Origin: Chelativorans xinjiangensis
GTDB lineage: Bacteria > Pseudomonadota > Alphaproteobacteria > Rhizobiales > Rhizobiaceae
NCBI RefSeq assembly: GCF_009812055.1
Contig: NZ_WQNH01000013.1
Span: 1 to 64,000 of the forward strand
Direction of reading: 5' to 3'
DNA length: 64,000 nt
Within the stretch, counting starts at the first letter, position 1; each line of letters opens with the position of its first letter. Of this stretch, positions 1 to 64,000 are shown piece by piece. A model generated the notes under the pieces. That model did no database searches and had not been told where the DNA came from. It worked only from the letters and a program-made list of their open reading frames with translations. Both the position numbers and the translations under genes were made by a program.

Positions 1-1755
1 TAGTGCCCGTCCATAAACGGTAAGCTGCTGAAATTACTGGAGGAATCACCAAATTTCCGCAGGAAAGGCCCGACGGTTTCAGGTACACTTTAGATCATAC
101 CACTGATTCTAAAGGGAAACCCGCAACCGCCGGAGCCGACAATGCGCCAAGAACGCACCGTCCAATCCAGTGTATTCGATCTTTTCGCCGAACACGAGAT
201 CGGCCGTGAGCTGAAAGCCATATCGCAGTGGCTGGACGAACATCGCGACCTGCTCGGGCTGGTGACGCGGGACCTGCGCCGGCATGGGGTCAGGGAAACC
301 GGTCGCGCGGGCCTGCCGACGGAGGCCGTGCTTCGCTGCGCGCTACTCAAGCAGCATCGCCAGTTGAGCTACCAGGAGCTGGCCTTCCATCTCGAAGACT
401 CCGCCTCGTTCCGAGCCTTTGCCCGGCTGCCGTGGGGATGGAGCCCGAAGAAATCGGTGTTGCACAAGACGATCTGCGCGATCCGGGCGCAAACCTGGGA
501 AGAGATCAATCGGAGGCTGTTGACGAGCGCCCGGCGGGACAGGTTGGAAAACGGCAAGGTCGTACGTGTCGACAGCACCGTCACCGCAGCATTCATCCAC
601 ACGCCAAGCGACAACAGCCTGTTATGGGACGCCGTGCGGGTGATGGTGCGGCTGCTCCACGCGGCCGATGCCCTGGGCAGCGCCACCCCATGGCATGATC
701 ACTGCCGCGCGGCGAAGAAGCGGGCCCGGACGATCGAGTATGCCCGCAGCCGTCTCCAACGGGTCAAGTCCTATCGCGAGCTGCTCAGGATCACCCACAA
801 AACCCTGGCCTATCTGGACCAGGCGGCGGCGCAGTTGCCCCTGGCGACGGGCCCGGCCGGCGAACTCTGGCAGGCCACCGTCTGCCACTACCGGCCGCTG
901 ATCGAGCAGATCATCGCCCAGACCGAGCGGCGGGTCCTGGGCGGCGAGGCGGTGCCCGCCGGCGAGAAGCTGGTAAGCCTCTTCGAGCCGCATGCCGACA
1001 TCATCGTCAAGGGCCGTCGCGATGTCGATTACGGCCACAAGCTCAATCTGACCACCGGCAGAAGCGGCCTGATCCTGGATCTCGTCATCGAGGCCGGCAA
1101 CCCGGCCGACAGCGAGCGTCTGCTGCCAATGCTGGAGCGCCACATCGCCTTTTATGGCCAAGCGCCGCGGCAGGCGGCCGCCGATGGCGGCTTTGCCAGC
1201 CGTGCCAATCTGAGCCAGGCCAAGGCCTGGGGCGTGCGCGACATGGCCTTCCACAAGAAGGCGGGCCTCAAAATTGAAGACATGGTCAGGAGCCGCTGGG
1301 TCTACCGCAAGCTGAGGAACTTCCGCGCCGGCATCGAGGCCGACATCTCCTGCCTGAAACGTGCTTACGGTCTGGCCTGCTGCACCTGGCGTGGGCTAAG
1401 CCGCTTCAAGGCTTACGTCTGGTCCTCGGTGGTCGCTTACAACCTCGCCCTCTTCGCCCGCCTCACAGCCAGCTGAGCCCACTCATCGGGTCGCCCTCAA
1501 TGGCATGCCGGCGAGTGCCGGCCGATACCTTACGCCCGCATGACTGTTGCAAACACTCTCGGTCGGCGATCTCACCGTCTCGCGCCATCACGTGCCGCAA
1601 AAACACCATGGATTGAGCCGCCAAACGACCTTGAACACTCGCAAAAACAGCGGTTTATGGATGCGCACTAGTCTAAGTGCCGCAAAAACACCATGGATTG
1701 AGCCGCCAAACGACCTTGAACACTCGCAAAAACAGCGGTTTATGGATGCGCACTA
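1..1755 (+). mobile_element. Insertion sequence with terminal inverted repeats, ISNCY/IS5-like
   Basis: The left tip at 1-20 (tagtgcccgtccataaacgg) is nearly the reverse complement of 1651-1670 and again of 1736-1755 (cggtttatggatgcgcacta), so these are the element's inverted repeats. They bracket a single transposase gene at 142-1476. The last 84 bp of the right end occur twice in tandem (1592-1675 and 1677-1760). The element starts at the first base of the window, so a target-site duplication on the left cannot be seen. The family placement is from protein resemblance and is less certain than the fact that this is an IS. Confidence 0.85.
142..1476 (+). CDS. Transposase, DDE type (ISNCY-like)
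   Basis: A 444-residue protein that would cut and join the IS ends. The N-terminal half resembles the InsH-type transposase N-terminal domain (residues about 15-110). A DDE-type core follows, with a candidate first Asp in VRVDSTVTAAF (about residue 145) and later acidic residues in the AADGGF segment (about residue 345). The C-terminal CTWRGLSRFKAYVWSS stretch is typical of this transposase type. The frame is open from ATG to TGA with no disruption, so the gene may be active. It lies alone between the inverted repeats. Assignment to ISNCY rather than a neighbouring DDE family is by recall of similar proteins. Confidence 0.85.
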   Translation: MRQERTVQSSVFDLFAEHEIGRELKAISQWLDEHRDLLGLVTRDLRRHGVRETGRAGLPTEAVLRCALLKQHRQLSYQELAFHLEDSASFRAFARLPWGWSPKKSVLHKTICAIRAQTWEEINRRLLTSARRDRLENGKVVRVDSTVTAAFIHTPSDNSLLWDAVRVMVRLLHAADALGSATPWHDHCRAAKKRARTIEYARSRLQRVKSYRELLRITHKTLAYLDQAAAQLPLATGPAGELWQATVCHYRPLIEQIIAQTERRVLGGEAVPAGEKLVSLFEPHADIIVKGRRDVDYGHKLNLTTGRSGLILDLVIEAGNPADSERLLPMLERHIAFYGQAPRQAAADGGFASRANLSQAKAWGVRDMAFHKKAGLKIEDMVRSRWVYRKLRNFRAGIEADISCLKRAYGLACCTWRGLSRFKAYVWSSVVAYNLALFARLTAS

Positions 1756-1760
1756 GTCTA
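1592..1760. repeat. Perfect 84-bp tandem duplication of the IS right end
   Basis: Bases 1592-1675 and 1677-1760 are identical over 84 bp and are separated by one A. Each copy runs from gtgccgcaaaaacacc to cactagtcta and so includes the right terminal inverted repeat. The duplication lies outside the transposase gene. It could reflect aberrant transposition or slippage at the element's right end. Confidence 0.95.
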
Positions 1761-1790
1761 GTGCCCGTCCATAAACGGCTATTTTTGCGG
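1759..1790 (-). mobile_element. Inverted IS-end remnant next to the right end
   Basis: The stretch starting tagtgcccgtccataaacgg and continuing into gctatttttgcgg is the mirror image of the IS right end (cgcaaaaacagcggtttatgg...). It looks like the end of a second related element in opposite orientation, abutting the first. No transposase accompanies it. The rest of 1791-2072 shows no convincing gene and should contain the promoter for the regulator at 2073. Confidence 0.6.
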
Positions 1791-2072
1791 GATTTCCGGA
1801 CGCCGATTATCGGCCGGAGCGGCGTTTCTGGCAATGGGGCGTGCACGGAGACTGCCAGTTGCGACAGTGGAGGCTGTCTGGCGACACTGCGCGCACAAGG
1901 GGTCGGCCGGCGGTTGCCGGCGTGCCGTTGAAGGCTGCGGTGACGGCTTTCATTTAAGACCGGGCGGCGCAATCTGCCGCCGCGCACCCCCCGGTCCTAT
2001 GCGCTGCCGCTATTTACTCAGATCGTTTGACTTAATCGCGCCACCTGCGCTACGCTCGCGATACAGGGGCTG

Positions 2073-3242
2073 GTGGTGATGCTCAAGGGTACCAACCAGG
2101 AAGTGGGACGGCCACATAACCGGCGCATCGTTCTCGAGACGATCCGGCAGCACGGCCCCCTGCCCCGCGTGGAGATCGCACGGCGTATCGGCCTGACGAC
2201 CCAGACGGTTTCTACCATCACTTCGGAGCTGCACGAGCGGGGCTTCGTCGCCCTGCGCCCGGGCGTGCCCAAGGGGCGCGGCTTCCCTGCCCCCTCACTC
2301 GAGATCAATCCCGACGGCGGCTACGCCTGCGGCGTGTATGTGACGCCGCGCGGGCTCGAGGCGGGACTGATCAACCTTTCCGGCAAGGTGCTCGCGCGCA
2401 AGGCTGTGAGCGCGCCGCAGATGTCGGCGGACACGGCGTTCGCGCATATCGGGGCGATGGTTAGGGAGATGGTCGCGGACTGTCCGCGGGAACGCTTCAT
2501 CGGCGCGGGGATGGCCATGCCCGGCCCGTTCGATATCGAATCCATGAGCTTCGTCGGCCCCACCACAATGGAAGGCTGGCGCGGTGTCGATGTTGGCGAC
2601 CGCCTCCAGAAGGCGGTCGGCTATCCCGCCTTCGTGGAGGTGGACAGCGCCGCCGCAGCCCATTGCGAGCGCCTCTACGGCGTCGGCGAGGAGTTGTTCA
2701 ACTTCTACTACCTTTACATGGGCGTTGGGCTCGGCGGGTGCGTCATATATGACGGGCAGGTGATCAGAGGTGCTTGGGGCAACGCGGGCGAGATAGGACA
2801 TGTCCCGCTGGTGCCCGATGGAGACCCCTGCCCGTGCGGAAACCACGGCTGTCTGGAACGCTATCTCTCGCTCGAGGCCTATGCGCGGCGCACGCCGGTG
2901 ATCGGCGAGGCGGGTTGGCTGGAGGAGACGGCGCCTCTTCTGCGCTCGGCGATCGTGACCATAGAAAACCTGTTCGACCCCGAGACGATCGTGCTGGGCG
3001 GGCTCGCGCCGGTGGAGCTCAGACTCAAGCTGCTGGCCTTGACGGCGGACCTGCCCAACTCCCTAGCCGCGCGCCAGGATCGTCAGCACCCGCGGGTTAT
3101 TCTTTCGCGGTGCGGAACGGACGCCGTTTTGCGCGGTGCCGCTTCGCTGGCCATCACCCAAGTGTTTTCGCCGCGCTTGCCCGCTCCTCCCCGGGCGGCC
3201 GGCGACTTGTTCGCAAAAGCCGGGAGGGCCCGCATTGAATGA
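2073..3242 (+). CDS. ROK-family transcriptional regulator (sugar-responsive)
   Basis: A 389-residue repressor of the NagC/XylR-like ROK family. A winged helix-turn-helix sits at about residues 15-75 (PRVEIARRIGLTTQTVSTI). A sugar-kinase-like ROK domain follows, with the family zinc motif CPCGNHGCLE at about residues 251-260 and the GAWGNAGEIGH segment just before it. It is the first gene of a sugar ABC operon and overlaps the next gene by 8 bases, so it probably controls that operon in response to the imported sugar or its phosphate. ATG at 2073 and at 2079 are both possible starts. Confidence 0.9.
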   Translation: MVMLKGTNQEVGRPHNRRIVLETIRQHGPLPRVEIARRIGLTTQTVSTITSELHERGFVALRPGVPKGRGFPAPSLEINPDGGYACGVYVTPRGLEAGLINLSGKVLARKAVSAPQMSADTAFAHIGAMVREMVADCPRERFIGAGMAMPGPFDIESMSFVGPTTMEGWRGVDVGDRLQKAVGYPAFVEVDSAAAAHCERLYGVGEELFNFYYLYMGVGLGGCVIYDGQVIRGAWGNAGEIGHVPLVPDGDPCPCGNHGCLERYLSLEAYARRTPVIGEAGWLEETAPLLRSAIVTIENLFDPETIVLGGLAPVELRLKLLALTADLPNSLAARQDRQHPRVILSRCGTDAVLRGAASLAITQVFSPRLPAPPRAAGDLFAKAGRARIE

Positions 3243-4008
3243 AAAACCACCGCTCCTGAAGTTGGAGGCGATCCGTAAGCACTTCGGCGCCATCGAGGCG
3301 CTGAAGGGTATCGATATGGAGATCAACAGCGGCGAGGTCGTCGCGTTGCTGGGCGATAACGGTGCCGGCAAGTCGACGCTCGTCAAGATCGTCTCCGGCG
3401 ATCTGCGACCGACCGCGGGCCGGATCGTCATGGAGGGCGAGGAGCACGACTTCGCCTCCCCGGCCGAGGCCAAGGCGGCAGGGATCGAAACCGTCTATCA
3501 AGATCTCTCCTTATGCACGAATGCCGATGTCGTGGCCAATTTCTTCATGGGCCGCGAGATCACCAAGCGTTTCCTCGGCATCCCAATCCTGCAGGAACGC
3601 GAGATGGAGGCGGTCGTCGCACAGGCGATGGCGGACGCGGGAACGCAGATCCCCTCGCTGCGGACCAATGTTGAGTACCTATCGGGCGGCCAGCGCCAGG
3701 CGATCGAGCTCAACCGCTTCGTCCACTGGGGCGGCAAGCTGGTCCTCCTCGACGAGCCTTTCGCCGCGCTTGGCGTGGAGCAGACGCGGCGCGGGCTGGA
3801 AACGGTCCGCCAGGTGGCCTCGCGCGGCATCGGCGTGGTCGTCATCACGCACATCATGGCGCAGGCCTTCCAGGTTGCTGACCGGATCATCGTCATTCGA
3901 CACGGCGTCGTGGCCGGCAATGTGCGGCCCGAGGAGACCACCTCCGACCAGGTCATCGACATGATAACCGGAGGTTCCCTGTCCGGCGCCGGTAAGGGCA
4001 GGGGTTAG
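3235..4008 (+). CDS. Sugar ABC transporter ATP-binding protein (FrcA-like)
   Basis: A single-domain ABC ATPase (257 residues) that powers sugar import at the inner face of the membrane. Walker A is GDNGAGKST, the signature is LSGGQRQ, Walker B is [12 protein letters not shown], and the H-loop lies in VVVITH. I start it at TTG 3235 because GGAGGG lies 6 bases upstream and conserved sequence ([19 protein letters not shown]) begins right after it; a longer ORF from 3136 would run inside the ROK gene. Most RbsA-type ATPases are double-length, so this one resembles the single-domain fructose-type FrcA. The binding protein and permease follow. Confidence 0.9.
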
Positions 4009-4049
4009 GGGAACAGTGGTCCGGCAACTGGAAAGAAGGAGTCCAGTCC

Positions 4050-5090
4050 ATGAGGAGAATCGTTAGTACGCTCGCAGGCGCCGCCCTCGCCGGCGCTGCA
4101 TTCATGTCATCGGCCCTGGCCCAGGAGAAAGGCACGATCTACTACATGGTGCCCACGCTGCTCGACGAGTTTCAAACCGAGTCGGTCAACGCCATCGAAA
4201 GCTTTCTCGCACAGGTGGGCTACGAGACGGTGACGCTGAACGCCGACAACAAGACCGACGTCCAGCAAAGCCAGATGAACGACACCATCCTGCTCGACCC
4301 GGAGGCGATCGTCATCGCGCCGGTCGACTTCAATGCCCTGACACCCTCGATCGAGCGGGCGCGCGAGGCCGGTGTTCCGGTCATGATCTTCGACCGCCAG
4401 ATCACCTCCACCAAGGTCGACTTCACATCGGTCGCCGGGACGGTCGAGATCGGTCACATCGCCGCGCGCGAGATCCAGCGCCTGCTGGAGGAGAAGAACG
4501 GCTCCGTCTCGGGCAAGGTGCTGCAGGTGCTCGGCGATCCCGGCGATCCCTACACACTGGACATCCAGCAGGGCTTCGAGGAACGCATGGCCGACCATGC
4601 CGACGTGGAGATTATCTCACTGCCGGCGATGCAGTGGGAGGCCTCCAACGCCGGCTCCATCGTCGCCGACCAGCTTCTGGCCAATCCCGACATCGACCTG
4701 ATCTTCGTGCACGCGGCGCATCTGGCGGTGGCCGCCGTCGCCTCGCTCGAGGCCGCGGGCAAGAAACCGGGCGATCTCCTGCTCGTCTCGTCCAACGGTG
4801 CGCCGGTGGGGCTCGACCTGATCCGACAGGGATGGGAGCAGGTGGAGGTGGAACAGCCGCTCTACGCCCAGGCGGCGGCGATCGCCATGTTCGCCGACAA
4901 GGTGGTCAACGGCGAGGAAATCGCGCCCGGCACGTACGATGTGCTCGGCCTCGAATCGGAACTGACCATCGAGGAATGGGGGCCAAACCTGAAGATCCCC
5001 GGTGCCGCGATCACCAGCGAGAATGTCGACGAACCGCGCTTCTGGGGCAATCTGACGCCCCCGAGTGACCCGATCAAGCCGGTGGAATAG
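4050..5090 (+). CDS. Sugar ABC transporter periplasmic binding protein (RbsB/FrcB type)
   Basis: A 346-residue periplasmic protein that captures the sugar for the ABC importer. The first about 24 residues form a Sec signal peptide (Arg-Arg, a hydrophobic Ala-rich core, cleavage near SALA-Q). The rest matches the type I periplasmic-binding fold of the ribose group, with an [11 protein letters not shown] segment and the QADLL-type repeats of two Rossmann lobes. A good ribosome site (GAAGGAG) precedes the ATG. The substrate cannot be read from the sequence; pentoses, fructose, polyols or inositol are typical. Confidence 0.9.
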
Positions 5091-5169
5091 GCCGGATAGG
5101 CCGGATCGGACCATCCATCCAGCCGGCCCGCACACTGCGGGCCGGTCTCTGCCGGGACAGGATCGCCAG

Positions 5170-6165
5170 ATGACGCCAGCGCGCCGCGCAACAATCGAAT
5201 TCCTGCTCGACAATCTCGTCTGGCTGATGCTGATTGTCGTCCTGATCGTGTTTTCGCTTGCCGTTCCACGATTCTTCCAGTTCGGCATTTTCGCCAATAT
5301 CGTCGAACAGTCCACATTTGTCGGCGTCATGGCGATCGGGCTGGCGATCGTGATCATCTCCGGCAATCTCGACCTTTCGGTCGAGTCGACGGCCGCTCTC
5401 AGCGCCATGGTGACGGGGCTTCTCTTTGCCACCCAGGGTATTGGCCTGGGGCTTACGCTGGAGCCGTCGTGGCTGATGTTGCCGGTCTCGCTCCTTCTGG
5501 CGATGATCGTCGGCGCCATCATCGGTTTTATAAATGGATTCTTCGTCGTCAGGGTGGGCATGGCAGCCTTCATCGTCACGCTGGCCTCGTTCATCTGGGT
5601 GCGCGGACTGGTGGTCGCCGTATCGGGTGGGCGCTCTGCGCAGAGCTTGGCACCTTCCATCCGCATCATCGGCACGGCCGACATCCTCGGCATTCCGCTC
5701 CTGGCCTGGATCTCGATAGGCTTTTTCGTGCTCTTTTCTGTCCTCATGGCCAAAACGCCGTTCGGGCGCTACGTCACGCTCGTGGGCGGAAACCGCGAGG
5801 CGACCTACCGCGCCGGCATCGACAGCGACAGGATCCTCTGGGCGAGCTTCATCATCGCCGGGCTGCTGGCCGGCGTCGCGGGTTGGCTGTTGGCGATCCG
5901 CACCTCCGGCGCCACGGCCAATCTGGGCGCGGGCATGCTGTTCAACGCTTTCGCCGCGGTCGTCATCGGCGGCATCAGCCTGAAGGGCGGTATCGGCAAG
6001 CTGCCGGGAGTCTACGCTGGCGTCCTGCTGCTCTATTCGATCCACACAGCGATCAATCTGATGGGGCTGCCGGCGCACTACACACAGATGATCCTGGGCG
6101 GGCTCGTGCTCGCGGCGGTTCTGCTCGACACGTTGAAACTGAGGCTCAGGGAGAGATTGCTTTGA
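5170..6165 (+). CDS. Sugar ABC transporter permease (RbsC/FrcC type)
   Basis: An inner-membrane permease of about 331 residues in the BPD_transp_2 family, with about 8-10 hydrophobic segments and the typical ISGNLDLSVES motif in the N-terminal third. I start at ATG 5170, just before the first hydrophobic segment; an upstream ATG at 5065 would add about 35 Arg/Pro-rich residues that overlap the binding-protein gene. The stop overlaps the TTG start of the next gene, so they are translationally coupled. Confidence 0.88.
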   Translation: MTPARRATIEFLLDNLVWLMLIVVLIVFSLAVPRFFQFGIFANIVEQSTFVGVMAIGLAIVIISGNLDLSVESTAALSAMVTGLLFATQGIGLGLTLEPSWLMLPVSLLLAMIVGAIIGFINGFFVVRVGMAAFIVTLASFIWVRGLVVAVSGGRSAQSLAPSIRIIGTADILGIPLLAWISIGFFVLFSVLMAKTPFGRYVTLVGGNREATYRAGIDSDRILWASFIIAGLLAGVAGWLLAIRTSGATANLGAGMLFNAFAAVVIGGISLKGGIGKLPGVYAGVLLLYSIHTAINLMGLPAHYTQMILGGLVLAAVLLDTLKLRLRERLL

Positions 6166-6932
6166 CCGGACGGCTGAAGGATCGCGTCGCGCTGGTGATC
6201 GGTGGCGCGCGCGGCATCGGCGGCGCCATCGCCGACCGTTTCACCAGCGCGGGCGCGAAGATCGCGCTGGCGGATGTGGAGGAGGAGGCGGGCGAGGCGC
6301 GCGCAAGTGCCCTTGACGGCATTTTCGTGCGCACCGACATTTCGCGTCCGGAGGACGCGGAGGGGGCGGTAGCGGCCACCGTCACGTATTACGGGCGGAT
6401 CGACATCCTGGTGCAGAATGCGGGCATCTATCCCTGGACGCTGATCGAGAACATCAGTCCGGAAGAGTGGGACCAGGTCTTCGCCGTCAACATGCGCGGA
6501 ACCTTCCTGGCCGCGCGTGCCGCGCTACCGCACATGAAAGCGCAGAGATACGGGCGCATGGTCTTCACCTCCTCGATCACCGGCCCACACGTCACCAGCC
6601 CGGGCCACGGCCACTACTCGGCGACCAAGGCCGGCATCAACGGCTTCATCCGCGCTGCAGCGCTGGAATTCGCTGGCTACGGCATCACCGTGAATGGAGT
6701 CGAACCCGGCAATATTCTTACCGAAGGCATGAAGGCTCACCGCAGCGAGACGTTCATCCGGCATATGGCCGAGTCGATCCCGCTCGGCCGGCTCGGCACG
6801 CCGGAGGATGTCGCCAACGCCTTTCTTTTCCTCGCCTCGGACGAGGCCGCATATATCACGGGCACGACCATCGTCGTGGACGGGGGCCAGCTCCTGCCCG
6901 AGGGGAACGATTTCAGGATCAACCCGGAATGA
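6162..6932 (+). CDS. SDR-family NAD(P)-dependent oxidoreductase
   Basis: A 256-residue short-chain dehydrogenase. The nucleotide motif is GGARGIGG (residues 14-21), with NAG at about 87-89, a catalytic Ser in TSSITG and YSATKAG (Tyr/Lys). A C-terminal ITGTTIVVDGGQ is typical of classical FabG-like SDRs. TTG 6162 is chosen because it overlaps the permease stop and follows AGGGAG. In this operon it probably oxidises the imported sugar or polyol; the exact substrate is unknown. Confidence 0.88.
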   Translation: MTGRLKDRVALVIGGARGIGGAIADRFTSAGAKIALADVEEEAGEARASALDGIFVRTDISRPEDAEGAVAATVTYYGRIDILVQNAGIYPWTLIENISPEEWDQVFAVNMRGTFLAARAALPHMKAQRYGRMVFTSSITGPHVTSPGHGHYSATKAGINGFIRAAALEFAGYGITVNGVEPGNILTEGMKAHRSETFIRHMAESIPLGRLGTPEDVANAFLFLASDEAAYITGTTIVVDGGQLLPEGNDFRINPE

Positions 6933-7020
6933 GCGGGATGGACATACAGGGGTAGTGCGACATCGATCCGGTGGCCGGGGGCGGCCCAGGACATCACCTT
7001 TCGCAACCGGTAGTAAAGCC

Positions 7021-8133
7021 ATGACGAATTCATCCATTTCTCCCGCTGGAACCTGCGCCAGGTTATCAACGCGTCCGGCACGATGACGGTGCTGGGCGCC
7101 TCGCGCACCGTGCCCGAGGCCCAGCAGGCAATAAGTGAGATCGCGGACGCGTTCATTCCACTCGATGATCTCCTGGACCTTGCTTCGGAGGCGATCCAGC
7201 GGCTTACCGGAGCAGAGGCCGGTTTCGTGACGGCCTCTGCTTCGAGCGGCTTGGTATTGGCGGTGGCCGCCTGCATGACGGGCTCCGACCGCGGGCGCAT
7301 CATGCGGCTGCCGGACACGCAGGGCATGCGCACGGAGGCGATCATCCAGGTCGGCCATCTCGTCGACTACGGCACCACGGTGGAGATGTCGCTCAGACTA
7401 CCAGGAGGCAAGCCCGTCCTCGTAGGTTCCGTCAGCCGGACGCATGACTTCCAGATCGAGTCTGTGGTCAGCGAACGGGCGGCCTGCATCGTGTACGTCG
7501 TCTCGCATCATACGGTCCAGTACGGCATGGTGCCGCTGGAGCGCGTAGTGGAAATCGCGCATGCGCGTGACGTGCTGGTGATCGTCGATGCGGCGTCGGA
7601 GTATGACTTGCGTGGGTTCCCGGAGAAAGGCGCCGACGTCGTCATCTACAGCGGGCACAAGTTCCTGAGCGGCCCCACCTCGGGAATGATGGCCGGTCGG
7701 AAGGACCTCATCCACGCATGCCGCCTGCAGAACCTAGGGGGTGGGCCGTCCCATGAAGGCCGGCAAGGAAAGCATCGCCGGCCTGATCGGCGCGCTGGAA
7801 GCTTGGGAAAAGCGTGATCATGAGGGCATCCGCCGCGAGGAGGACCGCAAGCTGAATGTGATCCTGAAGACACTGGACGGCCTACCTGGGCTGATAGCAC
7901 GGAAGGTGCCGGACCCGACCGGCAACCCGCTCGACCGGATCATGTTGGCCGTTCTCCCCGAGGAGGCCGAAATGACAGCGGCGCAGATGGCCGAGGCACT
8001 CGCCCGGGAGACCGTACCAATCATCGTGCGCGGCCACGAGGTGGAGCTCGGGCATTTCTTCATCGACGTGTGCAACTTGCGGGACGGTGAAGAGACTATC
8101 GTGGGCAAGGCCATCGCGCGCCTGGTGAGATGA
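7021..8133 (+). pseudogene. SelA-like PLP lyase/aminotransferase, broken by two frameshifts
   Basis: The sequence encodes a PLP enzyme of the SelA/D-glucosaminate-6-phosphate ammonia-lyase type, in three frames. An ATG at 7021 starts MTNSS but loses frame near 7039. The conserved LRQVINASGTMTVLGAS then reads in the next frame to about 7737, including the PLP Lys in SGHKFLSGPTSG. The run of five G at 7737-7741 shifts frame again, after which [19 protein letters not shown] and the C-terminus continue to 8133. Without the shifts the family order is complete. It ends the sugar operon and probably acted on an amino-sugar or sugar-acid intermediate. Sequencing error at the G run is possible. Confidence 0.8.
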
Positions 8134-8151
8134 TGCCCTAAAGGGAGGTGG

Positions 8152-8277
8152 ATGGAAAGCAAAAGGGACGCACCCTTCATCGTGGGAACGCTGGGCGCTC
8201 GCGGAGTGTCTTTGCCGCTGCAAGGCTCAAGCGCCGCCGCATTCACGGCTAAACAGTTGTTATATCTGGATATGTAG
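8152..8277 (+). CDS. Possible short or truncated ORF (41 aa)
   Basis: ATG at 8152 follows AAGGGAGG and opens a 41-codon frame to TAG at 8275. No known motif is visible. It could be the front of a further gene of the sugar operon, cut off when the IS110-type element arrived, or simply a chance ORF. The rest of 8278-8533 shows no supportable gene and probably belongs to the end of that element. Confidence 0.25.
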   Translation: MESKRDAPFIVGTLGARGVSLPLQGSSAAAFTAKQLLYLDM

Positions 8278-8533
8278 TGATTTATGCCGAAAGTGGTTGC
8301 GGACCTCCCACCATTAATCAAGACCTGAGTCGCGGCGGTAACCGCGCAAAGGCTCAGGGCGCTGCCTTCCTTTTTGGATCATAGCGCCGTGCTCGGTCCG
8401 TCCAGGACGCTTCGCGCCGGCTGTCGCCAGTGCCGAAAGCGGCATCCTGGACAGACCTTGCGCGCGGCGCTCTGCCGGGTGGCAGGTCGGGACGGAGGGA
8501 TGGTCGCCGCGGTCCAAAGGGATGGTCCGACCC

Positions 8534-9767
8534 TCAGGCGGCGGCCGGCGCGCTCGCATGGCTGGGCTCGAACAGCGTTTGCCGATGAAGGAGCGTGCAA
8601 GCGACAGCGAGCAGACGGTCTGCCACGGTGCGCAGGGCCCGCCCGTGACTGTGGCCGCGTTGTCGCAAGGCGACGTAGCGCCGACGGCAGCTCGCGTCGC
8701 GCTGGCTGGCAACCCGCGCCCAGTGATAGAGCGCGTTGGCCAGCCGCCGATTGCAGGCATAGCGCCGCACCACGAGACAGCGTTTGCCGCTGCGCAGGGT
8801 GACAGGCGCCACTCCTGCCAAGCTCCGCAAGGCATGATAATCTCGCCGATGCAGGGGCTGCCACGCCTCCGCGAGCAGTGTGGCGATGACGATCCTTCCA
8901 GTTCCCGGCATGGAGCGCAGGATGGTCACGTCGCACTGCTCGGCCCCCTGCCCCCGCCGCACTCTCCCCGGCATCCGCCAACCGGTCGCACAGCGCCTCC
9001 AGTTGACGATGGGCCGCCTTGAGCTGCCGATCGACCAGCTCGAGCCGGTCGATCACGAGGCGGATGTGCGCCGTGGCTGCCGCCACCGTTCCGGAGCCGA
9101 CCGCAAGGGGTTTCTGTCGCAGGGTTTTGAGCACCGCCGCGGCGTCCAGCCGGCGGATCCGCTGAGAGCGCAGCAGACGCTCAACCGTTCTTTGCCGCAG
9201 CCGCGCCGCATCGGCCGGCGTCGGCGCCAGGCGCCACAGTGCGATCCGCCACGCAGCCGCGGGATCGCCGCCAAAGTCGAGCATTTGCGGATAGTAGCGC
9301 CAAAGCTGTTCGCGCAACCGGTTGGCAAGCCGGTTGCGCTCCTGCTGCAGGTCCTCGCTCATGCGCGACCACTCCCGCAACTCGATCACCAGCGGATCAT
9401 CCAGCGACAGGCTGCGAAAGGCTGGCCGGTCGGTGCGCAAGGCACTGGCCAGGACCTGCGCATCGCGCCGGTCATCCTTGGCGCCGGCAACGCTGAAGCG
9501 GTCGCGGAAACGATCGAGCTGTTTGGGATTGACCGCATAGACGTGGAATCCCCGCTCCAGCAGCGCTTCCACCACCGGCCCATGCGGCACCTCGATCGCG
9601 ACGGCGATCGCAGCCGGCGCGGCACCGGTCCTGTCCGTCAGCCAGTCACAAATCTCGGCAAGACCACCGCCGCCATGCAGCACCGAGCGTTCCCCAACGG
9701 GCTCCCCGCCCGCATCCAGCAGACACAGCTGGTGGCGCTCCGTCGCCCAATCGATGCCTGCAACCAT
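8534..9767 (-). pseudogene. IS110-family transposase, frameshifted
   Basis: The N-terminal RuvC-like DEDD domain reads from 9767 (MVAGIDWATERH, then the Glu in AIEVPHGP and GAKDDRRDAQ) to about 8970. The C-terminal transposase_20 half then continues in a different frame from about 8974 (ILRSMPGTGRI, LAGVAPVTLRSGKR with the catalytic Ser) to 8534. Both halves look conserved, so a single indel near 8970 breaks an otherwise complete protein of about 410 residues. Programmed frameshifting is not typical of IS110. No terminal inverted repeats are obvious, as is normal for this family. Confidence 0.85.
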
Positions 9768-10234
9768 CGAACCTCTCCTGTCATGGTCAAGACCTCCCTC
9801 ATCGGCTGGACCACCGCGACACGCGCCCTTCCCTGTACTGGCGCTCGACGGCGCAACCTCCCACCGGACATCCGTCGCGGCCGTCCCGCCGGGGCACCAG
9901 TCCGCAACAGGTGCTCACCGCACAAGGGGCTTTGGGTCGCTCCCGACGGGAAGGCCCGGTCACGCCAGTCTACAACTCACACCAGCGCGTCGACATGAAA
10001 AGGTACAGGGGGCCCGCAGCCGTCGATATCAGCAGGGTCTTTTCCAGACAGCGGCATGATGGGCCAACATAATCCAAGTTTACTCTCGATAGCTCATTAC
10101 AGAGTGCGCCTTATCCTCTCCAGTTCGCAATGTTTGCCGCCCAACGGTGAACGCATAAAAAGACTATAGGCTCGACACTCGCAACGCCACGATGGGCCTA
10201 CCAACGAAGGAAGTGGACGTCAAAGTAGCGCTAA
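9768..10234. other. Non-coding stretch upstream of the IS110 transposase
   Basis: No convincing gene is present in these 467 bases. IS110-family elements carry a non-coding RNA (bridge RNA) in a terminal non-coding region, usually upstream of the transposase. About 9768-10050 is therefore the place to look for one on the minus strand. I did not fold it and cannot define the element boundary. The more distal part looks like unrelated, AT-richer host sequence. Confidence 0.35.
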
Positions 10235-10384
10235 TTGCCGGTCATTGAACCGGCGCGTGATAAACGGCTCAAGCCGACCCACTTCGGTCGTCTGGCTGAA
10301 ATGCTTGGAAGGCTGCAAACCGGCGAAATGTTGCCTTTCACATTGTTGGTCGAGCAGTGGGGGATGGAACTGAGCCGCCTATAA
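10235..10384 (+). pseudogene. Possible C-terminal gene remnant (about 49 codons)
   Basis: An open frame with protein-like composition (RLAEMLGRLQTGEMLPFTLL) ends at TAA 10382. It has no good start; the frame opens after a stop at 10232, with a TTG at 10235. It looks like the tail of a gene whose body was lost, but I do not recognise the family. Confidence 0.2.
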
Positions 10385-10390
10385 CGCCCG

Positions 10391-11092
10391 TCAGCATTTC
10401 TCCTCGACGAGGGATTTGATATCGGCGAAGCTGGAGAAGATCACCGAGAAGCGGTCGCCGGCCATGCCGGCACCGAGAATCACCGCAACGCCCTTTGGCG
10501 GCCCCGTCTCCACGCTGTCGATCTTCAGGCGGATGTTCTTTTCCCAGTAAGGCGTCTCCCGGCCGTCCTCCGTCCTGATGAAATAGCTGTCGCCGCAATG
10601 CCGGATGGCGCTAACCCGTGCCCGCGGGGGCATATCGCGTATCGGCTCCGGCGCTCCTGCACGAAGCCAGCCCGCCGGGATGAGGCCGTCGGCCACCGCT
10701 TTCTCTCCGCCGCCGGGCTTTCCCGCGATTTCGAGAAATGCAACGAGATCGGCGCGCGCCTGGGGATCGGCAATTCCCTGGAACACCATATAGGTGCCCG
10801 GTATCATCGACTCGGGATCCTTCAGCCAGCCGTCGAGCGCGGCCGCGTTCCAGGAAAAATCCGCTGTCTTCAACTCGTCCGAATAGCGCACGAAGCCTTC
10901 GGCCGTCCCGGCCGTCCGCTCGAAGACATCGCCGAGGCTCGGGCCACTGAGGTGCAGCCCCGGTTCCAGCGCGTGGCAGGCGACACACGCACGATAATGT
11001 TGCGCACCGCGTGTCGGGTCGCCGTCGGCGAGCGCGTCGGACGTTGTGTGAAAGCCGACGAGGGCCGCTGCGGCGAAAACGGTTGCTCTCAT
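10391..11092 (-). CDS. Periplasmic c-type cytochrome
   Basis: A 233-residue exported protein with a signal peptide (residues 1-22) and one haem c motif, CVACH, at about residues 35-39. The axial Met is probably in the DPESMIPGTYM region, as in cytochrome c2/c552-like domains. The C-terminal about 90 residues (from about 145) form a second domain with no motif I recognise. GGGGAGG precedes the ATG. It lies next to the copA-cueR unit and may accept or donate electrons in the periplasmic redox system of this island; the partner is unknown. Confidence 0.8.
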   Translation of the reverse strand: MRATVFAAAALVGFHTTSDALADGDPTRGAQHYRACVACHALEPGLHLSGPSLGDVFERTAGTAEGFVRYSDELKTADFSWNAAALDGWLKDPESMIPGTYMVFQGIADPQARADLVAFLEIAGKPGGGEKAVADGLIPAGWLRAGAPEPIRDMPPRARVSAIRHCGDSYFIRTEDGRETPYWEKNIRLKIDSVETGPPKGVAVILGAGMAGDRFSVIFSSFADIKSLVEEKC

Positions 11093-11295
11093 GTCGGTTC
11101 CTCCCCTTCAGCGATGCCGATGATATCCGCCGCGACAGCCCGATCAAAACCTGGAAGCCGTTTCCAAAAGTTCAGTGGAGGAGACGGCTTGAGCGGAAGC
11201 GCCCGCGATCAAGCAAACTTGAACCTATGCCGCTTGGTGATCTGTTACTGTGAACGCGCTCAGGCCTTGAGGGCTCCTTACGCAGTCTTCCTTCG

Positions 11296-11532
11296 ATGCG
11301 GGTCCAATTGTTCGTGTTCATCCTATCCGTTCTGGCTGCGTTTGCCGGGATTTTTTCTCTCCTCTGGCTGATGTGCCAAGTTTTGGATCACGATTGGCTG
11401 GTCATGCTGCACATGTATTTCACGCCGATCATCCTGTCGGTCGCCCTCGGCATTGTTTTAATTCTCACGTCCAATCGGCGGATGCTTGTCCGCAGGAAGC
11501 GCGCACCAGGAAACCATCCAGTGGAGCGGTGA
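11296..11532 (+). CDS. Small membrane protein, unknown
   Basis: A 78-residue protein with two hydrophobic segments (about 5-28 and 40-60) and a basic Arg/Lys-rich tail, suggesting cytoplasmic ends. I do not recognise the family. It converges on cueR and overlaps that gene's 3' end by about 75 bases, which lowers confidence that it is real. Confidence 0.45.
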   Translation: MRVQLFVFILSVLAAFAGIFSLLWLMCQVLDHDWLVMLHMYFTPIILSVALGIVLILTSNRRMLVRRKRAPGNHPVER

Positions 11533-11949
11533 GCTGGGTTCGTCGCGCAGACGCTCCGCGCCCTCCCCCGCCAGGTCGTCGAGAATCGGACAATCTGGTC
11601 GATCGTCGCCCTCGCAATGTGCGATGAGATGTTGGAGCGTCCGCTGCGTGGCCTGAAGTTCTGCTAGCTTCCCGTCGAGGACAGCCATGTGAGCCAGGGC
11701 GAGCGCCTTGACGTCCGCACTTGCCCGGTTCTTGTCCTGCCAAAGGGTGAGCAACTGGCGGATATCGTGCACCGAGAACCCCAGTCGGCGGGCGCGGTGG
11801 ATGAAGCGCAGTGTGTGAACGTCCTTCGCACTGAATGACCGATAGCCGGACCCGGTGCGGATAGCAGCCGGGATGAGGCCGGTGTTTTCGTAGTAGCGGA
11901 TGGTTTTTGCCGATATGCCCGAAGCCTGCGCAGCCTGCCCGATGTTCAT
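11458..11949 (-). CDS. cueR: Cu(I)-responsive MerR-family regulator CueR
   Basis: A 163-residue activator/repressor that senses cytoplasmic Cu(I) and controls copA. The N-terminal MerR helix-turn-helix begins MNIGQAAQASGISAKTIRYYE. The metal loop has the CueR C-X7-C pattern (CEGDDRPDC) near residue 113. ATG 11949 is chosen because it starts the family sequence and follows GAGGAGG; longer versions overlap copA. It lies 10 bases behind copA on the same strand, so both are made from the CueR-type promoter at 14548-14578. The tail after ILDDL is longer than in E. coli CueR. Confidence 0.9.
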   Translation of the reverse strand: MNIGQAAQASGISAKTIRYYENTGLIPAAIRTGSGYRSFSAKDVHTLRFIHRARRLGFSVHDIRQLLTLWQDKNRASADVKALALAHMAVLDGKLAELQATQRTLQHLIAHCEGDDRPDCPILDDLAGEGAERLRDEPSSPLHWMVSWCALPADKHPPIGREN

Positions 11950-11959
11950 GATCGCCTCC

Positions 11960-14515
11960 TCACGGCGTCGCCGTGACCGCCCTAATGCCCTCACTTGATT
12001 CCATACTGGCGCCCACCGACACGGGGGGCCGGAAAGTCTTGAGCCGGAGCGCATTGGTGACAACGAAGACGCTGGAGAACGCCATGGCGGCGGCGGCAAG
12101 CATGGGCGAGAGCAGGACGCCGAAGGCCGGATAAAGCACGCCAGCCGCCACTGGGATCAGCGCGGTGTTGTATGCAAAGGCCCAGAACAGGTTCTGCTTG
12201 ATGTTCCTGAGCGTGCTGCGGCTCAAGCCGATGGCGTTGGGCACGCCGGTCAATTCGCCCGACATCAGCACCACATCCGCACTCTCGATCGCCACGTCGG
12301 TGCCGGTGCCGATGGCGATGCCGACATCGGCTTCGGCAAGGGCCGGCGCATCGTTGATGCCGTCGCCGACAAAGGCCAGCTTGCGACCCTGTTCGCGGAA
12401 CCTGTGGAGAGCCTCCACCTTGCCGTCGGGCAGGACTTCGGCCACGACCTCATCGATCCCAAGTCGCTTTGCGATGGCTTCCGCCGTGCGCCGATTGTCG
12501 CCGGTGATCATCGCGATCTTCAGGCCGAGTTGGTGCAGCGCCTCGATCGCGCGGGGCGTCGTCGGCTTGATCGGGTCGGCCACGGCAAGGATCGCCGCGA
12601 GCTTACCGTCGATCGCCGCATAAAGCGGCGACTTCCCCTCGTCGCCGAGTCGCCCCGCGACATCCGCAAGGCGCCCGGTATCGATCCCGAGCCGGGCCAT
12701 CAGCCGGTCGGCCCCGACCGCAACCGCGCGACCGGTAACCATGGCGCTGACGCCGAAGCCCGGTATGGCTTCGAACGATTCGGGACCGCCAATCGCCAGA
12801 CCAGCCTCTTTGGCGGCTTCCACGATCGCCTCGCCGATCGGATGTTCCGACCGCGTTTCGACGGCGGCGACCAACGCCAGAACCTCGTCGCGCTCAAATC
12901 CGTTCTCGGTGATAAGATCGGTGAGCTCCGGCCGCCCCTTGGTCAACGTGCCGGTCTTGTCGAGCGCAATCACTTCCGCCCGGCGCAGCGTCTGTAACGC
13001 CTCGCCATTGCGGAACAGAATACCCATCTCCGCCCCTCGGCCGATGCCCACCATGATGGAGGTTGGCGTGGCCAGCCCCATGGCGCAGGGGCAGGCGATG
13101 ATCAGGACGGTGACCGCCGCCACCAGCGCGAAGGTGAGCGCCGGCTCCGGCCCGAAGCCGAACCAGCCGAGAAAGGTGATCAAGGCAACCCCCATCACCG
13201 CCGGGACGAACCAGGCCGTCACCTTGTCGACCAGCGCCTGGATCGGTAGCTTTGCCGCCTGCGCCCGCTCCACCATCTGGATGATCTGAGCAAGGACGGT
13301 GTCCGCCCCCACCTTAGTGGCGCGGAAGGAAAACGATCCGGTCTTGTTGATCGTGGCGCCGACAACCGTGTCGCCGGCGCCCTTGGCGACCGGCATCGGC
13401 TCGCCTGTGATCATGGATTCGTCGACGAAGGACGAACCCTCGGTCACCTCGCCGTCGACGGCGATCTTTTCGCCGGGTCGCACGAGAACCAGGTCGCCGA
13501 CCTTGACCTCATTGAGCGGCACTTCGACGGCTTCGCCCTCGCGCAGGATTCTGGCCGTCTTGGCCTGGAGGCCCATCAGCCGCTTGATCGCCTCGCTGGT
13601 GCGGCCCTTGGCCCGCGCCTCCAGAAAGCGGCCGAGCAAGATCAGGGTTATGATCACCGCTGCGGCCTCGAAATAGACGTGCCGCGTGCCTTCCGGCAGG
13701 AGTCCGGGCAGGAAGGTTGCCACCACCGAATACAGCCAGGCTGCCCCCGTGCCGAGCGCGACCAGGGAATTCATTTCGGGCGTCAGGCGCATGAGCGCGG
13801 GAAAGCCCTTCTTGAAGAACCGCAAGCCCGGCCCGAAGAGGATCACGCTGGTGAGCGCGAACTGGAGATACCAACTCGCCTGCAGGCCGATACGATCGGC
13901 GACAAATGTCTCAATCGTGGGGACCAGATAAGCGCCCATCTCCAGCGCGACCACCGGCACACTCAAGATCGCGGCAAGCATGAATGAGCGCGCGAGGCTT
14001 CTTGTTTCGCGTTCGCGCGCGTCGGCCTCATGATCGGCGGGTTCATCCGGGACAACGCGCCGAGCCGCGTAGCCGAGCCGTTCGACCGCGGTTTCCAGAT
14101 CTGCAACGCCTACGACATCAGATACAATTTCGACGGAGGCCTTTCCCGTAGCGAGATTCACCGTAGCGTCCGTCACACCAGGCACAGCCTTCAAGGAGGT
14201 CTCAATGCGACCGACGCAGGAGGCGCAGCTCATACCTTCGATCGAGAAATCGATGCTTTCGGTCTCCACTCCATAGCCGGCATCCTTGATCGCTCGGATG
14301 ACGGCCTCCGCATCGGGCGGTCCCGAAAAGGCAATATCTGTGTGTTCGGTCGCCAGATTGACCGAGGCGGACACCACACTTGGAACCGCCTGGATGGCCT
14401 TCTCGACCCGACCGACGCAGGAGGCGCAGTTCATGCCTTCGATGGAAATGCTAAGCCGGCGGGGCACGGCATGAGCCGGTAGGCTCCTATTTTCTGATGC
14501 GACCAAGGATGCCAT
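11960..14515 (-). CDS. copA: Cu(I)-exporting P1B-type ATPase CopA
   Basis: An 851-residue inner-membrane pump that exports Cu(I) to the periplasm. Two N-terminal heavy-metal-associated domains carry GMNCASC (about residue 27) and GMSCASC (about residue 95). The transport motif is CPC in [15 protein letters not shown]. The phosphorylation site is DKTGTLTKG, the phosphatase motif is TGE (ITGEPMPV), and the hinge is [19 protein letters not shown] 14515 gives the usual N-terminus; ATG 14578 would overlap the promoter. cueR follows in the same unit. Confidence 0.95.
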
Positions 14516-14547
14516 GATTGTCGTTCCTGCTCGATTGATCGCAAGAA

Positions 14548-14578
14548 GAGATAAAGGTTCCAGCGGTGGTAAGGTCAA
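14548..14578 (-). promoter_or_regulatory. CueR-type promoter of copA-cueR
   Basis: On the minus strand, TTGACC (14573-14578) and TATCTC (14548-14553) are separated by 19 bases. The spacer holds the imperfect dyad CCTTACC...TGGAACC, like the E. coli copA promoter. A 19-bp spacer is the hallmark of promoters distorted by MerR-family activators. It lies 33 bases upstream of the chosen copA start. Confidence 0.85.
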
Positions 14579-14689
14579 GGGCTGAGGGAAATATTCGATT
14601 GGCCCTGAAGTTGTGATGTGGCCTGTGACGATCAGTCTCTCAAAGTGGTGATTGGCAGTGGAACGCCAATTCTCTATATTGCCAATGTG

Positions 14690-15031
14690 ATGAAAACCGT
14701 CCGTTGCCTCTTAGCTGCTCTGCTGCTCCTCGTTTTCGGGGGCGGAACGGTTTTGGCTACCGCACAGAGTGGCGATATGGTTCAGCCTGCCATTGAAGCG
14801 TCGGTTGACCAACCGATGCCGGGCGGCTGCAACGACTGCGGCGGCAATGACAATGCCATGACCACGACGGCATGTTTCGCTTTTGGAACCTGCATGCAAG
14901 CCGTCGATTCTCTTGCCGCGGACTCACTGCCGCGGCCGGATTCCGTCATCTATCCGACCGTTGCCGAGCACATCACAGGCTTCACGGGCTCGCCCGAGCC
15001 CTTTCCCCCCAAAGCATCCATCCTCTCCTAG
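14690..15031 (+). CDS. Small exported Cys-rich protein, unknown
   Basis: A 113-residue protein that begins with a signal peptide ([15 protein letters not shown]..., residues 1-24). A short mature part follows with a Cys-rich patch, GGCNDCGG ... ACFAFGTC, which could bind metal. I start it at ATG 14690; the ORF could extend to 14618 but that would add residues before the signal peptide. It is the first gene of the divergent run from the copA promoter region, which suggests a role in copper handling. No family was recognised. Confidence 0.6.
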
Positions 15032-15082
15032 GACGGGCCTCACCGCTCGACTGAGGTGATTTCCCGTCCGGGGTCCGGGTGA

Positions 15083-15138
15083 GCACGCTTTTGCGTGCCC
15101 AGCCTTCTTGGACCGTATCCGCCGCAGGCTTTTGCCTG
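15083..15138 (+). repeat. Two adjacent hairpins with TTTT loops
   Basis: Bases 15083-15098 form GCACGC-TTTT-GCGTGC and 15125-15138 form CAGGC-TTTT-GCCTG. Both lie in the 137-bp gap before ccmG. Neither is followed by a T run, so they are weak as intrinsic terminators; they might slow transcription or process the mRNA. Confidence 0.6.
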
Positions 15139-15168
15139 TGAGGAAACACTCCAATCAGCGAGGATGGG

Positions 15169-15795
15169 ATGTCTTCCAATTCTCAAACGGCTCGCATCCA
15201 TGCGAGCACCCCGTCATCCCTTTCGGGGGAGCCGGTCGATACGGTCGATCCGCCATCCATCCGGCGTCGCCGTTTGATTGTCGCGGTGCCGGTCGGCGTT
15301 TTCGCAGCACTTGCGGTCGTGCTCGGCTGGGGGCTGAGCCGCAACGCTCAGATCATCCCCTCGGCCCTGATCGGCAAAGAGGTGCCCGAATTCAGCCTGC
15401 CGCCGGTCCAGGGGCGTACCCTTGGCCTGTCGAGCGCCGACCTCAAGGGCGAGGTCTCGCTCGTCAACGTGTTTGCGTCCTGGTGCACGGCCTGTCGGGA
15501 AGAGCACCCGGTCTTCATGGAGCTCAAGAGGACCGGCGCCGTACCCATCCACGGCATCAACTACAAGGACCGGCCGGGTGACGCGGAAAAATGGCTCAAC
15601 ACCATGGGCGATCCGTATACGCGCACCGGCGCTGACCTCAACGGACGAGTGTCGATAGATTGGGGCGTGTACGGCGTTCCGGAGACCTTCGTGGTCGACA
15701 AACAAGGCCGGATTGCCTTCAAGCATCTCGGTGCCGTCACCCCGGACGTCTACCGGACGAAGCTCGCTCCGCTGATCGAGGAGCTCCGGAAATGA
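15169..15795 (+). CDS. Thioredoxin-family CcmG/DsbE-like thiol:disulfide protein
   Basis: A 208-residue protein with an N-terminal membrane anchor (about residues 34-57) and a periplasmic thioredoxin fold. The active site is WCTAC at about residue 105 (FASWCTACREEHP), where CcmG proteins usually have WCVPC. The family's YGVPETFVVDKQGRI cis-Pro loop is present. It would reduce CcmH/apocytochrome or copper-site disulfides outside the membrane. ATG 15169 follows GAGG. Its stop overlaps the ATG of the next thioredoxin gene. Confidence 0.85.
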   Translation: MSSNSQTARIHASTPSSLSGEPVDTVDPPSIRRRRLIVAVPVGVFAALAVVLGWGLSRNAQIIPSALIGKEVPEFSLPPVQGRTLGLSSADLKGEVSLVNVFASWCTACREEHPVFMELKRTGAVPIHGINYKDRPGDAEKWLNTMGDPYTRTGADLNGRVSIDWGVYGVPETFVVDKQGRIAFKHLGAVTPDVYRTKLAPLIEELRK

Positions 15796-16421
15796 AGAGC
15801 GCTACCAAGAGTAAGGCGACTGCCACCATCATTGGCGCCGTCTTGTTCCTTGTCGCGGTTGGTGCCTATCAGTATTTCGCGATCAGGCAGCCCAACGAGC
15901 CTGCGGTATCGAGCGCGCCGCAAGCTGTATCTACGGAGACCGCGAGCAGCGATAGCTCCTTCGTGCTGCACGAGACGCCGCAACCGGTATCGGAACTCTC
16001 CTTCGTTGATGGAGATGGCCGCGAGATGTCCCTGGCGGCTTTCCGCGGCAGAACGATCCTGCTCAACATCTGGGCCACCTGGTGCGTGCCATGCCGCGAG
16101 GAAATGCCGGCACTCGACCGGCTCCAGGCAAAGCTCGGCAGTTCCGATTTCGAAGTCGTCCCACTTTCGATCGACCGCGACGGGCTCCCCAAGGTCAAGG
16201 CCTTCTATGACGAGCTCAGCCTGAAAGCTCTCGGCATCTATGTCGATGCCTCCGGCAAGGCGGCCTACCGGCTCAATACGGTCGGCATCCCCACGACCCT
16301 GCTGATCAATCCAGAGGGTCTGGAAACCGGACGTCTGGTGGGGCCCGCCGAATGGGACAGCCCGGAGCTGGTCAACTTCATCCAACAGAAACTCGAGAAG
16401 ACGCCCGACGAGGCGAGCTGA
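15792..16421 (+). CDS. TlpA-like thioredoxin-family protein
   Basis: A 209-residue membrane-anchored thioredoxin (anchor about residues 12-30). The active site is WCVPC in NIWATWCVPCREEMP, and a cis-Pro loop is at VGIPTTLLI. Family members such as TlpA reduce Sco and Cu(A)-site cysteines for cytochrome oxidase assembly. That fits the sco and cox11 genes downstream in the same run. The start overlaps the previous stop by ATGA. Confidence 0.85.
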   Translation: MKSATKSKATATIIGAVLFLVAVGAYQYFAIRQPNEPAVSSAPQAVSTETASSDSSFVLHETPQPVSELSFVDGDGREMSLAAFRGRTILLNIWATWCVPCREEMPALDRLQAKLGSSDFEVVPLSIDRDGLPKVKAFYDELSLKALGIYVDASGKAAYRLNTVGIPTTLLINPEGLETGRLVGPAEWDSPELVNFIQQKLEKTPDEAS

Positions 16422-16448
16422 CCTTCTCTTTGAACACGGGATTCCACC

Positions 16449-17402
16449 ATGAACAGACCGTACAGACTTTGGCTCATTCCGGTCCTTGCCGCTGCCGCGA
16501 CAATCGTCGGCCCGGCGATGGCGCAACAGGAGCCGCTGCCCGCTACGTCAGGCAGTGAAATCAACCAGAAGGAAGGGGGCCAATTGGCGCCCAGCCGCTT
16601 TGGCGGGCACGTCCACGCATTGGCGGTGAATCCCGAGACGAAGGAACTCTTCCTGGGCGCCCGGCCGATCTACCGGAGCACCGACAACGGAAAATCCTGG
16701 ACTGCAATCGAGGGCATTCCAAAAAGCGAAGAGCGGGCCAACATCACGTCGATCGCGATCGACCCGAGCGATCCGCAGGTGATGTATGCGACCGGTCACG
16801 GCATCGGCGTGGTCAAGAGCGCGGACGGTGGCAAAACCTGGGAGGCCGCCAGCTCAGGCCTTGGCGGGCTCTCCACGGAAGGGTTCACTATCGACGGCAA
16901 GGACCCGAACACGCTTTATGTCTGGGTGCTGGGCAACGGCCTTTACCGCAGCAAGGATGCGGCAACATCCTGGCAACGGGTCGATGACGGACCCAAAAAA
17001 CAGGAGATCCGCAGCCTCGTCTCCGTCAACAGCCCGACCGGCATGGGCGGCATCTGGCTTTACGCCGGGCTCGACGCCGGCGTGATGAAGAGCCCCGACT
17101 GCTTCTGCGGTTGGGATCGACTCCCGAACGAAGGCCTACCTGAGGGCCGCGTCTATAGCCTCGCCGTCGATCCCTCGGACCCGCAAGTCCTTTACGCGGG
17201 GCTGCGCCCGGGCGTCTTCAAGACCATGGACGGCGGGCAAAGCTGGAAATCAGTCACCGATCTCGTCGAGGACGCGGTAGTGACGGTCAATGCCGGTGAT
17301 CCGAGCCAACTCTATGCCATTGGCGCGGACGGGACCCTCATCGTCAGCCCGGACGCCGGAGAACACTGGACAACGGTGGAGGCCGACGATGCTGAAGGCT
17401 AA
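16449..17402 (+). CDS. Exported beta-propeller (BNR/sialidase-like repeat) protein
   Basis: A 317-residue exported protein with a signal peptide of about 25 residues (ending AMAQ). The repeats STDNGKSW, SADGGKTW, SKDAATSW, TMDGGQSW and SPDAGEHW are BNR/Asp-box motifs, giving a multibladed propeller. It resembles the F510_1955 glycosylhydrolase group in repeat style only; no sialidase catalytic set is visible, so enzymatic activity is doubtful. A second propeller protein is encoded at 20143 in the same run. The 3' end overlaps the next gene by 14 bases. Confidence 0.75.
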   Translation: MNRPYRLWLIPVLAAAATIVGPAMAQQEPLPATSGSEINQKEGGQLAPSRFGGHVHALAVNPETKELFLGARPIYRSTDNGKSWTAIEGIPKSEERANITSIAIDPSDPQVMYATGHGIGVVKSADGGKTWEAASSGLGGLSTEGFTIDGKDPNTLYVWVLGNGLYRSKDAATSWQRVDDGPKKQEIRSLVSVNSPTGMGGIWLYAGLDAGVMKSPDCFCGWDRLPNEGLPEGRVYSLAVDPSDPQVLYAGLRPGVFKTMDGGQSWKSVTDLVEDAVVTVNAGDPSQLYAIGADGTLIVSPDAGEHWTTVEADDAEG

Positions 17403-17961
17403 TCCGAGACCGGAAACCTTCGCCAGGGCCAGGACCTGGCTAATGCCTCTGCTCGTCGTAGCGGTCCTTGCCGGTGGCGTCGCTATTGGAGCCTACCGGG
17501 CTGTCGCACCGGAGGCGCCTCAGGCGGATTACAGTCATATGATGCCGGCGAAGGCGACACCCGGCGCAACGCTCGCCATCGACCGGGAAGAGGCCGAGCT
17601 CGGCGTGCTGGCGGTCGACGATGTGGGGCGAGCGCAATTCCGGCTGAAGAACACGGGTAACGAACCTGTCGAGATCAGCCAGGTCCGCACCTCGTGCATG
17701 TGCACCTTCGCCGAAATCGCCCTGCCGGCCGGCAAGAGCCCTGAATTCAACATGGCGATGCACAACGATGCCGCCGCGAATGCCTGGAAGGGCGTGCTTA
17801 ATCCCGGCGATGAGGCGGCCGTCACCGTCATCTACAAGCCGGCGCTGATGCCGGTCGAAGGATCCGTCGCGCGCAACGTGAAGTTCGCCACCACCGACCC
17901 GCAGAATCCGCACGTCGAACTCGGCGTGCACGCAACCGTCAAAGGGGGTGCGGCCGGCTGA
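17389..17961 (+). CDS. DUF1573 protein, membrane-anchored
   Basis: A 190-residue protein with one N-terminal membrane segment (about residues 16-34) and a periplasmic DUF1573/ASPM-SPD-2-Hydin-like Ig domain. The family pattern FRLKNTGNEPVEISQVRTSC is clear, followed by MCTFA, which gives a C-X-C pair. These domains are often involved in surface or redox assemblies, but the function is unknown. ATG 17389 overlaps the end of the propeller gene. Confidence 0.7.
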   Translation: MLKANPRPETFARARTWLMPLLVVAVLAGGVAIGAYRAVAPEAPQADYSHMMPAKATPGATLAIDREEAELGVLAVDDVGRAQFRLKNTGNEPVEISQVRTSCMCTFAEIALPAGKSPEFNMAMHNDAAANAWKGVLNPGDEAAVTVIYKPALMPVEGSVARNVKFATTDPQNPHVELGVHATVKGGAAG

Positions 17962-18013
17962 TGGCTCGCCAGAGACCAAAGTCACAGCAGCCAGAGAAGA
18001 AAGAGAAACGTCC

Positions 18014-18505
18014 ATGAGCAATTCCGTATCCGAAACATCGCTGAGCGCGGACATATTCCGCTACATCCGCTACCAATTGCGCGGCCGACGCGGCCTAATC
18101 GTCGCGGCAATCGCAGTTGGTATCCCTGCACTCTGGATCGGCTGGCCATGGCTGGTGGTGGCAGGGATTGCGCCCATTCTGCTCGCGCTCGCGCCCTGCG
18201 CCATCATGTGTGCTCTCGGTCTTTGCATGCGGCATGGCGCCTCCGGCGCGAGCGACACCGACGCGAGCAGTTCCAACCTCTCCAGCGGCGAAGCGAGCTG
18301 TTGCTCGAAACCGCAATCGGTCGACGATACGACCGTTTCGATGACTGCAAGCAAATCGGCTGAGGGATCGGCGGAGCCAGTGGCTGCGGAAGCTCCGCTT
18401 CCAGCCAATTCGAACTCGGTTGACGACGACAAAGAGGATCAACCCGAGGCGGCCGGACCCCTGTCCGGTGCGACCATCAAACAGGAAAAGGAGAAATTCC
18501 AGTGA
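18014..18505 (+). CDS. Small membrane protein with Cys clusters, unknown
   Basis: A 163-residue protein with two close hydrophobic segments (about 30-45 and 48-70). The second contains CAIMCALGLC, an unusual Cys spacing inside or at the membrane. The soluble acidic C-terminal tail has an SCCSKP motif. The Cys sets suggest metal binding. ATG 18014 is used; an earlier ATG would overlap the DUF1573 gene. The stop overlaps the GTG of the next gene. Confidence 0.6.
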   Translation: MSNSVSETSLSADIFRYIRYQLRGRRGLIVAAIAVGIPALWIGWPWLVVAGIAPILLALAPCAIMCALGLCMRHGASGASDTDASSSNLSSGEASCCSKPQSVDDTTVSMTASKSAEGSAEPVAAEAPLPANSNSVDDDKEDQPEAAGPLSGATIKQEKEKFQ

Positions 18506-18777
18506 ACAGGATATCGAAAACCATTGCGATTGCAGCCGGCCTTGCAGGACTTGCCGCCGCCCCGATCGCCTTTGCGCAGGACGATACGGACACCAAGCAG
18601 CCGGATCAGTCGCAAGGCATGCAGGAGATGATGCAGGGCGGCGGCATGGGGATGATGCCGATGATGGGCATGATGTCCCAGATGAACGAGATGATGAGCA
18701 CCTGCAACAAGATGATGCAGGCCATGATGCAGGACATGCCTTCCGAGGAGGGCGAGCAGCCCGACAACAAGGGTTAG
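18502..18777 (+). CDS. Exported Met-rich small protein (possible Cu(I) binder)
   Basis: A 91-residue protein with a signal peptide (residues 1-25, ending AFAQ) and a mature part very rich in methionine: GMQEMM, GGGMGMMPMMGMM, MMQAMMQDM. Such Met-rich segments bind Cu(I) in periplasmic copper proteins. GTG 18502 overlaps the preceding stop, so translation is coupled. It is clearly part of the copper run; the specific family is unknown. Confidence 0.7.
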   Translation: MNRISKTIAIAAGLAGLAAAPIAFAQDDTDTKQPDQSQGMQEMMQGGGMGMMPMMGMMSQMNEMMSTCNKMMQAMMQDMPSEEGEQPDNKG

Positions 18778-18845
18778 CTGCACAACGGGAGGCGGATCGG
18801 TGGACTTACCGATTCGCCCTCCCCTTGTCGGCCAAGGAGGACGCC

Positions 18846-19547
18846 ATGAAATCCCTTATACGCCTGTTTGCCGCAACCGCGGCCGTTGTCGCCGTGGTCG
18901 CCCTGGCTCCCCCAATCGCTTCGGCGCACTCGCTCAAAGACGTGCAGCAGGACCTCTTCGACACGGAGAAATATTTCGAAAGCAGAAACGAACCCGCCCC
19001 GGAATTTGCGCTTCAGGACGCCGACGGCAATCCGGTCGATCTGGAAGGCCTTCAGGGCAAAGTCGTGGTGCTTCACTTCATCTACGCCGGTTGTCCGGAT
19101 GTTTGCCCGTTGCATGCCGATCGGATCGGCGAGATCCAGGAGATGGTGAACGAGACCCCGATGAAGGACCGGATGCAGTTCATCACCATCACCACCGATC
19201 CGGAGCGCGATACGCCGGAGGTGCTGGAAGGGTATGGCCCCGTCCACGGCCTCGATCCGTCGACGAACTGGGTCTTTCTGACGAGCGGCCCTGACAAGCC
19301 CGAGGACACCACTCGTAAGCTCGCCGAGAAGTTCGGCCACAAGTTTATCGTCACCGAAGACGGATTTCAGACCCACAGCGTGGTCACCCATATCATCGAT
19401 CAGAACGGCCAATGGGTGGCCAATTTCCACGGTCTCGGCTTCGAGCCGACGAACCTCGTTCTCTTCATCAATGGCTTGACGAACGCGAACGTCCCCCATC
19501 ACGAAGAGCCCGCCTCGCTGTGGGACCGCCTCCGCTCCCTGTTTTAG
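18846..19547 (+). CDS. SCO1/SenC/PrrC family copper chaperone
   Basis: A 233-residue exported thioredoxin-fold protein with a signal peptide (ending ASA). The CPDVCP copper motif lies at about residue 85, and the distal conserved His is in THSVVTHIID. Sco proteins insert copper into the CuA site of cytochrome oxidase or manage periplasmic copper redox. No oxidase subunits are encoded in the window, so here it may serve copper defence. ATG 18846 begins the signal peptide and follows AGGAGG (18836-18841) closely. Confidence 0.85.
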   Translation: MKSLIRLFAATAAVVAVVALAPPIASAHSLKDVQQDLFDTEKYFESRNEPAPEFALQDADGNPVDLEGLQGKVVVLHFIYAGCPDVCPLHADRIGEIQEMVNETPMKDRMQFITITTDPERDTPEVLEGYGPVHGLDPSTNWVFLTSGPDKPEDTTRKLAEKFGHKFIVTEDGFQTHSVVTHIIDQNGQWVANFHGLGFEPTNLVLFINGLTNANVPHHEEPASLWDRLRSLF

Positions 19548-19570
19548 AAAGAAGAAGATTGAAACCAACC

Positions 19571-20146
19571 ATGTGGAAACAATTCAGAATCGGAATCGTC
19601 ACCGTCGCCTTGACGGCAAGTCCGACGATGACTCATGCCGCCGAAATTGCCGTCACGCTCCATGAAGTGACGATGGAGGGCATCAGCAGTGAGATCGGTC
19701 AAATCCGGTTCGAGGACAGTGAATACGGCCTGCTGATCAAGCCCGACCTCCATGGCCTGCCGCTGGGGCCGCATGACACCCACCTCCACGAGAATCTTGA
19801 CTGCGGGCCTGTAGAGCTCGACGGCGAACTGATCCCCGCCGACGCGGCCGGTGGTCATTATGGCCCCCACAAAACCGGTCGCTTGGAGGGCCCATACGGC
19901 AACGGCGCTCTGGGTGACCTGCCAAACCTGATCGTTGAGCACGACGGCGCCGCCACGATCCCCGTACTTGCCCCCCGTCTCAAGGTTGAAGACCTGCACG
20001 GACGCGCAGCTGTGATTCATGCCGGCCCGGGCCGCTATGGAGAAGGTCACGCCAGTCACCACCACGATGAAGCCAGCGCCCGCCGTATCGCCTGTGGCGT
20101 CATGGATAGCGGCAAAAGGCACCGTCAACCGAGGAATCTCGCATGA
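19571..20146 (+). CDS. sodC: SodC-like Cu,Zn superoxide dismutase, zinc ligands missing
   Basis: A 191-residue exported SodC homologue (signal peptide about 1-24). Copper ligands are kept: H71 and H73 (THLHE), H96 (AGGHYGP) and H150 (VIHAG). The disulfide cysteines C78 and C175 and the active-site Arg172 are also kept. Two zinc ligands are lost: the His of the usual TGKHEGP is Leu105 (TGRLEGP), and the His of GAGHLGDLP is Ala113 (GNGALGDLP). Only H96 and D116 remain. The usual GGGG loop is replaced by a His-rich HASHHHDEASA. It looks like a copper-only enzyme or a copper store. Stop overlaps next start. Confidence 0.8.
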   Translation: MWKQFRIGIVTVALTASPTMTHAAEIAVTLHEVTMEGISSEIGQIRFEDSEYGLLIKPDLHGLPLGPHDTHLHENLDCGPVELDGELIPADAAGGHYGPHKTGRLEGPYGNGALGDLPNLIVEHDGAATIPVLAPRLKVEDLHGRAAVIHAGPGRYGEGHASHHHDEASARRIACGVMDSGKRHRQPRNLA

Positions 20147-21018
20147 AACGTCACATGAACCCGCTGATCATCGCCGCAACGCTGGCACTGGCTATAGCTG
20201 GCGGCACCGCCGGTTGGCAGAGTCAGGCTGGGGAGCGCGTTCCCCTTGCCGAGGTCTCCCATATTCATGGGATTGCGGTCGATCCGGCCGACCCGCAGCG
20301 CCTCTATCTCGCCACCCATTACGGTGTCTGGCACACCGCGCCGGACGGCACGGCGGAGCAGATATCCGATAACAGCAACGACTACATGGGTTTTTCCCCG
20401 CATCCCAGCGAAGCTGACGTGTTCTTCGCCAGCGGACATCCGGTGAGTGGCGGCAATATGGGCGTGATCGTCTCGCGAGACGGCGCCCGGAGCTGGCAAC
20501 AATTGGCGAGCGGCGCTGACGGACCGGTCGATTTCCATGCCATGGATGTTAGCCCGGCCGATCCCAACGTCATTTACGGCCTCTACGGTAGGGTGCAAGT
20601 CAGTCGGGACGGTGGCAAAAGCTGGGAGATTGCTGGGTCTCCACCTGCCGACGTGTTCGATCTCGCCGCGTCCGCCGTCAATACGGACATCGTCTATGCC
20701 GCGACCCGAAACGGGCTGATGGTCAGCCTCGACGGTGGCAAGAAGTGGAATGCCACAGGGACCGAGGGACGGCCGGCGAGCATGGTCGAGACCGCCCCGG
20801 ACGGCTCGGTCTACGCGTTTGTGTTGGGGTCAGGCCTGATGAAGGCGCCGGCCCAGGCTCTCGCTTGGCAGCCAGTCGCCAACGGTTTCGGAGAGCAAAT
20901 CCTCCTCCACCTCGCGTTCGATCCTAGCAATCCGGACCGCATGTTCGCAGTCACAGGGGAAAGCAAGATTCTGACCAGCACCGACGGCGGCAAGAACTGG
21001 ACCGCCTTGAGTTCGTGA
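20143..21018 (+). CDS. Second exported beta-propeller (F510_1955-like)
   Basis: A 291-residue protein with an N-terminal signal peptide (about 1-27). The start of the propeller, VSHIHGIAVDP, matches the F510_1955 glycosylhydrolase-type family. Repeats SRDGARSW, SRDGGKSW, SLDGGKKW and STDGGKNW are Asp-box motifs. It shares the fold but little apparent sequence with the propeller at 16449. A conserved HIHG near the N-terminus could bind metal. ATG overlaps the sodC stop. Confidence 0.75.
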   Translation: MKRHMNPLIIAATLALAIAGGTAGWQSQAGERVPLAEVSHIHGIAVDPADPQRLYLATHYGVWHTAPDGTAEQISDNSNDYMGFSPHPSEADVFFASGHPVSGGNMGVIVSRDGARSWQQLASGADGPVDFHAMDVSPADPNVIYGLYGRVQVSRDGGKSWEIAGSPPADVFDLAASAVNTDIVYAATRNGLMVSLDGGKKWNATGTEGRPASMVETAPDGSVYAFVLGSGLMKAPAQALAWQPVANGFGEQILLHLAFDPSNPDRMFAVTGESKILTSTDGGKNWTALSS

Positions 21019-21032
21019 GGCGAAGGAAGAGC

Positions 21033-21683
21033 ATGCATAGCAACCAGCATCTGCCCGGATCGGCCCTTCCCGAAGGTCGCCGGAATAGCCCCGAGTTCTC
21101 CTTGCGGCGGAAACGCCGAACGGCCGCGATGCTTGCCGCTCTCGTGCTTGGCATGGTGGGGCTGAGCTTTGCGGCGGTCCCTCTTTACCGGCTGTTTTGC
21201 CAGGTGACCGGCTACGGAGGCACGACGCAAGTCGCTACAGCGGCGCCGGAACAATCCGAGCGCAGGATCACGGTCCGCTTCGACGCCAATGTCGCCGCCA
21301 ACATGGCTTGGGCGTTCAGCGCTCCGAAACCGGTCGAGCTAGCCCTCGGTGAGACCGGACTGGTGGCTTACACAGGACGCAATCCGACCAATCGCCCGAT
21401 TCTCGGCACGGCCACCTACAATGTCACGCCAGCCCAAGCAGGGGTCTATTTCAACAAGATCCAATGCTTCTGCTTCACCGAGCAGTTGCTGATGCCGGGC
21501 GAGGAGAAGGAGTTTCCCGTCAGCTTCTTTGTCGATCCGGCGATCGAAGACGATCCGGACCTGGCTTCAGTTACCACCATCACGCTCTCCTACACCTTTT
21601 TCGACAAGGGAGCGGAAGCCCTGGAAAAGTACATGGCCTCTCATGGGATCAAGGCTGCTGAGCTGAAGGATCAAGAGCGATGA
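21033..21683 (+). CDS. ctaG: Cytochrome c oxidase assembly protein Cox11/CtaG
   Basis: A 216-residue membrane-anchored copper chaperone that metallates CuB of cytochrome oxidase. One N-terminal membrane segment (about residues 32-55) carries AAVPLYRLFCQVTGYGG, the family hallmark. The periplasmic Cu(I) site CFCFTEQ lies at about residue 148. ATG 21033 is chosen because GAAGGAAG precedes it; a GTG at 21015 is also in frame. No oxidase subunit genes adjoin, which is unusual for ctaG. Confidence 0.9.
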   Translation: MHSNQHLPGSALPEGRRNSPEFSLRRKRRTAAMLAALVLGMVGLSFAAVPLYRLFCQVTGYGGTTQVATAAPEQSERRITVRFDANVAANMAWAFSAPKPVELALGETGLVAYTGRNPTNRPILGTATYNVTPAQAGVYFNKIQCFCFTEQLLMPGEEKEFPVSFFVDPAIEDDPDLASVTTITLSYTFFDKGAEALEKYMASHGIKAAELKDQER

Positions 21684-21749
21684 GCCACTTTTACGCCAAA
21701 AGGGCAGCCGCTGCTGTTTCCCCGTTCACTGGCGATCGGAGCCTGACCC

Positions 21750-22523
21750 ATGTCTAAGCCAACTGCCGGCCTTGCCGCCGCGATCGCTCCTTCGGCCCTC
21801 GCCGTGCTCTTCTCCGGGCTGGCGTTACTTTTTGCCACCGGGCTGCTCGACGCCGAAAGGCCGGTCTCGCGCAATTTCGAAGCGCAGGCGCGGCAGTATC
21901 TGCTGCAAAATCCGGAAATCGTCGTTGAAGCCCTGCAACGGCTGGAAGACCGCCGGCAGTTCGCGGAGGCGAATGAGTTGCAGACGCTGATCGCGGAGCG
22001 GCGCGACGATATCTTCAACGATGCCGCGGCGCCAACGGTCGGTAATCCGGAAGGCGATGTCACGCTGGTCGAATTCTTCGACTACAACTGTCCATATTGC
22101 CGGAAGGCGGCCCCCGACATCCAGCAAGCCGTCAAGGACGACCCCAGTCTGAAGCTGGTGTTCAAGGAATGGCCGATCCTGGGGCCGGGTTCCGAGTTCG
22201 CCGCAAAGGCGGCGCTCGCGTCCCACAAGCAGGGAAAATACGAGGCGTTCCATAACGCCCTGATGGGCTTTCCCGGCCGGGTCAGCGAGAGTTCCACCCT
22301 AACCATCGCGGGGGATATTGGCCTCGACGTTGAGCAGCTCAAGCGGGATATGGGAGACCCGGCCATCGCAGACATCATTGCGCGCAATCGCGCGCTCGCC
22401 AACGATCTGCGCATCACCGGCACGCCGACCTTCGTAGTCGGCGACGAAATCATCCGCGGGCTGGTCGACCTCGCCACGCTGCAGCGCTTCATCGCCGACG
22501 CGCGCGAAAAGCCTGAGGGTTAA
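21750..22523 (+). CDS. DsbA-family thiol:disulfide protein
   Basis: A 257-residue membrane-anchored (residues 10-31) thioredoxin-fold protein with NCPYC active site (FFDYNCPYCRKA), an inserted helical DsbA domain and a cis-Pro loop in ITGTPTFVVGDE. This is the DSBA/Com1-like group that acts as a periplasmic disulfide oxidase or isomerase. The next gene encodes a CcdA-like electron channel, so the pair could cycle reducing power across the membrane. Confidence 0.85.
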   Translation: MSKPTAGLAAAIAPSALAVLFSGLALLFATGLLDAERPVSRNFEAQARQYLLQNPEIVVEALQRLEDRRQFAEANELQTLIAERRDDIFNDAAAPTVGNPEGDVTLVEFFDYNCPYCRKAAPDIQQAVKDDPSLKLVFKEWPILGPGSEFAAKAALASHKQGKYEAFHNALMGFPGRVSESSTLTIAGDIGLDVEQLKRDMGDPAIADIIARNRALANDLRITGTPTFVVGDEIIRGLVDLATLQRFIADAREKPEG

Positions 22524-22527
22524 TACA

Positions 22528-23268
22528 GTGTTCGAGATATCCAATATCGGCATTTTGACAGCGCTTGCGGCGGGTGCGATCTCGTTCCTCTCGCCGTGCG
22601 TGCTGCCCCTCGTGCCGGGCTATATCTCCTATGTCGCCGGCAATGCCGCCGTCGCCGGCGGACCATCCCAGTCTGTCGGCAGCCGGCTTTCCACATTGCT
22701 TCTCAGCACCTGGTTCGTTCTCGGCTTCTCGACCGTCTTCGTTGCACTTGGGGCAAGCGCGACGGCAATCAGCCGCCTCCTTTTGGCGTACCGCTACGAA
22801 ACCAACATTCTCGGAGGGGCGATCATCATCGTCTTCGGGCTGTTTATGACCGGCCTTGTGCGCTTACCGTGGCTTCACCAGGAGATTCGCTTTCATGGCA
22901 GCCTGGCCGGCGGCCGGCCGCTCGGCGCCTATGTTTTGGGCCTCGCTTTCGGCTTTGGCTGGACACCCTGCATCGGACCGGTTCTTGGAGCGATCCTCAC
23001 CGTCAGCGCGCTGTCCTCAACCGCGTCGAACGGGATCGCACTGCTCAGCATCTATTCCATCGGCCTTGGCGTACCCTTCCTGCTAGCGGCGTTGTTCACC
23101 GAAAGCCTCACCAAGCGGCTGAAAGGTATGAAGCGCACCGGACGCCTGCTTCAAATGGCGGCTGGCGCGATCATGATCGTCATGGGTGTGGCGATGATGA
23201 CCGGCACCATGACGACCTTCTCGTTCTGGCTGCTCGAGCAGTTCCCCATTCTCACGAAAATCGGCTGA
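22528..23268 (+). CDS. CcdA/DsbD-like transmembrane electron-transfer protein
   Basis: A 246-residue inner-membrane protein with six hydrophobic segments. The family's two cysteines occur in FLSPCVLPLVPGY near the N-terminus and GWTPCIGPVLG in the fourth segment. It moves electrons from cytoplasmic thioredoxin to periplasmic partners such as CcmG, TlpA or DsbA, all encoded nearby. GTG 22528 is the start, 4 bases after the DsbA stop. Confidence 0.9.
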   Translation: MFEISNIGILTALAAGAISFLSPCVLPLVPGYISYVAGNAAVAGGPSQSVGSRLSTLLLSTWFVLGFSTVFVALGASATAISRLLLAYRYETNILGGAIIIVFGLFMTGLVRLPWLHQEIRFHGSLAGGRPLGAYVLGLAFGFGWTPCIGPVLGAILTVSALSSTASNGIALLSIYSIGLGVPFLLAALFTESLTKRLKGMKRTGRLLQMAAGAIMIVMGVAMMTGTMTTFSFWLLEQFPILTKIG

Positions 23269-23363
23269 GGAGGACCTTCCTATGACCCCCAAATTGCGAG
23301 CTCAGCAAAGCGACGAACGACCTATCCATTTCTGGCGAGCAAAATAGTTAGGAGAATCCACTG

Positions 23364-24103
23364 ATGAAATCGTACAACTTGCGACGACCGGATTTTCTCG
23401 ACCGTCGAACTTTTCTTCGTCTGGGCGCCGCCGCTTCCCTGCTTGGTCTGGGTGGCTGCTCAACGACGCAAATAGCTCAGCCCTTCGTGCGAGAGACCGC
23501 TTCCCGGTTTCCGGTCGCGGAGGGTGGTGTCTCCGGGCTTGAAAACGATCTTACCTACTACGCAGCGATGTACGCGGCGCGGCCCGAGGAAGAATTCCCG
23601 CTTCCGGCCATCCCCGTTGAACGCATCGATCCAGTCTATTTTCGGCAACTCGTCGCGAATCCGACCGGCGAGCGTCCGGGCACGATTGTGGTCAATACTG
23701 CCAATCACTTTCTCTATCTGACCCACGAGAATGGCAAGGCGATGCGCTACGGCGTCGGTCTTGGCCGCGCCGGCTTTGAATGGGCCAGGCGCGCTGGAAG
23801 CCGCCCGACGAAATGGTCGCCCGCCAGCCCGAGCTTGAACCCTACAGCATCGCCAATGGCGGCATGGACCCGGGTCTCACCAATCCGCTCGGAGCACGCG
23901 CGCTCTACATCTTCCAGAACGGCAAGGATACCCTCTACCGCATTCATGGTTCGCCGGAATGGTGGACAATCGGCAAGTCCGTGTCATCGGGCTGCGTCCG
24001 CATGTTCAATCAAGATGTGATCAATCTCTACGAGCGTGTCCCCAACGGCACACCGATCCTGGTAACCAGCCTCAGCCCGACCACGCCAGATCTGTTGGGT
24101 TGA
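23364..24103 (+). pseudogene. L,D-transpeptidase, frameshifted by an internal deletion
   Basis: The N-terminal part (lipobox-like LLGLGGCST, then AEGGVSG...) reads from ATG 23364 to about 23785 and ends at GRAGFEW. The remainder (RWKPPDEMVARQPELEP, HGSPEWWTIGKSVSSGCVRM with the catalytic His and Cys) reads in another frame to 24103. About a dozen residues that normally link these parts are absent, so a small deletion not divisible by three has broken the gene. The intact protein would cross-link peptidoglycan. It ends the copper run and converges with msrQ. Confidence 0.8.
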
Positions 24104-24122
24104 ACGTCTTCTTTAGCTTACT

Positions 24123-24770
24123 TCACGCCACGGCAGGCCGCCTGCGCCTGCGGCGGCGCAAGTGCTTTCCGAGCCGATAGGCAAGAAGCACGGCGACGAT
24201 CGCGAAATAGACGAGCGGCTCCATGGGCCAGGACTTCACCACCAGCAGATAGTGCGCGGCGGCCGCCGCGGCCGCCAGATAGACCCAGCGGTGAAGCTTG
24301 GTCCAGGCGCTTCCCAGGCGCCGTACCATGCGATCGTTCGAGGTGACGGCAAGCGGTACCAGAATGGCGAAGGCTAGCATGCCGAAGGTGATGTAGGGAC
24401 GCTTGACGATGTCGGCCGCGATCGCCTGCAGGTCGAGCCGATAGTCGATCAGCATGTATGTCGTGAAATGCAGAAGGGCATAGTAAAATGTCAGCAGCCC
24501 GAGCGTGCGGCGGTAGCGCAGAAGGCTGATGCCGGTGAGGTCGCGCAGCGGCGTCACCATCAGCGTGGCGATCAGGAAGCGCAGCGTCCAGATTCCGAGT
24601 TCCTGTTCCAGCGTCCTGACCGGATTTGCGCCGAGCTGGTTCGTGAACCCCAGATAGAAGACCCATACGGCCGGAGCGAAGCCGACCCAGTAGAGGGCGG
24701 CGCGCAGCAACCGGAACCGTACCGCCGGGGACGGTCTCAGCTTCTTGGCGACATCAGTACTCTGCAGCAT
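24123..24770 (-). CDS. msrQ: MsrQ haem b membrane subunit of the MsrPQ system
   Basis: A 215-residue protein with about six hydrophobic segments of the YedZ ferric-reductase-like type. Haem-binding His residues lie in YALLHFTTYM and KLHRWVYL. It passes quinol electrons to MsrP for repair of periplasmic methionine sulfoxide. ATG 24770 overlaps the msrP stop (TGATG). The Arg-rich C-terminus (RRRRRR) is notable. Confidence 0.9.
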   Translation of the reverse strand: MLQSTDVAKKLRPSPAVRFRLLRAALYWVGFAPAVWVFYLGFTNQLGANPVRTLEQELGIWTLRFLIATLMVTPLRDLTGISLLRYRRTLGLLTFYYALLHFTTYMLIDYRLDLQAIAADIVKRPYITFGMLAFAILVPLAVTSNDRMVRRLGSAWTKLHRWVYLAAAAAAAHYLLVVKSWPMEPLVYFAIVAVLLAYRLGKHLRRRRRRRPAVA

Positions 24771-25714
24771 CAGTAGAACTTGGTGAGATCCATGCCGGCA
24801 TAGAGGTGGGCCACCTCCTCGCCATAGCCGTTGAACTTCAGCGTGGGTTTCCGCTTGGCGAAGAGCCCCTGGCCGATCGGCAGCTCCGTCGCCTGGCTCC
24901 AGCGCGGATGGTCGACCTCCGGATTGACGTTGGAGTAGAAGCCGTATTCGCGCGGGTTCTGCTTGTTCCACGAGGTCGGCGGCTGCTCCTCCATGAGCGT
25001 AATCCTGACGATCGACTTGATGCTCTTGAAGCCATATTTCCACGGCACGACGAGCCGGATCGGCGCGCCGTTCTGGTTGGGCAGCGTCTCCCCGTAAAGG
25101 CCGATCGCCAGGATGGTGAGCGGATGCATGGCTTCGTCGAGCCTGAGCCCCTCGACATAGGGCCAGTCAAGCACGTTGAAGAACGCACGCAGGCCGGGCA
25201 TCTCGTTCGGCCGCATCACCGTCTCGAACGCCACGAACCTGGCGCTGCCCAGGGGCTCCACCCGGTTGAGCACCTCCGACAGCGGGAAGCCGACCCACGG
25301 GATGACCATGGACCATCCTTCGACACAACGCAGCCTGTAGATGCGCTCCTCCAGTGTCACTGGCTTCAGGAGGTCGTCCAGGTCGAACTCGGCCGGCCGC
25401 GAAACGAGGCCATCCACCTTCACAGTCCACGGCTCCGTGGTGAGGGTGTGGGCGTTTTTCGCTGGGTCTTCCTTGCCGGTGCCGAACTCGTAGTAGTTGT
25501 TGTAGTTCGTGATGTGTTCGAGCGCGGTCGGCTCCTCGTCGGTCGACAGCGGGCTGGGCGAGGCTTCAAGCTGCGCCGCCTCCGCGCGCTGTGGCGCCAC
25601 AGCGGCGGAAAGCCCTGCGGCGGCTGCACCCAGCATCAGGCTGCGACGGTTGAGATAAACGTCGCGCGGCGTGATCTCCGACGGACGGACAAGTGGTGCA
25701 TGCGAAATCAACAT
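24770..25714 (-). CDS. msrP: MsrP periplasmic methionine sulfoxide reductase (molybdoenzyme)
   Basis: A 314-residue catalytic subunit. A twin-arginine signal occurs at [16 protein letters not shown] (about residues 22-37). The molybdenum-binding Cys lies in [12 protein letters not shown], and [15 protein letters not shown] is typical of YedY/MsrP. It repairs oxidised methionines, relevant beside copper and a Met-rich protein. MsrQ follows in the same unit. Confidence 0.93.
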
Positions 25715-26061
25715 CGATGAATCCCTGAGGTGGCGATCCCTAAGGAAGGCGGGCCATATAGTAGCATCGGGCCCGCTTCTGGAAATTCATATCTGCACAC
25801 AATGTCGTGTCTGCGGCCGCGTCTCGTTGGCTCAGACCCGGGCATGAATAGTGTCACAATTCAAGGGGCAGCCTAGACCAAAGGCACCATTGGCAGCTCT
25901 TCGGGCGAGAAATCTTCTCCTGCTTACCGGGCTCGCACGCTCTCCTGGCAAAATCCCCGATCGGCTCGCGTAGCTGCCGGCTTTGACAGCTTGCGGGCGA
26001 CATGGTTGGGGAGGGCAGGGTGCGATCGCCGCACTGACACAGCTTCCGTCCTCTCGGCCTT
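25715..26061. other. Intergenic region, no gene seen
   Basis: About 347 bases lie between msrP and the exporter gene. Open frames here lack ribosome sites and family resemblance. The part near 25715 should hold the msrP promoter on the minus strand. I see no strong hairpin or repeat. Confidence 0.5.
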
Positions 26062-27024
26062 TCAGCTCGGCGACCCGGCCATGGCTGGTATCCAGCGCAC
26101 ATAGACAAGCTCACTCACCAGCTCGATCATCGTCTGGGTGACGACGACGGCCGGAACGAGCGGCACACCGCCCGGGACCGCGAAGGCGAGCGGAAGGATG
26201 ACGAGCGAGTTGCGCGTGGCGGCGCTGAACGCCACGGCGCGCATAGCGCCAGGGGCAAGGCGGCTGCTGCGCGCGGCAAGCCAGCCGAGCACCGGCGCCA
26301 CGACGGCATAGGCCAGGTAGATCGGCGCCGCGGTCAGCGCCGCGCCCGCGGCCTCTCCGATCTGCGGCATGACGGCGGCCAGGACGAGGAAGAGCACGAG
26401 GGCCGTTGCCGGCACCGGCAGCAGGCCGAGGGCAGTCAATGCGCGCTCGCCGGTCGCCGTCCGGGCCGCCCAGAGCTGCAGGACCGCCGCAAGCAGCAGC
26501 GGCACGGCGATCAACCACAAGAAGGCGTGGAGGAAGGGCTCCGGGCGGACGAGACCGGAGGCGTCGCTACCGAGCAGCAGGCGCAGATAGAGCGGCAGCA
26601 GCGCCATCTGCACGAGCAGGAGCGCCGGCGTCGCCGCCAGCAGAAGCCTGGCGTCGCCACGTCCGAGATGTGTGAACGTCACCACATAGTCGACGCACGG
26701 CGTCAAGAGCACGAACAGCACCGCCAACCGCAGCATCGGCTCATCGGGCAGCAGCTGCACCAAGAGCGCCGTGACCGCCGGCATCAGGACGAAATTGGTC
26801 GCAAGCAGCACGCCGAGGAAGCGCGTGTTGCGCAGCGCCGATCCGAGTTCCGCCAGCGGAACCTGGAGGAAGGTGACGAAGAGCATGAACGCAAGAGCGG
26901 GGTTGATCGCAGCCCCAAGCGCGCCGACCCGCGGGACGCCGAGGCCGGCAAGCGCCCCGATGGCGATCGCCGCCAGATAGATCGCCACCTGGTGCTCCTC
27001 GAGAACCGAGCGAACCTGCTCCAC
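26062..27024 (-). CDS. BASS-superfamily transporter, arsenic-resistance (ACR3-like) type
   Basis: A 320-residue membrane protein with about ten hydrophobic segments. LLTPCVDYVVTFTHLGRG has the conserved Cys of ACR3-type arsenite exporters, and the second half holds FSAATRNSLVILP. It probably exports a metalloid oxyanion; arsenite is the usual substrate but bile-acid/Na+ symporter relatives exist. GTG 27024 is preferred because GGAGG lies 5 bases upstream; an ATG 4 bases earlier is in another frame. A MerR-type regulator lies directly upstream. Confidence 0.8.
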   Translation of the reverse strand: MEQVRSVLEEHQVAIYLAAIAIGALAGLGVPRVGALGAAINPALAFMLFVTFLQVPLAELGSALRNTRFLGVLLATNFVLMPAVTALLVQLLPDEPMLRLAVLFVLLTPCVDYVVTFTHLGRGDARLLLAATPALLLVQMALLPLYLRLLLGSDASGLVRPEPFLHAFLWLIAVPLLLAAVLQLWAARTATGERALTALGLLPVPATALVLFLVLAAVMPQIGEAAGAALTAAPIYLAYAVVAPVLGWLAARSSRLAPGAMRAVAFSAATRNSLVILPLAFAVPGGVPLVPAVVVTQTMIELVSELVYVRWIPAMAGSPS

Positions 27025-27066
27025 TCATGCCTCCTTTCTTTCGGCTTCGACTGCAGGCGCTTGATG

Positions 27067-27540
27067 CTACCGCCGGGCACGTAGTCGTCTTGCCGTCTGC
27101 CCGGCTTCGCTTACGGTTCTCGCCTGGCTGGACGGCGTGGCAAGGTCTCCCAGGATCGTGCAGTCAGGCCCGGGACCGCCGGCGCAGGCGGTCTCGCAGC
27201 TTTCGACAAAGCGCGCGAGGCTCCGTTCCAGCGCTTTAAGCTCGCGCAGCTTGGCGCGCACGGCCGCCAGATGCTCCTGGGCGAGGTCGCGTGCTTCCAG
27301 GCAGGAACGGCCCGGTTCCTCGGCGAGCGTCACCAGCGACCGCACCTGTTCGATCGGGAAGCCGAACTCGCGGCAGCGGCGGATCAGGGTCAGGCGTTTG
27401 ACGTCCTCGTCGCCATAGCGGCGCTGACCACCGTCCTGGCGATCGGCGCGCGGTACGAGGCCGATCTCCTCGTAATAGCGGATCGTCGGCGCATTCGTGC
27501 CGGTGCGTGTGGCGAGGTCGCCGATCTTCAATGCGGGCAT
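27067..27540 (-). CDS. MerR-family metal-responsive regulator (CueR/HmrR-like)
   Basis: A 157-residue regulator with the helix-turn-helix at MPALKIGDLATRTG...TIRYYEE and a C-X7-C metal loop (CAGGPGPDC), preceded by another Cys (SCETAC). Such loops bind monovalent copper/silver/gold or, in variants, other thiophilic ions. ATG 27540 starts the family sequence. It precedes the exporter and faces a divergent promoter at 27572-27602 with MerR-type spacing, which it probably controls. Confidence 0.85.
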   Translation of the reverse strand: MPALKIGDLATRTGTNAPTIRYYEEIGLVPRADRQDGGQRRYGDEDVKRLTLIRRCREFGFPIEQVRSLVTLAEEPGRSCLEARDLAQEHLAAVRAKLRELKALERSLARFVESCETACAGGPGPDCTILGDLATPSSQARTVSEAGQTARRLRARR

Positions 27541-27571
27541 CGCTCGTTTCCTCACAATTTGCATTCGCCTC

Positions 27572-27602
27572 TTGAACCTCAAGTTACTTGAAGTCCTATC
27601 TT
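27572..27602 (+). promoter_or_regulatory. MerR-type promoter, 19-bp spacer, facing right
   Basis: TTGAAC (27572-27577) and TATCTT (27597-27602) are separated by 19 bases containing CTCAAGTTACTTGAAG, a near-palindrome resembling a SoxR/MerR operator. It lies between the divergent regulator (start 27540) and the gene at 27662 and points toward the latter. Confidence 0.8.
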
Positions 27603-27661
27603 TGCGCCAATACTCGCCGCGATGCCTGCGAAGCGTCACGGCGGAACCGCTGGAGTGAAGA

Positions 27662-28051
27662 ATGAACGGGACAATTTCTGAAGCAGAACCGATCGCCTGC
27701 ACCCTTGAGGCCGGAGAGTTCGGGAAGCGCCTCGACTGGATTGCAGAACTTAACCGGGCCGCATTGCTGGACGTGCAGCGGAAAGGACTGCGGCTGATCC
27801 TGACCTATCGTGGGGAGCATGCGGACCGCGTCCGCGAGATGGTCCGCCAGGAACAGCAATGTTGCGGTTTTCTCGGCTTCGACCTGAGGGAGGGCGAGGG
27901 CCGCGTGACGCTTGTCATCAGGGCGCCGGAGAGTGCTGCCGACGCTCTCGACACGATTTTCGAGCCTTTCCTGCAGGATTCATCCCGGAGCGGAGGCTGC
28001 GCGTGCGCGGCCGCGTCCAGCCGAAAGGGAGAAGACAATGACAGATGCTGA
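27662..28051 (+). CDS. Conserved-looking protein with a CC motif, unknown
   Basis: A 129-residue soluble protein. The core (about residues 8-105) ends with MVRQEQQCCGFLGFDLREG, where paired cysteines could bind a thiophilic metal, and the tail carries GGCACA and a last Cys. I do not recall a characterised family, though similar QEQxCC proteins occur near MerR regulators. It follows the MerR-type promoter and overlaps the next gene by 14 bases. A metal chaperone, buffer or sensor role is inference only. Confidence 0.7.
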   Translation: MNGTISEAEPIACTLEAGEFGKRLDWIAELNRAALLDVQRKGLRLILTYRGEHADRVREMVRQEQQCCGFLGFDLREGEGRVTLVIRAPESAADALDTIFEPFLQDSSRSGGCACAAASSRKGEDNDRC

Positions 28052-28502
28052 ACACGACGGGCGATCCCGGCTGCGGGCCATCGGGATCGGCCTCCTGGTC
28101 TCCATCGTCACAGCGGCGGTGATGCTCGCGCTGGCTGCCGCCGGCCTGCCACCGTTCCCCAAGCCGCCGTCGCTCGCCTTCGCGGAGACAGTGCTCAGGC
28201 GCACTCTACCCCTGCCGGTCGGGCTCCTGTTTCATACCGTCTACGTGACCTTCTGGTCGGTTATCTTTGTCCGGCACTTTTCGCGCCGGGATGCGTGGAC
28301 CGCATTGGCGCTCGCCGCCGTCCTTTGGCTCGTGATCCTCGTGGTGTTTTTCCCTGTCATGGGTTGGGGTTTTGCCGGCGTCTCCGTCAGCCCCAGGCTA
28401 ATCCCGGCATCATTCGTGCCCCATCTCCTGTTCGGACTTCTGTTGTGGGGATTGGACAAGTATCTTCCGGCGTCCCGTTCAGCGCCCTCCTCCACCAACT
28501 GA
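28038..28502 (+). CDS. Membrane protein, unknown, in the MerR-controlled unit
   Basis: A 154-residue protein with four hydrophobic segments (about 13-35, 56-76, 84-104 and 120-140) and few charged residues between them. No family recognised. ATG 28038 follows AGGGAGAAG. It is probably co-transcribed with the CC-motif protein and could act as a transporter or anchor for it. Confidence 0.6.
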   Translation: MTDAEHDGRSRLRAIGIGLLVSIVTAAVMLALAAAGLPPFPKPPSLAFAETVLRRTLPLPVGLLFHTVYVTFWSVIFVRHFSRRDAWTALALAAVLWLVILVVFFPVMGWGFAGVSVSPRLIPASFVPHLLFGLLLWGLDKYLPASRSAPSSTN

Positions 28503-28607
28503 CCTGGCATCGTGGCCGAGCTACTCTACGTTTGGGGTAGACTCCGACGCGAAGGAAGGCCCGACCCCTGTGAGCGAGCCGCCATCACGGCGGGATCATT
28601 TGCGGGA

Positions 28608-28636
28608 GGGGTGAAAACATCACACGGCTTCACCCC
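28608..28636. terminator. Possible terminator hairpin between convergent genes
   Basis: GGGGTGAA (28608-28615) pairs with TTCACCCC (28629-28636) across a 13-base loop. It lies between the end of the membrane-protein gene at 28502 and the end of the P460 gene at 28707. There is no T run, so it may not act as an intrinsic terminator. Confidence 0.35.
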
Positions 28637-28706
28637 CCATGGTCGCGCGTGCGATCATGGCGAGCGGGAAGCAACTCCGATCAGCGGCCGGATGTAAGAG
28701 AGCAGC

Positions 28707-29273
28707 CTAGTCCGCGCGATCGGTCCCAAAGAGGTAGTCCTCACCAGGCGCTGCGGAGTGACAGGCAATGCAGCCCTGATCCGCCCCTTTTGCAACACGT
28801 CCGGCAAGCTGCATTCCGGCAGGATTCTGGTCGAGGGAACCATTGGGAAGATACTTCGCCCAGAACCAGTTTTTGTTGTCCGTGTCGTATCCGGCTTCGC
28901 GTCGGAACATGACGGTTACCGCCGCCAGATGTGCAGCCGGATCGTTCGCCACGTCCATCGCGTCCACACCCTGCGGACCGTAGTTATTCTTCACGATCAC
29001 CCGGCCGGTATGTCCGTTCACGCTCAGCTCTGAATCAAAGATTTCCAGCACGAAACCGTGCGGCTCGGTGCCTTCATAGAAGTGCGAATGCATGGCTTCG
29101 GGCCCTGCCAATTTCGCTTGTGCGAGCGCAGCCCAAAGCGCGTCGGCATATGCCAGATCGTCGACCCCTCCAAATTGCTGGGTTTGGGTTTCCGCGGTTT
29201 GGGGGTGGGCCACAAGGGCTGCTGCGATGATTACCGTCGCGATACCGCCGAGGCTTACCTGTTTCAGTTTCAT
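28707..29273 (-). CDS. Cytochrome P460-family protein
   Basis: A 188-residue exported haem protein. A signal peptide covers about residues 1-30. The haem c motif CIACH lies near the C-terminus (GCIACHSAAPGEDYLF), as expected for the P460 family. ATG 29273 is chosen because GGGAGG lies 8 bases upstream; the ORF track-type extension would add only 5 residues. P460 proteins oxidise hydroxylamine or act in NO detoxification; the role here is unclear. Confidence 0.75.
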   Translation of the reverse strand: MKLKQVSLGGIATVIIAAALVAHPQTAETQTQQFGGVDDLAYADALWAALAQAKLAGPEAMHSHFYEGTEPHGFVLEIFDSELSVNGHTGRVIVKNNYGPQGVDAMDVANDPAAHLAAVTVMFRREAGYDTDNKNWFWAKYLPNGSLDQNPAGMQLAGRVAKGADQGCIACHSAAPGEDYLFGTDRAD

Positions 29274-29391
29274 CGTTTTTCCTCCCATCTTGGATTACTG
29301 TTCCACAGTTACTCGCGCCCCCGGTTCCCTTCGCCGTCATTGTCATGACCTAATCGCCGTGCGGCTCGAGGATTGGCAAAGGCCCAGCCCG

Positions 29392-30360
29392 CTAGAGATA
29401 GCGATCGAACCATCGTCGGGTCTGCGTGCACAGCTCTACCGGGTGCCCCGTCAGGCCGTGGTCATCTCCCCCTAACAGCATCAGGCGAAACGGCACACGA
29501 TGTTCGAGCAACAGGGATGCCATGCGTATCGAGTCTGTCGGTGGCACGCGCCAGTCCGCGGTGCCATGAACAAGCAGAAGCGGAACGTCCTTGGGCAGCT
29601 TGTCGGCCCAATTGACGGCGGAGCGCTTTCGCAGTTCGCTTGCCAGCTGAGCGCCGCTCGCGTCGATCGCCTTCTCGTACACCCTGGCCATTTCGGGACG
29701 TCTATCGAGCGAGCCTGCAAGGTCGGCGGCGCCGGCCAGGATGACGGCCGCCTTGATGCGCGTCGTGCGTGCAAGGGCAAGATAGGTCATCAAGCCACCT
29801 CGGCTGTGGCCCATCATGCCGATCCTGGAGGCATCGACATTGTCCATCGATTCGAGCAGCGGGATTAGGTTCAGCACGTCGGCTATGTCCGCACCGCCGA
29901 ATTCATCCTGGCCGGGCGCGCCTGCCGTGCCCCGGTACTGGCTTGCTACGACGACATAGCCTTCGGCGGCCAGGTCGGCCAATTGCAGCAGTCTCACGTC
30001 GGGTGCCAGTGCACCGAACTCACCATAGCCGCCGCGATTGTAGATGATGGCCGGGTATTCTCCCGGAACGAGCGGCTCTATCAGGAATCCGCCAACGGGC
30101 AGTCCGTCGCTCGCATAGGTGATGCGCCTGATCCGCACCCGCTCCAGGAAATCCTGTCGACCAATCGACGGATGTGAGCGACATGCGGCACTTGCTGTCA
30201 TCCTCACGACCTCTGCCTTGAGCAACGCGCCATTCGGCTGGGACGCCTGAACCGGCGGGCTCACGATGATCGCCGTCAGCCAAGCGATTCCGACGATACA
30301 CCACAAGCGGCGCAGCCATCGCGGAGCGAATAGGATCAAACAGGACGCGTACAGCTTCAT
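29392..30360 (-). CDS. Exported alpha/beta hydrolase (S9/dienelactone-hydrolase-like)
   Basis: A 322-residue hydrolase with a signal or anchor segment (about residues 20-38). The nucleophile elbow is GHSRGG, the later acid is probably Asp in HGTADWRVPP, and the His is in GGDDHGLTG. It resembles prolyl-oligopeptidase-type peptidases or carboxyl-ester hydrolases. The substrate is unknown. Starts at 30360 and 30369 are equally reasonable. No functional link to the flanking metal genes is evident. Confidence 0.75.
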   Translation of the reverse strand: MKLYASCLILFAPRWLRRLWCIVGIAWLTAIIVSPPVQASQPNGALLKAEVVRMTASAACRSHPSIGRQDFLERVRIRRITYASDGLPVGGFLIEPLVPGEYPAIIYNRGGYGEFGALAPDVRLLQLADLAAEGYVVVASQYRGTAGAPGQDEFGGADIADVLNLIPLLESMDNVDASRIGMMGHSRGGLMTYLALARTTRIKAAVILAGAADLAGSLDRRPEMARVYEKAIDASGAQLASELRKRSAVNWADKLPKDVPLLLVHGTADWRVPPTDSIRMASLLLEHRVPFRLMLLGGDDHGLTGHPVELCTQTRRWFDRYL

Positions 30361-30618
30361 GATTTCCATGCCTTCGCTGCGTTGCTCAACGATCGACTGT
30401 GGCGTCAGGGGAATTTTCCGGTTGACCAAAGCTTGCACCCTGTAGGTGCTACAAGGTCAACGCTGATGGAGATCACAACTGCGTGACAGCCTTGGGGGGA
30501 ATTCATTTGTCGCTCGGGACGCGCGGGCCATCCTGCGATGGTGGTGCCTCATGCAGCCCTTGAGTCTGTAGCGGCTACCGGGTGTATGCTTGACGCAAAT
30601 CGGCTGCAGGAGGCTGCA

Positions 30619-31122
30619 ATGAGCGACAAACCGGTTGCCGGCATCACAACGGCAATAATAGCGCTCCCGCTTGTCATCTTGTGCTGCCTCGGCCCGGCTT
30701 TCCTTTTGGCGGGCTTGGGTGGCCTGATCGGGTGGTTCGGCGGGGCGAACATTTTGCTGACCGTGAGCATGGCGATTGTAGCCGGGATTGCCGTAAACAG
30801 ATTTCTGCGTCGAAGAATTGGAGGACCTCGGACATCCGACGCCACGGATCACGCCGAGACGGGTGAAAGTATCAAGGATTGGCCGGTCCCGTCGACCTGC
30901 TGTCCGTCCGTTCCGAGCGAAATGCCAGCCACAGAACCACCGCCTGTGAATCATCGCTGCGAATACCGTCCCCAAACCATTTCAGGCAGGAAGGAAAGCG
31001 CCACAAGCCCAAAGGTGGTCCACAGGGTCAGGCTCAATCCGTTCGGGCCAAGCGGAACCACGCCCCAACCGAGGAGGGCAACGACGATCGCACCCGCCAG
31101 CAGAACCGGACCCGAGATATAG
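30619..31122 (+). CDS. Small membrane protein with a MerF/MerT-like CC motif
   Basis: A 167-residue ORF whose first about 75 residues carry two hydrophobic segments and an ILCCLGPAFLLAG motif like that of MerF (VVCCIGPALLIA at 37428). Further Cys (STCCPS) follow. GCAGGAGG precedes the ATG well. The last about 57 codons overlap the convergent gene at 30951-31346 and look less protein-like, so the true protein may be shorter or frameshifted. A mercury uptake role is inferred from similarity and position. Confidence 0.55.
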   Translation: MSDKPVAGITTAIIALPLVILCCLGPAFLLAGLGGLIGWFGGANILLTVSMAIVAGIAVNRFLRRRIGGPRTSDATDHAETGESIKDWPVPSTCCPSVPSEMPATEPPPVNHRCEYRPQTISGRKESATSPKVVHRVRLNPFGPSGTTPQPRRATTIAPASRTGPEI

Positions 31123-31346
31123 CAATGTCGGCGGTGGCAGCGCCGGGCATTGAGGACGCAACCGAGCCCCATCCATCCAAGAGCGGTTGCCCACGCGATT
31201 GCCGGTGCTGGCCACGACAGCGGCAACTGGTCTGCCACATTGCCCGCGACGATCGGGATCACCCACCAGATCGCGATGCTGATCGGGCTTCGCGCCCAGT
31301 CCATGGCTGACGACTTCGGCAGCCGGTCGGTTTTGGCCGTGTTCAT
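30951..31346 (-). CDS. Small membrane protein of the mer region, unknown
   Basis: A 131-residue protein with three to four hydrophobic segments and a Cys/His-rich loop, CVLNARRCHRRHCYISG, that could bind mercury. GGAGGATAACC precedes the ATG. It lies downstream of the two merB genes on the same strand and is probably co-transcribed. I recognise no family. Confidence 0.65.
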   Translation of the reverse strand: MNTAKTDRLPKSSAMDWARSPISIAIWWVIPIVAGNVADQLPLSWPAPAIAWATALGWMGLGCVLNARRCHRRHCYISGPVLLAGAIVVALLGWGVVPLGPNGLSLTLWTTFGLVALSFLPEMVWGRYSQR

Positions 31347-31435
31347 GGTTATCCTCCGTCACCTCAATGAGGCCGCCAGCTCAATCATTGGCATGCTCTC
31401 GTCTCGGCGATGACCGATCCGGATGGCGCTGGCAG

Positions 31436-32131
31436 TTACGCCGTTGCTTTCCGGCGCTGCGCCAGTTCGGCCCCGAAAAGATGCGCATTGGAGCGCCTGC
31501 CGAAATCGAAGGCCACGTCGAGCGAGAACAGGATGGTTGCAGGCTCCGCATGCTTCACCTGCCAGCGCTCGGCGGAGGCGCGCGAGACGAAGAAGAAGAT
31601 GTAATGGCAGGCCGTTGCGATAATGCGCGCCGCCGATGATTGATCCCACGTGTCGGGACGTCCTATGGACACAACGATGTTGGCCGGCTCCGTGGAGATG
31701 ATGCGCTCGGGCGACACGGTGAGACGGATCAGTTCGTTCGATTCGGGATCGTGCGACTCGATCTCGGCGGTCTTCCCGAGGAGTTCCGGGATGAACAGGC
31801 TGTCATACGCGCACCACGTCCAAAGCTTGCGTCCATCGACTCTGACCTGATGGTGCGTCGGCGCTACCGAGAGCCCCCAGAACCCGATGATCCGCCCCCC
31901 TTCGTCCGTGTGGATGAAGGGGCGTAGCGCGGAGTCTCTCATGAGGGCTTCCGCCGCGCCGAACGTTGTGCCGAGCGCCTGCGCCAGCCGAGAGCAGGTC
32001 ACGGCTTTGCCTTTCGCCAGTTCTCGGAGGAGAACAATGCCGGCGTGCTGTTCGGCGAGCGAGAACACTGGCAGCCATTGCGCTGCCAACTCCCACAATT
32101 CGTCATGAATCGGCTTATCGTTGCGTGTCAT
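31436..32131 (-). CDS. merB: Organomercurial lyase MerB (copy 1)
   Basis: A 231-residue enzyme that cleaves the C-Hg bond of organomercurials to release Hg(II) for MerA. The catalytic set is visible: Cys107 and Asp110 in WTWCAYD and Cys175 in ATACHYIFFF, matching C96/D99/C159 of the known enzyme. GGGAGACAACCAAC precedes the ATG. It follows a second merB (32280) and is clearly diverged from it, so they are not a recent duplicate. An additional Cys46 occurs in the N-terminal part. Confidence 0.93.
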   Translation of the reverse strand: MTRNDKPIHDELWELAAQWLPVFSLAEQHAGIVLLRELAKGKAVTCSRLAQALGTTFGAAEALMRDSALRPFIHTDEGGRIIGFWGLSVAPTHHQVRVDGRKLWTWCAYDSLFIPELLGKTAEIESHDPESNELIRLTVSPERIISTEPANIVVSIGRPDTWDQSSAARIIATACHYIFFFVSRASAERWQVKHAEPATILFSLDVAFDFGRRSNAHLFGAELAQRRKATA

Positions 32132-32279
32132 GTTGGTTGTCTCCCTATCCCAGCGCGGCCTGCCCGGTCGATCGGGTCCAACGTGGTCCGGAACAGATTC
32201 CGGGAAAGATGACCCAGCAGGCTCGCGGGTTTAATGCGGGCCTCGTGCAGCAAGGACCCAGCGTGGCGGAGGCACCCGG

Positions 32280-32969
32280 TCACGCCGTTTCCGCTTGGCG
32301 CCGCTCAAGTTCGGTTCCAAACATGTGCCTGTTGAGACGCTCGATGAATGCGAAGACCGTGTCGAGCGACAGCAGCGATGTCTCGGGATGTTTCGCTACC
32401 CAGCGCTCACCCGACTCTCGTGAGGCGAAGAAGAAATGAAAATGGCAGGCAGTCGCGATGATCTGCACCGCTGACGTGGCTTCCCACAGATCGGAGCGTC
32501 GCCAGGAAACCAAGATGTCTGTCGGTTCCACGGCTTCGATACGGGCGGGCGACATGGTAAGGCGAACCAACTGACCGGTCTCGGGATCCCGCGTCTCGAT
32601 CTCGGCTGTCTCACCGAGGAGTTCCGCATACGCCAGGGTGTCCGGCGCGCACCAGGCCCACAATCTGCGTCCATTGATTGTAAGCTGGTGGTGGGTAGGC
32701 GCTACCGAGAGCCCGAAGAATCTCTGGATTCGGCCGTCTTCGGCTGTGTGAACGAATGGGCTCAGCGGGGAGTGTTGGATAACCGCCGCTGCCGCTTCGA
32801 CTGTTGTGTCGAGCGCCTGCGCGAGCTGAGCGGTCGTCACTGGCTCGCCCCTCGCCAATTCCCGAAGGAGCGCGATTCCGGCTTGTTGCTCCTCGGGGGA
32901 AAGTGCCGGGAAGTGGCCGCATGCCGCCTCCCACAGTTCGTCCGCCGTGGTGATCTCGTTGCGTGTCAT
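32280..32969 (-). CDS. merB: Organomercurial lyase MerB (copy 2)
   Basis: A 229-residue MerB with Cys107 and Asp110 in WAWCAPD and Cys175 in ATACHFHFFF, so it should be catalytically complete. It aligns without gaps to copy 1 over most of its length but differs at many positions. The ribosome sites of both copies are nearly the same (GGGAGACGAACT). It is the upstream member of the pair and follows the AraC-family gene by about 145 bases. Confidence 0.93.
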   Translation of the reverse strand: MTRNEITTADELWEAACGHFPALSPEEQQAGIALLRELARGEPVTTAQLAQALDTTVEAAAAVIQHSPLSPFVHTAEDGRIQRFFGLSVAPTHHQLTINGRRLWAWCAPDTLAYAELLGETAEIETRDPETGQLVRLTMSPARIEAVEPTDILVSWRRSDLWEATSAVQIIATACHFHFFFASRESGERWVAKHPETSLLSLDTVFAFIERLNRHMFGTELERRQAETA

Positions 32970-33114
32970 AGTTCGTCTCCCTTCCTCGACACTCCCTTGA
33001 GGGAGCCATCCGAGCCACCCGTCGTCCTCTCGCTACTTGCGATGCGGGCACGCTGGGTGGTGTGAGCGGCATCTCACCGCAAATGGAAATGCCCGTCTTG
33101 AAGCAGATTAGCGC

Positions 33115-33945
33115 TTACGCAGGCAATTGCCGTGGAGGAGCAAAAAAGCGAGCGCGGAAGGCACCCGGCGATATGCCGACCAGCCGCCGAAACGTGTTGG
33201 TGAAATGGCTCTGATCTGCAAAGCCCGCGTCGAGCGCGATCTCGGAGAGCGAATCCTGTGAAGCCGTCAGCCGATGGCAGCCGAACTCAATCCGCCGCTG
33301 GCGGATATAGTGGCCGACCGTACAGCCGAAGCGTCGGCGGAACTCGCGGGCGAGATGCACGTGATGGACGCCGGCCGTCCGCGCCAGGCTCTCGAGCGTG
33401 TGATGGCGGCGAAATTCGTCGTGGATCTGCTCCTGGACGCGCGCTAGCCATGACGGTGCGGCATCGCGCACTTCAAGGCTCGGCCGACCGTCAAGCTCGC
33501 CAAGCAGATCGATCAGGGTGTTTTCTATGGATGTGGAAGACAGATCGTCTCCCAACTCCAGTTCGCTCCGCAGTTGGAAGGCAAGCCAGTGGGGCGGCGG
33601 GCGGCGCGTAGCATTCAAGCGTTCGAAGTCCAGGGTGTCGACAGCGGCCCCAACGACAGTCGGATCGATATCGACTGTCAGGCAAAGACTGCCTGCGTCC
33701 GAGACGCGGGCGCCATAAACCTCTGCGGGCGGCTGGAACATAAGGGACGCCGGACCACAGGTGAGCCGTGTGTGGCCCCAGTCCACCTCGTAGCCTCCCT
33801 CTAGCGTGAGGCAAATCCGTGCCCACCGCAGCGACTCAACCGAGATGAAGGCGGCCGCGCAATAAACGGTTTCGTGAACCCTGAATCCGGTTGCATCGAG
33901 CGTTTTGAGCGGATGCACGCAATCGACGGGATTTAGATCATTCAT
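33115..33945 (-). CDS. AraC-family regulator with Cys-rich N-terminal domain
   Basis: A 276-residue regulator. The C-terminal half carries two helix-turn-helix motifs (LESLARTAGVHHVHLAREF and LSEIALDAGFADQSHFTNTF). The N-terminal sensor half contains Cys9, 29, 45, 63 and 88, an unusually high number. It sits between a merA fragment and the two merB genes, so it could sense mercury or organomercurials, but it may instead be an unrelated passenger. ATG 33945 is chosen over 33969 because it begins the conserved sequence. Confidence 0.8.
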   Translation of the reverse strand: MNDLNPVDCVHPLKTLDATGFRVHETVYCAAAFISVESLRWARICLTLEGGYEVDWGHTRLTCGPASLMFQPPAEVYGARVSDAGSLCLTVDIDPTVVGAAVDTLDFERLNATRRPPPHWLAFQLRSELELGDDLSSTSIENTLIDLLGELDGRPSLEVRDAAPSWLARVQEQIHDEFRRHHTLESLARTAGVHHVHLAREFRRRFGCTVGHYIRQRRIEFGCHRLTASQDSLSEIALDAGFADQSHFTNTFRRLVGISPGAFRARFFAPPRQLPA

Positions 33946-33953
33946 AACATTCG

Positions 33954-34154
33954 CTACGCCGCGCTGCACGAGAGCTGCTTGACGTCCTTTGTGAAGGTGA
34001 TGGCGGCAGGTCTCAGTTCCGCGGCCTTTGTCAGATGGGGATGGAAGCCCTCGACGAAATCGTGAACCCTGAGCCCGAAGCGGATGGCGAGCGTCGCTCC
34101 CTGGATAATCTCGCCAGCCCCGGCGACAAGTTCAGAACGTCGATCATGGCGCAT
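33954..34154 (-). pseudogene. merA C-terminal fragment
   Basis: The sequence GAGEIIQGATLAIRFG ... ITFTKDVKQLSCSAA is the C-terminal about 60 residues of a mercuric reductase (compare KDVAKLSCCAG at the end of the intact merA). The usual terminal CC is CS here. The body of the gene is missing, and the flavoprotein gene at 34200 occupies the place immediately upstream. It marks a lost second merA or a recombination point. Confidence 0.75.
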
Positions 34155-34199
34155 ATGCCGGGTCCTTGGGGTCAGTCCGTCAGCGCGTGTCCAATCTTC

Positions 34200-35555
34200 C
34201 TAGACCATCGAACCGATGTCGGATGCAAAGCTGGGATAGGCGAAGATGATGCCCTTGATCTTGTTCGCGGTCAGGCCTGCAGCCATCGCCATTGCGAAAA
34301 GGTTGATCTGTTCCTCGGCGCCGGGGCCGATCAGATGCGCGCCCAGGATCTTTCCGGTCCCCTTTTCAACCAGAACCTTGTAGGCGGTGTGCTTGGCGCC
34401 CACGCGCAGTGACGAGTACCAGCCCGCCGTTTTGTCGAAATGGGTGTCGAAATCCAATCCCTTGTCGCGTGCTGCGGCTTCGGAAAGCCCGACAGAGGCC
34501 ACCTGCGGCAGTGTGAAGACGACGCTTGGGATCGGCGGATAATTCACCTCACGCTCATCCTTGCCGGCAAGCAGGTTCTTGCCGACAATCCGGCCTTCGT
34601 TGGCTGAGACAGGGGTGAGGTTCGGACCGCTGTCCGCACAATCGCCCGCGGCATAGATGGCGGGGTTGGTGGTGCGCATGAAGGGACTGACCTTGATACC
34701 CTTGCGGCTATACTCAACGCCAGCGGCTTCGAGATTGAGATGGTCGATATTGGGCACGCGACCGGTTGCGTGAACCACCAGGTCGCAGCCGACAGTCTCA
34801 ACGCCTGTCGGCGTCTCGTAGGTGACCGTGAAACCTGTGCCATTCTTCTCGATCTTTAGAACTTTGGCCTCCGTCCGCAGATCGATGCCGAGATCGGCTG
34901 TGGCTTCGGACAGGATGGCAACCAAGTCCGGATCGAAATTCCCCAGCGGCCGCTCCATCATTTCCAGAACCGTCACTTCGCGCGCACCCGCGCGCTTGGC
35001 GATATGGGCGAATTCCATCGCGATGAATCCGCCGCCAACGAACACGGCCCTGTCCGGCCGTTCGGGCAGTTCAAGGAAATCGGTGCTGGTCGCCAGCAAT
35101 TCCTCGCCGGGGATGTTCAGCGTCATTGGCCGGGCGCCGGTGGCGATATGAAAGTGCCGTGCCGACAGGGTCTCACCATTCACCTCAATCCTGTCACGCC
35201 CGGTGAAGCGCGCCTCGCCGTGCAACACGGTAATGCCGGCTTTCTCCAGCCCGCCCTCGATGCGGCCGGGCATCGCGTCGGTGAAGGTGCGCTTGAAGGC
35301 GATCATGTTCGGCCAGTCGATGGAGGTCTGTGCCTCCAGCCCCTTGCCGTCAAGGCTGCGGGCCCATTCGACCCCCTCGGTCACAGCGATCAGCATTTTT
35401 TTGGGATCGCAGCCCCGCAACGCGCAGGTGCCGCCAAAGGGCAGGCTGTCGATGCTGGCAACCGACCAGCCAGCGTTGGCAGCCATCCGAGCGACACCGT
35501 TTCCACCCGTCCCACCTCCGATCACGATCAGATCGAACCTTTTGGTATCGCTCAT
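34200..35555 (-). CDS. NAD(P)/FAD disulfide oxidoreductase, glutathione-reductase-like
   Basis: A 451-residue flavoprotein. FAD-binding GGGTGGNGVAR and the redox pair in GTCALRGCDPKK (C-X4-C) lie near the N-terminus, with a second dinucleotide motif FVGGGFIAMEFA. The C-terminus reads AYPSFASDIGSM where the family usually has HPTxxE, so the catalytic base is missing. It lies two genes behind merA; mer operons of alphaproteobacteria sometimes carry such a protein, but its role in mercury reduction is unproven. GAGGAAAAAC precedes the ATG. Confidence 0.85.
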   Translation of the reverse strand: MSDTKRFDLIVIGGGTGGNGVARMAANAGWSVASIDSLPFGGTCALRGCDPKKMLIAVTEGVEWARSLDGKGLEAQTSIDWPNMIAFKRTFTDAMPGRIEGGLEKAGITVLHGEARFTGRDRIEVNGETLSARHFHIATGARPMTLNIPGEELLATSTDFLELPERPDRAVFVGGGFIAMEFAHIAKRAGAREVTVLEMMERPLGNFDPDLVAILSEATADLGIDLRTEAKVLKIEKNGTGFTVTYETPTGVETVGCDLVVHATGRVPNIDHLNLEAAGVEYSRKGIKVSPFMRTTNPAIYAAGDCADSGPNLTPVSANEGRIVGKNLLAGKDEREVNYPPIPSVVFTLPQVASVGLSEAAARDKGLDFDTHFDKTAGWYSSLRVGAKHTAYKVLVEKGTGKILGAHLIGPGAEEQINLFAMAMAAGLTANKIKGIIFAYPSFASDIGSMV

Positions 35556-35725
35556 GTTTTTCCTCTTTCGACCCGTTGCAGCTGTTAGACCGCATTCATG
35601 CACTTTCAGACGATACAATTTCAGGTTTGTTGTGGGCTTCCCGACTGCCTGGCGCTTATGTGGAATGGCAGATGTTACACTCACTGCCTTCTTTTCATGA
35701 AAGCTGCCACCGTTCTGGCGAAAGC

Positions 35726-35983
35726 CTAATTATGCTGGCCATGAAGGGGATGCGTGACGGCACCGTTGCGAACATCGCTGGCGCTCGATCGCGCACTATG
35801 GCGCCACAGAATGATTCCGATGACGGCCAGGACCGCAGCGGCAAGCCAGGAGAAGCCGCCACCGACAAGCCAACTGGCGAGGCTGGCAAAACTGATCGCC
35901 CCGGTCGCGGCAAGCACCAGCGTGCCGCAACAGACGATCTTTGCAGCCAGCCCTGCAAGACCATAGCCGTGCGAAGGTTCCAT
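35726..35983 (-). CDS. Small mer-region membrane protein with CC motif
   Basis: An 85-residue protein with two hydrophobic segments and a vicinal cysteine pair at IVCCGTLVLAATG, similar in layout to MerF. It lies 9 bases after merA and is probably co-transcribed. It may import Hg(II). The exact family (MerF-like or unnamed) is uncertain. Confidence 0.7.
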   Translation of the reverse strand: MEPSHGYGLAGLAAKIVCCGTLVLAATGAISFASLASWLVGGGFSWLAAAVLAVIGIILWRHSARSSASDVRNGAVTHPLHGQHN

Positions 35984-35992
35984 TTCTTCCTC

Positions 35993-37417
35993 CTATCCGG
36001 CGCAGCAAGACAGCTTCGCCACATCTTTGCCAAAGCCCTGCGCGGCCAGTTTCAGCCCTTCAACCGTGGTTAGATAAGGAAAGATCGTCTCGCCTAGTTC
36101 CCGTGTCGTCATGCCGTGCTTGATGGCCAGTACCACCGTCTGGATGCTGTCAGCGCCCTCGGGTGCAAGGATCTGCCCACCAAGCAGCCTGTCGGTCTTG
36201 GCATCGGCGACCAGCTTGATGAGCCCGCGCGTGTCGCGCGCAGCCAGCGCCCGCGGCACCTGGTCGAGCGAGACGATCGAGGTCTTGGTCGTAAAGCCTG
36301 CGGCCTTGGCAGCCTGCTCGGTCAAACCGACGCCGGCGACCTGCGGATCGGTGAACGTCACCCATGGCATGGCCGCGTTGTCATAGACGAGGTTGTCGCT
36401 GTTCAGCGCGTTTTGCGCCGCGAGCTTGGCGCCGTAGGCCGCCATGTAGACGAACTGGTCGCGGCCGGTCACATCGCCTGCGGCATAAACCCCGGGCTTC
36501 GAGGTGCGCATCCGCTCATCGACCATGACACCGCCGTTGTCTAACAACGTGACGCCCGCTTCGGCCAGACCCAAGCTGCTTGTGTTTGGCGACCGCCCAG
36601 TGGTGACGAGAACCTGTTCGGCACCGATCAACTGCTCTTCGCCATCGACGGCCACGGTGAGCTCCACTCCGTAATCTGTCTGCACGATTCTGTGGTAGGC
36701 GAGACCCGTCGCTGTGGTGATCCCTTCATCGCGGAGGTGACCGATCAGGGCCGCCGAGACTTCCGGCTCGGCTTCCGGCAGCAGGCGACGGCGGGTTACG
36801 AGCATTACTTCCGTCCCGGCGCGCGCGAACATCTGCGCCAGTTCGCAGCCGATATAGCCACCGCCAATCACCAGCAGAGAGCGCGGCAGTGTTTTGAGTT
36901 CGAGTGCTGTCGTGCTGGTGAGGTAGGGTACGTCCGCGATACCGGGGATATCCGGCAGGGCCGGCGAAGCGCCGGTCGTGATGATGATCTTGTCGGCCGG
37001 GATCGCGGCGCCGTTCACCAATACGCCCTGCCCGCTCAGGCGTGCAAGACCCTCAAGATAGGCAATCCCGTTATATTCGGGCAGCAGGTCGGCATATTTC
37101 TTCTGCCGCAGGGTTGTGACCAGATCATCCTTTGCTCCGATGAGTTGGGCCCAGTCAACGACGTTAGCCTCGCCGGCAAGGCCGGGAAAGCGATGCGCTG
37201 CGCGCGCTCCGTGCAGCGCCTCGGCGGCGCGGATCATCGTCTTTGACGGCACGCAGCCGACATTGACGCAAGTGCCGCCGATCGTGCCGTGGCCGATGAG
37301 CGCGACCTGCGCGCCCAGTTCAGCGGCCGTGATTGCGGCTGAAAAGCCGGCGGAACCGGCGCCAATCACCGCCAGGTCATAGCGGCCGTTGGCCTTTGGC
37401 GCACAGCAATCAGACAT
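35993..37417 (-). CDS. merA: Mercuric reductase MerA
   Basis: A 474-residue flavoprotein that reduces Hg(II) to Hg(0) with NADPH. The redox pair is in GGTCVNVGCVPSK, the second dinucleotide site is VIGGGYIGCELAQ, and the C-terminal CC of KLSCCAG delivers mercury to the active site. The N-terminal heavy-metal domain present in Tn501 MerA is absent, but a short SDCCAPKAN N-terminus keeps a CC. ATG 37417 begins this form. Confidence 0.95.
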   Translation of the reverse strand: MSDCCAPKANGRYDLAVIGAGSAGFSAAITAAELGAQVALIGHGTIGGTCVNVGCVPSKTMIRAAEALHGARAAHRFPGLAGEANVVDWAQLIGAKDDLVTTLRQKKYADLLPEYNGIAYLEGLARLSGQGVLVNGAAIPADKIIITTGASPALPDIPGIADVPYLTSTTALELKTLPRSLLVIGGGYIGCELAQMFARAGTEVMLVTRRRLLPEAEPEVSAALIGHLRDEGITTATGLAYHRIVQTDYGVELTVAVDGEEQLIGAEQVLVTTGRSPNTSSLGLAEAGVTLLDNGGVMVDERMRTSKPGVYAAGDVTGRDQFVYMAAYGAKLAAQNALNSDNLVYDNAAMPWVTFTDPQVAGVGLTEQAAKAAGFTTKTSIVSLDQVPRALAARDTRGLIKLVADAKTDRLLGGQILAPEGADSIQTVVLAIKHGMTTRELGETIFPYLTTVEGLKLAAQGFGKDVAKLSCCAG

Positions 37418-37427
37418 GGGAACTCCC

Positions 37428-37649
37428 TCAATGTTTTCCGTTATGGGAAGGCGGCCGGCGCCGCCACAGATCGTAAGCAACCACGGCAACGAAGAGGACA
37501 AGGATGGGCGTCAACACGTAGATCGTCGTGCCCATCAGCACCGAGACACTGACTAGGCCGGTGGCGATCAACAGCGCTGGCCCGATGCAGCACACCACCG
37601 CAATCAGCATACCGGCCAAGCCAACGCCAAAGAGCGACTTGTCGCTCAT
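37428..37649 (-). CDS. merF: Mercuric ion transporter MerF
   Basis: A 73-residue inner-membrane protein with two hydrophobic segments and the vicinal cysteine pair VVCCIGPALLIATG in the first. MerF takes Hg(II) into the cytoplasm for MerA. It lies between a merP-like gene and merA with short gaps. A second cysteine pair, which many MerF have at the C-terminus, is missing (ending RPPSHNGKH). Confidence 0.85.
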   Translation of the reverse strand: MSDKSLFGVGLAGMLIAVVCCIGPALLIATGLVSVSVLMGTTIYVLTPILVLFVAVVAYDLWRRRPPSHNGKH

Positions 37650-37653
37650 GGCA

Positions 37654-38010
37654 TCAGCTCCCTAAGGGGCGGGCCGGGAATCCCCGTTGTGTCGGCACAG
37701 CTGCAATGGCCTCGATTGTGGTAACGGCCGGGTCATAGACCACAGTGACCTGCTGGCTGGCAAAGTCGATCGTAACCGACCTGACGCCCTCGACCCGTTC
37801 CATCGCCCCCCGCACGATAAACAGGCAGGACGCGCAATACATGTTCTCAAAGGCAAAGGTCTGCAGCCGTTCCGACGCCGCGGCCTGTGTCAGTGCAGCC
37901 TGGCCGGACGACGTGGGCACGGAGGGGGCTGACCCAGTCGATGCGAAAGCCAGGATGACAAGCCCGCCCAAGCCAAGCATGGCAACGGCGATTCTCGCGC
38001 GATTTCGCAT
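37654..38010 (-). CDS. merP: MerP-like periplasmic heavy-metal-associated protein
   Basis: A 118-residue protein with an N-terminal signal or anchor and one heavy-metal-associated domain, whose motif is NMYCASC at about residue 56. It would bind Hg(II) in the periplasm and pass it to MerF. It is the first gene of the second mer transcription unit, directly behind the operator at 38072-38102. It differs strongly from the other merP at 38209. Confidence 0.82.
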   Translation of the reverse strand: MRNRARIAVAMLGLGGLVILAFASTGSAPSVPTSSGQAALTQAAASERLQTFAFENMYCASCLFIVRGAMERVEGVRSVTIDFASQQVTVVYDPAVTTIEAIAAVPTQRGFPARPLGS

Positions 38011-38071
38011 GTCCTTTCTCCTTTTGCGGGTCGCCAAGGGTACGAGCGCCCGCAAGGTTCCTATTCCATGA

Positions 38072-38102
38072 AGGATACACCCTGTATTAAGTACAGGGTC
38101 AA
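38072..38102 (-). promoter_or_regulatory. Second MerR-type promoter/operator (merP2-merF-merA unit)
   Basis: On the minus strand TTGACC (38097-38102) and TATCCT (38072-38077) are separated by 19 bases with the perfect dyad CCCTGTA-CTTAA-TACAGGG. The same dyad core occurs in front of merT. It should be bound by the MerR encoded at 39051, or a homologue, and drive the unit that contains merA. Confidence 0.88.
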
Positions 38103-38208
38103 GCGACTTCTCGACAAGGAAAACACCCGCGGCATCGAGACCGCGGGCGGCACTTGGCTTGGCCGAAGACGGGATTCCAAACGGGGATAGGCAGCACCGT
38201 GGACTGCC

Positions 38209-38532
38209 TCAATCGCCGGTATTGAGGGCGAGCCTGGAGGGGTATCCGGCGTTCGTAGTGGCATTGATAAGGGCGTCGACATTGGTGACATCATCATCGA
38301 AGACGACGGTGGCGCTCACCGGCGGAGATATGCTGTAGTTCTCCACGACATCGACGCTTGTAACGCCCGGCACCCGCTGCAATACGGTGCGCACGATCGG
38401 AACGCACAAGGCGCATGTCGCGTTTTCGACGCCCAAGGTGACGGTTCTTTCCGCGGCATACCCGGCAACAGGCGAGAGCAGTGCGAGGGACGCGACAGTG
38501 ATGGCCGCGCGGCGAACGAAGGAAATCCTCAT
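38209..38532 (-). CDS. merP: Periplasmic mercury-binding protein MerP
   Basis: A 107-residue exported protein with a signal peptide (about 1-24, ending YAA) and a heavy-metal-associated fold containing NATCALC at about residue 38. It passes Hg(II) to MerT, encoded immediately upstream. GGAGAGG precedes the ATG. Confidence 0.88.
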   Translation of the reverse strand: MRISFVRRAAITVASLALLSPVAGYAAERTVTLGVENATCALCVPIVRTVLQRVPGVTSVDVVENYSISPPVSATVVFDDDVTNVDALINATTNAGYPSRLALNTGD

Positions 38533-38560
38533 ATATTCCTCTCCTTCCAAATGGCGCCGA

Positions 38561-38968
38561 TCAGAGGAAGTAGACGGCGAGACGGGGAAACGCATAGGCA
38601 AAGATGACGAGGACCGTAGCAAGCCAAAGGCCGATCCTTGCTATCCGGGTTGACCTCGGGCTGGCGCAGTAGCCGCCTTCGGCGCAGGCTTTCTTTGCCT
38701 TCCAATAAACCGCGTAATAGCCGTAGGCGAGGAAGGCCGCCGTCACCGCGATGAAGTAGGGCTGGTAAGGTTCCAACGCCGTCAGATTGCCGATCCAAGC
38801 GCCGCTGACGCCAAGCATGAAAAGGGCAAAAGGCAACACGCAGCAGCTCGATGCTGCAATCGCTCCGAAAATTCCGCCGACGGCGGCAAACTTGGATCCC
38901 CTGACGGCATTTTCGCCACCGTCGATCCCGCGCACGGGATCCAGGGAGGCGTCGTGGACATCATTCAT
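38561..38968 (-). CDS. merT: Mercuric ion transporter MerT
   Basis: A 135-residue inner-membrane protein with three hydrophobic segments. The first has the vicinal pair SSCCVLPF that accepts Hg(II) from MerP, and a later loop KKACAEGGYCASP supplies the second Cys pair. It is the first gene of the first mer unit, behind the MerR operator at 39005-39035. Confidence 0.93.
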   Translation of the reverse strand: MNDVHDASLDPVRGIDGGENAVRGSKFAAVGGIFGAIAASSCCVLPFALFMLGVSGAWIGNLTALEPYQPYFIAVTAAFLAYGYYAVYWKAKKACAEGGYCASPRSTRIARIGLWLATVLVIFAYAFPRLAVYFL

Positions 38969-39004
38969 TGTCCAAACCTTCGTGACAGTTATTCAGTCCC
39001 ATGG

Positions 39005-39035
39005 TACATAACGCCTGTACCAACTACAGGCTCAA
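39005..39035 (-). promoter_or_regulatory. MerR operator/promoter of merTP
   Basis: On the minus strand TTGAGC (39030-39035) and TATGTA (39005-39010) flank a 19-base spacer with the perfect dyad CCTGTA-GTTGG-TACAGG (39014-39030). MerR would repress merT and merR here and activate on Hg(II). The same dyad core is found at 38072-38102. Confidence 0.9.
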
Positions 39036-39050
39036 GACGGAAATTGCGCC

Positions 39051-39464
39051 ATGTCAGAACACGCTTCCGTGAAGGGGTTGCAGCGCAGCGCGCTTTCCAA
39101 GCGAACCGGCTGCCACCTCGAGACCATTCGTTACTACGAGAACATCGGCCTCATGCCGGAGCCGCCGCGCAGTCCCAAGGGGTATCGTCTCTATGACGAG
39201 ACCCATGTTCGACGCCTGCGCTTCATCCTGCGCAGCCGGGAGCTTGGCTTTGGCATCGACGAGATCCGCGGCTTGCTGGACCTCGTCGACCGCAAGTGTC
39301 AGACTTGCGCCGAGATCCAGGAACGGACAAAGCCGCATCTGGCGGAAATCAGGGCCAAGATCGCCGACCTTCGGCGCATCGAAAGGCTCCTGGCCCAGAC
39401 CATGGCGCAATGCTCGGGCGAAGACGTGCCGGAATGCCCGATCCTTGATGCGCTCGCAGCCTGA
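39051..39464 (+). CDS. merR: Mercury-responsive regulator MerR
   Basis: A 137-residue MerR-family protein. Helix-turn-helix residues are SKRTGCHLETIRYYE. Cys at RKCQTC and a later C-X7-C loop (CSGEDVPEC) provide ligands; in Tn501 MerR the last loop has eight residues between its Cys, so this is a CueR-like spacing in an Hg-type protein. It is divergent from merT across a shared operator. The specificity is taken from the mer context. Confidence 0.85.
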   Translation: MSEHASVKGLQRSALSKRTGCHLETIRYYENIGLMPEPPRSPKGYRLYDETHVRRLRFILRSRELGFGIDEIRGLLDLVDRKCQTCAEIQERTKPHLAEIRAKIADLRRIERLLAQTMAQCSGEDVPECPILDALAA

Positions 39465-39476
39465 GGCCGATGGCCG

Positions 39477-39716
39477 CCTTGGTATTGAGGCGAAGTGTGT
39501 CGCGAAGAGCAGACGCAGCAGGAGCTTCAGACATAAGAAGAGGAGGCGGAAGTTGTTTCTGGCGGTGGCGAGCGCAGCGTTATGAGCGTCACCGGTTCTG
39601 AGAATCGGATAGCGGCGGCCCACGTAGTGCTCACTCTTCAGGTGCTTGATCGCCGATCCCCGGCACAGTTCGCGCTTGATGGGTGGGTGACGCGGCGCTT
39701 CTGGCCGTCGGTGAAC
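39477..39716 (-). mobile_element. IS5-type transposase C-terminal remnant
   Basis: Reading minus, PIKRELCRGSAIKHLKSEH then GRRYPILRTGDAHNAALATARNNF is the C-terminal end of an IS5-family transposase. It is interrupted by changes and has no N-terminal part. It abuts the IS481-type remnant that starts about 39735. Confidence 0.6.
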
Positions 39717-39734
39717 CATCGCGAGACAGTGACC

Positions 39735-40192
39735 ACGCCGATCGATTACTCTACAAAGAGTCATGGCAGGCCAGAACACGTTTTGTCGCCCGCCTTCTGG
39801 ACGGGGAAGGCATGAGCGATGTGTGCCGGGAGTTCGGCATCTCGCGCAAGACCGGCTACAAGATCTGGGGCCGCTACAAGGTGGACGGGGCTTATGCACT
39901 CTGCGACCGCTCGCGGCGGCCAGTGCGCTACGCCAACCAGCTGCCCGAGCAGGTGGAGCGGTTGATCATCGAGGCCAAGCGCGACAAGCCGCATTGGGGG
40001 GGCGCGCGCAAGATCAGGGAGCTGCTTGTGCGCAAGGTGGCCGGCGACGTGCGGGTGCCGGCCAAGAGCACGGTGCATGCCGTCCTCGACCGTCACGGCC
40101 TTGTCCAGCGCGCCCGCCAGAGGCGGCGCTGCAAGGCCGAGGGTACGCATCTGGACACCTCGAAAAACCTCGCAATCGGGAACGCATTTTGA
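39735..40192 (+). mobile_element. IS481-family transposase fragment
   Basis: The protein from YKESWQARTRFV through MSDVCREFGISRKTGYKIW to KIRELLVRKVAGDVRVPAKS is the N-terminal half of an IS481 transposase, containing its helix-turn-helix. The DDE catalytic core is missing after LVQRARQRRR, where other sequence begins. No upstream start remains. It is inactive. Confidence 0.75.
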
Positions 40193-40228
40193 TTCACTTC
40201 GCCTGGTGATTTTGTCGGAGGCGTTGGA

Positions 40229-40588
40229 TGCGGGGACAGGCGGGGTTTTGGGACATTGACGAGCGTTATGTGCGGCTGAGCGAGGCCGGCGATCCACTGG
40301 AGAAGCTGAACGCGGTGGTGCCTTGGGAGGTTTCCGCAAGCCGTTGGCCAAGGCGCTGAAGCGCTCCGATGGCGCCAAAGGCGGCCGGCCGCCCTTTGAT
40401 GCGGTGCTGATGTTCAAGGTCCTGGTTCTGCAGGCGCTTTACGGGCTGTCTGACGACCAGGCCGAGTTCCATATCCAGGACCGGCTGTCCTTCATGCGCT
40501 TCCTCGGGCTGGGGCTCGGTGACAAGGTGCCGGATGCCAAGACGATCTGGCTGTTCCAGGAGCCTTACGCAGGCCCGCGCGGTGGAGA
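40229..40588 (+). mobile_element. IS5-family transposase fragment, frameshifted
   Basis: An N-terminal part begins at ATG 40229 with MRGQAGFWDIDERYVRLSE, shifts frame near 40328, and continues as RKPLAKALKRSDGAKGGRPP to about 40585 (KTIWLFQE). The rest is absent. The fragment joins directly to the end of the ornithine-cyclodeaminase-like pseudogene at about 40588, so its insertion or a deletion truncated that gene. Confidence 0.75.
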
Positions 40589-41183
40589 AGCCGAACGGCG
40601 TCCGCTGGTCCGGCCATGAACCAGGTCGTAAAGGTCCCCCATAACCGCGTCCGCGGCGATGACGCCGCTTGCAATGGGAATAGTCAGCTCGCCGATATGG
40701 TCGATCGTAGTCTCACGGCTATCCACATAAAGTGATCCGCTCGAGATCAAAGCATCATCGGCCTCGCGCATATCGGACTTGTAGGCGCCAATCAGGTCCA
40801 CATGCGTCCCTGGCTTGATCCAGGCACCCCGAAGGACCGGTTCACGTGCCATAGTAGCGCTGGTGATGATGTCTGCCTCGGTCACGGCCGTCGCTAGATC
40901 GGAAACAGCAGCGACCGAGAAGGGTTCGGCCTCAAACTCGCGCGCAAGGGCCGTGGACTGTTCTGCCCGTCGCGCCCAGATGGACGCTCCAGCCCCGGGA
41001 AAAGCGCCCGATAGGCTTTGACGAGGCTCCAGGCGACCGTTCCAGCGCCGACGATCAGACGCCGAGAAAAATGTCCGCGACTTGGGCTTTCGGCCGGAGA
41101 TGTCCAACTCTCAATGCCTCGACCGCCTCGGTCCAGGACAGATTACCGATCGTGTCGTCGTATGAGATCAGTTGGGCGTGCAA
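40589..41183 (-). pseudogene. Ornithine cyclodeaminase/Pyr2C-reductase-like, truncated and deleted
   Basis: The N-terminus (MHAQLISYDDTIG, from TTG 41183) runs to FLGV, after which a segment of perhaps 80 residues is missing. GAGTVAWSLVKAYRALFPG follows, then a further shift, and the NAD domain continues (ASIWARRAEQS ... IITSATMAREP) to HGRTSGRRSA, where the IS fragment begins. The OCD/mu-crystallin family includes delta1-pyrroline-2-carboxylate reductases that pair with hydroxyproline dehydratases, which fits the proline-racemase-like gene at 44054. It is not functional as it stands. Confidence 0.75.
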
Positions 41184-41217
41184 TGGCGTTTCCTCTGGAA
41201 TAGTTTGCACGGTCGGT

Positions 41218-41898
41218 TCAGGCCACCGTATGCAGGCTTGCGCCCCTCTCTTGCGGTCTGAATTTTAGTCGCGCGTGGAAGCGGTCCACTTCGCTCTGTG
41301 TGGGTGGCCGACCCGTGTAGATCTCGACATATCGCTGAACACGCGACATCCGCGTGGCAACGCTTTCCTGCACCTGCATCGAGATGTAACCAATCTGGAC
41401 GAGATAGACCGTGCGCGCACGGACGTCAGCATCGTCACTGGCGAAACCAAACCTGACGAACATGTCTCGTATCGCCGCGAGGCGACGCTCATCCATCAGG
41501 TTAACGCGCGCCATCACGGAGTCAGATTGGTGGGCCCAACCACGTACTGCGAAATCCAATTGCGGTTCGAACACTTCTTCATCATAAAATACTGTGATGA
41601 GGTTCAACACGGCTTCCGTAATTGTTTCGGCATACGATTCGCAGGCCGCCACGAAGGCACCGGTATTCTTCGTTTCCCACTCTTCGAGAAGAGCATCGAG
41701 AAGAGCATTCCTGTCCTTGAAGAACCAATAGAAGCTGGTGCGCGAAATTTTCAGGCTGTTCGCTAGCGGCTGGATTTTCACGGCGTCGAGCCCAGTTTCG
41801 AGGAACGCCCGCTTCGCAGCCTGCAGCCAGACATCGCGCGACCCGCGCCAACCAGACGATTTTTCGGTTTCCCCGGTGATTTCGCTTTTCCTGTCCAT
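41218..41898 (-). CDS. TetR-family regulator
   Basis: A 226-residue protein with an N-terminal TetR helix-turn-helix (AANSLKISRTSFYWFFKD-like, about residues 28-60) and a ligand domain. It faces the OYE-type flavoprotein gene across about 117 bases, so it probably represses that operon. ATG 41898 is used; ATG 41910 adds four residues. Confidence 0.82.
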   Translation of the reverse strand: MDRKSEITGETEKSSGWRGSRDVWLQAAKRAFLETGLDAVKIQPLANSLKISRTSFYWFFKDRNALLDALLEEWETKNTGAFVAACESYAETITEAVLNLITVFYDEEVFEPQLDFAVRGWAHQSDSVMARVNLMDERRLAAIRDMFVRFGFASDDADVRARTVYLVQIGYISMQVQESVATRMSRVQRYVEIYTGRPPTQSEVDRFHARLKFRPQERGASLHTVA

Positions 41899-41961
41899 TG
41901 GCGGAATCATACCAGCCGATCGTCCGCGCGGCAAACAAAATATACACTTATGAACTTTGAA

Positions 41962-41988
41962 TTGACATAGATGAACATTCCGTGGAAT
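41962..41988 (+). promoter_or_regulatory. Possible promoter and operator of the OYE-type gene
   Basis: TTGACA (41962-41967) could be a -35 box, and the palindrome ATTCC-GT-GGAAT (41977-41988) lies downstream, where a TetR dimer could block RNA polymerase. The -10 box is not convincing. Confidence 0.4.
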
Positions 41989-42015
41989 CATCCCTCAGTG
42001 TTTGGGAGACGAACC

Positions 42016-44052
42016 ATGTCGCACGATCCTCTTCTTCAGCCTTACGAACTAAAGCATCTGAGGCTGAAGAACCGGCTGATGATCACCAGTCACGAGCCAG
42101 CCTATCCCGAGGACGGCATGCCCAAGGAACGGTACCGCGCCTACCATGCGGAGCGGGCACGGGCCGGTGTGGCACTGACGATGACCGCAGGCTCCGCCTC
42201 GGTCGCGCGCGACAGTCCGCCTGTGTTCAACAATATTCTGGCCTGGAAGGACGAGGTCGTCGGCTGGATGAGACAGCTGACCGACGAGTGTCATGAGCAT
42301 GATTGCGCAGTCATGATCCAGCTCACGCATCTCGGCCGCCGCACCCGCTGGGACAAGGCTGACTGGCTGCCGGTGGTCTCCGCCAGCCATGAACGCGAAC
42401 CCTCGCACAAGGCTTTCCCGAAAAAGGCCGAGGACTGGGACATCGCCCGCATTATTGAGGATTACGCCAATGCGGCGGAGCGGATGAAGGCGGCGGGGCT
42501 CGACGGCATCGAGCTGCAGGCCTACGGCCATCTGATGGACCAGTTCTGGTCGCCGCTGACGAACGATCTTGACGCCCCCTACGGCGGCAATCTCGACAAT
42601 CGCCTGCGTTTCACCTTCGACACGCTGAAAGCCATTCGCGAGCGGGTGGGGCCAGATTTCATCGTCGGCGTCCGTTACACGGGTGACGAGGATTTGCCGG
42701 GCGGTTTGACCAAAGAGGACGGGCTGGAAATCTCGCATCGGCTGAAAGCCTGCGGCATGGTGGACTTCCTGAACGTGATCAAGGGGCATATCGACACGGA
42801 TGCGGGGCTGACCGACGTGATCCCGGTTCAGGGCATGCGCAGCGCCCCGCACCTGGATTTTGCCGGAGAGATCCGAGCCGCGACCAACTTCCCCACTTTT
42901 CATGCTGCCAAGATTCAGGATGTCGCGACGGCCCGCCACGCGATCGCCAGCGGCAAGCTCGACATGGTCGGCATGACCCGCGCGCATATGGCCGACCCGC
43001 ATATAGTCGCCAAGATCATACGCGGCGAGGAAGAGCGCATCCGCCCCTGCGTCGGTGCCAATTACTGCCTCGACCGGATCTACCAGGGCGGCGCGGCGCT
43101 CTGCCTGCACAACCCGGCGACGGGGCGCGAGCTGGAGCAGCCGCATGAGGTCGCCAAGGCCGACACCAAACGGCGCGTGGTGATCGTCGGCGCCGGACCC
43201 GCCGGGTTGGAGGCCGCCCGTGTCGCCGCGGAACGCGGCCACGAGGTGATCGTACATGAGGCGGCGAACGATCCGGGTGGGCAGATCCGCCTGACCGCCC
43301 AGACCGAGCGCCGGGCCGAGATGATGCAGATCATCCAGTGGCGCTTTGCCGAATGCGAGCGAATGGGCGTCACTTTCCACTTCAACAACTTCGCCGATGA
43401 CGAGACCGTACTGGCAGACAAGCCGGACGTCGTTATCGTGGCTACCGGAGGTCTTCCCCATACCGACGTGCTAGAAGAAGGCAACGAGTTGGTCGTATCG
43501 GCCTGGGACATCCTCTCTGGCGATGCTCGGCCAGGGCAGAATGTGCTGATCTACGACGATGCGGGCGACTACGCCGCGCTTCAGGCGGCCGAGAAGATCG
43601 CTGGAACAGGCGCAAAGGTCGAGATCATGACGCGTGACCGCAGCTTCGCACCCGAGGTCATGGCCATGTCGCTCACGCCGTCGATGCGCGAGCTCCAGAA
43701 GCAGGACGTGACTTTTACCGTGACCTGGAAGCTCGATGCGGTGCGGCGCGATGGTAATGGCCTGTTGGCCACTATCGGCAGCGATTATGGCGGTGTCACC
43801 CGCGAACGGCGAGTGGATCAGGTTGTCGTCAACCACGGCACCCGGCCGCTGGACGATATCTATTTCGACCTCCGCCCCGGTTCCATAAACCGCGGCGAGG
43901 TGGACTACGAGGCGCTCATAGAGGGCCGCCCGCAGACGGTCAATAATAACCCCGACGGCAGATATCAGCTCTTCCGCATCGGCGATGCCGTGGCTGCCCG
44001 AAATACCCATGCCGCGATCTACGACGCCCTGCGGTTGATGAAGGTTATCTGA
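42016..44052 (+). CDS. OYE-type FMN/FAD oxidoreductase (N-methylproline demethylase-like)
   Basis: A 678-residue flavoprotein with an N-terminal TIM-barrel old-yellow-enzyme domain, a 4Fe-4S region ([22 protein letters not shown]) and a C-terminal FAD/NAD domain with [17 protein letters not shown]. This is the architecture of 2,4-dienoyl-CoA reductase and of N-methylproline/hydroxyproline-betaine and dimethylglycine-type demethylases. The neighbouring proline-racemase-like and OCD-like genes support an N-methylated proline substrate. ATG 42016 is preferred over 41971 because GGGAG precedes it. Confidence 0.8.
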
Positions 44053-44053
44053 C

Positions 44054-45082
44054 ATGCGTTCATCCAAAACCATTCACGTGATCTCCGCCCATGCCGAGGG
44101 CGAGGTCGGCGATGTGATCGTCGGTGGCGTTCTGCCTCCCCCGGGCGACACGATCTGGGAGCAGAGTCGGTGGATCGCGCAGGACGGGACTCTCCGAAAT
44201 TTCGTCCTGAACGAGCCGCGCGGCGGCGTCTTCCGGCATGTGAACCTGCTGGTGCCCCCCAAGCACCCGGAGGCACAGGCGGCGTGGATCATCATGGAGC
44301 CGGAGGATACGCCGCCGATGTCCGGCTCCAATTCCATCTGCGTTTCAACCGTGCTGCTCGATGCCGGCCTCGTGCCAATGACAGAACCGGAGACACATCT
44401 GGTACTCGAAGCGCCGGGTGGCCTTGTCCACGTGCGGGCGGAATGCCGCAACGGAAAGGCCGAGCGCATCTTTGTCCAGAACGTGCCCTCTTTTGCCTCC
44501 CGCCTTGACGAGTCGCTCGAGGTCGAAGGCCTCGGCTCGCTGTCCGTCGACACCGCCTATGGCGGCGATAGCTTCGTGATCGTGGACGCCGCGGCAATGG
44601 GGTTCTCGCTAAACGAGAGCGAGGCGCATGACATCGCCAGGCTCGGTGTAAAGATCACGAACACCGCCAACGCACAACTGGGCTTCGAGCATCCCGAGAA
44701 CCCGGACTGGCGGCACTTTTCCTTCTGTCTCTTCGCTGGGCCGCTTTCAGAGGGACCGCAGGGCTTCGAGGCTGGCGCCGCCGTCGCCATCCAGCCAGGG
44801 AAGGTTGACCGCTCCCCCACCGGCACGGCCCTTTCAGCCCGCATGGCGGTGTTGCACGCGCGCGGCCTGATGAAGACGGGGGACCGCCTCACGACTCGCT
44901 CGCTCATCGGTTCAACCTTCTCTGGTCAGATACTTAGCGAAACGACCGTTGCCGGCCGCCCGGCCATCCGCCCAGAGATATCCGGCCGCGGCTGGATCAC
45001 CGGCATCCACCAGCACATGCTCGATCCCTCCGACCCTTGGCCGGAAGGATACAGGCTCTCCGACACCTGGGGCGCTCGTTGA
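44054..45082 (+). CDS. Proline racemase-family protein with Ser/Thr at the catalytic Cys positions
   Basis: A 342-residue protein of the proline racemase superfamily (proline racemase, 4-hydroxyproline 2-epimerase, trans-3-hydroxyproline dehydratase). The first catalytic position is Ser90 in PPMSGSNS, and the second is Thr256 in DRSPTGTAL. Racemases and epimerases use Cys/Cys, and the dehydratase uses Cys/Thr. This homologue thus lacks both thiols. It is one base behind the demethylase-like gene and fits betaine/hydroxyproline catabolism, but its reaction cannot be named. Confidence 0.8.
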
Positions 45083-45227
45083 CGCAATGGGGCAAACAGG
45101 CACCAGGCATGGAGACAAAAGCTTGCTGGTTGCATCGACAGCGAAGCATGGCTATCCGCTAATGCTGCCCGCGGGCTGAGGCGCCTCATCAGAACGTTCA
45201 GTGATACGTTGGACCATCTACCTGCGC

Positions 45228-46196
45228 TTACCCCGTGAGTGAGCGCCGGGGGACGTTTTGCGTTGTGCCCACAAGACCAGACAAGACGAATTCGATAAAC
45301 TGAAGGACATGGGGCTTTCCCAGCGATGCGGAGTTCAGCTTGAGGTAATAGCCCCGATCCACCTGAAGCGGGGTGTCAAAGAGGCGGCAGAGCCTCCCCG
45401 CCTCGAGTTCAGCTTTGACAAGGTGATGCCAGCCGAGAATGACCCCCTCCCCACCTACAGCAGCCTCCAGTAGCAGTGGATAATTGTTGCTGACCAGGGA
45501 AGGTACGAACGGCGGAATTGCAATACCCATCGCACGAAACCAGTCCTCCCAGGTGACTGCTTGCCAGCCGATTGCATTGGCGGACCAATGTGTGCGATGC
45601 AATTCAAGCAGTTGTGCATGCTCAAGGCTGTTCGGATCATCGAACGGGCCATGCTTTTTCAAATATTCAGGACTGCACATCGGCTCGACCGTTTCCGGGA
45701 AGAGATAGTAAAGCCTTTCGCCCACATCGCAGCGCTCATTGCCACAGATCACGGATACGTCGACCTCGTCGAAGTTCCGCAGTGCGTCGTCCTCGTCCGA
45801 GGCCAACAGCACGAACCTCACCTCCGGGTTGTCAGCCCGAAACCGGTCAACAAAGGGCTTCAGCCAGCAAGCGACAGCCGCGTTGGTGCCTGAGCAGGTA
45901 ATCACTGCGACGTCGGACGGCGCCAAGATCGCCTCAACCCCGTCGCAGATATTGTCAAGCCCCTGACTAACGGCCTTCAGCAAGCTTTTACCCACGGGCG
46001 TCAGTTCGAGACTATTGTGTTTGCGTACGAAAAGCGTGGCGCCAAGAGCTTTCTCAAGGCCCCGAATCTGCTGACTGATCGCCGCCTGCGTGACATTGAG
46101 CTCAGTGCCTGCCATGGTAAAGCTCAGATGCTTCGCCGCCACTTCAAAAGTGGCGAACGATCCGAGCGACGGAAGGTATCGGCGTTTGGGCAGCAT
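45228..46196 (-). CDS. LysR-family regulator
   Basis: A 322-residue LysR regulator with an N-terminal winged helix (LSFTMAGTELNVTQAAISQQIRGLE) and a periplasmic-binding-like ligand domain. It resembles the GcvA group. It precedes and is on the same strand as the FAD oxidase gene's downstream end, and converges with the proline-racemase-like gene. It likely controls part of the catabolic block. Confidence 0.85.
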   Translation of the reverse strand: MLPKRRYLPSLGSFATFEVAAKHLSFTMAGTELNVTQAAISQQIRGLEKALGATLFVRKHNSLELTPVGKSLLKAVSQGLDNICDGVEAILAPSDVAVITCSGTNAAVACWLKPFVDRFRADNPEVRFVLLASDEDDALRNFDEVDVSVICGNERCDVGERLYYLFPETVEPMCSPEYLKKHGPFDDPNSLEHAQLLELHRTHWSANAIGWQAVTWEDWFRAMGIAIPPFVPSLVSNNYPLLLEAAVGGEGVILGWHHLVKAELEAGRLCRLFDTPLQVDRGYYLKLNSASLGKPHVLQFIEFVLSGLVGTTQNVPRRSLTG

Positions 46197-46295
46197 GCCC
46201 TAGACTAGGCGTTCTTGCTGAATGCACAAGCACGTCTGAACTGCTGCCAAACGCAACTGCTGCGGCGATGTCGCAACGTACAGCAGTTGATTGCG

Positions 46296-47642
46296 TCATT
46301 CGTGTCTCGCCCGCCATCCCTTCCAGTTCAGATATGCCGTCGCGCCCAACTTCGCCAACGGGGCAGGCGGGAGGAGGTACGGTTTCGCTTGTTGCGCAAA
46401 GAATTCCGTGATGGCGGAACTTTTCCCGCTGGCGCACTCTGCTGCGGCGATACCAGTTAGCGTCCCACGAGTTGTTCCCAGGCCATTCTGGCAACAGGCA
46501 GCAAACACGCCATTGTCGATCTCACCCGTCACGGATACGCCATTCCGAGACAAGCACAAAGGGCCCGACCAAATGTACTCCATCTTGACGTCACGGAGTT
46601 GCGGGAAGCGTTCATCGAATTTTCTGCGCATAATCTTCGCCGCGCGACGCATCTTGTATTCGGTGCTTTCCATACTCGGGCAGAATTCGGCGCAGGATCG
46701 GACGGCAATTCGATTGCCGCCCTGCCCCGTGTCGATCCGACGGACCGTCGTTCCCATCGGATCAGACGGAGTGATGCCCCATCTCGGCTGCCCGCCGAGG
46801 CGGCGCAGTACGTCACCAGTCAGTTCTTCGGTCATACTGGCGAAGAGGAAAATGTGCATGAGACGGCCGCGCGCGATGCCGAAACTCTCGATCTGGCCGT
46901 TATTGGCAAGGATGATCTTGCCGGTCGACACGGCTCCACCGGAGGTTTCCACGCGCCAGCCAGCGCCTTGCCGGCGGAAGGCGGTAACCGGGCTGTTCTC
47001 ATGGACGACGACCTCTCGGGACAGGCCACGAGCCAGTCCGCGAACGTATCCGGCGGGCTGGAGCATGACGGTCCCCGGCGTATAGAGGCCCGACACATAG
47101 TATCGGCTGCCCGTCAGCTCGAACATTGCCTGTTGGTCCAGCATCTCGTGGCACTCGCCCAGGACCTGCAAATGAGCGCCATAGGATTTGTTCTGCGCGT
47201 GGCTGGACGCCGTCGCTGCACCGTTGATCTTGCCTGTCTGATCGAAATAGTTGGCATCTATCCCATAGTCTTGCACCGCCTCACGGGCGAACGAGATCGC
47301 CAACCGGTTCAGAGCGATCAGGCTTCGATCTAGGCCGTCGTTCGCACCGGCATAATTTTCCGATGCCAGGTTATGGGGCAAGTCGATCATGAACCCGGAA
47401 TTGCGCCCGGTACCCCCTTCGCCTACGCGGGCAGCATCGAGCACGACAACCTTTGCCCCCGGGTTCAATTGAACAAGGCGCCGCGCCGCAGACAATCCCG
47501 CAAAGCCTGCCCCGATCACGGTAAAGTCGGCCGTCACATTGCCTTGCAGTGGCTGGGCTGCGGGGACCGTGCCGAGAATTGCGCTCCAGGCTGCCTGCCC
47601 GGCAAATTTGGGCGGCCTCTTCGCCACGTATTGGCGCTGCAT
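46296..47642 (-). CDS. FAD-dependent oxidoreductase (DAO family)
   Basis: A 448-residue enzyme with an N-terminal dinucleotide motif FTVIGAGFAGLSAARRL and GRNSGF typical of the D-amino-acid-oxidase/sarcosine-oxidase fold. It may oxidise a cyclic D-amino acid such as cis-4-hydroxy-D-proline, giving the pyrroline used by the DapA-family enzyme. ATG 47642 overlaps the stop of the collapsed P5C-reductase-like gene (TAATG), and the chain of overlaps from 50307 to 46296 makes one operon. Confidence 0.8.
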   Translation of the reverse strand: MQRQYVAKRPPKFAGQAAWSAILGTVPAAQPLQGNVTADFTVIGAGFAGLSAARRLVQLNPGAKVVVLDAARVGEGGTGRNSGFMIDLPHNLASENYAGANDGLDRSLIALNRLAISFAREAVQDYGIDANYFDQTGKINGAATASSHAQNKSYGAHLQVLGECHEMLDQQAMFELTGSRYYVSGLYTPGTVMLQPAGYVRGLARGLSREVVVHENSPVTAFRRQGAGWRVETSGGAVSTGKIILANNGQIESFGIARGRLMHIFLFASMTEELTGDVLRRLGGQPRWGITPSDPMGTTVRRIDTGQGGNRIAVRSCAEFCPSMESTEYKMRRAAKIMRRKFDERFPQLRDVKMEYIWSGPLCLSRNGVSVTGEIDNGVFAACCQNGLGTTRGTLTGIAAAECASGKSSAITEFFAQQAKPYLLPPAPLAKLGATAYLNWKGWRARHE

Positions 47643-47878
47643 TATTGTTCTTTCGGAGGTAATCGAAGTCTTTCCTGAAGGCCGTCGATGGCGGCAAGCG
47701 TTCCGTTTTCCGCCAGTGCCCTGCTCAAAGCCTGGTTTAGCCCAGGAAACTTCCTCTGCAGTTCTGCCGAAGCCCGCTCGTTGCCGAGAGGGGCGACAAT
47801 GTCGCGCCCTGCCCCGGCGATGGTTTGAACCATCGCCGAGGCGATCTCTCCGGTACCAAGGAAACCGATCCGCGCCAT
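47642..47878 (-). pseudogene. P5C-reductase-like gene with large in-frame deletion (78 codons)
   Basis: The first about 45 residues (MARIGFLGTGEIASAMVQ) are the NAD(P)-binding start of a pyrroline-5-carboxylate-reductase-like protein. The last about 30 (NGTLAAIDGLQERL) resemble its C-terminus. A normal protein has about 260 residues, so roughly 180 have been deleted in frame. Start and stop overlap neighbouring genes (TAATG at both ends), so the operon remains translationally coupled. A functional small protein is possible but unlikely. Confidence 0.65.
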
Positions 47879-49386
47879 TACTCCACCTTGGAATCCGACG
47901 GATCGCTGAGGTCGATCCAGATAGTCTTGAGCTGGGTATATTGGTCGTGGGCGTGGATCGAGTTGTCGCGCCCGCCAAAGCCCGACTGCTTGTAACCACC
48001 AAAGGGCGTCGTGATGTCACCTTCGCCAAAGCTGTTGACAGTCACGGTTCCGGTGCGAAGGGCGCGCGCCCCGCGGATCGCCCGACGTGCGTTGGCGGTA
48101 AAGATCGAGGCCGCCAGACCGTATTCCGTGTCATTGGCCACCGTTATGGCTTCGTCAAAGCTCGACACGGTGATGACCGACAGGATCGGGCCGAAGATTT
48201 CTTCACGGGCCAGAGTTTCGTCGTTGCCGCCCACGTCGACGATCGTGGGCTCAACGAAGGCGCCATCGATATCCTTGCCACCCAGGATGATCTGGCTTTT
48301 CTTGGCCAGCCCGAGATAGCTGCAGACCTTGTCGAAATGAGGCTTGGAAACCAAGGCACCAACCCGCACGGACGGATCCAGCGGTGAACCAACGTTCCAC
48401 TGGCGGGCGACGGTTTTCACCCGCTCCAGAAGATCGTCCTTGATGTCCTTGTGGACAATCAGGCGCGATGCAGCAGAGCAGTTTTCGCCCATATTCCAGA
48501 AAGCGCCATTGACCACATGTTCGGCCACCGAGTCGAGATACTCCGCGTCATCCATCACGATGCAGGGATTCTTGCCCCCCATCTCCAACACGACTTCCTT
48601 GAGATTGCTGTCCGCCGAATAGTGCAGGAACCGCCGCCCCGTCACCGTCGAACCGGTGAAGGACACCATGTCCACATCCGCATGCTTGCCCAATGGCTCA
48701 CCCACGGCGGAGCCGCTGCCGGTCACGATGTTCAGCACGCCCGCAGGAACGCCCGCCTCATGGGCCAGTTCGGCAATCCGAAGAGCGGTGAGGCTGGTTT
48801 CTCCTGCAGGCTTGATCACTAGCGAGCATCCTGCGGCCAGCGCGGGGCCGATTTTCCAAGCCATCATCAGAAGCGGGAAGTTCCACGGCAGGACAAGCCC
48901 GACGACGCCGACAGGTTCGCGCACAGCCATTGCGATATGATTGTCCGAAGCGGGGGCCACCTGATCATAGATCTTGTCGATCAGTTCCGCATGCCACTTG
49001 ATGCAGTGGATGGTCTCGGGCACGTCCACGGTTTCGCAATCGTAGATCGTCTTTCCGCTGTCCAGACTTTCCATCACCGCCAACTCGTGGCGATTCCGGG
49101 TCATCAGCTTGCACAGCCGGATTAGCACATCCTTGCGTTCGGAGGGATGCAGTCTCGACCAGCGGCCATCGTCAAACGCTTCACGCGCCTTGGAAACAGC
49201 AACGTCCACATCCTGGGCATCGCAGGCCGCCACATCCGCAAGCTTCACGCCGGTCGCCGGGTTCACGGTCTCGAAGGTCTTGCCGGATTTCGCCGGACGG
49301 AAGCTGCCATCGATGAACGCGTTCACCGGCAGGGACAGGTTGGCCGCAATAGCCTCGTATTCTTCGCGGGTCAGAAGCTCGCTCAT
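47878..49386 (-). CDS. Aldehyde dehydrogenase
   Basis: A 502-residue NAD(P)-dependent enzyme. The catalytic Cys lies in GENCSAASR and the general base Glu in VVLEMGGKNP. PWNFPLLMMAWKIGPAL is the family Rossmann region. In the hydroxyproline pathway the matching step is alpha-ketoglutaric semialdehyde to alpha-ketoglutarate, and the adjacent DapA-family gene supplies that semialdehyde; PuuC-type substrates are also possible. Confidence 0.88.
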   Translation of the reverse strand: MSELLTREEYEAIAANLSLPVNAFIDGSFRPAKSGKTFETVNPATGVKLADVAACDAQDVDVAVSKAREAFDDGRWSRLHPSERKDVLIRLCKLMTRNRHELAVMESLDSGKTIYDCETVDVPETIHCIKWHAELIDKIYDQVAPASDNHIAMAVREPVGVVGLVLPWNFPLLMMAWKIGPALAAGCSLVIKPAGETSLTALRIAELAHEAGVPAGVLNIVTGSGSAVGEPLGKHADVDMVSFTGSTVTGRRFLHYSADSNLKEVVLEMGGKNPCIVMDDAEYLDSVAEHVVNGAFWNMGENCSAASRLIVHKDIKDDLLERVKTVARQWNVGSPLDPSVRVGALVSKPHFDKVCSYLGLAKKSQIILGGKDIDGAFVEPTIVDVGGNDETLAREEIFGPILSVITVSSFDEAITVANDTEYGLAASIFTANARRAIRGARALRTGTVTVNSFGEGDITTPFGGYKQSGFGGRDNSIHAHDQYTQLKTIWIDLSDPSDSKVE

Positions 49387-49389
49387 GGA

Positions 49390-50307
49390 TCAGTTCTCCG
49401 CCTTGATGGCCGCAATGGTGGTTTTGAGGGTTCGGATGACCTGCTCAAGCTCCCGCTTGTCATCCTTGTTGAGGCCGCGCAGCGGAGGGCGCATCGGCCC
49501 CGCCCGCAGGCCTGCCATTTCGGTTCCGTGCTTCACACACTGGATGAACTTACCGCCCTGCTCCAACACGCGCATCAGCGGCATCATGGCGGACATGATC
49601 CGACGCCCCTTGGCGAAATCGCCGTGCACGGCACAGGTCTCGTAGAGGAAGACATGCTCCTCAGGCAGGAAGTTGGAACCTGCGCAGATCCAACTGCGCG
49701 CACCCCAGGCAAAGAACTCAAGTGCCTGATCGTCCATGCCGCAGGACATCTGGATGTGCGGATAGTCGCGGGCCAGAAGGTGGACCCGGTTGATATCGCC
49801 CGAGCTTTCCTTGATCCCGATGACGTTGCGCGAGCGGCAGACGCGATCGAGAAACTCCTCGCCCATATGCACACCCATGCGACCGGGGTAGTTGTAAAGG
49901 ATGATCGGCAGGTCCGCCGCACGGTCAATGGCGAGTGCATTCAGCGCATTCTCGCGTTCGGTCGGGACCGAGTAAGGGGGCGTTCCCAGCAGGATGGCAT
50001 CGGCTTCCATTTCGCGCGCACCTTGGGCAAGCGCGACAGAGTCGGGCGTCCGCATGGCGCCCGTGCCGACGATCAACGGCAAACGACCATCCAGCCGGTC
50101 CTTGATAAAGCGAGTCAGTAAAAGCCGCTCTTCGACGGTCTGTGAATAATTCTCGGCAGTCGATCCTCCAGAGATTATCCCATGCACGCCCTTTTCGACC
50201 AGATGTTCGACGACGTCGGCCAGTGCATCGAGATCGAATGCGCCCTTTTCGTCGAACGGCGTTACGACAGGTGTGTAGATACCTTCAAGCGTGAACCTGA
50301 ATGTCAT
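49390..50307 (-). CDS. DapA-family lyase/deaminase
   Basis: A 305-residue TIM-barrel enzyme of the dihydrodipicolinate synthase/NAL family. The Schiff-base Lys is in IGIKESSGD and the Tyr in LYNYPGRMG. Family members include delta1-pyrroline-4-hydroxy-2-carboxylate deaminase, which makes alpha-ketoglutaric semialdehyde. The aldehyde dehydrogenase starts 3 bases behind it. ATG 50307 is chosen over 50397 since the fold begins there. Confidence 0.85.
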   Translation of the reverse strand: MTFRFTLEGIYTPVVTPFDEKGAFDLDALADVVEHLVEKGVHGIISGGSTAENYSQTVEERLLLTRFIKDRLDGRLPLIVGTGAMRTPDSVALAQGAREMEADAILLGTPPYSVPTERENALNALAIDRAADLPIILYNYPGRMGVHMGEEFLDRVCRSRNVIGIKESSGDINRVHLLARDYPHIQMSCGMDDQALEFFAWGARSWICAGSNFLPEEHVFLYETCAVHGDFAKGRRIMSAMMPLMRVLEQGGKFIQCVKHGTEMAGLRAGPMRPPLRGLNKDDKRELEQVIRTLKTTIAAIKAEN

Positions 50308-50410
50308 TGCGTACTTCCATTCGCCATGTTGTGTCGGATCCCGGAAGGCTTTGGAGCCTCCCGGTGTTTGCTCCACCAAACCGCGCGGGCGGAGCAATGC
50401 GAGACTGCCT

Positions 50411-51709
50411 CTACGGCATGAACCCCAGAAGCCGCGGCAAGAACAGCGCTAACGGCGACCAATAAGTCGTGATGAGCATTACGGGAAATGCCGCGAAAGC
50501 CATGAAATAGAACGCGGGCGAGATCACTTCCGACATCCCGACCCTGCCGACGCGACAGGCCATGAACAGGATTGGGGCCATCGGAGGGCTGTTCGCCCCG
50601 ATCACAATGCTGGTTCCGATGATCGCTGAAAAGTGAATCGGGTCCACGCCGATCTCGGCCATGACAGGCACCATCAGCGGGCTGATAATAGCGATCACGC
50701 TGACATCGTCCATGATCATGCCCATGAGAACCAGAAAGATGTTCACCATCAAGAGAATGAGTATCGGGCTCGAGAATGTACCGAGCAGGAGATCGGTCAA
50801 TTCCTGAGGTACGCGCTCGAGGGTGAGAATTCGGCTGGCGACGAACGAGAATACAAGGATAATCATGATGACGCCGGTGGTGGCCGCGGCATTGATCACA
50901 GCCTCACCGATTTTGCGCAGAGTCAGCTCTCTGTAGACGAACAAGCCGATCGGAATGGCGAGAGCCACTGAGATGGCCGCAGCTTCTGTCGGCGTGGCAA
51001 AACCGCCATAGATACCGCCGAGAATAACAACCGGCAGCAAGAGTGCGGGAATTGCCCGCCAGCCGGTTGAGACCGTTTCGGAAGCACGCTGCCCCCACGA
51101 CACACGTTCAGTATCCCCGCCCAGCTTCCGAATGACATGCAGCCGGTTGAAAAGCGCAAGGAAGATCATCAGCAAGATGCCGGGACCAACGGTCGCCAGA
51201 AAACAGGCTGCGACCGACTGTCGGGTCACGACCGCATAAAGGATCATGGTAATCGAAGGCGGGATCAACAGACCCAAGAGCGAGGAAACACCCAAGAGTG
51301 CGCTCGTATAACCACGTGCATAGCCGTGTTTCTCCATCGGGTCGATCATGATAGAACCGATCGAAGCCACGGCGGCCGAGGCAGTACCTGAAATGGCCCC
51401 GAATATGCCGCATGTTACGACCATCGAGGTGCCCATGCCGACACGCGAACGTCCGACCAACGCCTCGACAAATTCCACCAGGCGCCGAGCGATCCCACCG
51501 GTTTGCATCAGGTAACCGGTCATCACGAAGAGCGGCAACGCCACCAGAATCACCGAGTTCACCGACCAGAAACCCGTGGTCATCAGGGACGATATGTCGA
51601 CGGTATAAGCTATCGACAGGATGAGCGTCATGGCGGCGAAGGAAAACACGACAGGAACGCCGAGCATCATCAGCACCACGACGGCGATGATTGCGATAAG
51701 TGCACCCAT
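50411..51709 (-). CDS. TRAP transporter large permease (DctM)
   Basis: A 432-residue membrane protein with about 12 hydrophobic segments, typical of DctM. It uses the ion gradient to import a ligand delivered by the DctP-type protein at 52468. The small permease is encoded 6 bases upstream. No gene separates it from the DapA-family gene, so uptake and catabolism share an operon. Confidence 0.92.
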   Translation of the reverse strand: MGALIAIIAVVVLMMLGVPVVFSFAAMTLILSIAYTVDISSLMTTGFWSVNSVILVALPLFVMTGYLMQTGGIARRLVEFVEALVGRSRVGMGTSMVVTCGIFGAISGTASAAVASIGSIMIDPMEKHGYARGYTSALLGVSSLLGLLIPPSITMILYAVVTRQSVAACFLATVGPGILLMIFLALFNRLHVIRKLGGDTERVSWGQRASETVSTGWRAIPALLLPVVILGGIYGGFATPTEAAAISVALAIPIGLFVYRELTLRKIGEAVINAAATTGVIMIILVFSFVASRILTLERVPQELTDLLLGTFSSPILILLMVNIFLVLMGMIMDDVSVIAIISPLMVPVMAEIGVDPIHFSAIIGTSIVIGANSPPMAPILFMACRVGRVGMSEVISPAFYFMAFAAFPVMLITTYWSPLALFLPRLLGFMP

Positions 51710-51715
51710 TTCAGA

Positions 51716-52234
51716 TTACTCCACTTCTGCGGCGGGATCGCCCGACTGCCAGTCCTCGCCGCGGATCTCGTGGATCAGATCGCGCACCAAATAGACAATG
51801 AACAGCACCGAAGCGACGAAGAGACTGGACTGCGAGATCCACCACGGAATCCCGAAGACCGGCGTGGACTGGCCACGCTCCAGACCAAAGGTAAACAGAT
51901 CCCACGCCCAGGTGCTGAACATCACCGCGACAGCCAGCGATACCGTGGTGGAAAACAAAGCCGCAGCTCGCCAGACCTTCCGGTTACTCGAGATAACGCG
52001 CACGAAGTCGGCCGACAGATGCGAGCGTTCGCGCGATGCCAGCGCTGCGCCCAGCATGTAGAACCACATGACGGAAAGCAGCATGATCTCTTCGAGACCG
52101 AACACAGGTGACCCGAGAACCGACCGTGTAAAGATACCGACCACCAGCATCAGCGCCACGGCCAGCCCAACCACGATCAAAATCGGATGGATGATGCGCA
52201 CAAGAAGCGCATCGGCTAATTTTAGCATGTGCAT
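51716..52234 (-). CDS. TRAP transporter small permease (DctQ)
   Basis: A 172-residue membrane protein with four hydrophobic segments, typical of DctQ, pairing with the large permease. ATG 52234 follows a GGGAGG site; an internal ATG six bases on is also possible. Confidence 0.88.
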   Translation of the reverse strand: MHMLKLADALLVRIIHPILIVVGLAVALMLVVGIFTRSVLGSPVFGLEEIMLLSVMWFYMLGAALASRERSHLSADFVRVISSNRKVWRAAALFSTTVSLAVAVMFSTWAWDLFTFGLERGQSTPVFGIPWWISQSSLFVASVLFIVYLVRDLIHEIRGEDWQSGDPAAEVE

Positions 52235-52467
52235 TATGAAGTCCTCCCTTATTCAAAGACGCGCCACGCAAGACACAACGGCCCGGATTGATTTCCCCTC
52301 GATTGTTGACAGCCGTTGGGATCGGCGAGACTCGATCTCGGTTTGTTCTGTCTTTGAAACAGGGGCTTTCCGCGAGTGCTGTGCACTCATAGGACCGCCG
52401 GAGGATTGCCGGCAGTCTGAGACTGAGCCGCGCAGAACGCAGCCCGCCTCAACCGTCTTTAGTGGAT

Positions 52468-53478
52468 CTACTTCGGCACCGATGCGTTGGCGCGCACCAC
52501 GTCCATGATTTCCGTGCCGAGGGCCTTCTCCGCCTGCGGCCAGACCTCGGCACGCACGCGCTCGACCCAGGCGGCCTTCTGCTCGGGGGTCGGAACGATG
52601 TACTCCATGCCGGCTTCCTGCGCCGCGGCGATCCATTTGTCGTCTTCCGCCTTGGCGCCCTTGAACTGCTGGTCAATCACGGCAACGGCTGCGGATTCAA
52701 TGATCCCGCGATCTTCTTCGTCCATCTCATCCCAGGCCGCACCGTTCATCAGCAGTGAATAGGACGAGAAATTGTGCGACGACTGGACGAAGTAGTCGAG
52801 CTGGTCCCGGAAATATTCGTAGTCCCAGTAGATGACATTGGACGAATCGCCGTCCACGACGCCGGTCTGGATCGATGTATAGACCTCAGCCCAGTCGATC
52901 GGCACCGCCTGGAAACCCATCGCTTGAACGGTCTGCGGCAGAGGGAAGATCGGCTGCGACCGCACCTTCAGGCCCTGCGCCTCTTCAGCGCTGGTGGCGT
53001 AGCGGCCCTTGGTGGCGATGCCGCCGAAGCCTTCCGGGAACGGACCGAAATATTTGAGGCCAATATCCTGATAGATCGGATCGAGCACCTCGCGCACCCA
53101 GCCGTCCTGGCCGAACGCTTCAGTCGCGTCCTCCCATCCCAGAACGAGATAAGGGATGTAGTTCACCCCGATCCGCTGGTCGTAAGACGTCTGCGGCCAG
53201 GTGATCATCATGTGGACGTTGCCCTTGACGAGCTGGTCGAACAGCTCTTGCTGGCCACCCAACTCGCCCTGATAAAATACATTGACCTTGATGCGCCCGT
53301 CAGAGTTCTCCTCGATCATTGAGGCCCAGTTCTGCATGGCCTTGCCAAGAACGGAGTCGCGATCACCTGCCTCACTGGTCAGTACGAGCTTGTATTCCTT
53401 GTCGCTGGCATGCGCCGGCAACGGGACAAGCATCGCGGCGGCAAGTGAGAGTGCGGAAATGTTGGACAGCTTCACCAT
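52468..53478 (-). CDS. TRAP transporter substrate-binding protein (DctP)
   Basis: A 336-residue exported binding protein with a Sec signal peptide (residues 1-24, ending AHA). LKVRSQPIFPLPQTVQAMG contains the conserved Arg that binds a substrate carboxylate. It heads the TRAP operon. Its ligand is probably a carboxylate such as a proline betaine or hydroxyproline, inferred from the downstream enzymes. Confidence 0.9.
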   Translation of the reverse strand: MVKLSNISALSLAAAMLVPLPAHASDKEYKLVLTSEAGDRDSVLGKAMQNWASMIEENSDGRIKVNVFYQGELGGQQELFDQLVKGNVHMMITWPQTSYDQRIGVNYIPYLVLGWEDATEAFGQDGWVREVLDPIYQDIGLKYFGPFPEGFGGIATKGRYATSAEEAQGLKVRSQPIFPLPQTVQAMGFQAVPIDWAEVYTSIQTGVVDGDSSNVIYWDYEYFRDQLDYFVQSSHNFSSYSLLMNGAAWDEMDEEDRGIIESAAVAVIDQQFKGAKAEDDKWIAAAQEAGMEYIVPTPEQKAAWVERVRAEVWPQAEKALGTEIMDVVRANASVPK

Positions 53479-53507
53479 GAGTTCCCTCTTCGATCTGGAT
53501 GTTATTG

Positions 53508-53525
53508 GGGCAGTTTAGACTGCCC
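53508..53525. promoter_or_regulatory. Palindrome in the dctP leader
   Basis: GGGCAGT-TTAG-ACTGCCC has perfect 7-base arms and lies 30 bases upstream of the dctP start. It could be an operator or an RNA hairpin. Confidence 0.55.
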
Positions 53526-53584
53526 TATCCAGTGATCATTGAGGCAAGATAGCTGGCGCACAAACGAGAATATCCATCGTTTGG

Positions 53585-53604
53585 GCATAAGGTGGACCTT
53601 ATGC
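53585..53604. promoter_or_regulatory. Palindromic operator candidate upstream of the TRAP operon
   Basis: GCATAAGGT-GG-ACCTTATGC has perfect 9-base arms and a 2-base centre, at about 107 bases upstream of dctP. It resembles dimeric GntR-type sites. No GntR gene is present in this window, so the regulator is unknown. The rest of 53479-53777 shows no gene. Confidence 0.6.
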
Positions 53605-53777
53605 GCGCGGGGCGTGGGCTCGGGCGGAAACAACTAATATATTTGATTCTGGAGGCTGGCCACATACATGCATTCGTCTGATCGCGTCATCCTTGACCAA
53701 GCCAGACCTTAGGCAAGTGGGAAATGCAGAGCGGGGGCCACGCCCAACCGCACCACCCAAGCCCGACGTTGAAGCGA

Positions 53778-55187
53778 TCAGCACTCGGGCAGATTGACAG
53801 CGATGCCGCCGGTCGAGGTTTCCTTGTACTTCAGGCTCATGTCGCGCCCGGTCTCAAACATCACGCGTACGCAGTTGTCGAGCGGCATGAAGTGCTGACC
53901 GTCGCCGCGCAATGCGAGGCTCGCCGCCGAGACGGCCTTGACCGCGCCCAAGGCGTTGCGCTCGATGCAAGGCACCTGAACCAGTCCCGCCGCGGGATCG
54001 CAGGTCATGCCGAGATGATGCTCCAGCGCGATCTCGGCCGCGTTTTCAACCTGTTCGTTGCTGCCGCCCAGCGCCGCACATAGCCCGGCAGCGGCCATCG
54101 CCGAAGCGGAACCCACCTCGCCCTGACAGCCCACTTCGGCACCCGATATCGAAGCATTGTGCTTGATCAGACCGCCGATGGCCGCCGCGACCAGCAGAAG
54201 ATCCCGAATGCCCTCCATGCGCGACCCGACGCAGTGATCGCGGTAATAGCGCAGCACCGCCGGCACCACGCCCGCCGCACCGTTCGTCGGCGAGGTCACA
54301 ACCCGCCCGCCGGCGGCGTTTTCCTCGTTCACCGCCATCGCGTAGATACTCAACCAATCATTGATCTGATGCGGCTGAACCTGGTTCCTGCCCCGCTCCG
54401 CCAGGAGTTGCTGATGGATGAGCCTGGCCCTACGCCGAACTTTGAGCCCGCCCGGCAGGATACCTTCCTTTGTCAGGCCGCGTTCGATACATTCGTCCAT
54501 CGCCTGCCAGATGCGGTTGACTTTCGCATCCAGATCCGCGCCGTGCACCACCGTCTCATTGGCGCGTTTCATCTGGGCAATCGTCTTACCAGAGGCGGTG
54601 CCCATGGCCAGCATTTCTTTGGCCGTTCCGAACGGATAAGGAAAATCGCGCGCCTGCTTTTCGTCGTGAAGCGAAACCGCATCCTCGTTCTTGCGGCGCA
54701 GTTCGGCCTCGGTCAACACGAAGCCACCGCCGACCGAGTAGTAGGTCTCGGTGTGATAGGGATTGTCTGCGGCATCGAAGGCTCGCAACACAAGCCCATT
54801 CGAATGGCCTTCGAGTGGCGGGCCAAAGTCGAATACAAGATCGGTCGCGGGGTCGAACTTCAGAGTGCCCAAGCCCTCGGGCGTGATCTGGCCGGTTCGG
54901 CGCACCTCGGCCTCCAGTGACTCTGCCCTGTCGGGGTCGAGCGTGTCGGGCAGCAGCCCGCAAAGTCCGAGGATCACGGCGCGGTCGGTGGCATGGCCCT
55001 TGCCGGTGAACGCCAATGAACCGTGGAGCGTCGCCGTCACGCCGGCCAACCGGCCCGCACCGGGAATCTTCTCGGCTGCGCCGCGCAGATCCTCGAGAAA
55101 CCGCGCCGCCGCCGTCATCGGGCCCATCGTATGTGACGACGAGGGCCCGATGCCAATCTTGAAAATGTCGAAGACCGACAAGAACAT
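53778..55187 (-). CDS. sdaA: L-serine ammonia-lyase (SdaA type, 4Fe-4S)
   Basis: A 469-residue iron-sulfur enzyme converting L-serine to pyruvate and ammonia. The N-terminal [12 protein letters not shown] and the Cys set in [15 protein letters not shown] and VPCIERNA bind the cluster. The start is 6 bases behind the glyA stop, so serine made by SHMT would be used directly. Confidence 0.93.
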
Positions 55188-55192
55188 CGGTG

Positions 55193-56461
55193 TCAGGTCG
55201 TGTAGATCGGATAGGCAGCGCAGAGCGCTCTTACCTCGGCCAGAACCTTGGCTTCGATCTCTGCATTGCCTTCGGCATTGGCGGCAAGCGCGTCGATGAC
55301 CTTCAGGATCAGTTCGCCAACCTTGCGGAAGTCGGCCTCACCAAAACCCCGGGTCGTGCCTGCGGAGGTGCCGAGCCGGATGCCCGAGGTGACAAAGGGT
55401 TTCTCGGGATCGTCAGGGATGGCGTTCTTGTTGCACGTCAGGCCGGCCCGCTCCAGGGCAGCTTCAGCCACCTTGCCAGTCACGCCCTTCGGCCGCAGAT
55501 CGACCAGAACCATATGGCAATCGGTTCCGCCCGAAACGATGCCGACGCCCCCTTCTGTGAGAGTTTCCGACAACGCACGCGCATTGCCGATAACCCGCTT
55601 CGCATAATCCTTGAATGCGGGTTGAAGCGCCTCGCCGAAAGCCACCGCCTTGGCCGCAATAACATGCATGAGCGGGCCGCCCTGATTTCCGGGGAACACG
55701 GCCGAGTTGATCTTCTTCGCCAGCGTCTCGTCATTGGTCAGGATGAAACCACCGCGCGGCCCACGGAGCGTCTTGTGGGTGGTTGAGGTCACGACATGGG
55801 CATGTGGCATCGGATTGGGATATTCGCCCGCCGCGACCAGCCCGGCATAATGCGCCATATCGACCATCAGATAGGCGCCGACCTCGTCCGCAATCGCGCG
55901 GAAGGCGGCAAAGTCGATGCGACGCGGATAGGCTGAGGCCCCGGCAATGATCAGCTTTGGCCTCGTCTCCAACGCGACGCGGCGCACCGCGTCCATGTCA
56001 ATCAGGTGGGTTGCCTCATCCACCTGATAGGAGACCACATCGAACCATTTGCCTGACATGGTGACCGGCGATCCATGGGTCAGGTGCCCGCCATGGGCAA
56101 GCGACATGCCCATGATCCGGTCGCCCGGCTGCAAAAGAGCGAGAAAGACAGCCTGGTTGGCTTGCGCACCCGAATGCGGCTGGACATTGGCATATTCAGC
56201 ACCGAACAGTTGCTTGAGCCGGTCGATGGCGATGGCTTCGACCATATCCACGTACTCGCATCCGCCGTAATAGCGGCGCCCTGGATAGCCTTCGGCGTAT
56301 TTGTTGGTCAGAACAGATCCCTGCGCAGCCAGAACGTCGTCGGAGACGATGTTTTCCGAGGCGATCAGTTCGATCTGATTCTGCTGGCGGTCAAGCTCAT
56401 GGGCGATTGCTTCGGCAATGGCACTGTCGGAGATCGGGGCATCAGCCATCCTGTCGAGCAT
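55193..56461 (-). CDS. glyA: Serine hydroxymethyltransferase
   Basis: A 422-residue PLP enzyme. The Lys is in [13 protein letters not shown] and [13 protein letters not shown] is the family hallmark. It interconverts serine and glycine with CH2-THF. Placed between soxG and sdaA, it uses the glycine and one-carbon unit from sarcosine oxidation. ATG 56461 follows AAGGA. A second housekeeping glyA is probably elsewhere in the genome. Confidence 0.94.
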
Positions 56462-56487
56462 GAAGGATTCCTTTTTGCAAAGTCGGG

Positions 56488-57039
56488 TTATTCTGCGGCC
56501 AGTTCGGCGCAGCCGGTTTCGAGAAGAGCGACCACATGCGGGGCGAAGGAACGCCATATATCGAGGCGGAAGCTGTCTTTGCCGTCGCGCCACAGGACAA
56601 CCGTCGCGCCGTCCATGAGCGTCCGGCAGCCCTCACCCTCGCCCAGGCGGCCGATATCGCGCGGGCAGCCGAGCGTCAGCAGATCCGCCGCCTTCGGGCC
56701 CTCGATGCGCACCGTGATCTCACGATCCGAGATCTCGGTCAGGCTGTGCGGCGCCTCGGCATAGATGGATGCGCACCCCTTGCTCAGCCGGAGCGCATCA
56801 GTCTCGGCAACCAGTATCTGCCATTCGTCGGGGCTAAGGCACAAAACCTCGATGGTGCCGGCACTGGCGCGCGCACCGATCCTGCTCGGAAGATCGACGC
56901 CGATTGCCCTGGAAAGCGCGGGCAGGACCGCCGCGTGCGCCCGGAGCGAGAACCGGCCGGTCGGCGCGAGAAGCGAGACAACAAGGGCGCTGCTTTTGGC
57001 AAGCGGGCCAGGTATGAAAGCGGGGGTAAGAGCCGTCAT
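56488..57039 (-). CDS. soxG: Sarcosine oxidase gamma subunit
   Basis: A 183-residue subunit with the GcvT-like fold of SoxG ([16 protein letters not shown]-like [19 protein letters not shown]). It completes the SoxBDAG order. The gap to soxA is 14 bases. Confidence 0.9.
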
Positions 57040-57053
57040 CGCGGTGCTCCCAT

Positions 57054-60047
57054 TCAGAGTTTCAGCCGTTCACCGTCAAGGTCGTAGAACACGGTTCCCG
57101 TAATTTCCGCCTTGATCACGCCGTCAGGCATGGGGATGAAGACGGTCTCGCCCATTCGCGTGTGCCCGCCCTCGATGAGCGCTAGGGCAATGGGCCTGCC
57201 CGCCGCTTCCGAGCGGTAGGACGAGGTGACGTGCCCGACCATTTTCATCGGCTTGGGCTGATCGGGATCGAGCACGATCTGCGCGCCCTCCTCCAATTTG
57301 GTCTGGCCATCCTCGGTCAGCAAGCCGACGAGCTGCTTGCGGCCTTCGGCGACCATATCCGGGCGCTTCAGCCCCCGCATCCCCACGAAATCCGGCTTCT
57401 TCTTGCCAACGGCCCAGCCGAACCCGGCATCAAAGGGGGTGACCGTCCCATCGGTATCCTGCCCGACGATGATGTAGCCCTTCTCGGCCCGCAGAACATG
57501 CATCGTCTCGGTGCCGTAGGCGCAGATGTCGTATTGCTGCCCGGCCGCCCAAAGTTTTTCCCACAACGCCCGACCATGGCGGGCCGGCACGTTCACCTCG
57601 AAGCCGAGTTCGCCGGTGAAGCTCACCCGGAACAGGCGCGTCGGGAAACCCGCCACCGTGCATTCGGCAATGGACATATGCGGGAATGCCTCGTCCGAGA
57701 TATCCAGCCCCTCGACGAAGGGTTCAAGCAGCTTGCGCGCGTTGGGGCCGTTGAGCGCGACGGTCGCCCACTGCTCGGTCGTCGAGGTCAGCCAGACCTT
57801 GAGGTCGGGCCACTCGGTCTGGAGATAATCCTCCATCATGTTCAAAACGCGCGCCGCGCCGCCGGTGGTGGTGGTGACGTGGAAGCGGTCTTCCGAAAGG
57901 CGCCCGATCACACCGTCGTCGCGGATATAGCCATCGTCTCCCAGAAGCAGGCCGTAGCGGGTCCGGCCCGGCGCCAGTTTGGTCCAGGGGTTGGTGTAGA
58001 TGCGGTTCATAAATTCCACCGCATCGGGGCCGACGATTTCGATCTTGCCGAGCGTCGAGGCGTCGAAGATACCGAGGCTGGCCCGCGTCTGCCGGCATTC
58101 GCGGGCAACCGCCGTCTCCATGTCTTCGCCGGGCTTGGGGAAATACCAGGCGCGACGCCACAGGCTGACCGGCTCGAACACTGCGCCATGCTCCCCGGCC
58201 CAGCTATCGATCGGCGTCTTGCGGGTCACCTCGAAATGCCCGCCCCGATGATATCCGGCAAAGGCGCCGAACGTCGTAGGTGTATAGGGCGGGCGGAAAG
58301 TGGTTAGCCCCACCTGTGGCGCAGGCTTTCCGAGTGCGTCCGAGGCGATGTTCAGACCGTTGATGTTCGACATCTTGCCCTGATCGGTGGCCATGCCGTT
58401 GGTCGTGTAGCGCTTGACATGCTCGATCGAGCGCATGCCCTCGCGCACGGCGAGGCGCAGGTCCTTGGCCGTCACGTCGTTCTGGAAATCGACGAAAGCG
58501 CGCGTCCGGCCCGGATTGCGATCAGTGGGCAATTCCTTATGGCTGACGCCGGTGCCAGTGCGGTCATTGGCAACGGCATGGCGTATCGCGGCAGGCTCCT
58601 TGCCAAGCGCGCGGACCGCCTGCGCCCCCATTTCGGCACCGTCGTTCAGTGCCGCCTCCACTCCCCACAGACCGCGGCCGGCGCCGGCGATCTGGCAGGC
58701 CTCGGTCTTGCGGTCGGGAAGGAAAGTCTGCTTGTCCTCATCCCAGGCCAGCGTGCCCTTGGTATGCGAAAAGAGATGCAGCGAAGGTGTCCAGCCGCCC
58801 GACATCAAAAGACAATCGCAGGCAAGCCGACAGACCGGCCCTGGCGTGTTATCTCGCATCGGGTTCACATCGACCGACCTGATCCGCAAACGTCCTTCGG
58901 TGCCGGTGACGGTGTGACCGGACAGAACCTCGATCCCGCGGTCGCCGGCCTCCGCCACGAGATCCGATGGAGGCTCGGCGCGGGTATCGACAATGGCCAC
59001 GATCTTGGTGCCGGCATCGGCGAGATTGAACGCCGCATACCACGCGCTGTCATGACTGGTGGCGACGACCGCTCTGTCGCCGACCCGAACACCATAGCGA
59101 TTGAGATAGGTCTGGGCACTTCCCGCCAGCATCACGCCTGGTCGGTCGTTGCCGTCGAAGACCAGTGGCTTTTCCAGCGCGCCCTGCGCCAGGACAACCT
59201 GCCCTGCCCGCACCCGCCATAACCGTTCGCGCGGCATGTCCACGGGAGGCGAATCCAGATGGTCGGTCAGCTTCTGACAGAGCCCGACCATGTTCTGATG
59301 GTAATAGCCCATCGCCGTGGTGCGGGTCATGATCCTGACACCGAGCGACTCCAGCTCCTTGAGCGTCGCTGCCAGCCAGTCCCAGGCGGGTGCGCCGTCG
59401 ATCTCGACCTGTGGCTCACTGAGAAGCGTTCCGCCGGCCTCCGCATTCTCGTCGACCAGTGTGACGCGCAAGCCCGAGTGAGCAGCACCCAGCGCGGCGG
59501 CCAGACCCGCCGGTCCGGCACCGATAACCAGCACGTCGGTGTGCAGGTAGCGCGAGGCGTAGCTATCCGGATCCTCCTCCCTCGGCGAGACGCCAAGCCC
59601 GGCGGCGGCCCGGATGAAGGGTTCGTAGACCTTGTCCCAGAAGCTCTTCGGCCACATGAAGGTCTTGTAGTAGAAGCCGGCCGAAAACAGCATGTAGGCG
59701 CGGTCGTTCACGGCGCCGATATCGAATTTCAGGCTCGGATATTTGTTCTGACTGGTGGTCTCGAGACCGTTCCAGATCTCCTGCACGGTGGCGCGGGTGT
59801 TGGGTTGGAAGCGACCGGGCCCGCGGCGTGTGCCGATGAGAGCGTTCGGCTCCTCGGAGCCGGCCGAGACCGCGCCGCGCGGCCGGTGGTATTTGAAGGA
59901 TCGCCCCATCAGATGCACGCCATTGGCAAGCAGCGCCGAGGCGACGGTGTCGCCCGCGCGCCCCTCGACGGTCTTGCCGTCGAAGGTAAACTTCACCGGA
60001 CGGTCATGGTCGATCCGGCCACGTCCGGGAACGCGGAAGGCACTCAT
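57054..60047 (-). CDS. soxA: Sarcosine oxidase alpha subunit
   Basis: A 997-residue subunit, about the family length. An N-terminal ferredoxin-like segment (FTFDGKTVEGRAGDTVASALL) is followed by a dinucleotide motif GAGPAGLAAALGAA and a C-terminal GcvT-like folate domain from about residue 600 (ETAVARECRQTRASLGIFD). It binds NAD+, FAD and tetrahydrofolate and takes up the methyl carbon of sarcosine as CH2-THF. Start overlaps the soxD stop. Confidence 0.94.
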   Translation of the reverse strand: MSAFRVPGRGRIDHDRPVKFTFDGKTVEGRAGDTVASALLANGVHLMGRSFKYHRPRGAVSAGSEEPNALIGTRRGPGRFQPNTRATVQEIWNGLETTSQNKYPSLKFDIGAVNDRAYMLFSAGFYYKTFMWPKSFWDKVYEPFIRAAAGLGVSPREEDPDSYASRYLHTDVLVIGAGPAGLAAALGAAHSGLRVTLVDENAEAGGTLLSEPQVEIDGAPAWDWLAATLKELESLGVRIMTRTTAMGYYHQNMVGLCQKLTDHLDSPPVDMPRERLWRVRAGQVVLAQGALEKPLVFDGNDRPGVMLAGSAQTYLNRYGVRVGDRAVVATSHDSAWYAAFNLADAGTKIVAIVDTRAEPPSDLVAEAGDRGIEVLSGHTVTGTEGRLRIRSVDVNPMRDNTPGPVCRLACDCLLMSGGWTPSLHLFSHTKGTLAWDEDKQTFLPDRKTEACQIAGAGRGLWGVEAALNDGAEMGAQAVRALGKEPAAIRHAVANDRTGTGVSHKELPTDRNPGRTRAFVDFQNDVTAKDLRLAVREGMRSIEHVKRYTTNGMATDQGKMSNINGLNIASDALGKPAPQVGLTTFRPPYTPTTFGAFAGYHRGGHFEVTRKTPIDSWAGEHGAVFEPVSLWRRAWYFPKPGEDMETAVARECRQTRASLGIFDASTLGKIEIVGPDAVEFMNRIYTNPWTKLAPGRTRYGLLLGDDGYIRDDGVIGRLSEDRFHVTTTTGGAARVLNMMEDYLQTEWPDLKVWLTSTTEQWATVALNGPNARKLLEPFVEGLDISDEAFPHMSIAECTVAGFPTRLFRVSFTGELGFEVNVPARHGRALWEKLWAAGQQYDICAYGTETMHVLRAEKGYIIVGQDTDGTVTPFDAGFGWAVGKKKPDFVGMRGLKRPDMVAEGRKQLVGLLTEDGQTKLEEGAQIVLDPDQPKPMKMVGHVTSSYRSEAAGRPIALALIEGGHTRMGETVFIPMPDGVIKAEITGTVFYDLDGERLKL

Positions 60048-60346
60048 TCCGCAGCCTCCTTGAGAGAGGAAAGGTCGGGACGCGGCTCGCCCGCCCTATA
60101 GGTGGTCAGGAAACGGTCGGTGACGGTGTCCCGCACGGCGTTGAAAAACCGACCGCAACCGTGGAGATGCCGCCAGCGCTCGAAGTGCGGACCGCGCACA
60201 TTGCTGCGGATGAACAGATAGTCCCGCCACTCATCATCGCTCATGGCCGAGGGATCGGCGGGCCGGGCGATATGCGCCTCCCCGGCATAGGTGAATTCCA
60301 GCTCCGGCAGGGTCTCTTCGCAATAGGGGCAATGGACGAGAAGCAT
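60044..60346 (-). CDS. soxD: Sarcosine oxidase delta subunit
   Basis: A 100-residue zinc-binding subunit with CPYCEE at the N-terminus and HLHGCGRFFN later, giving the Cys/His set. ATG 60346 is used, since longer forms read into soxB's frame. The end overlaps soxA. Confidence 0.92.
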   Translation of the reverse strand: MLLVHCPYCEETLPELEFTYAGEAHIARPADPSAMSDDEWRDYLFIRSNVRGPHFERWRHLHGCGRFFNAVRDTVTDRFLTTYRAGEPRPDLSSLKEAAE

Positions 60347-60356
60347 ATTATCCTCC

Positions 60357-61610
60357 TCAATGCGCGACGGCGGCCGCGGCGGCTTCGTCGATGAGACGGC
60401 CGGTGGTGAATCGCTCGAGGGTGAAGGGAGCATTGGCCGGGTGAGGCTCGTCCTTGGCAACGGTCCAGGCAAGGGTATGAGCCGCGCCCGGCGTGGCCTT
60501 GAACCCGCCAGTGCCCCAGCCACAGTTGACGTAGAGCCCCGGCACCGGCGTCTTGCCAAGGATAGCCGAGCGGTCCGGCGTCACATCGACGATTCCGCCC
60601 CATTTGCGCAGCATCCGCATGCGGGTGAAGATTGGAAAGATCTCACAGATCGCCGCGACCGTATGTTCGATCAACGGCAGTCCGCCGCGCTGCGAATAGC
60701 TGGTATACTGGTCGGTACCGGAGCCGATGACCAGTTCGCCCTTGTCGGACTGGCTGATATAAGCATGCACCGTGTTCGACATGACCACACAGGGGAAGAC
60801 CGGCTTGACCGGCTCCGAAACCAGCGCCTGAAGCGGGAAACTTTCCAGCGGCAAGCGGACGCCGGCGCTGTCCATGACGACGGTGGTATTCCCTGCCGCC
60901 GATACGGCGACTTTCTTCGCCCTAATGAACCCCTTGGCTGTCTCTACGCCTGCAACGCGGCCGTCGGAGCCGCGCCGGATCGCGGTGACCGGGCAATTCT
61001 GGATGATGTCCACCCCGCGTGATGCGGCGGCACGCGCATAGCCCCAGGCCACAGCGTCGTGGCGCGCAGTCCCGGCGCGCTTCTGCAGCGCGGCACCCAT
61101 GACCGGATAACGCGCCTTGGGCGAGATGTTGAGCGGCGGGCAGAATTCCTTGGCTTCCTCAGGGGTCAGCCATCGATTGTCGACCCCGTTGAGGCGATTG
61201 GCATGAATATGGCGCTGGAAGCTCTGCACATCATGCACGTTATGCGCCAGCATCATCACGCCGCGCTTGGAGTACATGACGTTGTAGTTCAGCTCCTGGC
61301 TCAAGTCCTCCCACAGATCGAGCGCGTGGTCGTATAGCCGAGCGCTTTCGTCATAGAGGTAGTTGGAGCGGATGATCGTCGTGTTGCGCCCGGTATTCCC
61401 GCCACCGAGCCAACCCTTGTCGATCACCGCGACATTGGTGACGCCGTGCTCCTTGGCCAGGTAATATGCCGCGCCCAGCCCATGCCCGCCGGCGCCGACG
61501 ATCACCACGTCGTATTTGGCTTTCGGCTGGCTGTCCGGCCATTGCTCCGTCCAGTTCTTGTGCCCGGTGAGAGCGTTTTTCAGAAGCGATAGCGCAGAAA
61601 AATGCGTCAT
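60357..61610 (-). CDS. soxB: Sarcosine oxidase beta subunit
   Basis: A 417-residue flavoprotein with the dinucleotide motif [16 protein letters not shown] and the His that holds covalent FMN in [12 protein letters not shown]. It oxidises sarcosine to glycine and a methylene unit. It is the first gene of the soxBDAG-glyA-sdaA operon. Confidence 0.94.
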
Positions 61611-61707
61611 GTGAGGCCGCCTCCCGCAAGTTCGGATTGCAGGATATTAGTCGGACAAAAACAGACAAAACTGGAATATCGCGTCGTGTTGATTGTATGA
61701 TTGCGGC

Positions 61708-62787
61708 ATGACGATCATTCCCTCACGCGAAAGACCCAGCAAGAAACGCTTGAGCGTCGCATTCCTGCTTGCAGACCGCTTCACGCTTTCCGCCTTTGCC
61801 AATTTCGTGGATGTCTTGCGGCTTGCCGCCGACGAAGCGGATCGCTCACGACCGATCTATTGCGAATGGACGGTCCTCTCAGCCGACATGAACCCGGTCC
61901 GGTCGAGCTGCGGCGTCAAGGTCCAGCCTGATACCCGGCTGCACAATGCCGGAAATTACGATTACATCGTCGTCGTCGGTGGGCTCATCCAGGAAGCAAG
62001 CGGGCTTTCGCGTGAATGCGTCGCGTTCCTCAAATCCGTGGCCCAGGCCGGCGTGCCGCTTGTCGGCCTGTGCACAGGCGTTTTCCTGCTCCACGAAGCC
62101 GGGCTTCTCGAGCGCTATCGCTGCTGCGTGAGCTGGTTTCACCATGACGATTTTCTGGAGCGGTTCGACACCGCCCGCCCCGTCTCGGATCAGATTTTCG
62201 TCGTCGACCGGGACCGGTTGACCTGTTCGGGCGGACACAGCGCCGCACATCTGGCAGCCTGGCTGGTCGAAAAACACATCGGCCGCGTCGCCGCCACGAA
62301 GAGCCTGAGCATCATGATCATCGACGAAGCCATGGCCGGGGACAAACCTCAGCCCGGCTTTCGCAGCGACCTGACCGCGCGCGACCCGGTGGTGCGAAAA
62401 GCGCTGATCCGGATGCGCCAGAACATGGAGAACCCCGAAACGGTCGAGGAATTGGCGCGGGGGCTGGGGGTCGGCCGGCGGCAGCTTGAACGCCGCTTCC
62501 AGAACGACCTGAGCCTCTCACCGTCTCGGGCCGATCTTCGACTTCGCCTCGATGCTGCGCGTGGGATGCTGGAGACCACCGGGCGGACGGTAACGCAGAT
62601 CGCCCATGCCACCGGCTTCTGCGACGCGTCGCATCTCATCAATACGTTCAGGGCCGAACTGGGCCTGACACCGTCAGAGTACCGGAGGACGAATTTGCCG
62701 GCGCCTGGTGCCCTGCAATCGCGCGCGGTAGCGGTTCTCATTCCCGGAGACCCACATCCAGGCAGGTCAAGATCTATGAACAGCTGA
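61708..62787 (+). CDS. GlxA-type AraC-family regulator with DJ-1/PfpI-like domain
   Basis: A 359-residue regulator. The N-terminal GATase1-like domain has LCTGVFLLHEAG at about residue 112. The C-terminal AraC pair is VEELARGLGVGRRQLERRF and VTQIAHATGFCDASHLINTF. This architecture includes the glycine-betaine/dimethylglycine/sarcosine regulators GbdR and SouR, which fits its divergence from soxB across about 97 bases. ATG 61708 is preferred over 61693. Confidence 0.88.
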   Translation: MTIIPSRERPSKKRLSVAFLLADRFTLSAFANFVDVLRLAADEADRSRPIYCEWTVLSADMNPVRSSCGVKVQPDTRLHNAGNYDYIVVVGGLIQEASGLSRECVAFLKSVAQAGVPLVGLCTGVFLLHEAGLLERYRCCVSWFHHDDFLERFDTARPVSDQIFVVDRDRLTCSGGHSAAHLAAWLVEKHIGRVAATKSLSIMIIDEAMAGDKPQPGFRSDLTARDPVVRKALIRMRQNMENPETVEELARGLGVGRRQLERRFQNDLSLSPSRADLRLRLDAARGMLETTGRTVTQIAHATGFCDASHLINTFRAELGLTPSEYRRTNLPAPGALQSRAVAVLIPGDPHPGRSRSMNS

Positions 62788-62862
62788 GGCCTGGGGAGAG
62801 GGATTCACCTTCCCTGTGCTGGAGCATGTATCCCTGAGAATTGGACGCATAGACAGGGCGGC

Positions 62863-62979
62863 GCGGACCAGACGGTGACCGAGACCGCCCATGCCCACGG
62901 CTTCAGCGACGGCACTCACTTGGCGCGCATCCTGACGGCCGAGCGTTGGATTTCATCGTCGGAATACCGGTGCGCGTGA
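62863..62979 (+). pseudogene. AraC-type helix-turn-helix remnant
   Basis: The 38 codons read QTVTETAHAHGFSDGTHLARI...SSSEYRCA and then stop. This is the second helix-turn-helix of an AraC/GlxA protein, without start or body. It resembles the C-terminus of the intact regulator next to it and may be the relic of a duplicated copy. Confidence 0.6.
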
Positions 62980-63043
62980 GCTGGCAGCGGCGGTTAGCAC
63001 GCTGTCGGCGTGCGGCTGCCTCCGGCGGACTGACCCCGCCCGG

Positions 63044-63145
63044 TCAGTCGTCACCGACCGCCGCGGCGCAGGCCTCGACAAAGGCGCGGGCCGCGGGCAA
63101 CCGCGCGCCCGTGCGCCGCCAGAGCACCCCTGTCTGACGGATCTC
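63044..63145 (-). pseudogene. LysR-type C-terminal remnant
   Basis: Reading minus, EIRQTGVLWRRTGARLPAAR ending AAAVGDD-stop matches the C-terminal end of a LysR-family regulator. No N-terminal part remains. The purU start follows directly. Confidence 0.5.
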
Positions 63146-63180
63146 CCCATTTTTCAGCAGGTGCTTCCTGAGCCGTGGCC

Positions 63181-63999
63181 ATGTCCGATCAATATCTCAC
63201 CGTCCGCTGCCGCTCGAGCCGGGGCATCGTCGCCGCTATCGCCGGATACCTTTCCGAACAGGGCTGCAACATCACCGACAGCGCCCAATTCGACGACTTG
63301 GAGACCGGCAATTTCTTCATGCGCATCGGTTTCTGCAGCGAGACCGGCGCGAGCATGGACGATCTTCGCAAAGGCTTTGACGAGGTCGCGAAGCCGTTCG
63401 GGATGGACTACGCGTTCCACGACTCGTCCGAAAAGATGAAGGTGATCGTCATGGTCAGCCGTTTCGGGCACTGCCTGAACGACCTTCTCTACCGCTGGCG
63501 CATCGGCGCGCTCCCCATCGAGATCGTCGCCGTCATCTCGAACCACATGGATTACCAGAAAGTCGTGGTGAACCACGACATCCCCTTCCACTGCATCCGG
63601 GTCTCGAAGGAGAACAAACCGCAGGCCGAAGCGCAGATCATGCAGTTGGTCGAGGAAACCCGCGCGGAGCTCATCGTGCTGGCGCGCTACATGCAGGTCC
63701 TGTCGGACGAGATGTGCCGGAAGATGTCGGGGCGGATCATCAACATCCACCATTCCTTCTTGCCCTCTTTCAAGGGCGCGAACCCCTACAAGCAGGCCTT
63801 CGAACGGGGGGTGAAGCTGATCGGGGCAACCTCGCATTACGTCACGGCCGACCTGGATGAAGGGCCGATCACCGAACAGGACACCGTGCGTGTGACCATG
63901 CCCAGAGCACCGATGACTACGTCAGCCTCGGCCGGGATGTGGAGTGTCAGGTGCTTGCCCGGGCGGTTCATGCGCATATCCACAGACGCGTTTTTCTGA
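63181..63999 (+). pseudogene. purU: Formyltetrahydrofolate deformylase PurU, frameshifted near the end
   Basis: An N-terminal ACT domain and a C-terminal formyltransferase domain (HHSFLPSFKGANPY) are intact to about residue 238. A one-base loss near 63896 (ACC-ATG should be ACC-CAT) then shifts the frame. In the other frame the expected tail continues (STDDYVSLGRDVECQVLARA ... HIHRRVFL). The gene runs past the window end. It would hydrolyse formyl-THF to formate and THF, balancing sarcosine one-carbon flow. Sequencing error is possible. ATG 63181 or GTG 63175 may start it. Confidence 0.8.
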
Positions 64000-64000
64000 A

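Follow-up and report, generated by a model that had tools for sequence, protein, structure and literature searches.

What does a run of thiol-redox and copper-linked genes do beside a copper ATPase in Chelativorans xinjiangensis? An earlier note on this DNA (64,000 nt of contig NZ_WQNH01000013.1, which we call the window) described fourteen co-directional genes and proposed a dedicated copper system. We found 13 intact co-directional genes (14690-23268, + strand), with short gaps or overlaps as described, and a fourteenth, an L,D-transpeptidase gene, that is broken over two frames in the window and intact in two relatives. Within the dsbE-ccdA part, gaps range from -14 to +68 nt; the gap between the first gene (the leader) and dsbE is 137 nt. 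The features are:

11458-11952, - strand: CueR-like MerR-family regulator (MerR according to Pfam; called CueR-like from its position and resemblance)
11960-14515, - strand: CopA-type P1B ATPase, the divergent neighbour of the run
14652-14680, + strand: promoter-like site TTGGCA-17-TATATT (consensus match only)
14690-15031, + strand: probable CutF-type leader, 113 aa, with a signal-like N-terminus, C47xxC50, C62, C68 and a C-terminal PEPFPPK
15015-15025, + strand: predicted anti-Shine-Dalgarno segment (CATCC/ATCCTC) in the leader's last codons
15032-15168, + strand: structured intergenic region, 137 nt
15160-15168, + strand: dsbE ribosome-binding site GAGGATGGG, paired in the predicted fold
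15169-15795, + strand: DsbE/CcmG-type thioredoxin, WCTAC (TIGR00385)
15792-16421, + strand: TlpA-type thioredoxin, WCVPC (NCBIfam)
16449-17402, + strand: Asp-box beta-propeller 1 (NF045728, below cut-off)
17389-17961, + strand: DUF1573 protein (PF07610), accessory
18014-18505, + strand: CysTM, membrane-like, with an invariant PC..MC.LG.C, core
18502-18777, + strand: Met-rich small protein, exported-looking
18846-19547, + strand: divergent Sco (PF02630), CxxxC and later His kept
19571-20146, + strand: Cu-only-type SodC (PF00080) with a His-rich loop
20143-21018, + strand: beta-propeller 2 (F510_1955; NF045728, over cut-off)
21033-21683, + strand: second-copy Cox11 (PF04442), accessory
21750-22523, + strand: DsbA/ScsC-type protein (PF01323 and PF18312, ScsC_N)
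22528-23268, + strand: CcdA-type membrane thiol electron carrier, 246 aa (PF02683)

We propose that the run is a copper-responsive operon, headed by a CutF-like sensor peptide, that guards extracytoplasmic thiols and rebuilds cuproenzymes. We give this reading a probability of about 60%. It is based on gene content, conservation, gene order and a predicted RNA fold.

The families named in the earlier note (thioredoxins, DsbA, CcdA, DUF1573, Sco, Cox11, SodC and two propellers) are all present according to Pfam and NCBIfam. The DsbE/CcmG protein matches TIGR00385 at 174.3 bits (cut-off 123), and the top NCBIfam match of the second thioredoxin is the rhizobial TlpA model, at 173.7 bits and under its cut-off of 230. 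Both Asp-box propellers match NF045728 (F510_1955), with only the second passing the cut-off; the invariant columns of that second propeller include five His and two Met. CysTM has no Pfam or NCBIfam family. In an alignment of SodC to 2wwn, using copper and zinc ligand positions that we take to be correct, the four copper His are kept, two zinc His are replaced, and the zinc Asp is kept. With the copper ligands kept and zinc His lost, SodC is a putative Cu-only SOD, which agrees with its description as zinc-less. A comparison of SodC with plasmids gave 73 records, every one below 60% identity.

The first gene had been read as a copper-buffering protein. It bears the marks of a CutF-type leader instead, and it probably works like CutF, by sensing copper during export. 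In all eight close loci (the window and seven relatives), C47, C50, C62, C68 and a PxPFPP near the C-terminus are invariant, and the length is 113-123 aa. The PP (residues 106-107 of 113 in the window) is kept in all eight, and the PFPP, in the form PFPP[KR], lies at a fixed distance from the stop. By eye, the N-terminus resembles a signal peptide. The window's leader has no match in Pfam or NCBIfam. Because it does not match the Pfam model for DUF2946 (PF11162) at E = 0.01, nor do two distant leaders at E = 1, we do not file it in that family.

CutF-like proteins were defined by a length under 150 aa, PP in the last 15 residues, a Sec signal peptide by SignalP, a same-strand downstream gene within 1000 nt, and membership in a similarity-network cluster (PMC9973294, in part). 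The leader passes the length, PP and neighbour filters, with dsbE 137 nt downstream on the same strand. The function of CutF depends on its signal sequence, Cys motif, Pro motif and stem-loop (PMC9973294, in part). Like CutF of Rhodobacter capsulatus, the leader is an exported-looking Cys protein with a C-terminal PP and copper-linked cargo, and as in cutFOG, a structured gap is predicted to hide the ribosome site of the next gene. Unlike CutF, which has CxxxC and a 40-nt gap, the leader has CxxC and two further Cys followed by a 137-nt gap, and the predicted pairing partner of the hidden ribosome site lies in the closing codons of the leader itself.

The gap between leader and dsbE is 134-140 nt in all eight close loci. 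The predicted fold, in which the dsbE ribosome-binding site pairs with the leader's final codons, has a z-score of -5.53, and none of 200 shuffled sequences folded as well. Covariation support for this lock is mixed. Two-sided changes occur at 9 base pairs, versus 4.2 ± 1.6 in shuffled alignments (2 of 500 were as high), and the helix that holds the ribosome site has zero pairs changed on both sides. The RNAalifold covariation term is slightly unfavourable (+0.31). A control slid by -2 has nearly as many two-sided changes (in 7 pairs and 10 cells, versus 9 and 10), and it pairs 49% of cells versus 88% for the fold. A test of codon choice for pairing with the ribosome site is no more than suggestive: P was at most 0.084 in six of the eight leaders, which are related sequences, and the remaining two gave 0.39 and 0.60. 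In five of the eight leaders, another segment pairs with the ribosome site equally well or better, and in one relative (L043) the helix is weakened by two mismatches. No intrinsic terminator was listed between leader and dsbE, and Rfam had no match anywhere in the window. The promoter-like site, with 10 of 12 consensus matches, lies directly 5' of the leader and is the sole such site on the + strand; the total of two sites equals the shuffle mean (2.0). Its second hexamer ends 7-9 nt before the leader's ATG and is TATATT in seven of the eight close loci and TAGATT in L043.

These features suggest how the operon might be controlled. The leader would be exported during its synthesis; copper on its Cys would delay export, and the ribosome would stall on PFPP. 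By sitting on the leader's last codons, the stalled ribosome would free the dsbE ribosome-binding site, and translation of the run would therefore open. Judging from the families, TlpA, DsbE and the ScsC-type DsbA would receive electrons that CcdA passes outward, and would maintain the Cys residues of Sco, Cox11, apocytochromes and copper-damaged proteins in a reduced or correctly paired state. Roles in copper binding or transfer may fall to Sco, the Met-rich protein, CysTM and the propellers. With these proposed thiol-redox and copper-handling roles, the run would add a third arm to copper defence outside the cytoplasm, beside export by CopA and oxidation by CutO; it would protect thiols and keep spare components for the rebuilding of cuproenzymes and c-type cytochromes. 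TlpA reduces ScoI and COX II in Bradyrhizobium (PMC6696091, in part), and copper-supplemented R. capsulatus without CutF or CutO loses the CcoO and CcoP cytochromes (PMC8456105, in part).

To examine conservation, we compared 27 loci: the window, the seven close relatives, and 19 more distant loci from Hyphomicrobiales. The stretches were 11-31 kb (the first 45 kb for the window), and some end at contig ends. We excluded L045, a Mesorhizobium plasmid on which only a remnant with DsbA and CcdA lies near ccoN. Six genes were treated as core: DsbE, TlpA, CysTM, Sco, DsbA/ScsC and CcdA. At least four of the six lie downstream of the leader on its strand in five of the seven close relatives (the other two are interrupted, L007 by a contig end and L044 by an insertion sequence) and in 14 of the 19 distant loci. 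Core-gene totals were the same whether genes were counted anywhere in the stretch or filtered by strand and distance. The run is a mobile bacterial gene set. Searching with only the leader hit 12 non-self genomes among 397 (own included), and nine of the 12 have at least four core genes downstream on the same strand. A CysTM search hit 17 non-self genomes among 397. In 12 of the 13 that were not used in building the query, a leader is present at the locus (10 identified by profile or rule and two by reading translations).

Other genes travel with the run less faithfully. DUF1573 and Cox11 are each present at 4 of the 27 loci, and SodC had no tblastn match among them beyond the window, so that a place for these three among the core parts is not supported. 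(Weak profile matches to SodC in L005, L006, L007 and L046 arose from a part of the query that runs on out of frame and overlaps sco.) Nor is MsrPQ supported as a part of the system: it adjoins the run in the window, L005 and L006 only. In L110, a related MsrPQ pair lies near a propeller, with the core absent, and L097 has a weak match (30% alike). A class-wide search for F510_1955 found it in 16 of 385 genomes, own included; we viewed 12 stretches, from 10 of the 15 other genomes, for context only. In one of them (L111), a leader-like ORF precedes CysTM, the Met-rich protein, Sco and a propeller. Two from a single genome (L106 and L107) have a match to the leader profile along with a propeller, DsbE, TlpA and Sco, with the genes not all on one strand. 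In the remaining nine, a propeller is present and core genes are few or absent.

A CutO-like multicopper oxidase is present at 11 of the 19 distant loci and a DUF411/CutG-like gene at 15 of 19, as assigned with a Pfam check on two loci. Because they share these distant loci, we consider the run to be a thiol-redox relative of cutFOG. Unlike cutFOG, the run in the window carries a thiol-redox, Sco and Cox11 set as its cargo and has neither CutO nor CutG; neither gene has a match in the window, and the genome holds a separate row of leader, cutO and cutG on contig C75. A copA-like gene is in the stretch, on either strand, at 9 of the 27 loci and a CueR-like gene at 7. Given the recurring core, the absence of COX1, these copA and CueR counts, and the company of CutO- and CutG-like genes, the proposal of a dedicated copper system passes the co-occurrence test in part.

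Could the run simply assemble an oxidase? COX1 and CcoN had no match at 1e-6 in any of the 27 loci, and the search, which included a CcoN query, found both of the oxidase-bearing loci that served as positive controls. We therefore rejected a plain oxidase-assembly operon. The earlier note's statement that no oxidase or cytochrome c maturation cluster is present was meant for the window; elsewhere, the genome has four COX1 matches, one with Cox11 beside it, and outside the run it also has three additional Sco genes and one more DsbE that passes the cut-off. The families in the run are those of the biogenesis factors TlpA-ScoI, Cox11 and CcmG-CcdA, with active-site Cys kept. In contrast to those factors, the genes of the run are second copies that lie in a metal island, apart from oxidase genes and behind a copper-type leader.

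The run also resembles Scs (ScsBCD) in its copper context, membrane thiol carrier, TlpA-like thioredoxins and ScsC-type DsbA, which has an ScsC_N region (PF18312) and a structure match to ScsC (7rgv, aligned from residue 40). At L097, a 740-aa DsbD-like gene (by eye) adjoins DsbA. Unlike Scs, the run in the window has a CcdA with just the DsbD_TM/CcdA domain in place of the three-domain ScsB, and it adds DsbE, Sco, Cox11, the propellers, the Met-rich protein, CysTM and the leader.

The run might instead be a CruR-type operon for copper starvation, which copper would shut off and which would serve oxidase or cytochrome assembly under scarcity. The CruR uORF of Bordetella pertussis (a DUF2946 protein) shares with our leader a Cys motif, a C-terminal Pro motif and a long gap, and 137 nt is nearer to the 162 nt of cruR than to the 40 nt of cutF (PMC9426467 and PMC8456105, both in part). 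Sco and AhpC_TSA genes occur in operons headed by CruR, and in Bradyrhizobium a cruR homologue stands first in an oxidase-biogenesis operon for copper starvation (PMC9426467, in part); Sco, Cox11, TlpA and DsbE are families of assembly factors. We nevertheless consider this unlikely. In the window, the run faces away from copA and a CueR-like gene, CutO-like oxidases and DUF411 accompany most of the distant loci, CusA-type pumps are near the run on two plasmids, and COX1 is absent from the 27 loci. Also, the leader's motif is PFPP[KR], while CruR has RAPP and is repressed by copper through Rho.

We give little credence to a general thiol or mercury stress operon that sits on metal islands and has copper as one trigger only. 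A mer block lies about 12 kb from the run in the window, mer genes flank the Jiella copy, L104 has a close relative of MerA (66% identity), and the run encodes numerous Cys-dependent redox proteins. But a MerA relative above 40% identity is found at just two of the 27 loci (the window and L104; the others are at 29-38%), while CutO, DUF411 and Sco recur widely. It is similarly improbable that the leader is simply an exported protein that binds copper and that the promoter alone controls the run. The leader's four invariant Cys could bind copper, the CutF mechanism is assigned to this group of leaders by analogy, and covariation for the RNA lock is mixed; against this stand the invariant C-terminal PFPP at a set distance from the stop and the near-constant, structured gap with the ribosome site held in the predicted fold.

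Against our preferred reading, a copper-responsive operon with a CutF-like leader, we count the L043 mismatches, the mixed covariation, the codon-choice result, the cruR-like gap, the lack of a DUF2946 match, and copA-like genes at 9 of 27 loci. A more specific model is tentative. The sensor's final Ile-Leu codons are also the predicted anti-ribosome-site of dsbE, so a copper-stalled ribosome would sit on the lock: stall site and mRNA lock might be the same codons. The operon might then be a mobile, copper-inducible spare line for thiol-dependent biogenesis of cuproenzymes and cytochromes, and the His/Met propeller might represent a new kind of copper protein in the periplasm.

CutF-like leaders have been reported in the thousands, and the main text of the CutF study mentions no thioredoxin, TlpA or DsbE cargo (PMC9973294). 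In the open-access literature, we found no account of this operon (a paper on pSinB, fiw215, may mention it). We also found none that tied F510_1955 to copper or DUF1573 to copper resistance; that brought together four of the six subjects copper resistance, DsbE, TlpA, the SCO family, multicopper oxidase and CcdA, or five of the six subjects copper, SCO, Cox11, DsbA, CcdA and multicopper oxidase; or that combined ScsC, suppressor of copper sensitivity, copper and TlpA.

If our reading is correct, then copper sensing outside the membrane would control thiol repair and the rebuilding of cuproenzymes, beyond the removal of copper. The operon would offer a genetic handle on how periplasmic Cys are kept usable in copper, and a clean test case for co-translational metal sensing with the lock inside the sensor's own codons. 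It would also give a setting to orphan families: CysTM, DUF1573, and the F510_1955 propellers, which are named as glycosylhydrolases or sialidases.

Our best reading of the co-directional gene run at 14690-23268 is that it is a putative operon, induced by copper, that would serve to protect extracytoplasmic thiols and rebuild cuproenzymes. The run and nearby features in the window are:

142-1473 and 8534-8974: transposases
14652-14692: promoter-like site ahead of the leader gene
14690-23268, +: leader, DsbE, TlpA, propeller 1, DUF1573, CysTM (a membrane-like protein), Met-rich protein, Sco, SodC (19571-20146), propeller 2, Cox11, DsbA, CcdA
23364-24103: L,D-transpeptidase gene, in two reading frames
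26065-27702: weak ACR3-like transporter adjoining a MerR-family regulator gene
35996-39461: MerA, MerP, MerT and MerR-like genes

To the left of the run, and divergent from it, are genes for CopA and a MerR-family (CueR-like) regulator; MsrQ- and MsrP-type genes are on the right. The copper run, the mer block and the transposases form a metal-resistance island. The L,D-transpeptidase gene is intact in two Chelativorans relatives (L005 and L006), and its splitting in the window is due to either decay or assembly error. The source genome is Chelativorans-like (its propeller 2 protein is 96% identical to that of C. alearense). Elsewhere in the genome there are four COX1 matches (one with Cox11 adjoining), three further Sco genes, and another DsbE above the cut-off, so the run carries second copies.

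The 113-amino-acid leader has no match in Pfam or NCBIfam. In all eight close loci (the window and seven close relatives), it retains C47, C50, C62, C68 and a PxPFPP motif, it ends with [KR]-x-x-[IT]-[LF]-[AS], and the distance from leader to dsbE start is 134-140 nt. (In L007, dsbE looks damaged.) Published work describes CutF as a copper sensor that is exported; its Cys and Pro motifs, together with a stem-loop downstream, regulate the following gene (PMC9973294). The leader thus bears marks of CutF-like proteins: cysteines, a C-terminal Pro motif, and a position before the next gene.

The promoter-like site ahead of the leader reads TTGGCA-17-TATATT. The second hexamer is TATATT in 7 of the 8 close loci and TAGATT in L043, and it ends 7-9 nt ahead of the ATG. 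By eye, no ribosome site was visible upstream of the leader in these eight loci. This spacing and the lack of a visible ribosome site suggest that the leader mRNA is putatively leaderless. Some distant leaders have a similar-looking start region (by eye).

Leader-like genes also turned up in other settings. L093 has a second leader-like ORF (2663-3052, ending in PDPYPPRAIVLS), 4 kb ahead of the first and directly preceding another multicopper-oxidase-like match. In L104, a MerA relative (7066-8505; 66% identity to the window's MerA) is directly ahead of the leader. In L014, a MAG with the label Stygiobacter, a leader-like ORF (9472-9858) directly precedes propeller 2, which reflects either wide spread or a mis-binned contig.

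The close relatives are from Chelativorans (L005, L006, L007), Sinorhizobium pSinB (L042), and plasmids of S. meliloti (L043), Nitratireductor (L044, with the run cut by an IS6 element), and Jiella (L046). Since four of these are plasmids, the gene set is mobile. We counted genes on the leader's strand, downstream and within 11 kb: five of the seven have at least four of the six core genes (DsbE, TlpA, CysTM, Sco, DsbA/ScsC and CcdA). Searching 397 genomes of the order (including the window's own) with a leader alignment, we found 12 other genomes; within neighborhoods of 18-20 kb, nine of them have at least four core genes. The others are L094 and L103, with a propeller with Met plus CysTM or Sco, and L095, with cutO and DUF411 only. 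CysTM, as an independent anchor, identified 17 other genomes among the 397; ten were common to both searches, and four of those ten went into the CysTM query. Among CysTM loci not in the query, 12 of 13 have the leader (10 by profile or rule and 2 by reading translations); no leader was found in the locus of L152, a weak CysTM match. Altogether, 14 of 19 distant genomes have at least four core genes (with approximate anchor positions for L149, L150 and L152).

Neither COX1 nor CcoN was found in any of the 27 loci, and both positive controls were detected. On either strand, copA-like genes (E < 1e-100) are in 9/27 stretches and CueR-like genes (E < 1e-25) in 7/27. Cox11 and DUF1573 are each present in 4/27 loci. 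SodC, between sco and propeller 2, is found in the window alone; its gene overlaps the next by 4 nt.

Contig C75 of the window's genome encodes a separate leader (ending in PDPHPPRPGVLV), a CutO-like oxidase and a DUF411 protein in a row. In L096, a single row encodes leader, CutO, DUF411, DsbE, TlpA, CysTM, Sco and CcdA; the rows of L097 and L098 add DsbA. (In L097, DsbA is followed by a 740-amino-acid DsbD-like protein, assigned by eye.) Thus, the cutO part and the thiol run form one row in several relatives, and this fused order links the thiol run with the copper-oxidase pathway. Among the 19 distant loci, 11 have a CutO-like oxidase (at least 47% identity to the L097 copy, itself counted) and 15 have DUF411; these assignments were Pfam-checked for L096 and L097. 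Similar-looking proteins of ~310 amino acids lie near copper genes in L096 (13836-14759; no Pfam family) and L095 (7189-8139).

The main competing explanation is a CruR-type operon for copper starvation. CruR homologs are reported ahead of AhpC_TSA and Sco genes (PMC9426467). Both explanations expect a copper response via the leader, but in opposite directions. We consider a mercury or general thiol role less probable: MerA relatives with more than 40% identity are present in just 2/27 loci, and besides these L046 has annotated mer genes.

The leader's last codons likely lock the dsbE ribosome site, with which they pair in the predicted fold. The segment from the leader end through the gap to the dsbE start has a predicted folding energy of -83.2 kcal/mol (z = -5.53; 0/200 shuffles as good). 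Across an eight-sequence alignment, three of whose members are close relatives, 88.4% of cells pair, versus 33-49% in slid controls. Nine pairs changed on both sides, versus 4.2 ± 1.6 in shuffles (2/500 as high), for a structure that came from the same alignment, which favors it; the -2 slid control had 7. RNAalifold's covariation term is slightly unfavorable (+0.31), and the ribosome-site helix (93.5% of cells pair) has zero two-sided changes. Covariation support is therefore mixed. The codon-choice control gave P = 0.058, 0.049, 0.598, 0.000, 0.062, 0.39, 0.056 and 0.084 for the eight leaders, and in five of them another segment pairs with the ribosome site equally well or better. The Ile-Leu codons that pair with this site start four codons past the second Pro in 8/8 leaders (one has Thr-Leu and one Ile-Phe). 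Given the usual size of the ribosome footprint, we would expect a ribosome halted at PP to cover these codons.

The run's DsbA carries ScsC_N, and its structure matches include 3gyk, 7rgv and several Scs or copper-resistance entries. 7rgv is named in a paper on Caulobacter ScsC, a Cu(I)-binding isomerase that forms trimers (PMC8900818). Propeller 2 has seven invariant residues (H40, H42, H59, H99, H132, M82 and M134) across 17 sequences, one from an archaeal MAG. We read the 23 strands of at least 3 residues in its model (pLDDT 89.4) as six blades. Judged by strand order, all seven residues lie in blades 1-3, either at the start of a strand or in a D-A or B-C turn, so they are perhaps on one face. 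Foldseek matches are GH74 enzymes and Ycf48 (TM about 0.55-0.6). Of the 15 loci L008-L022, several of which are from related Azospirillum, 8 have a copA-like gene in the same stretch as a propeller of the F510_1955 type. Aligned to 2wwn, SodC has the four Cu histidines and is missing two Zn histidines, at what we take to be the ligand positions.

CutF-like control, cutFOG, Scs, and TlpA-Sco chemistry are already known. We found no published description of the operon in the open-access literature searched. What is new is the conserved long operon, its occurrence both joined to cutO-cutG and apart from them, and the proposed lock within the sensor's last codons.
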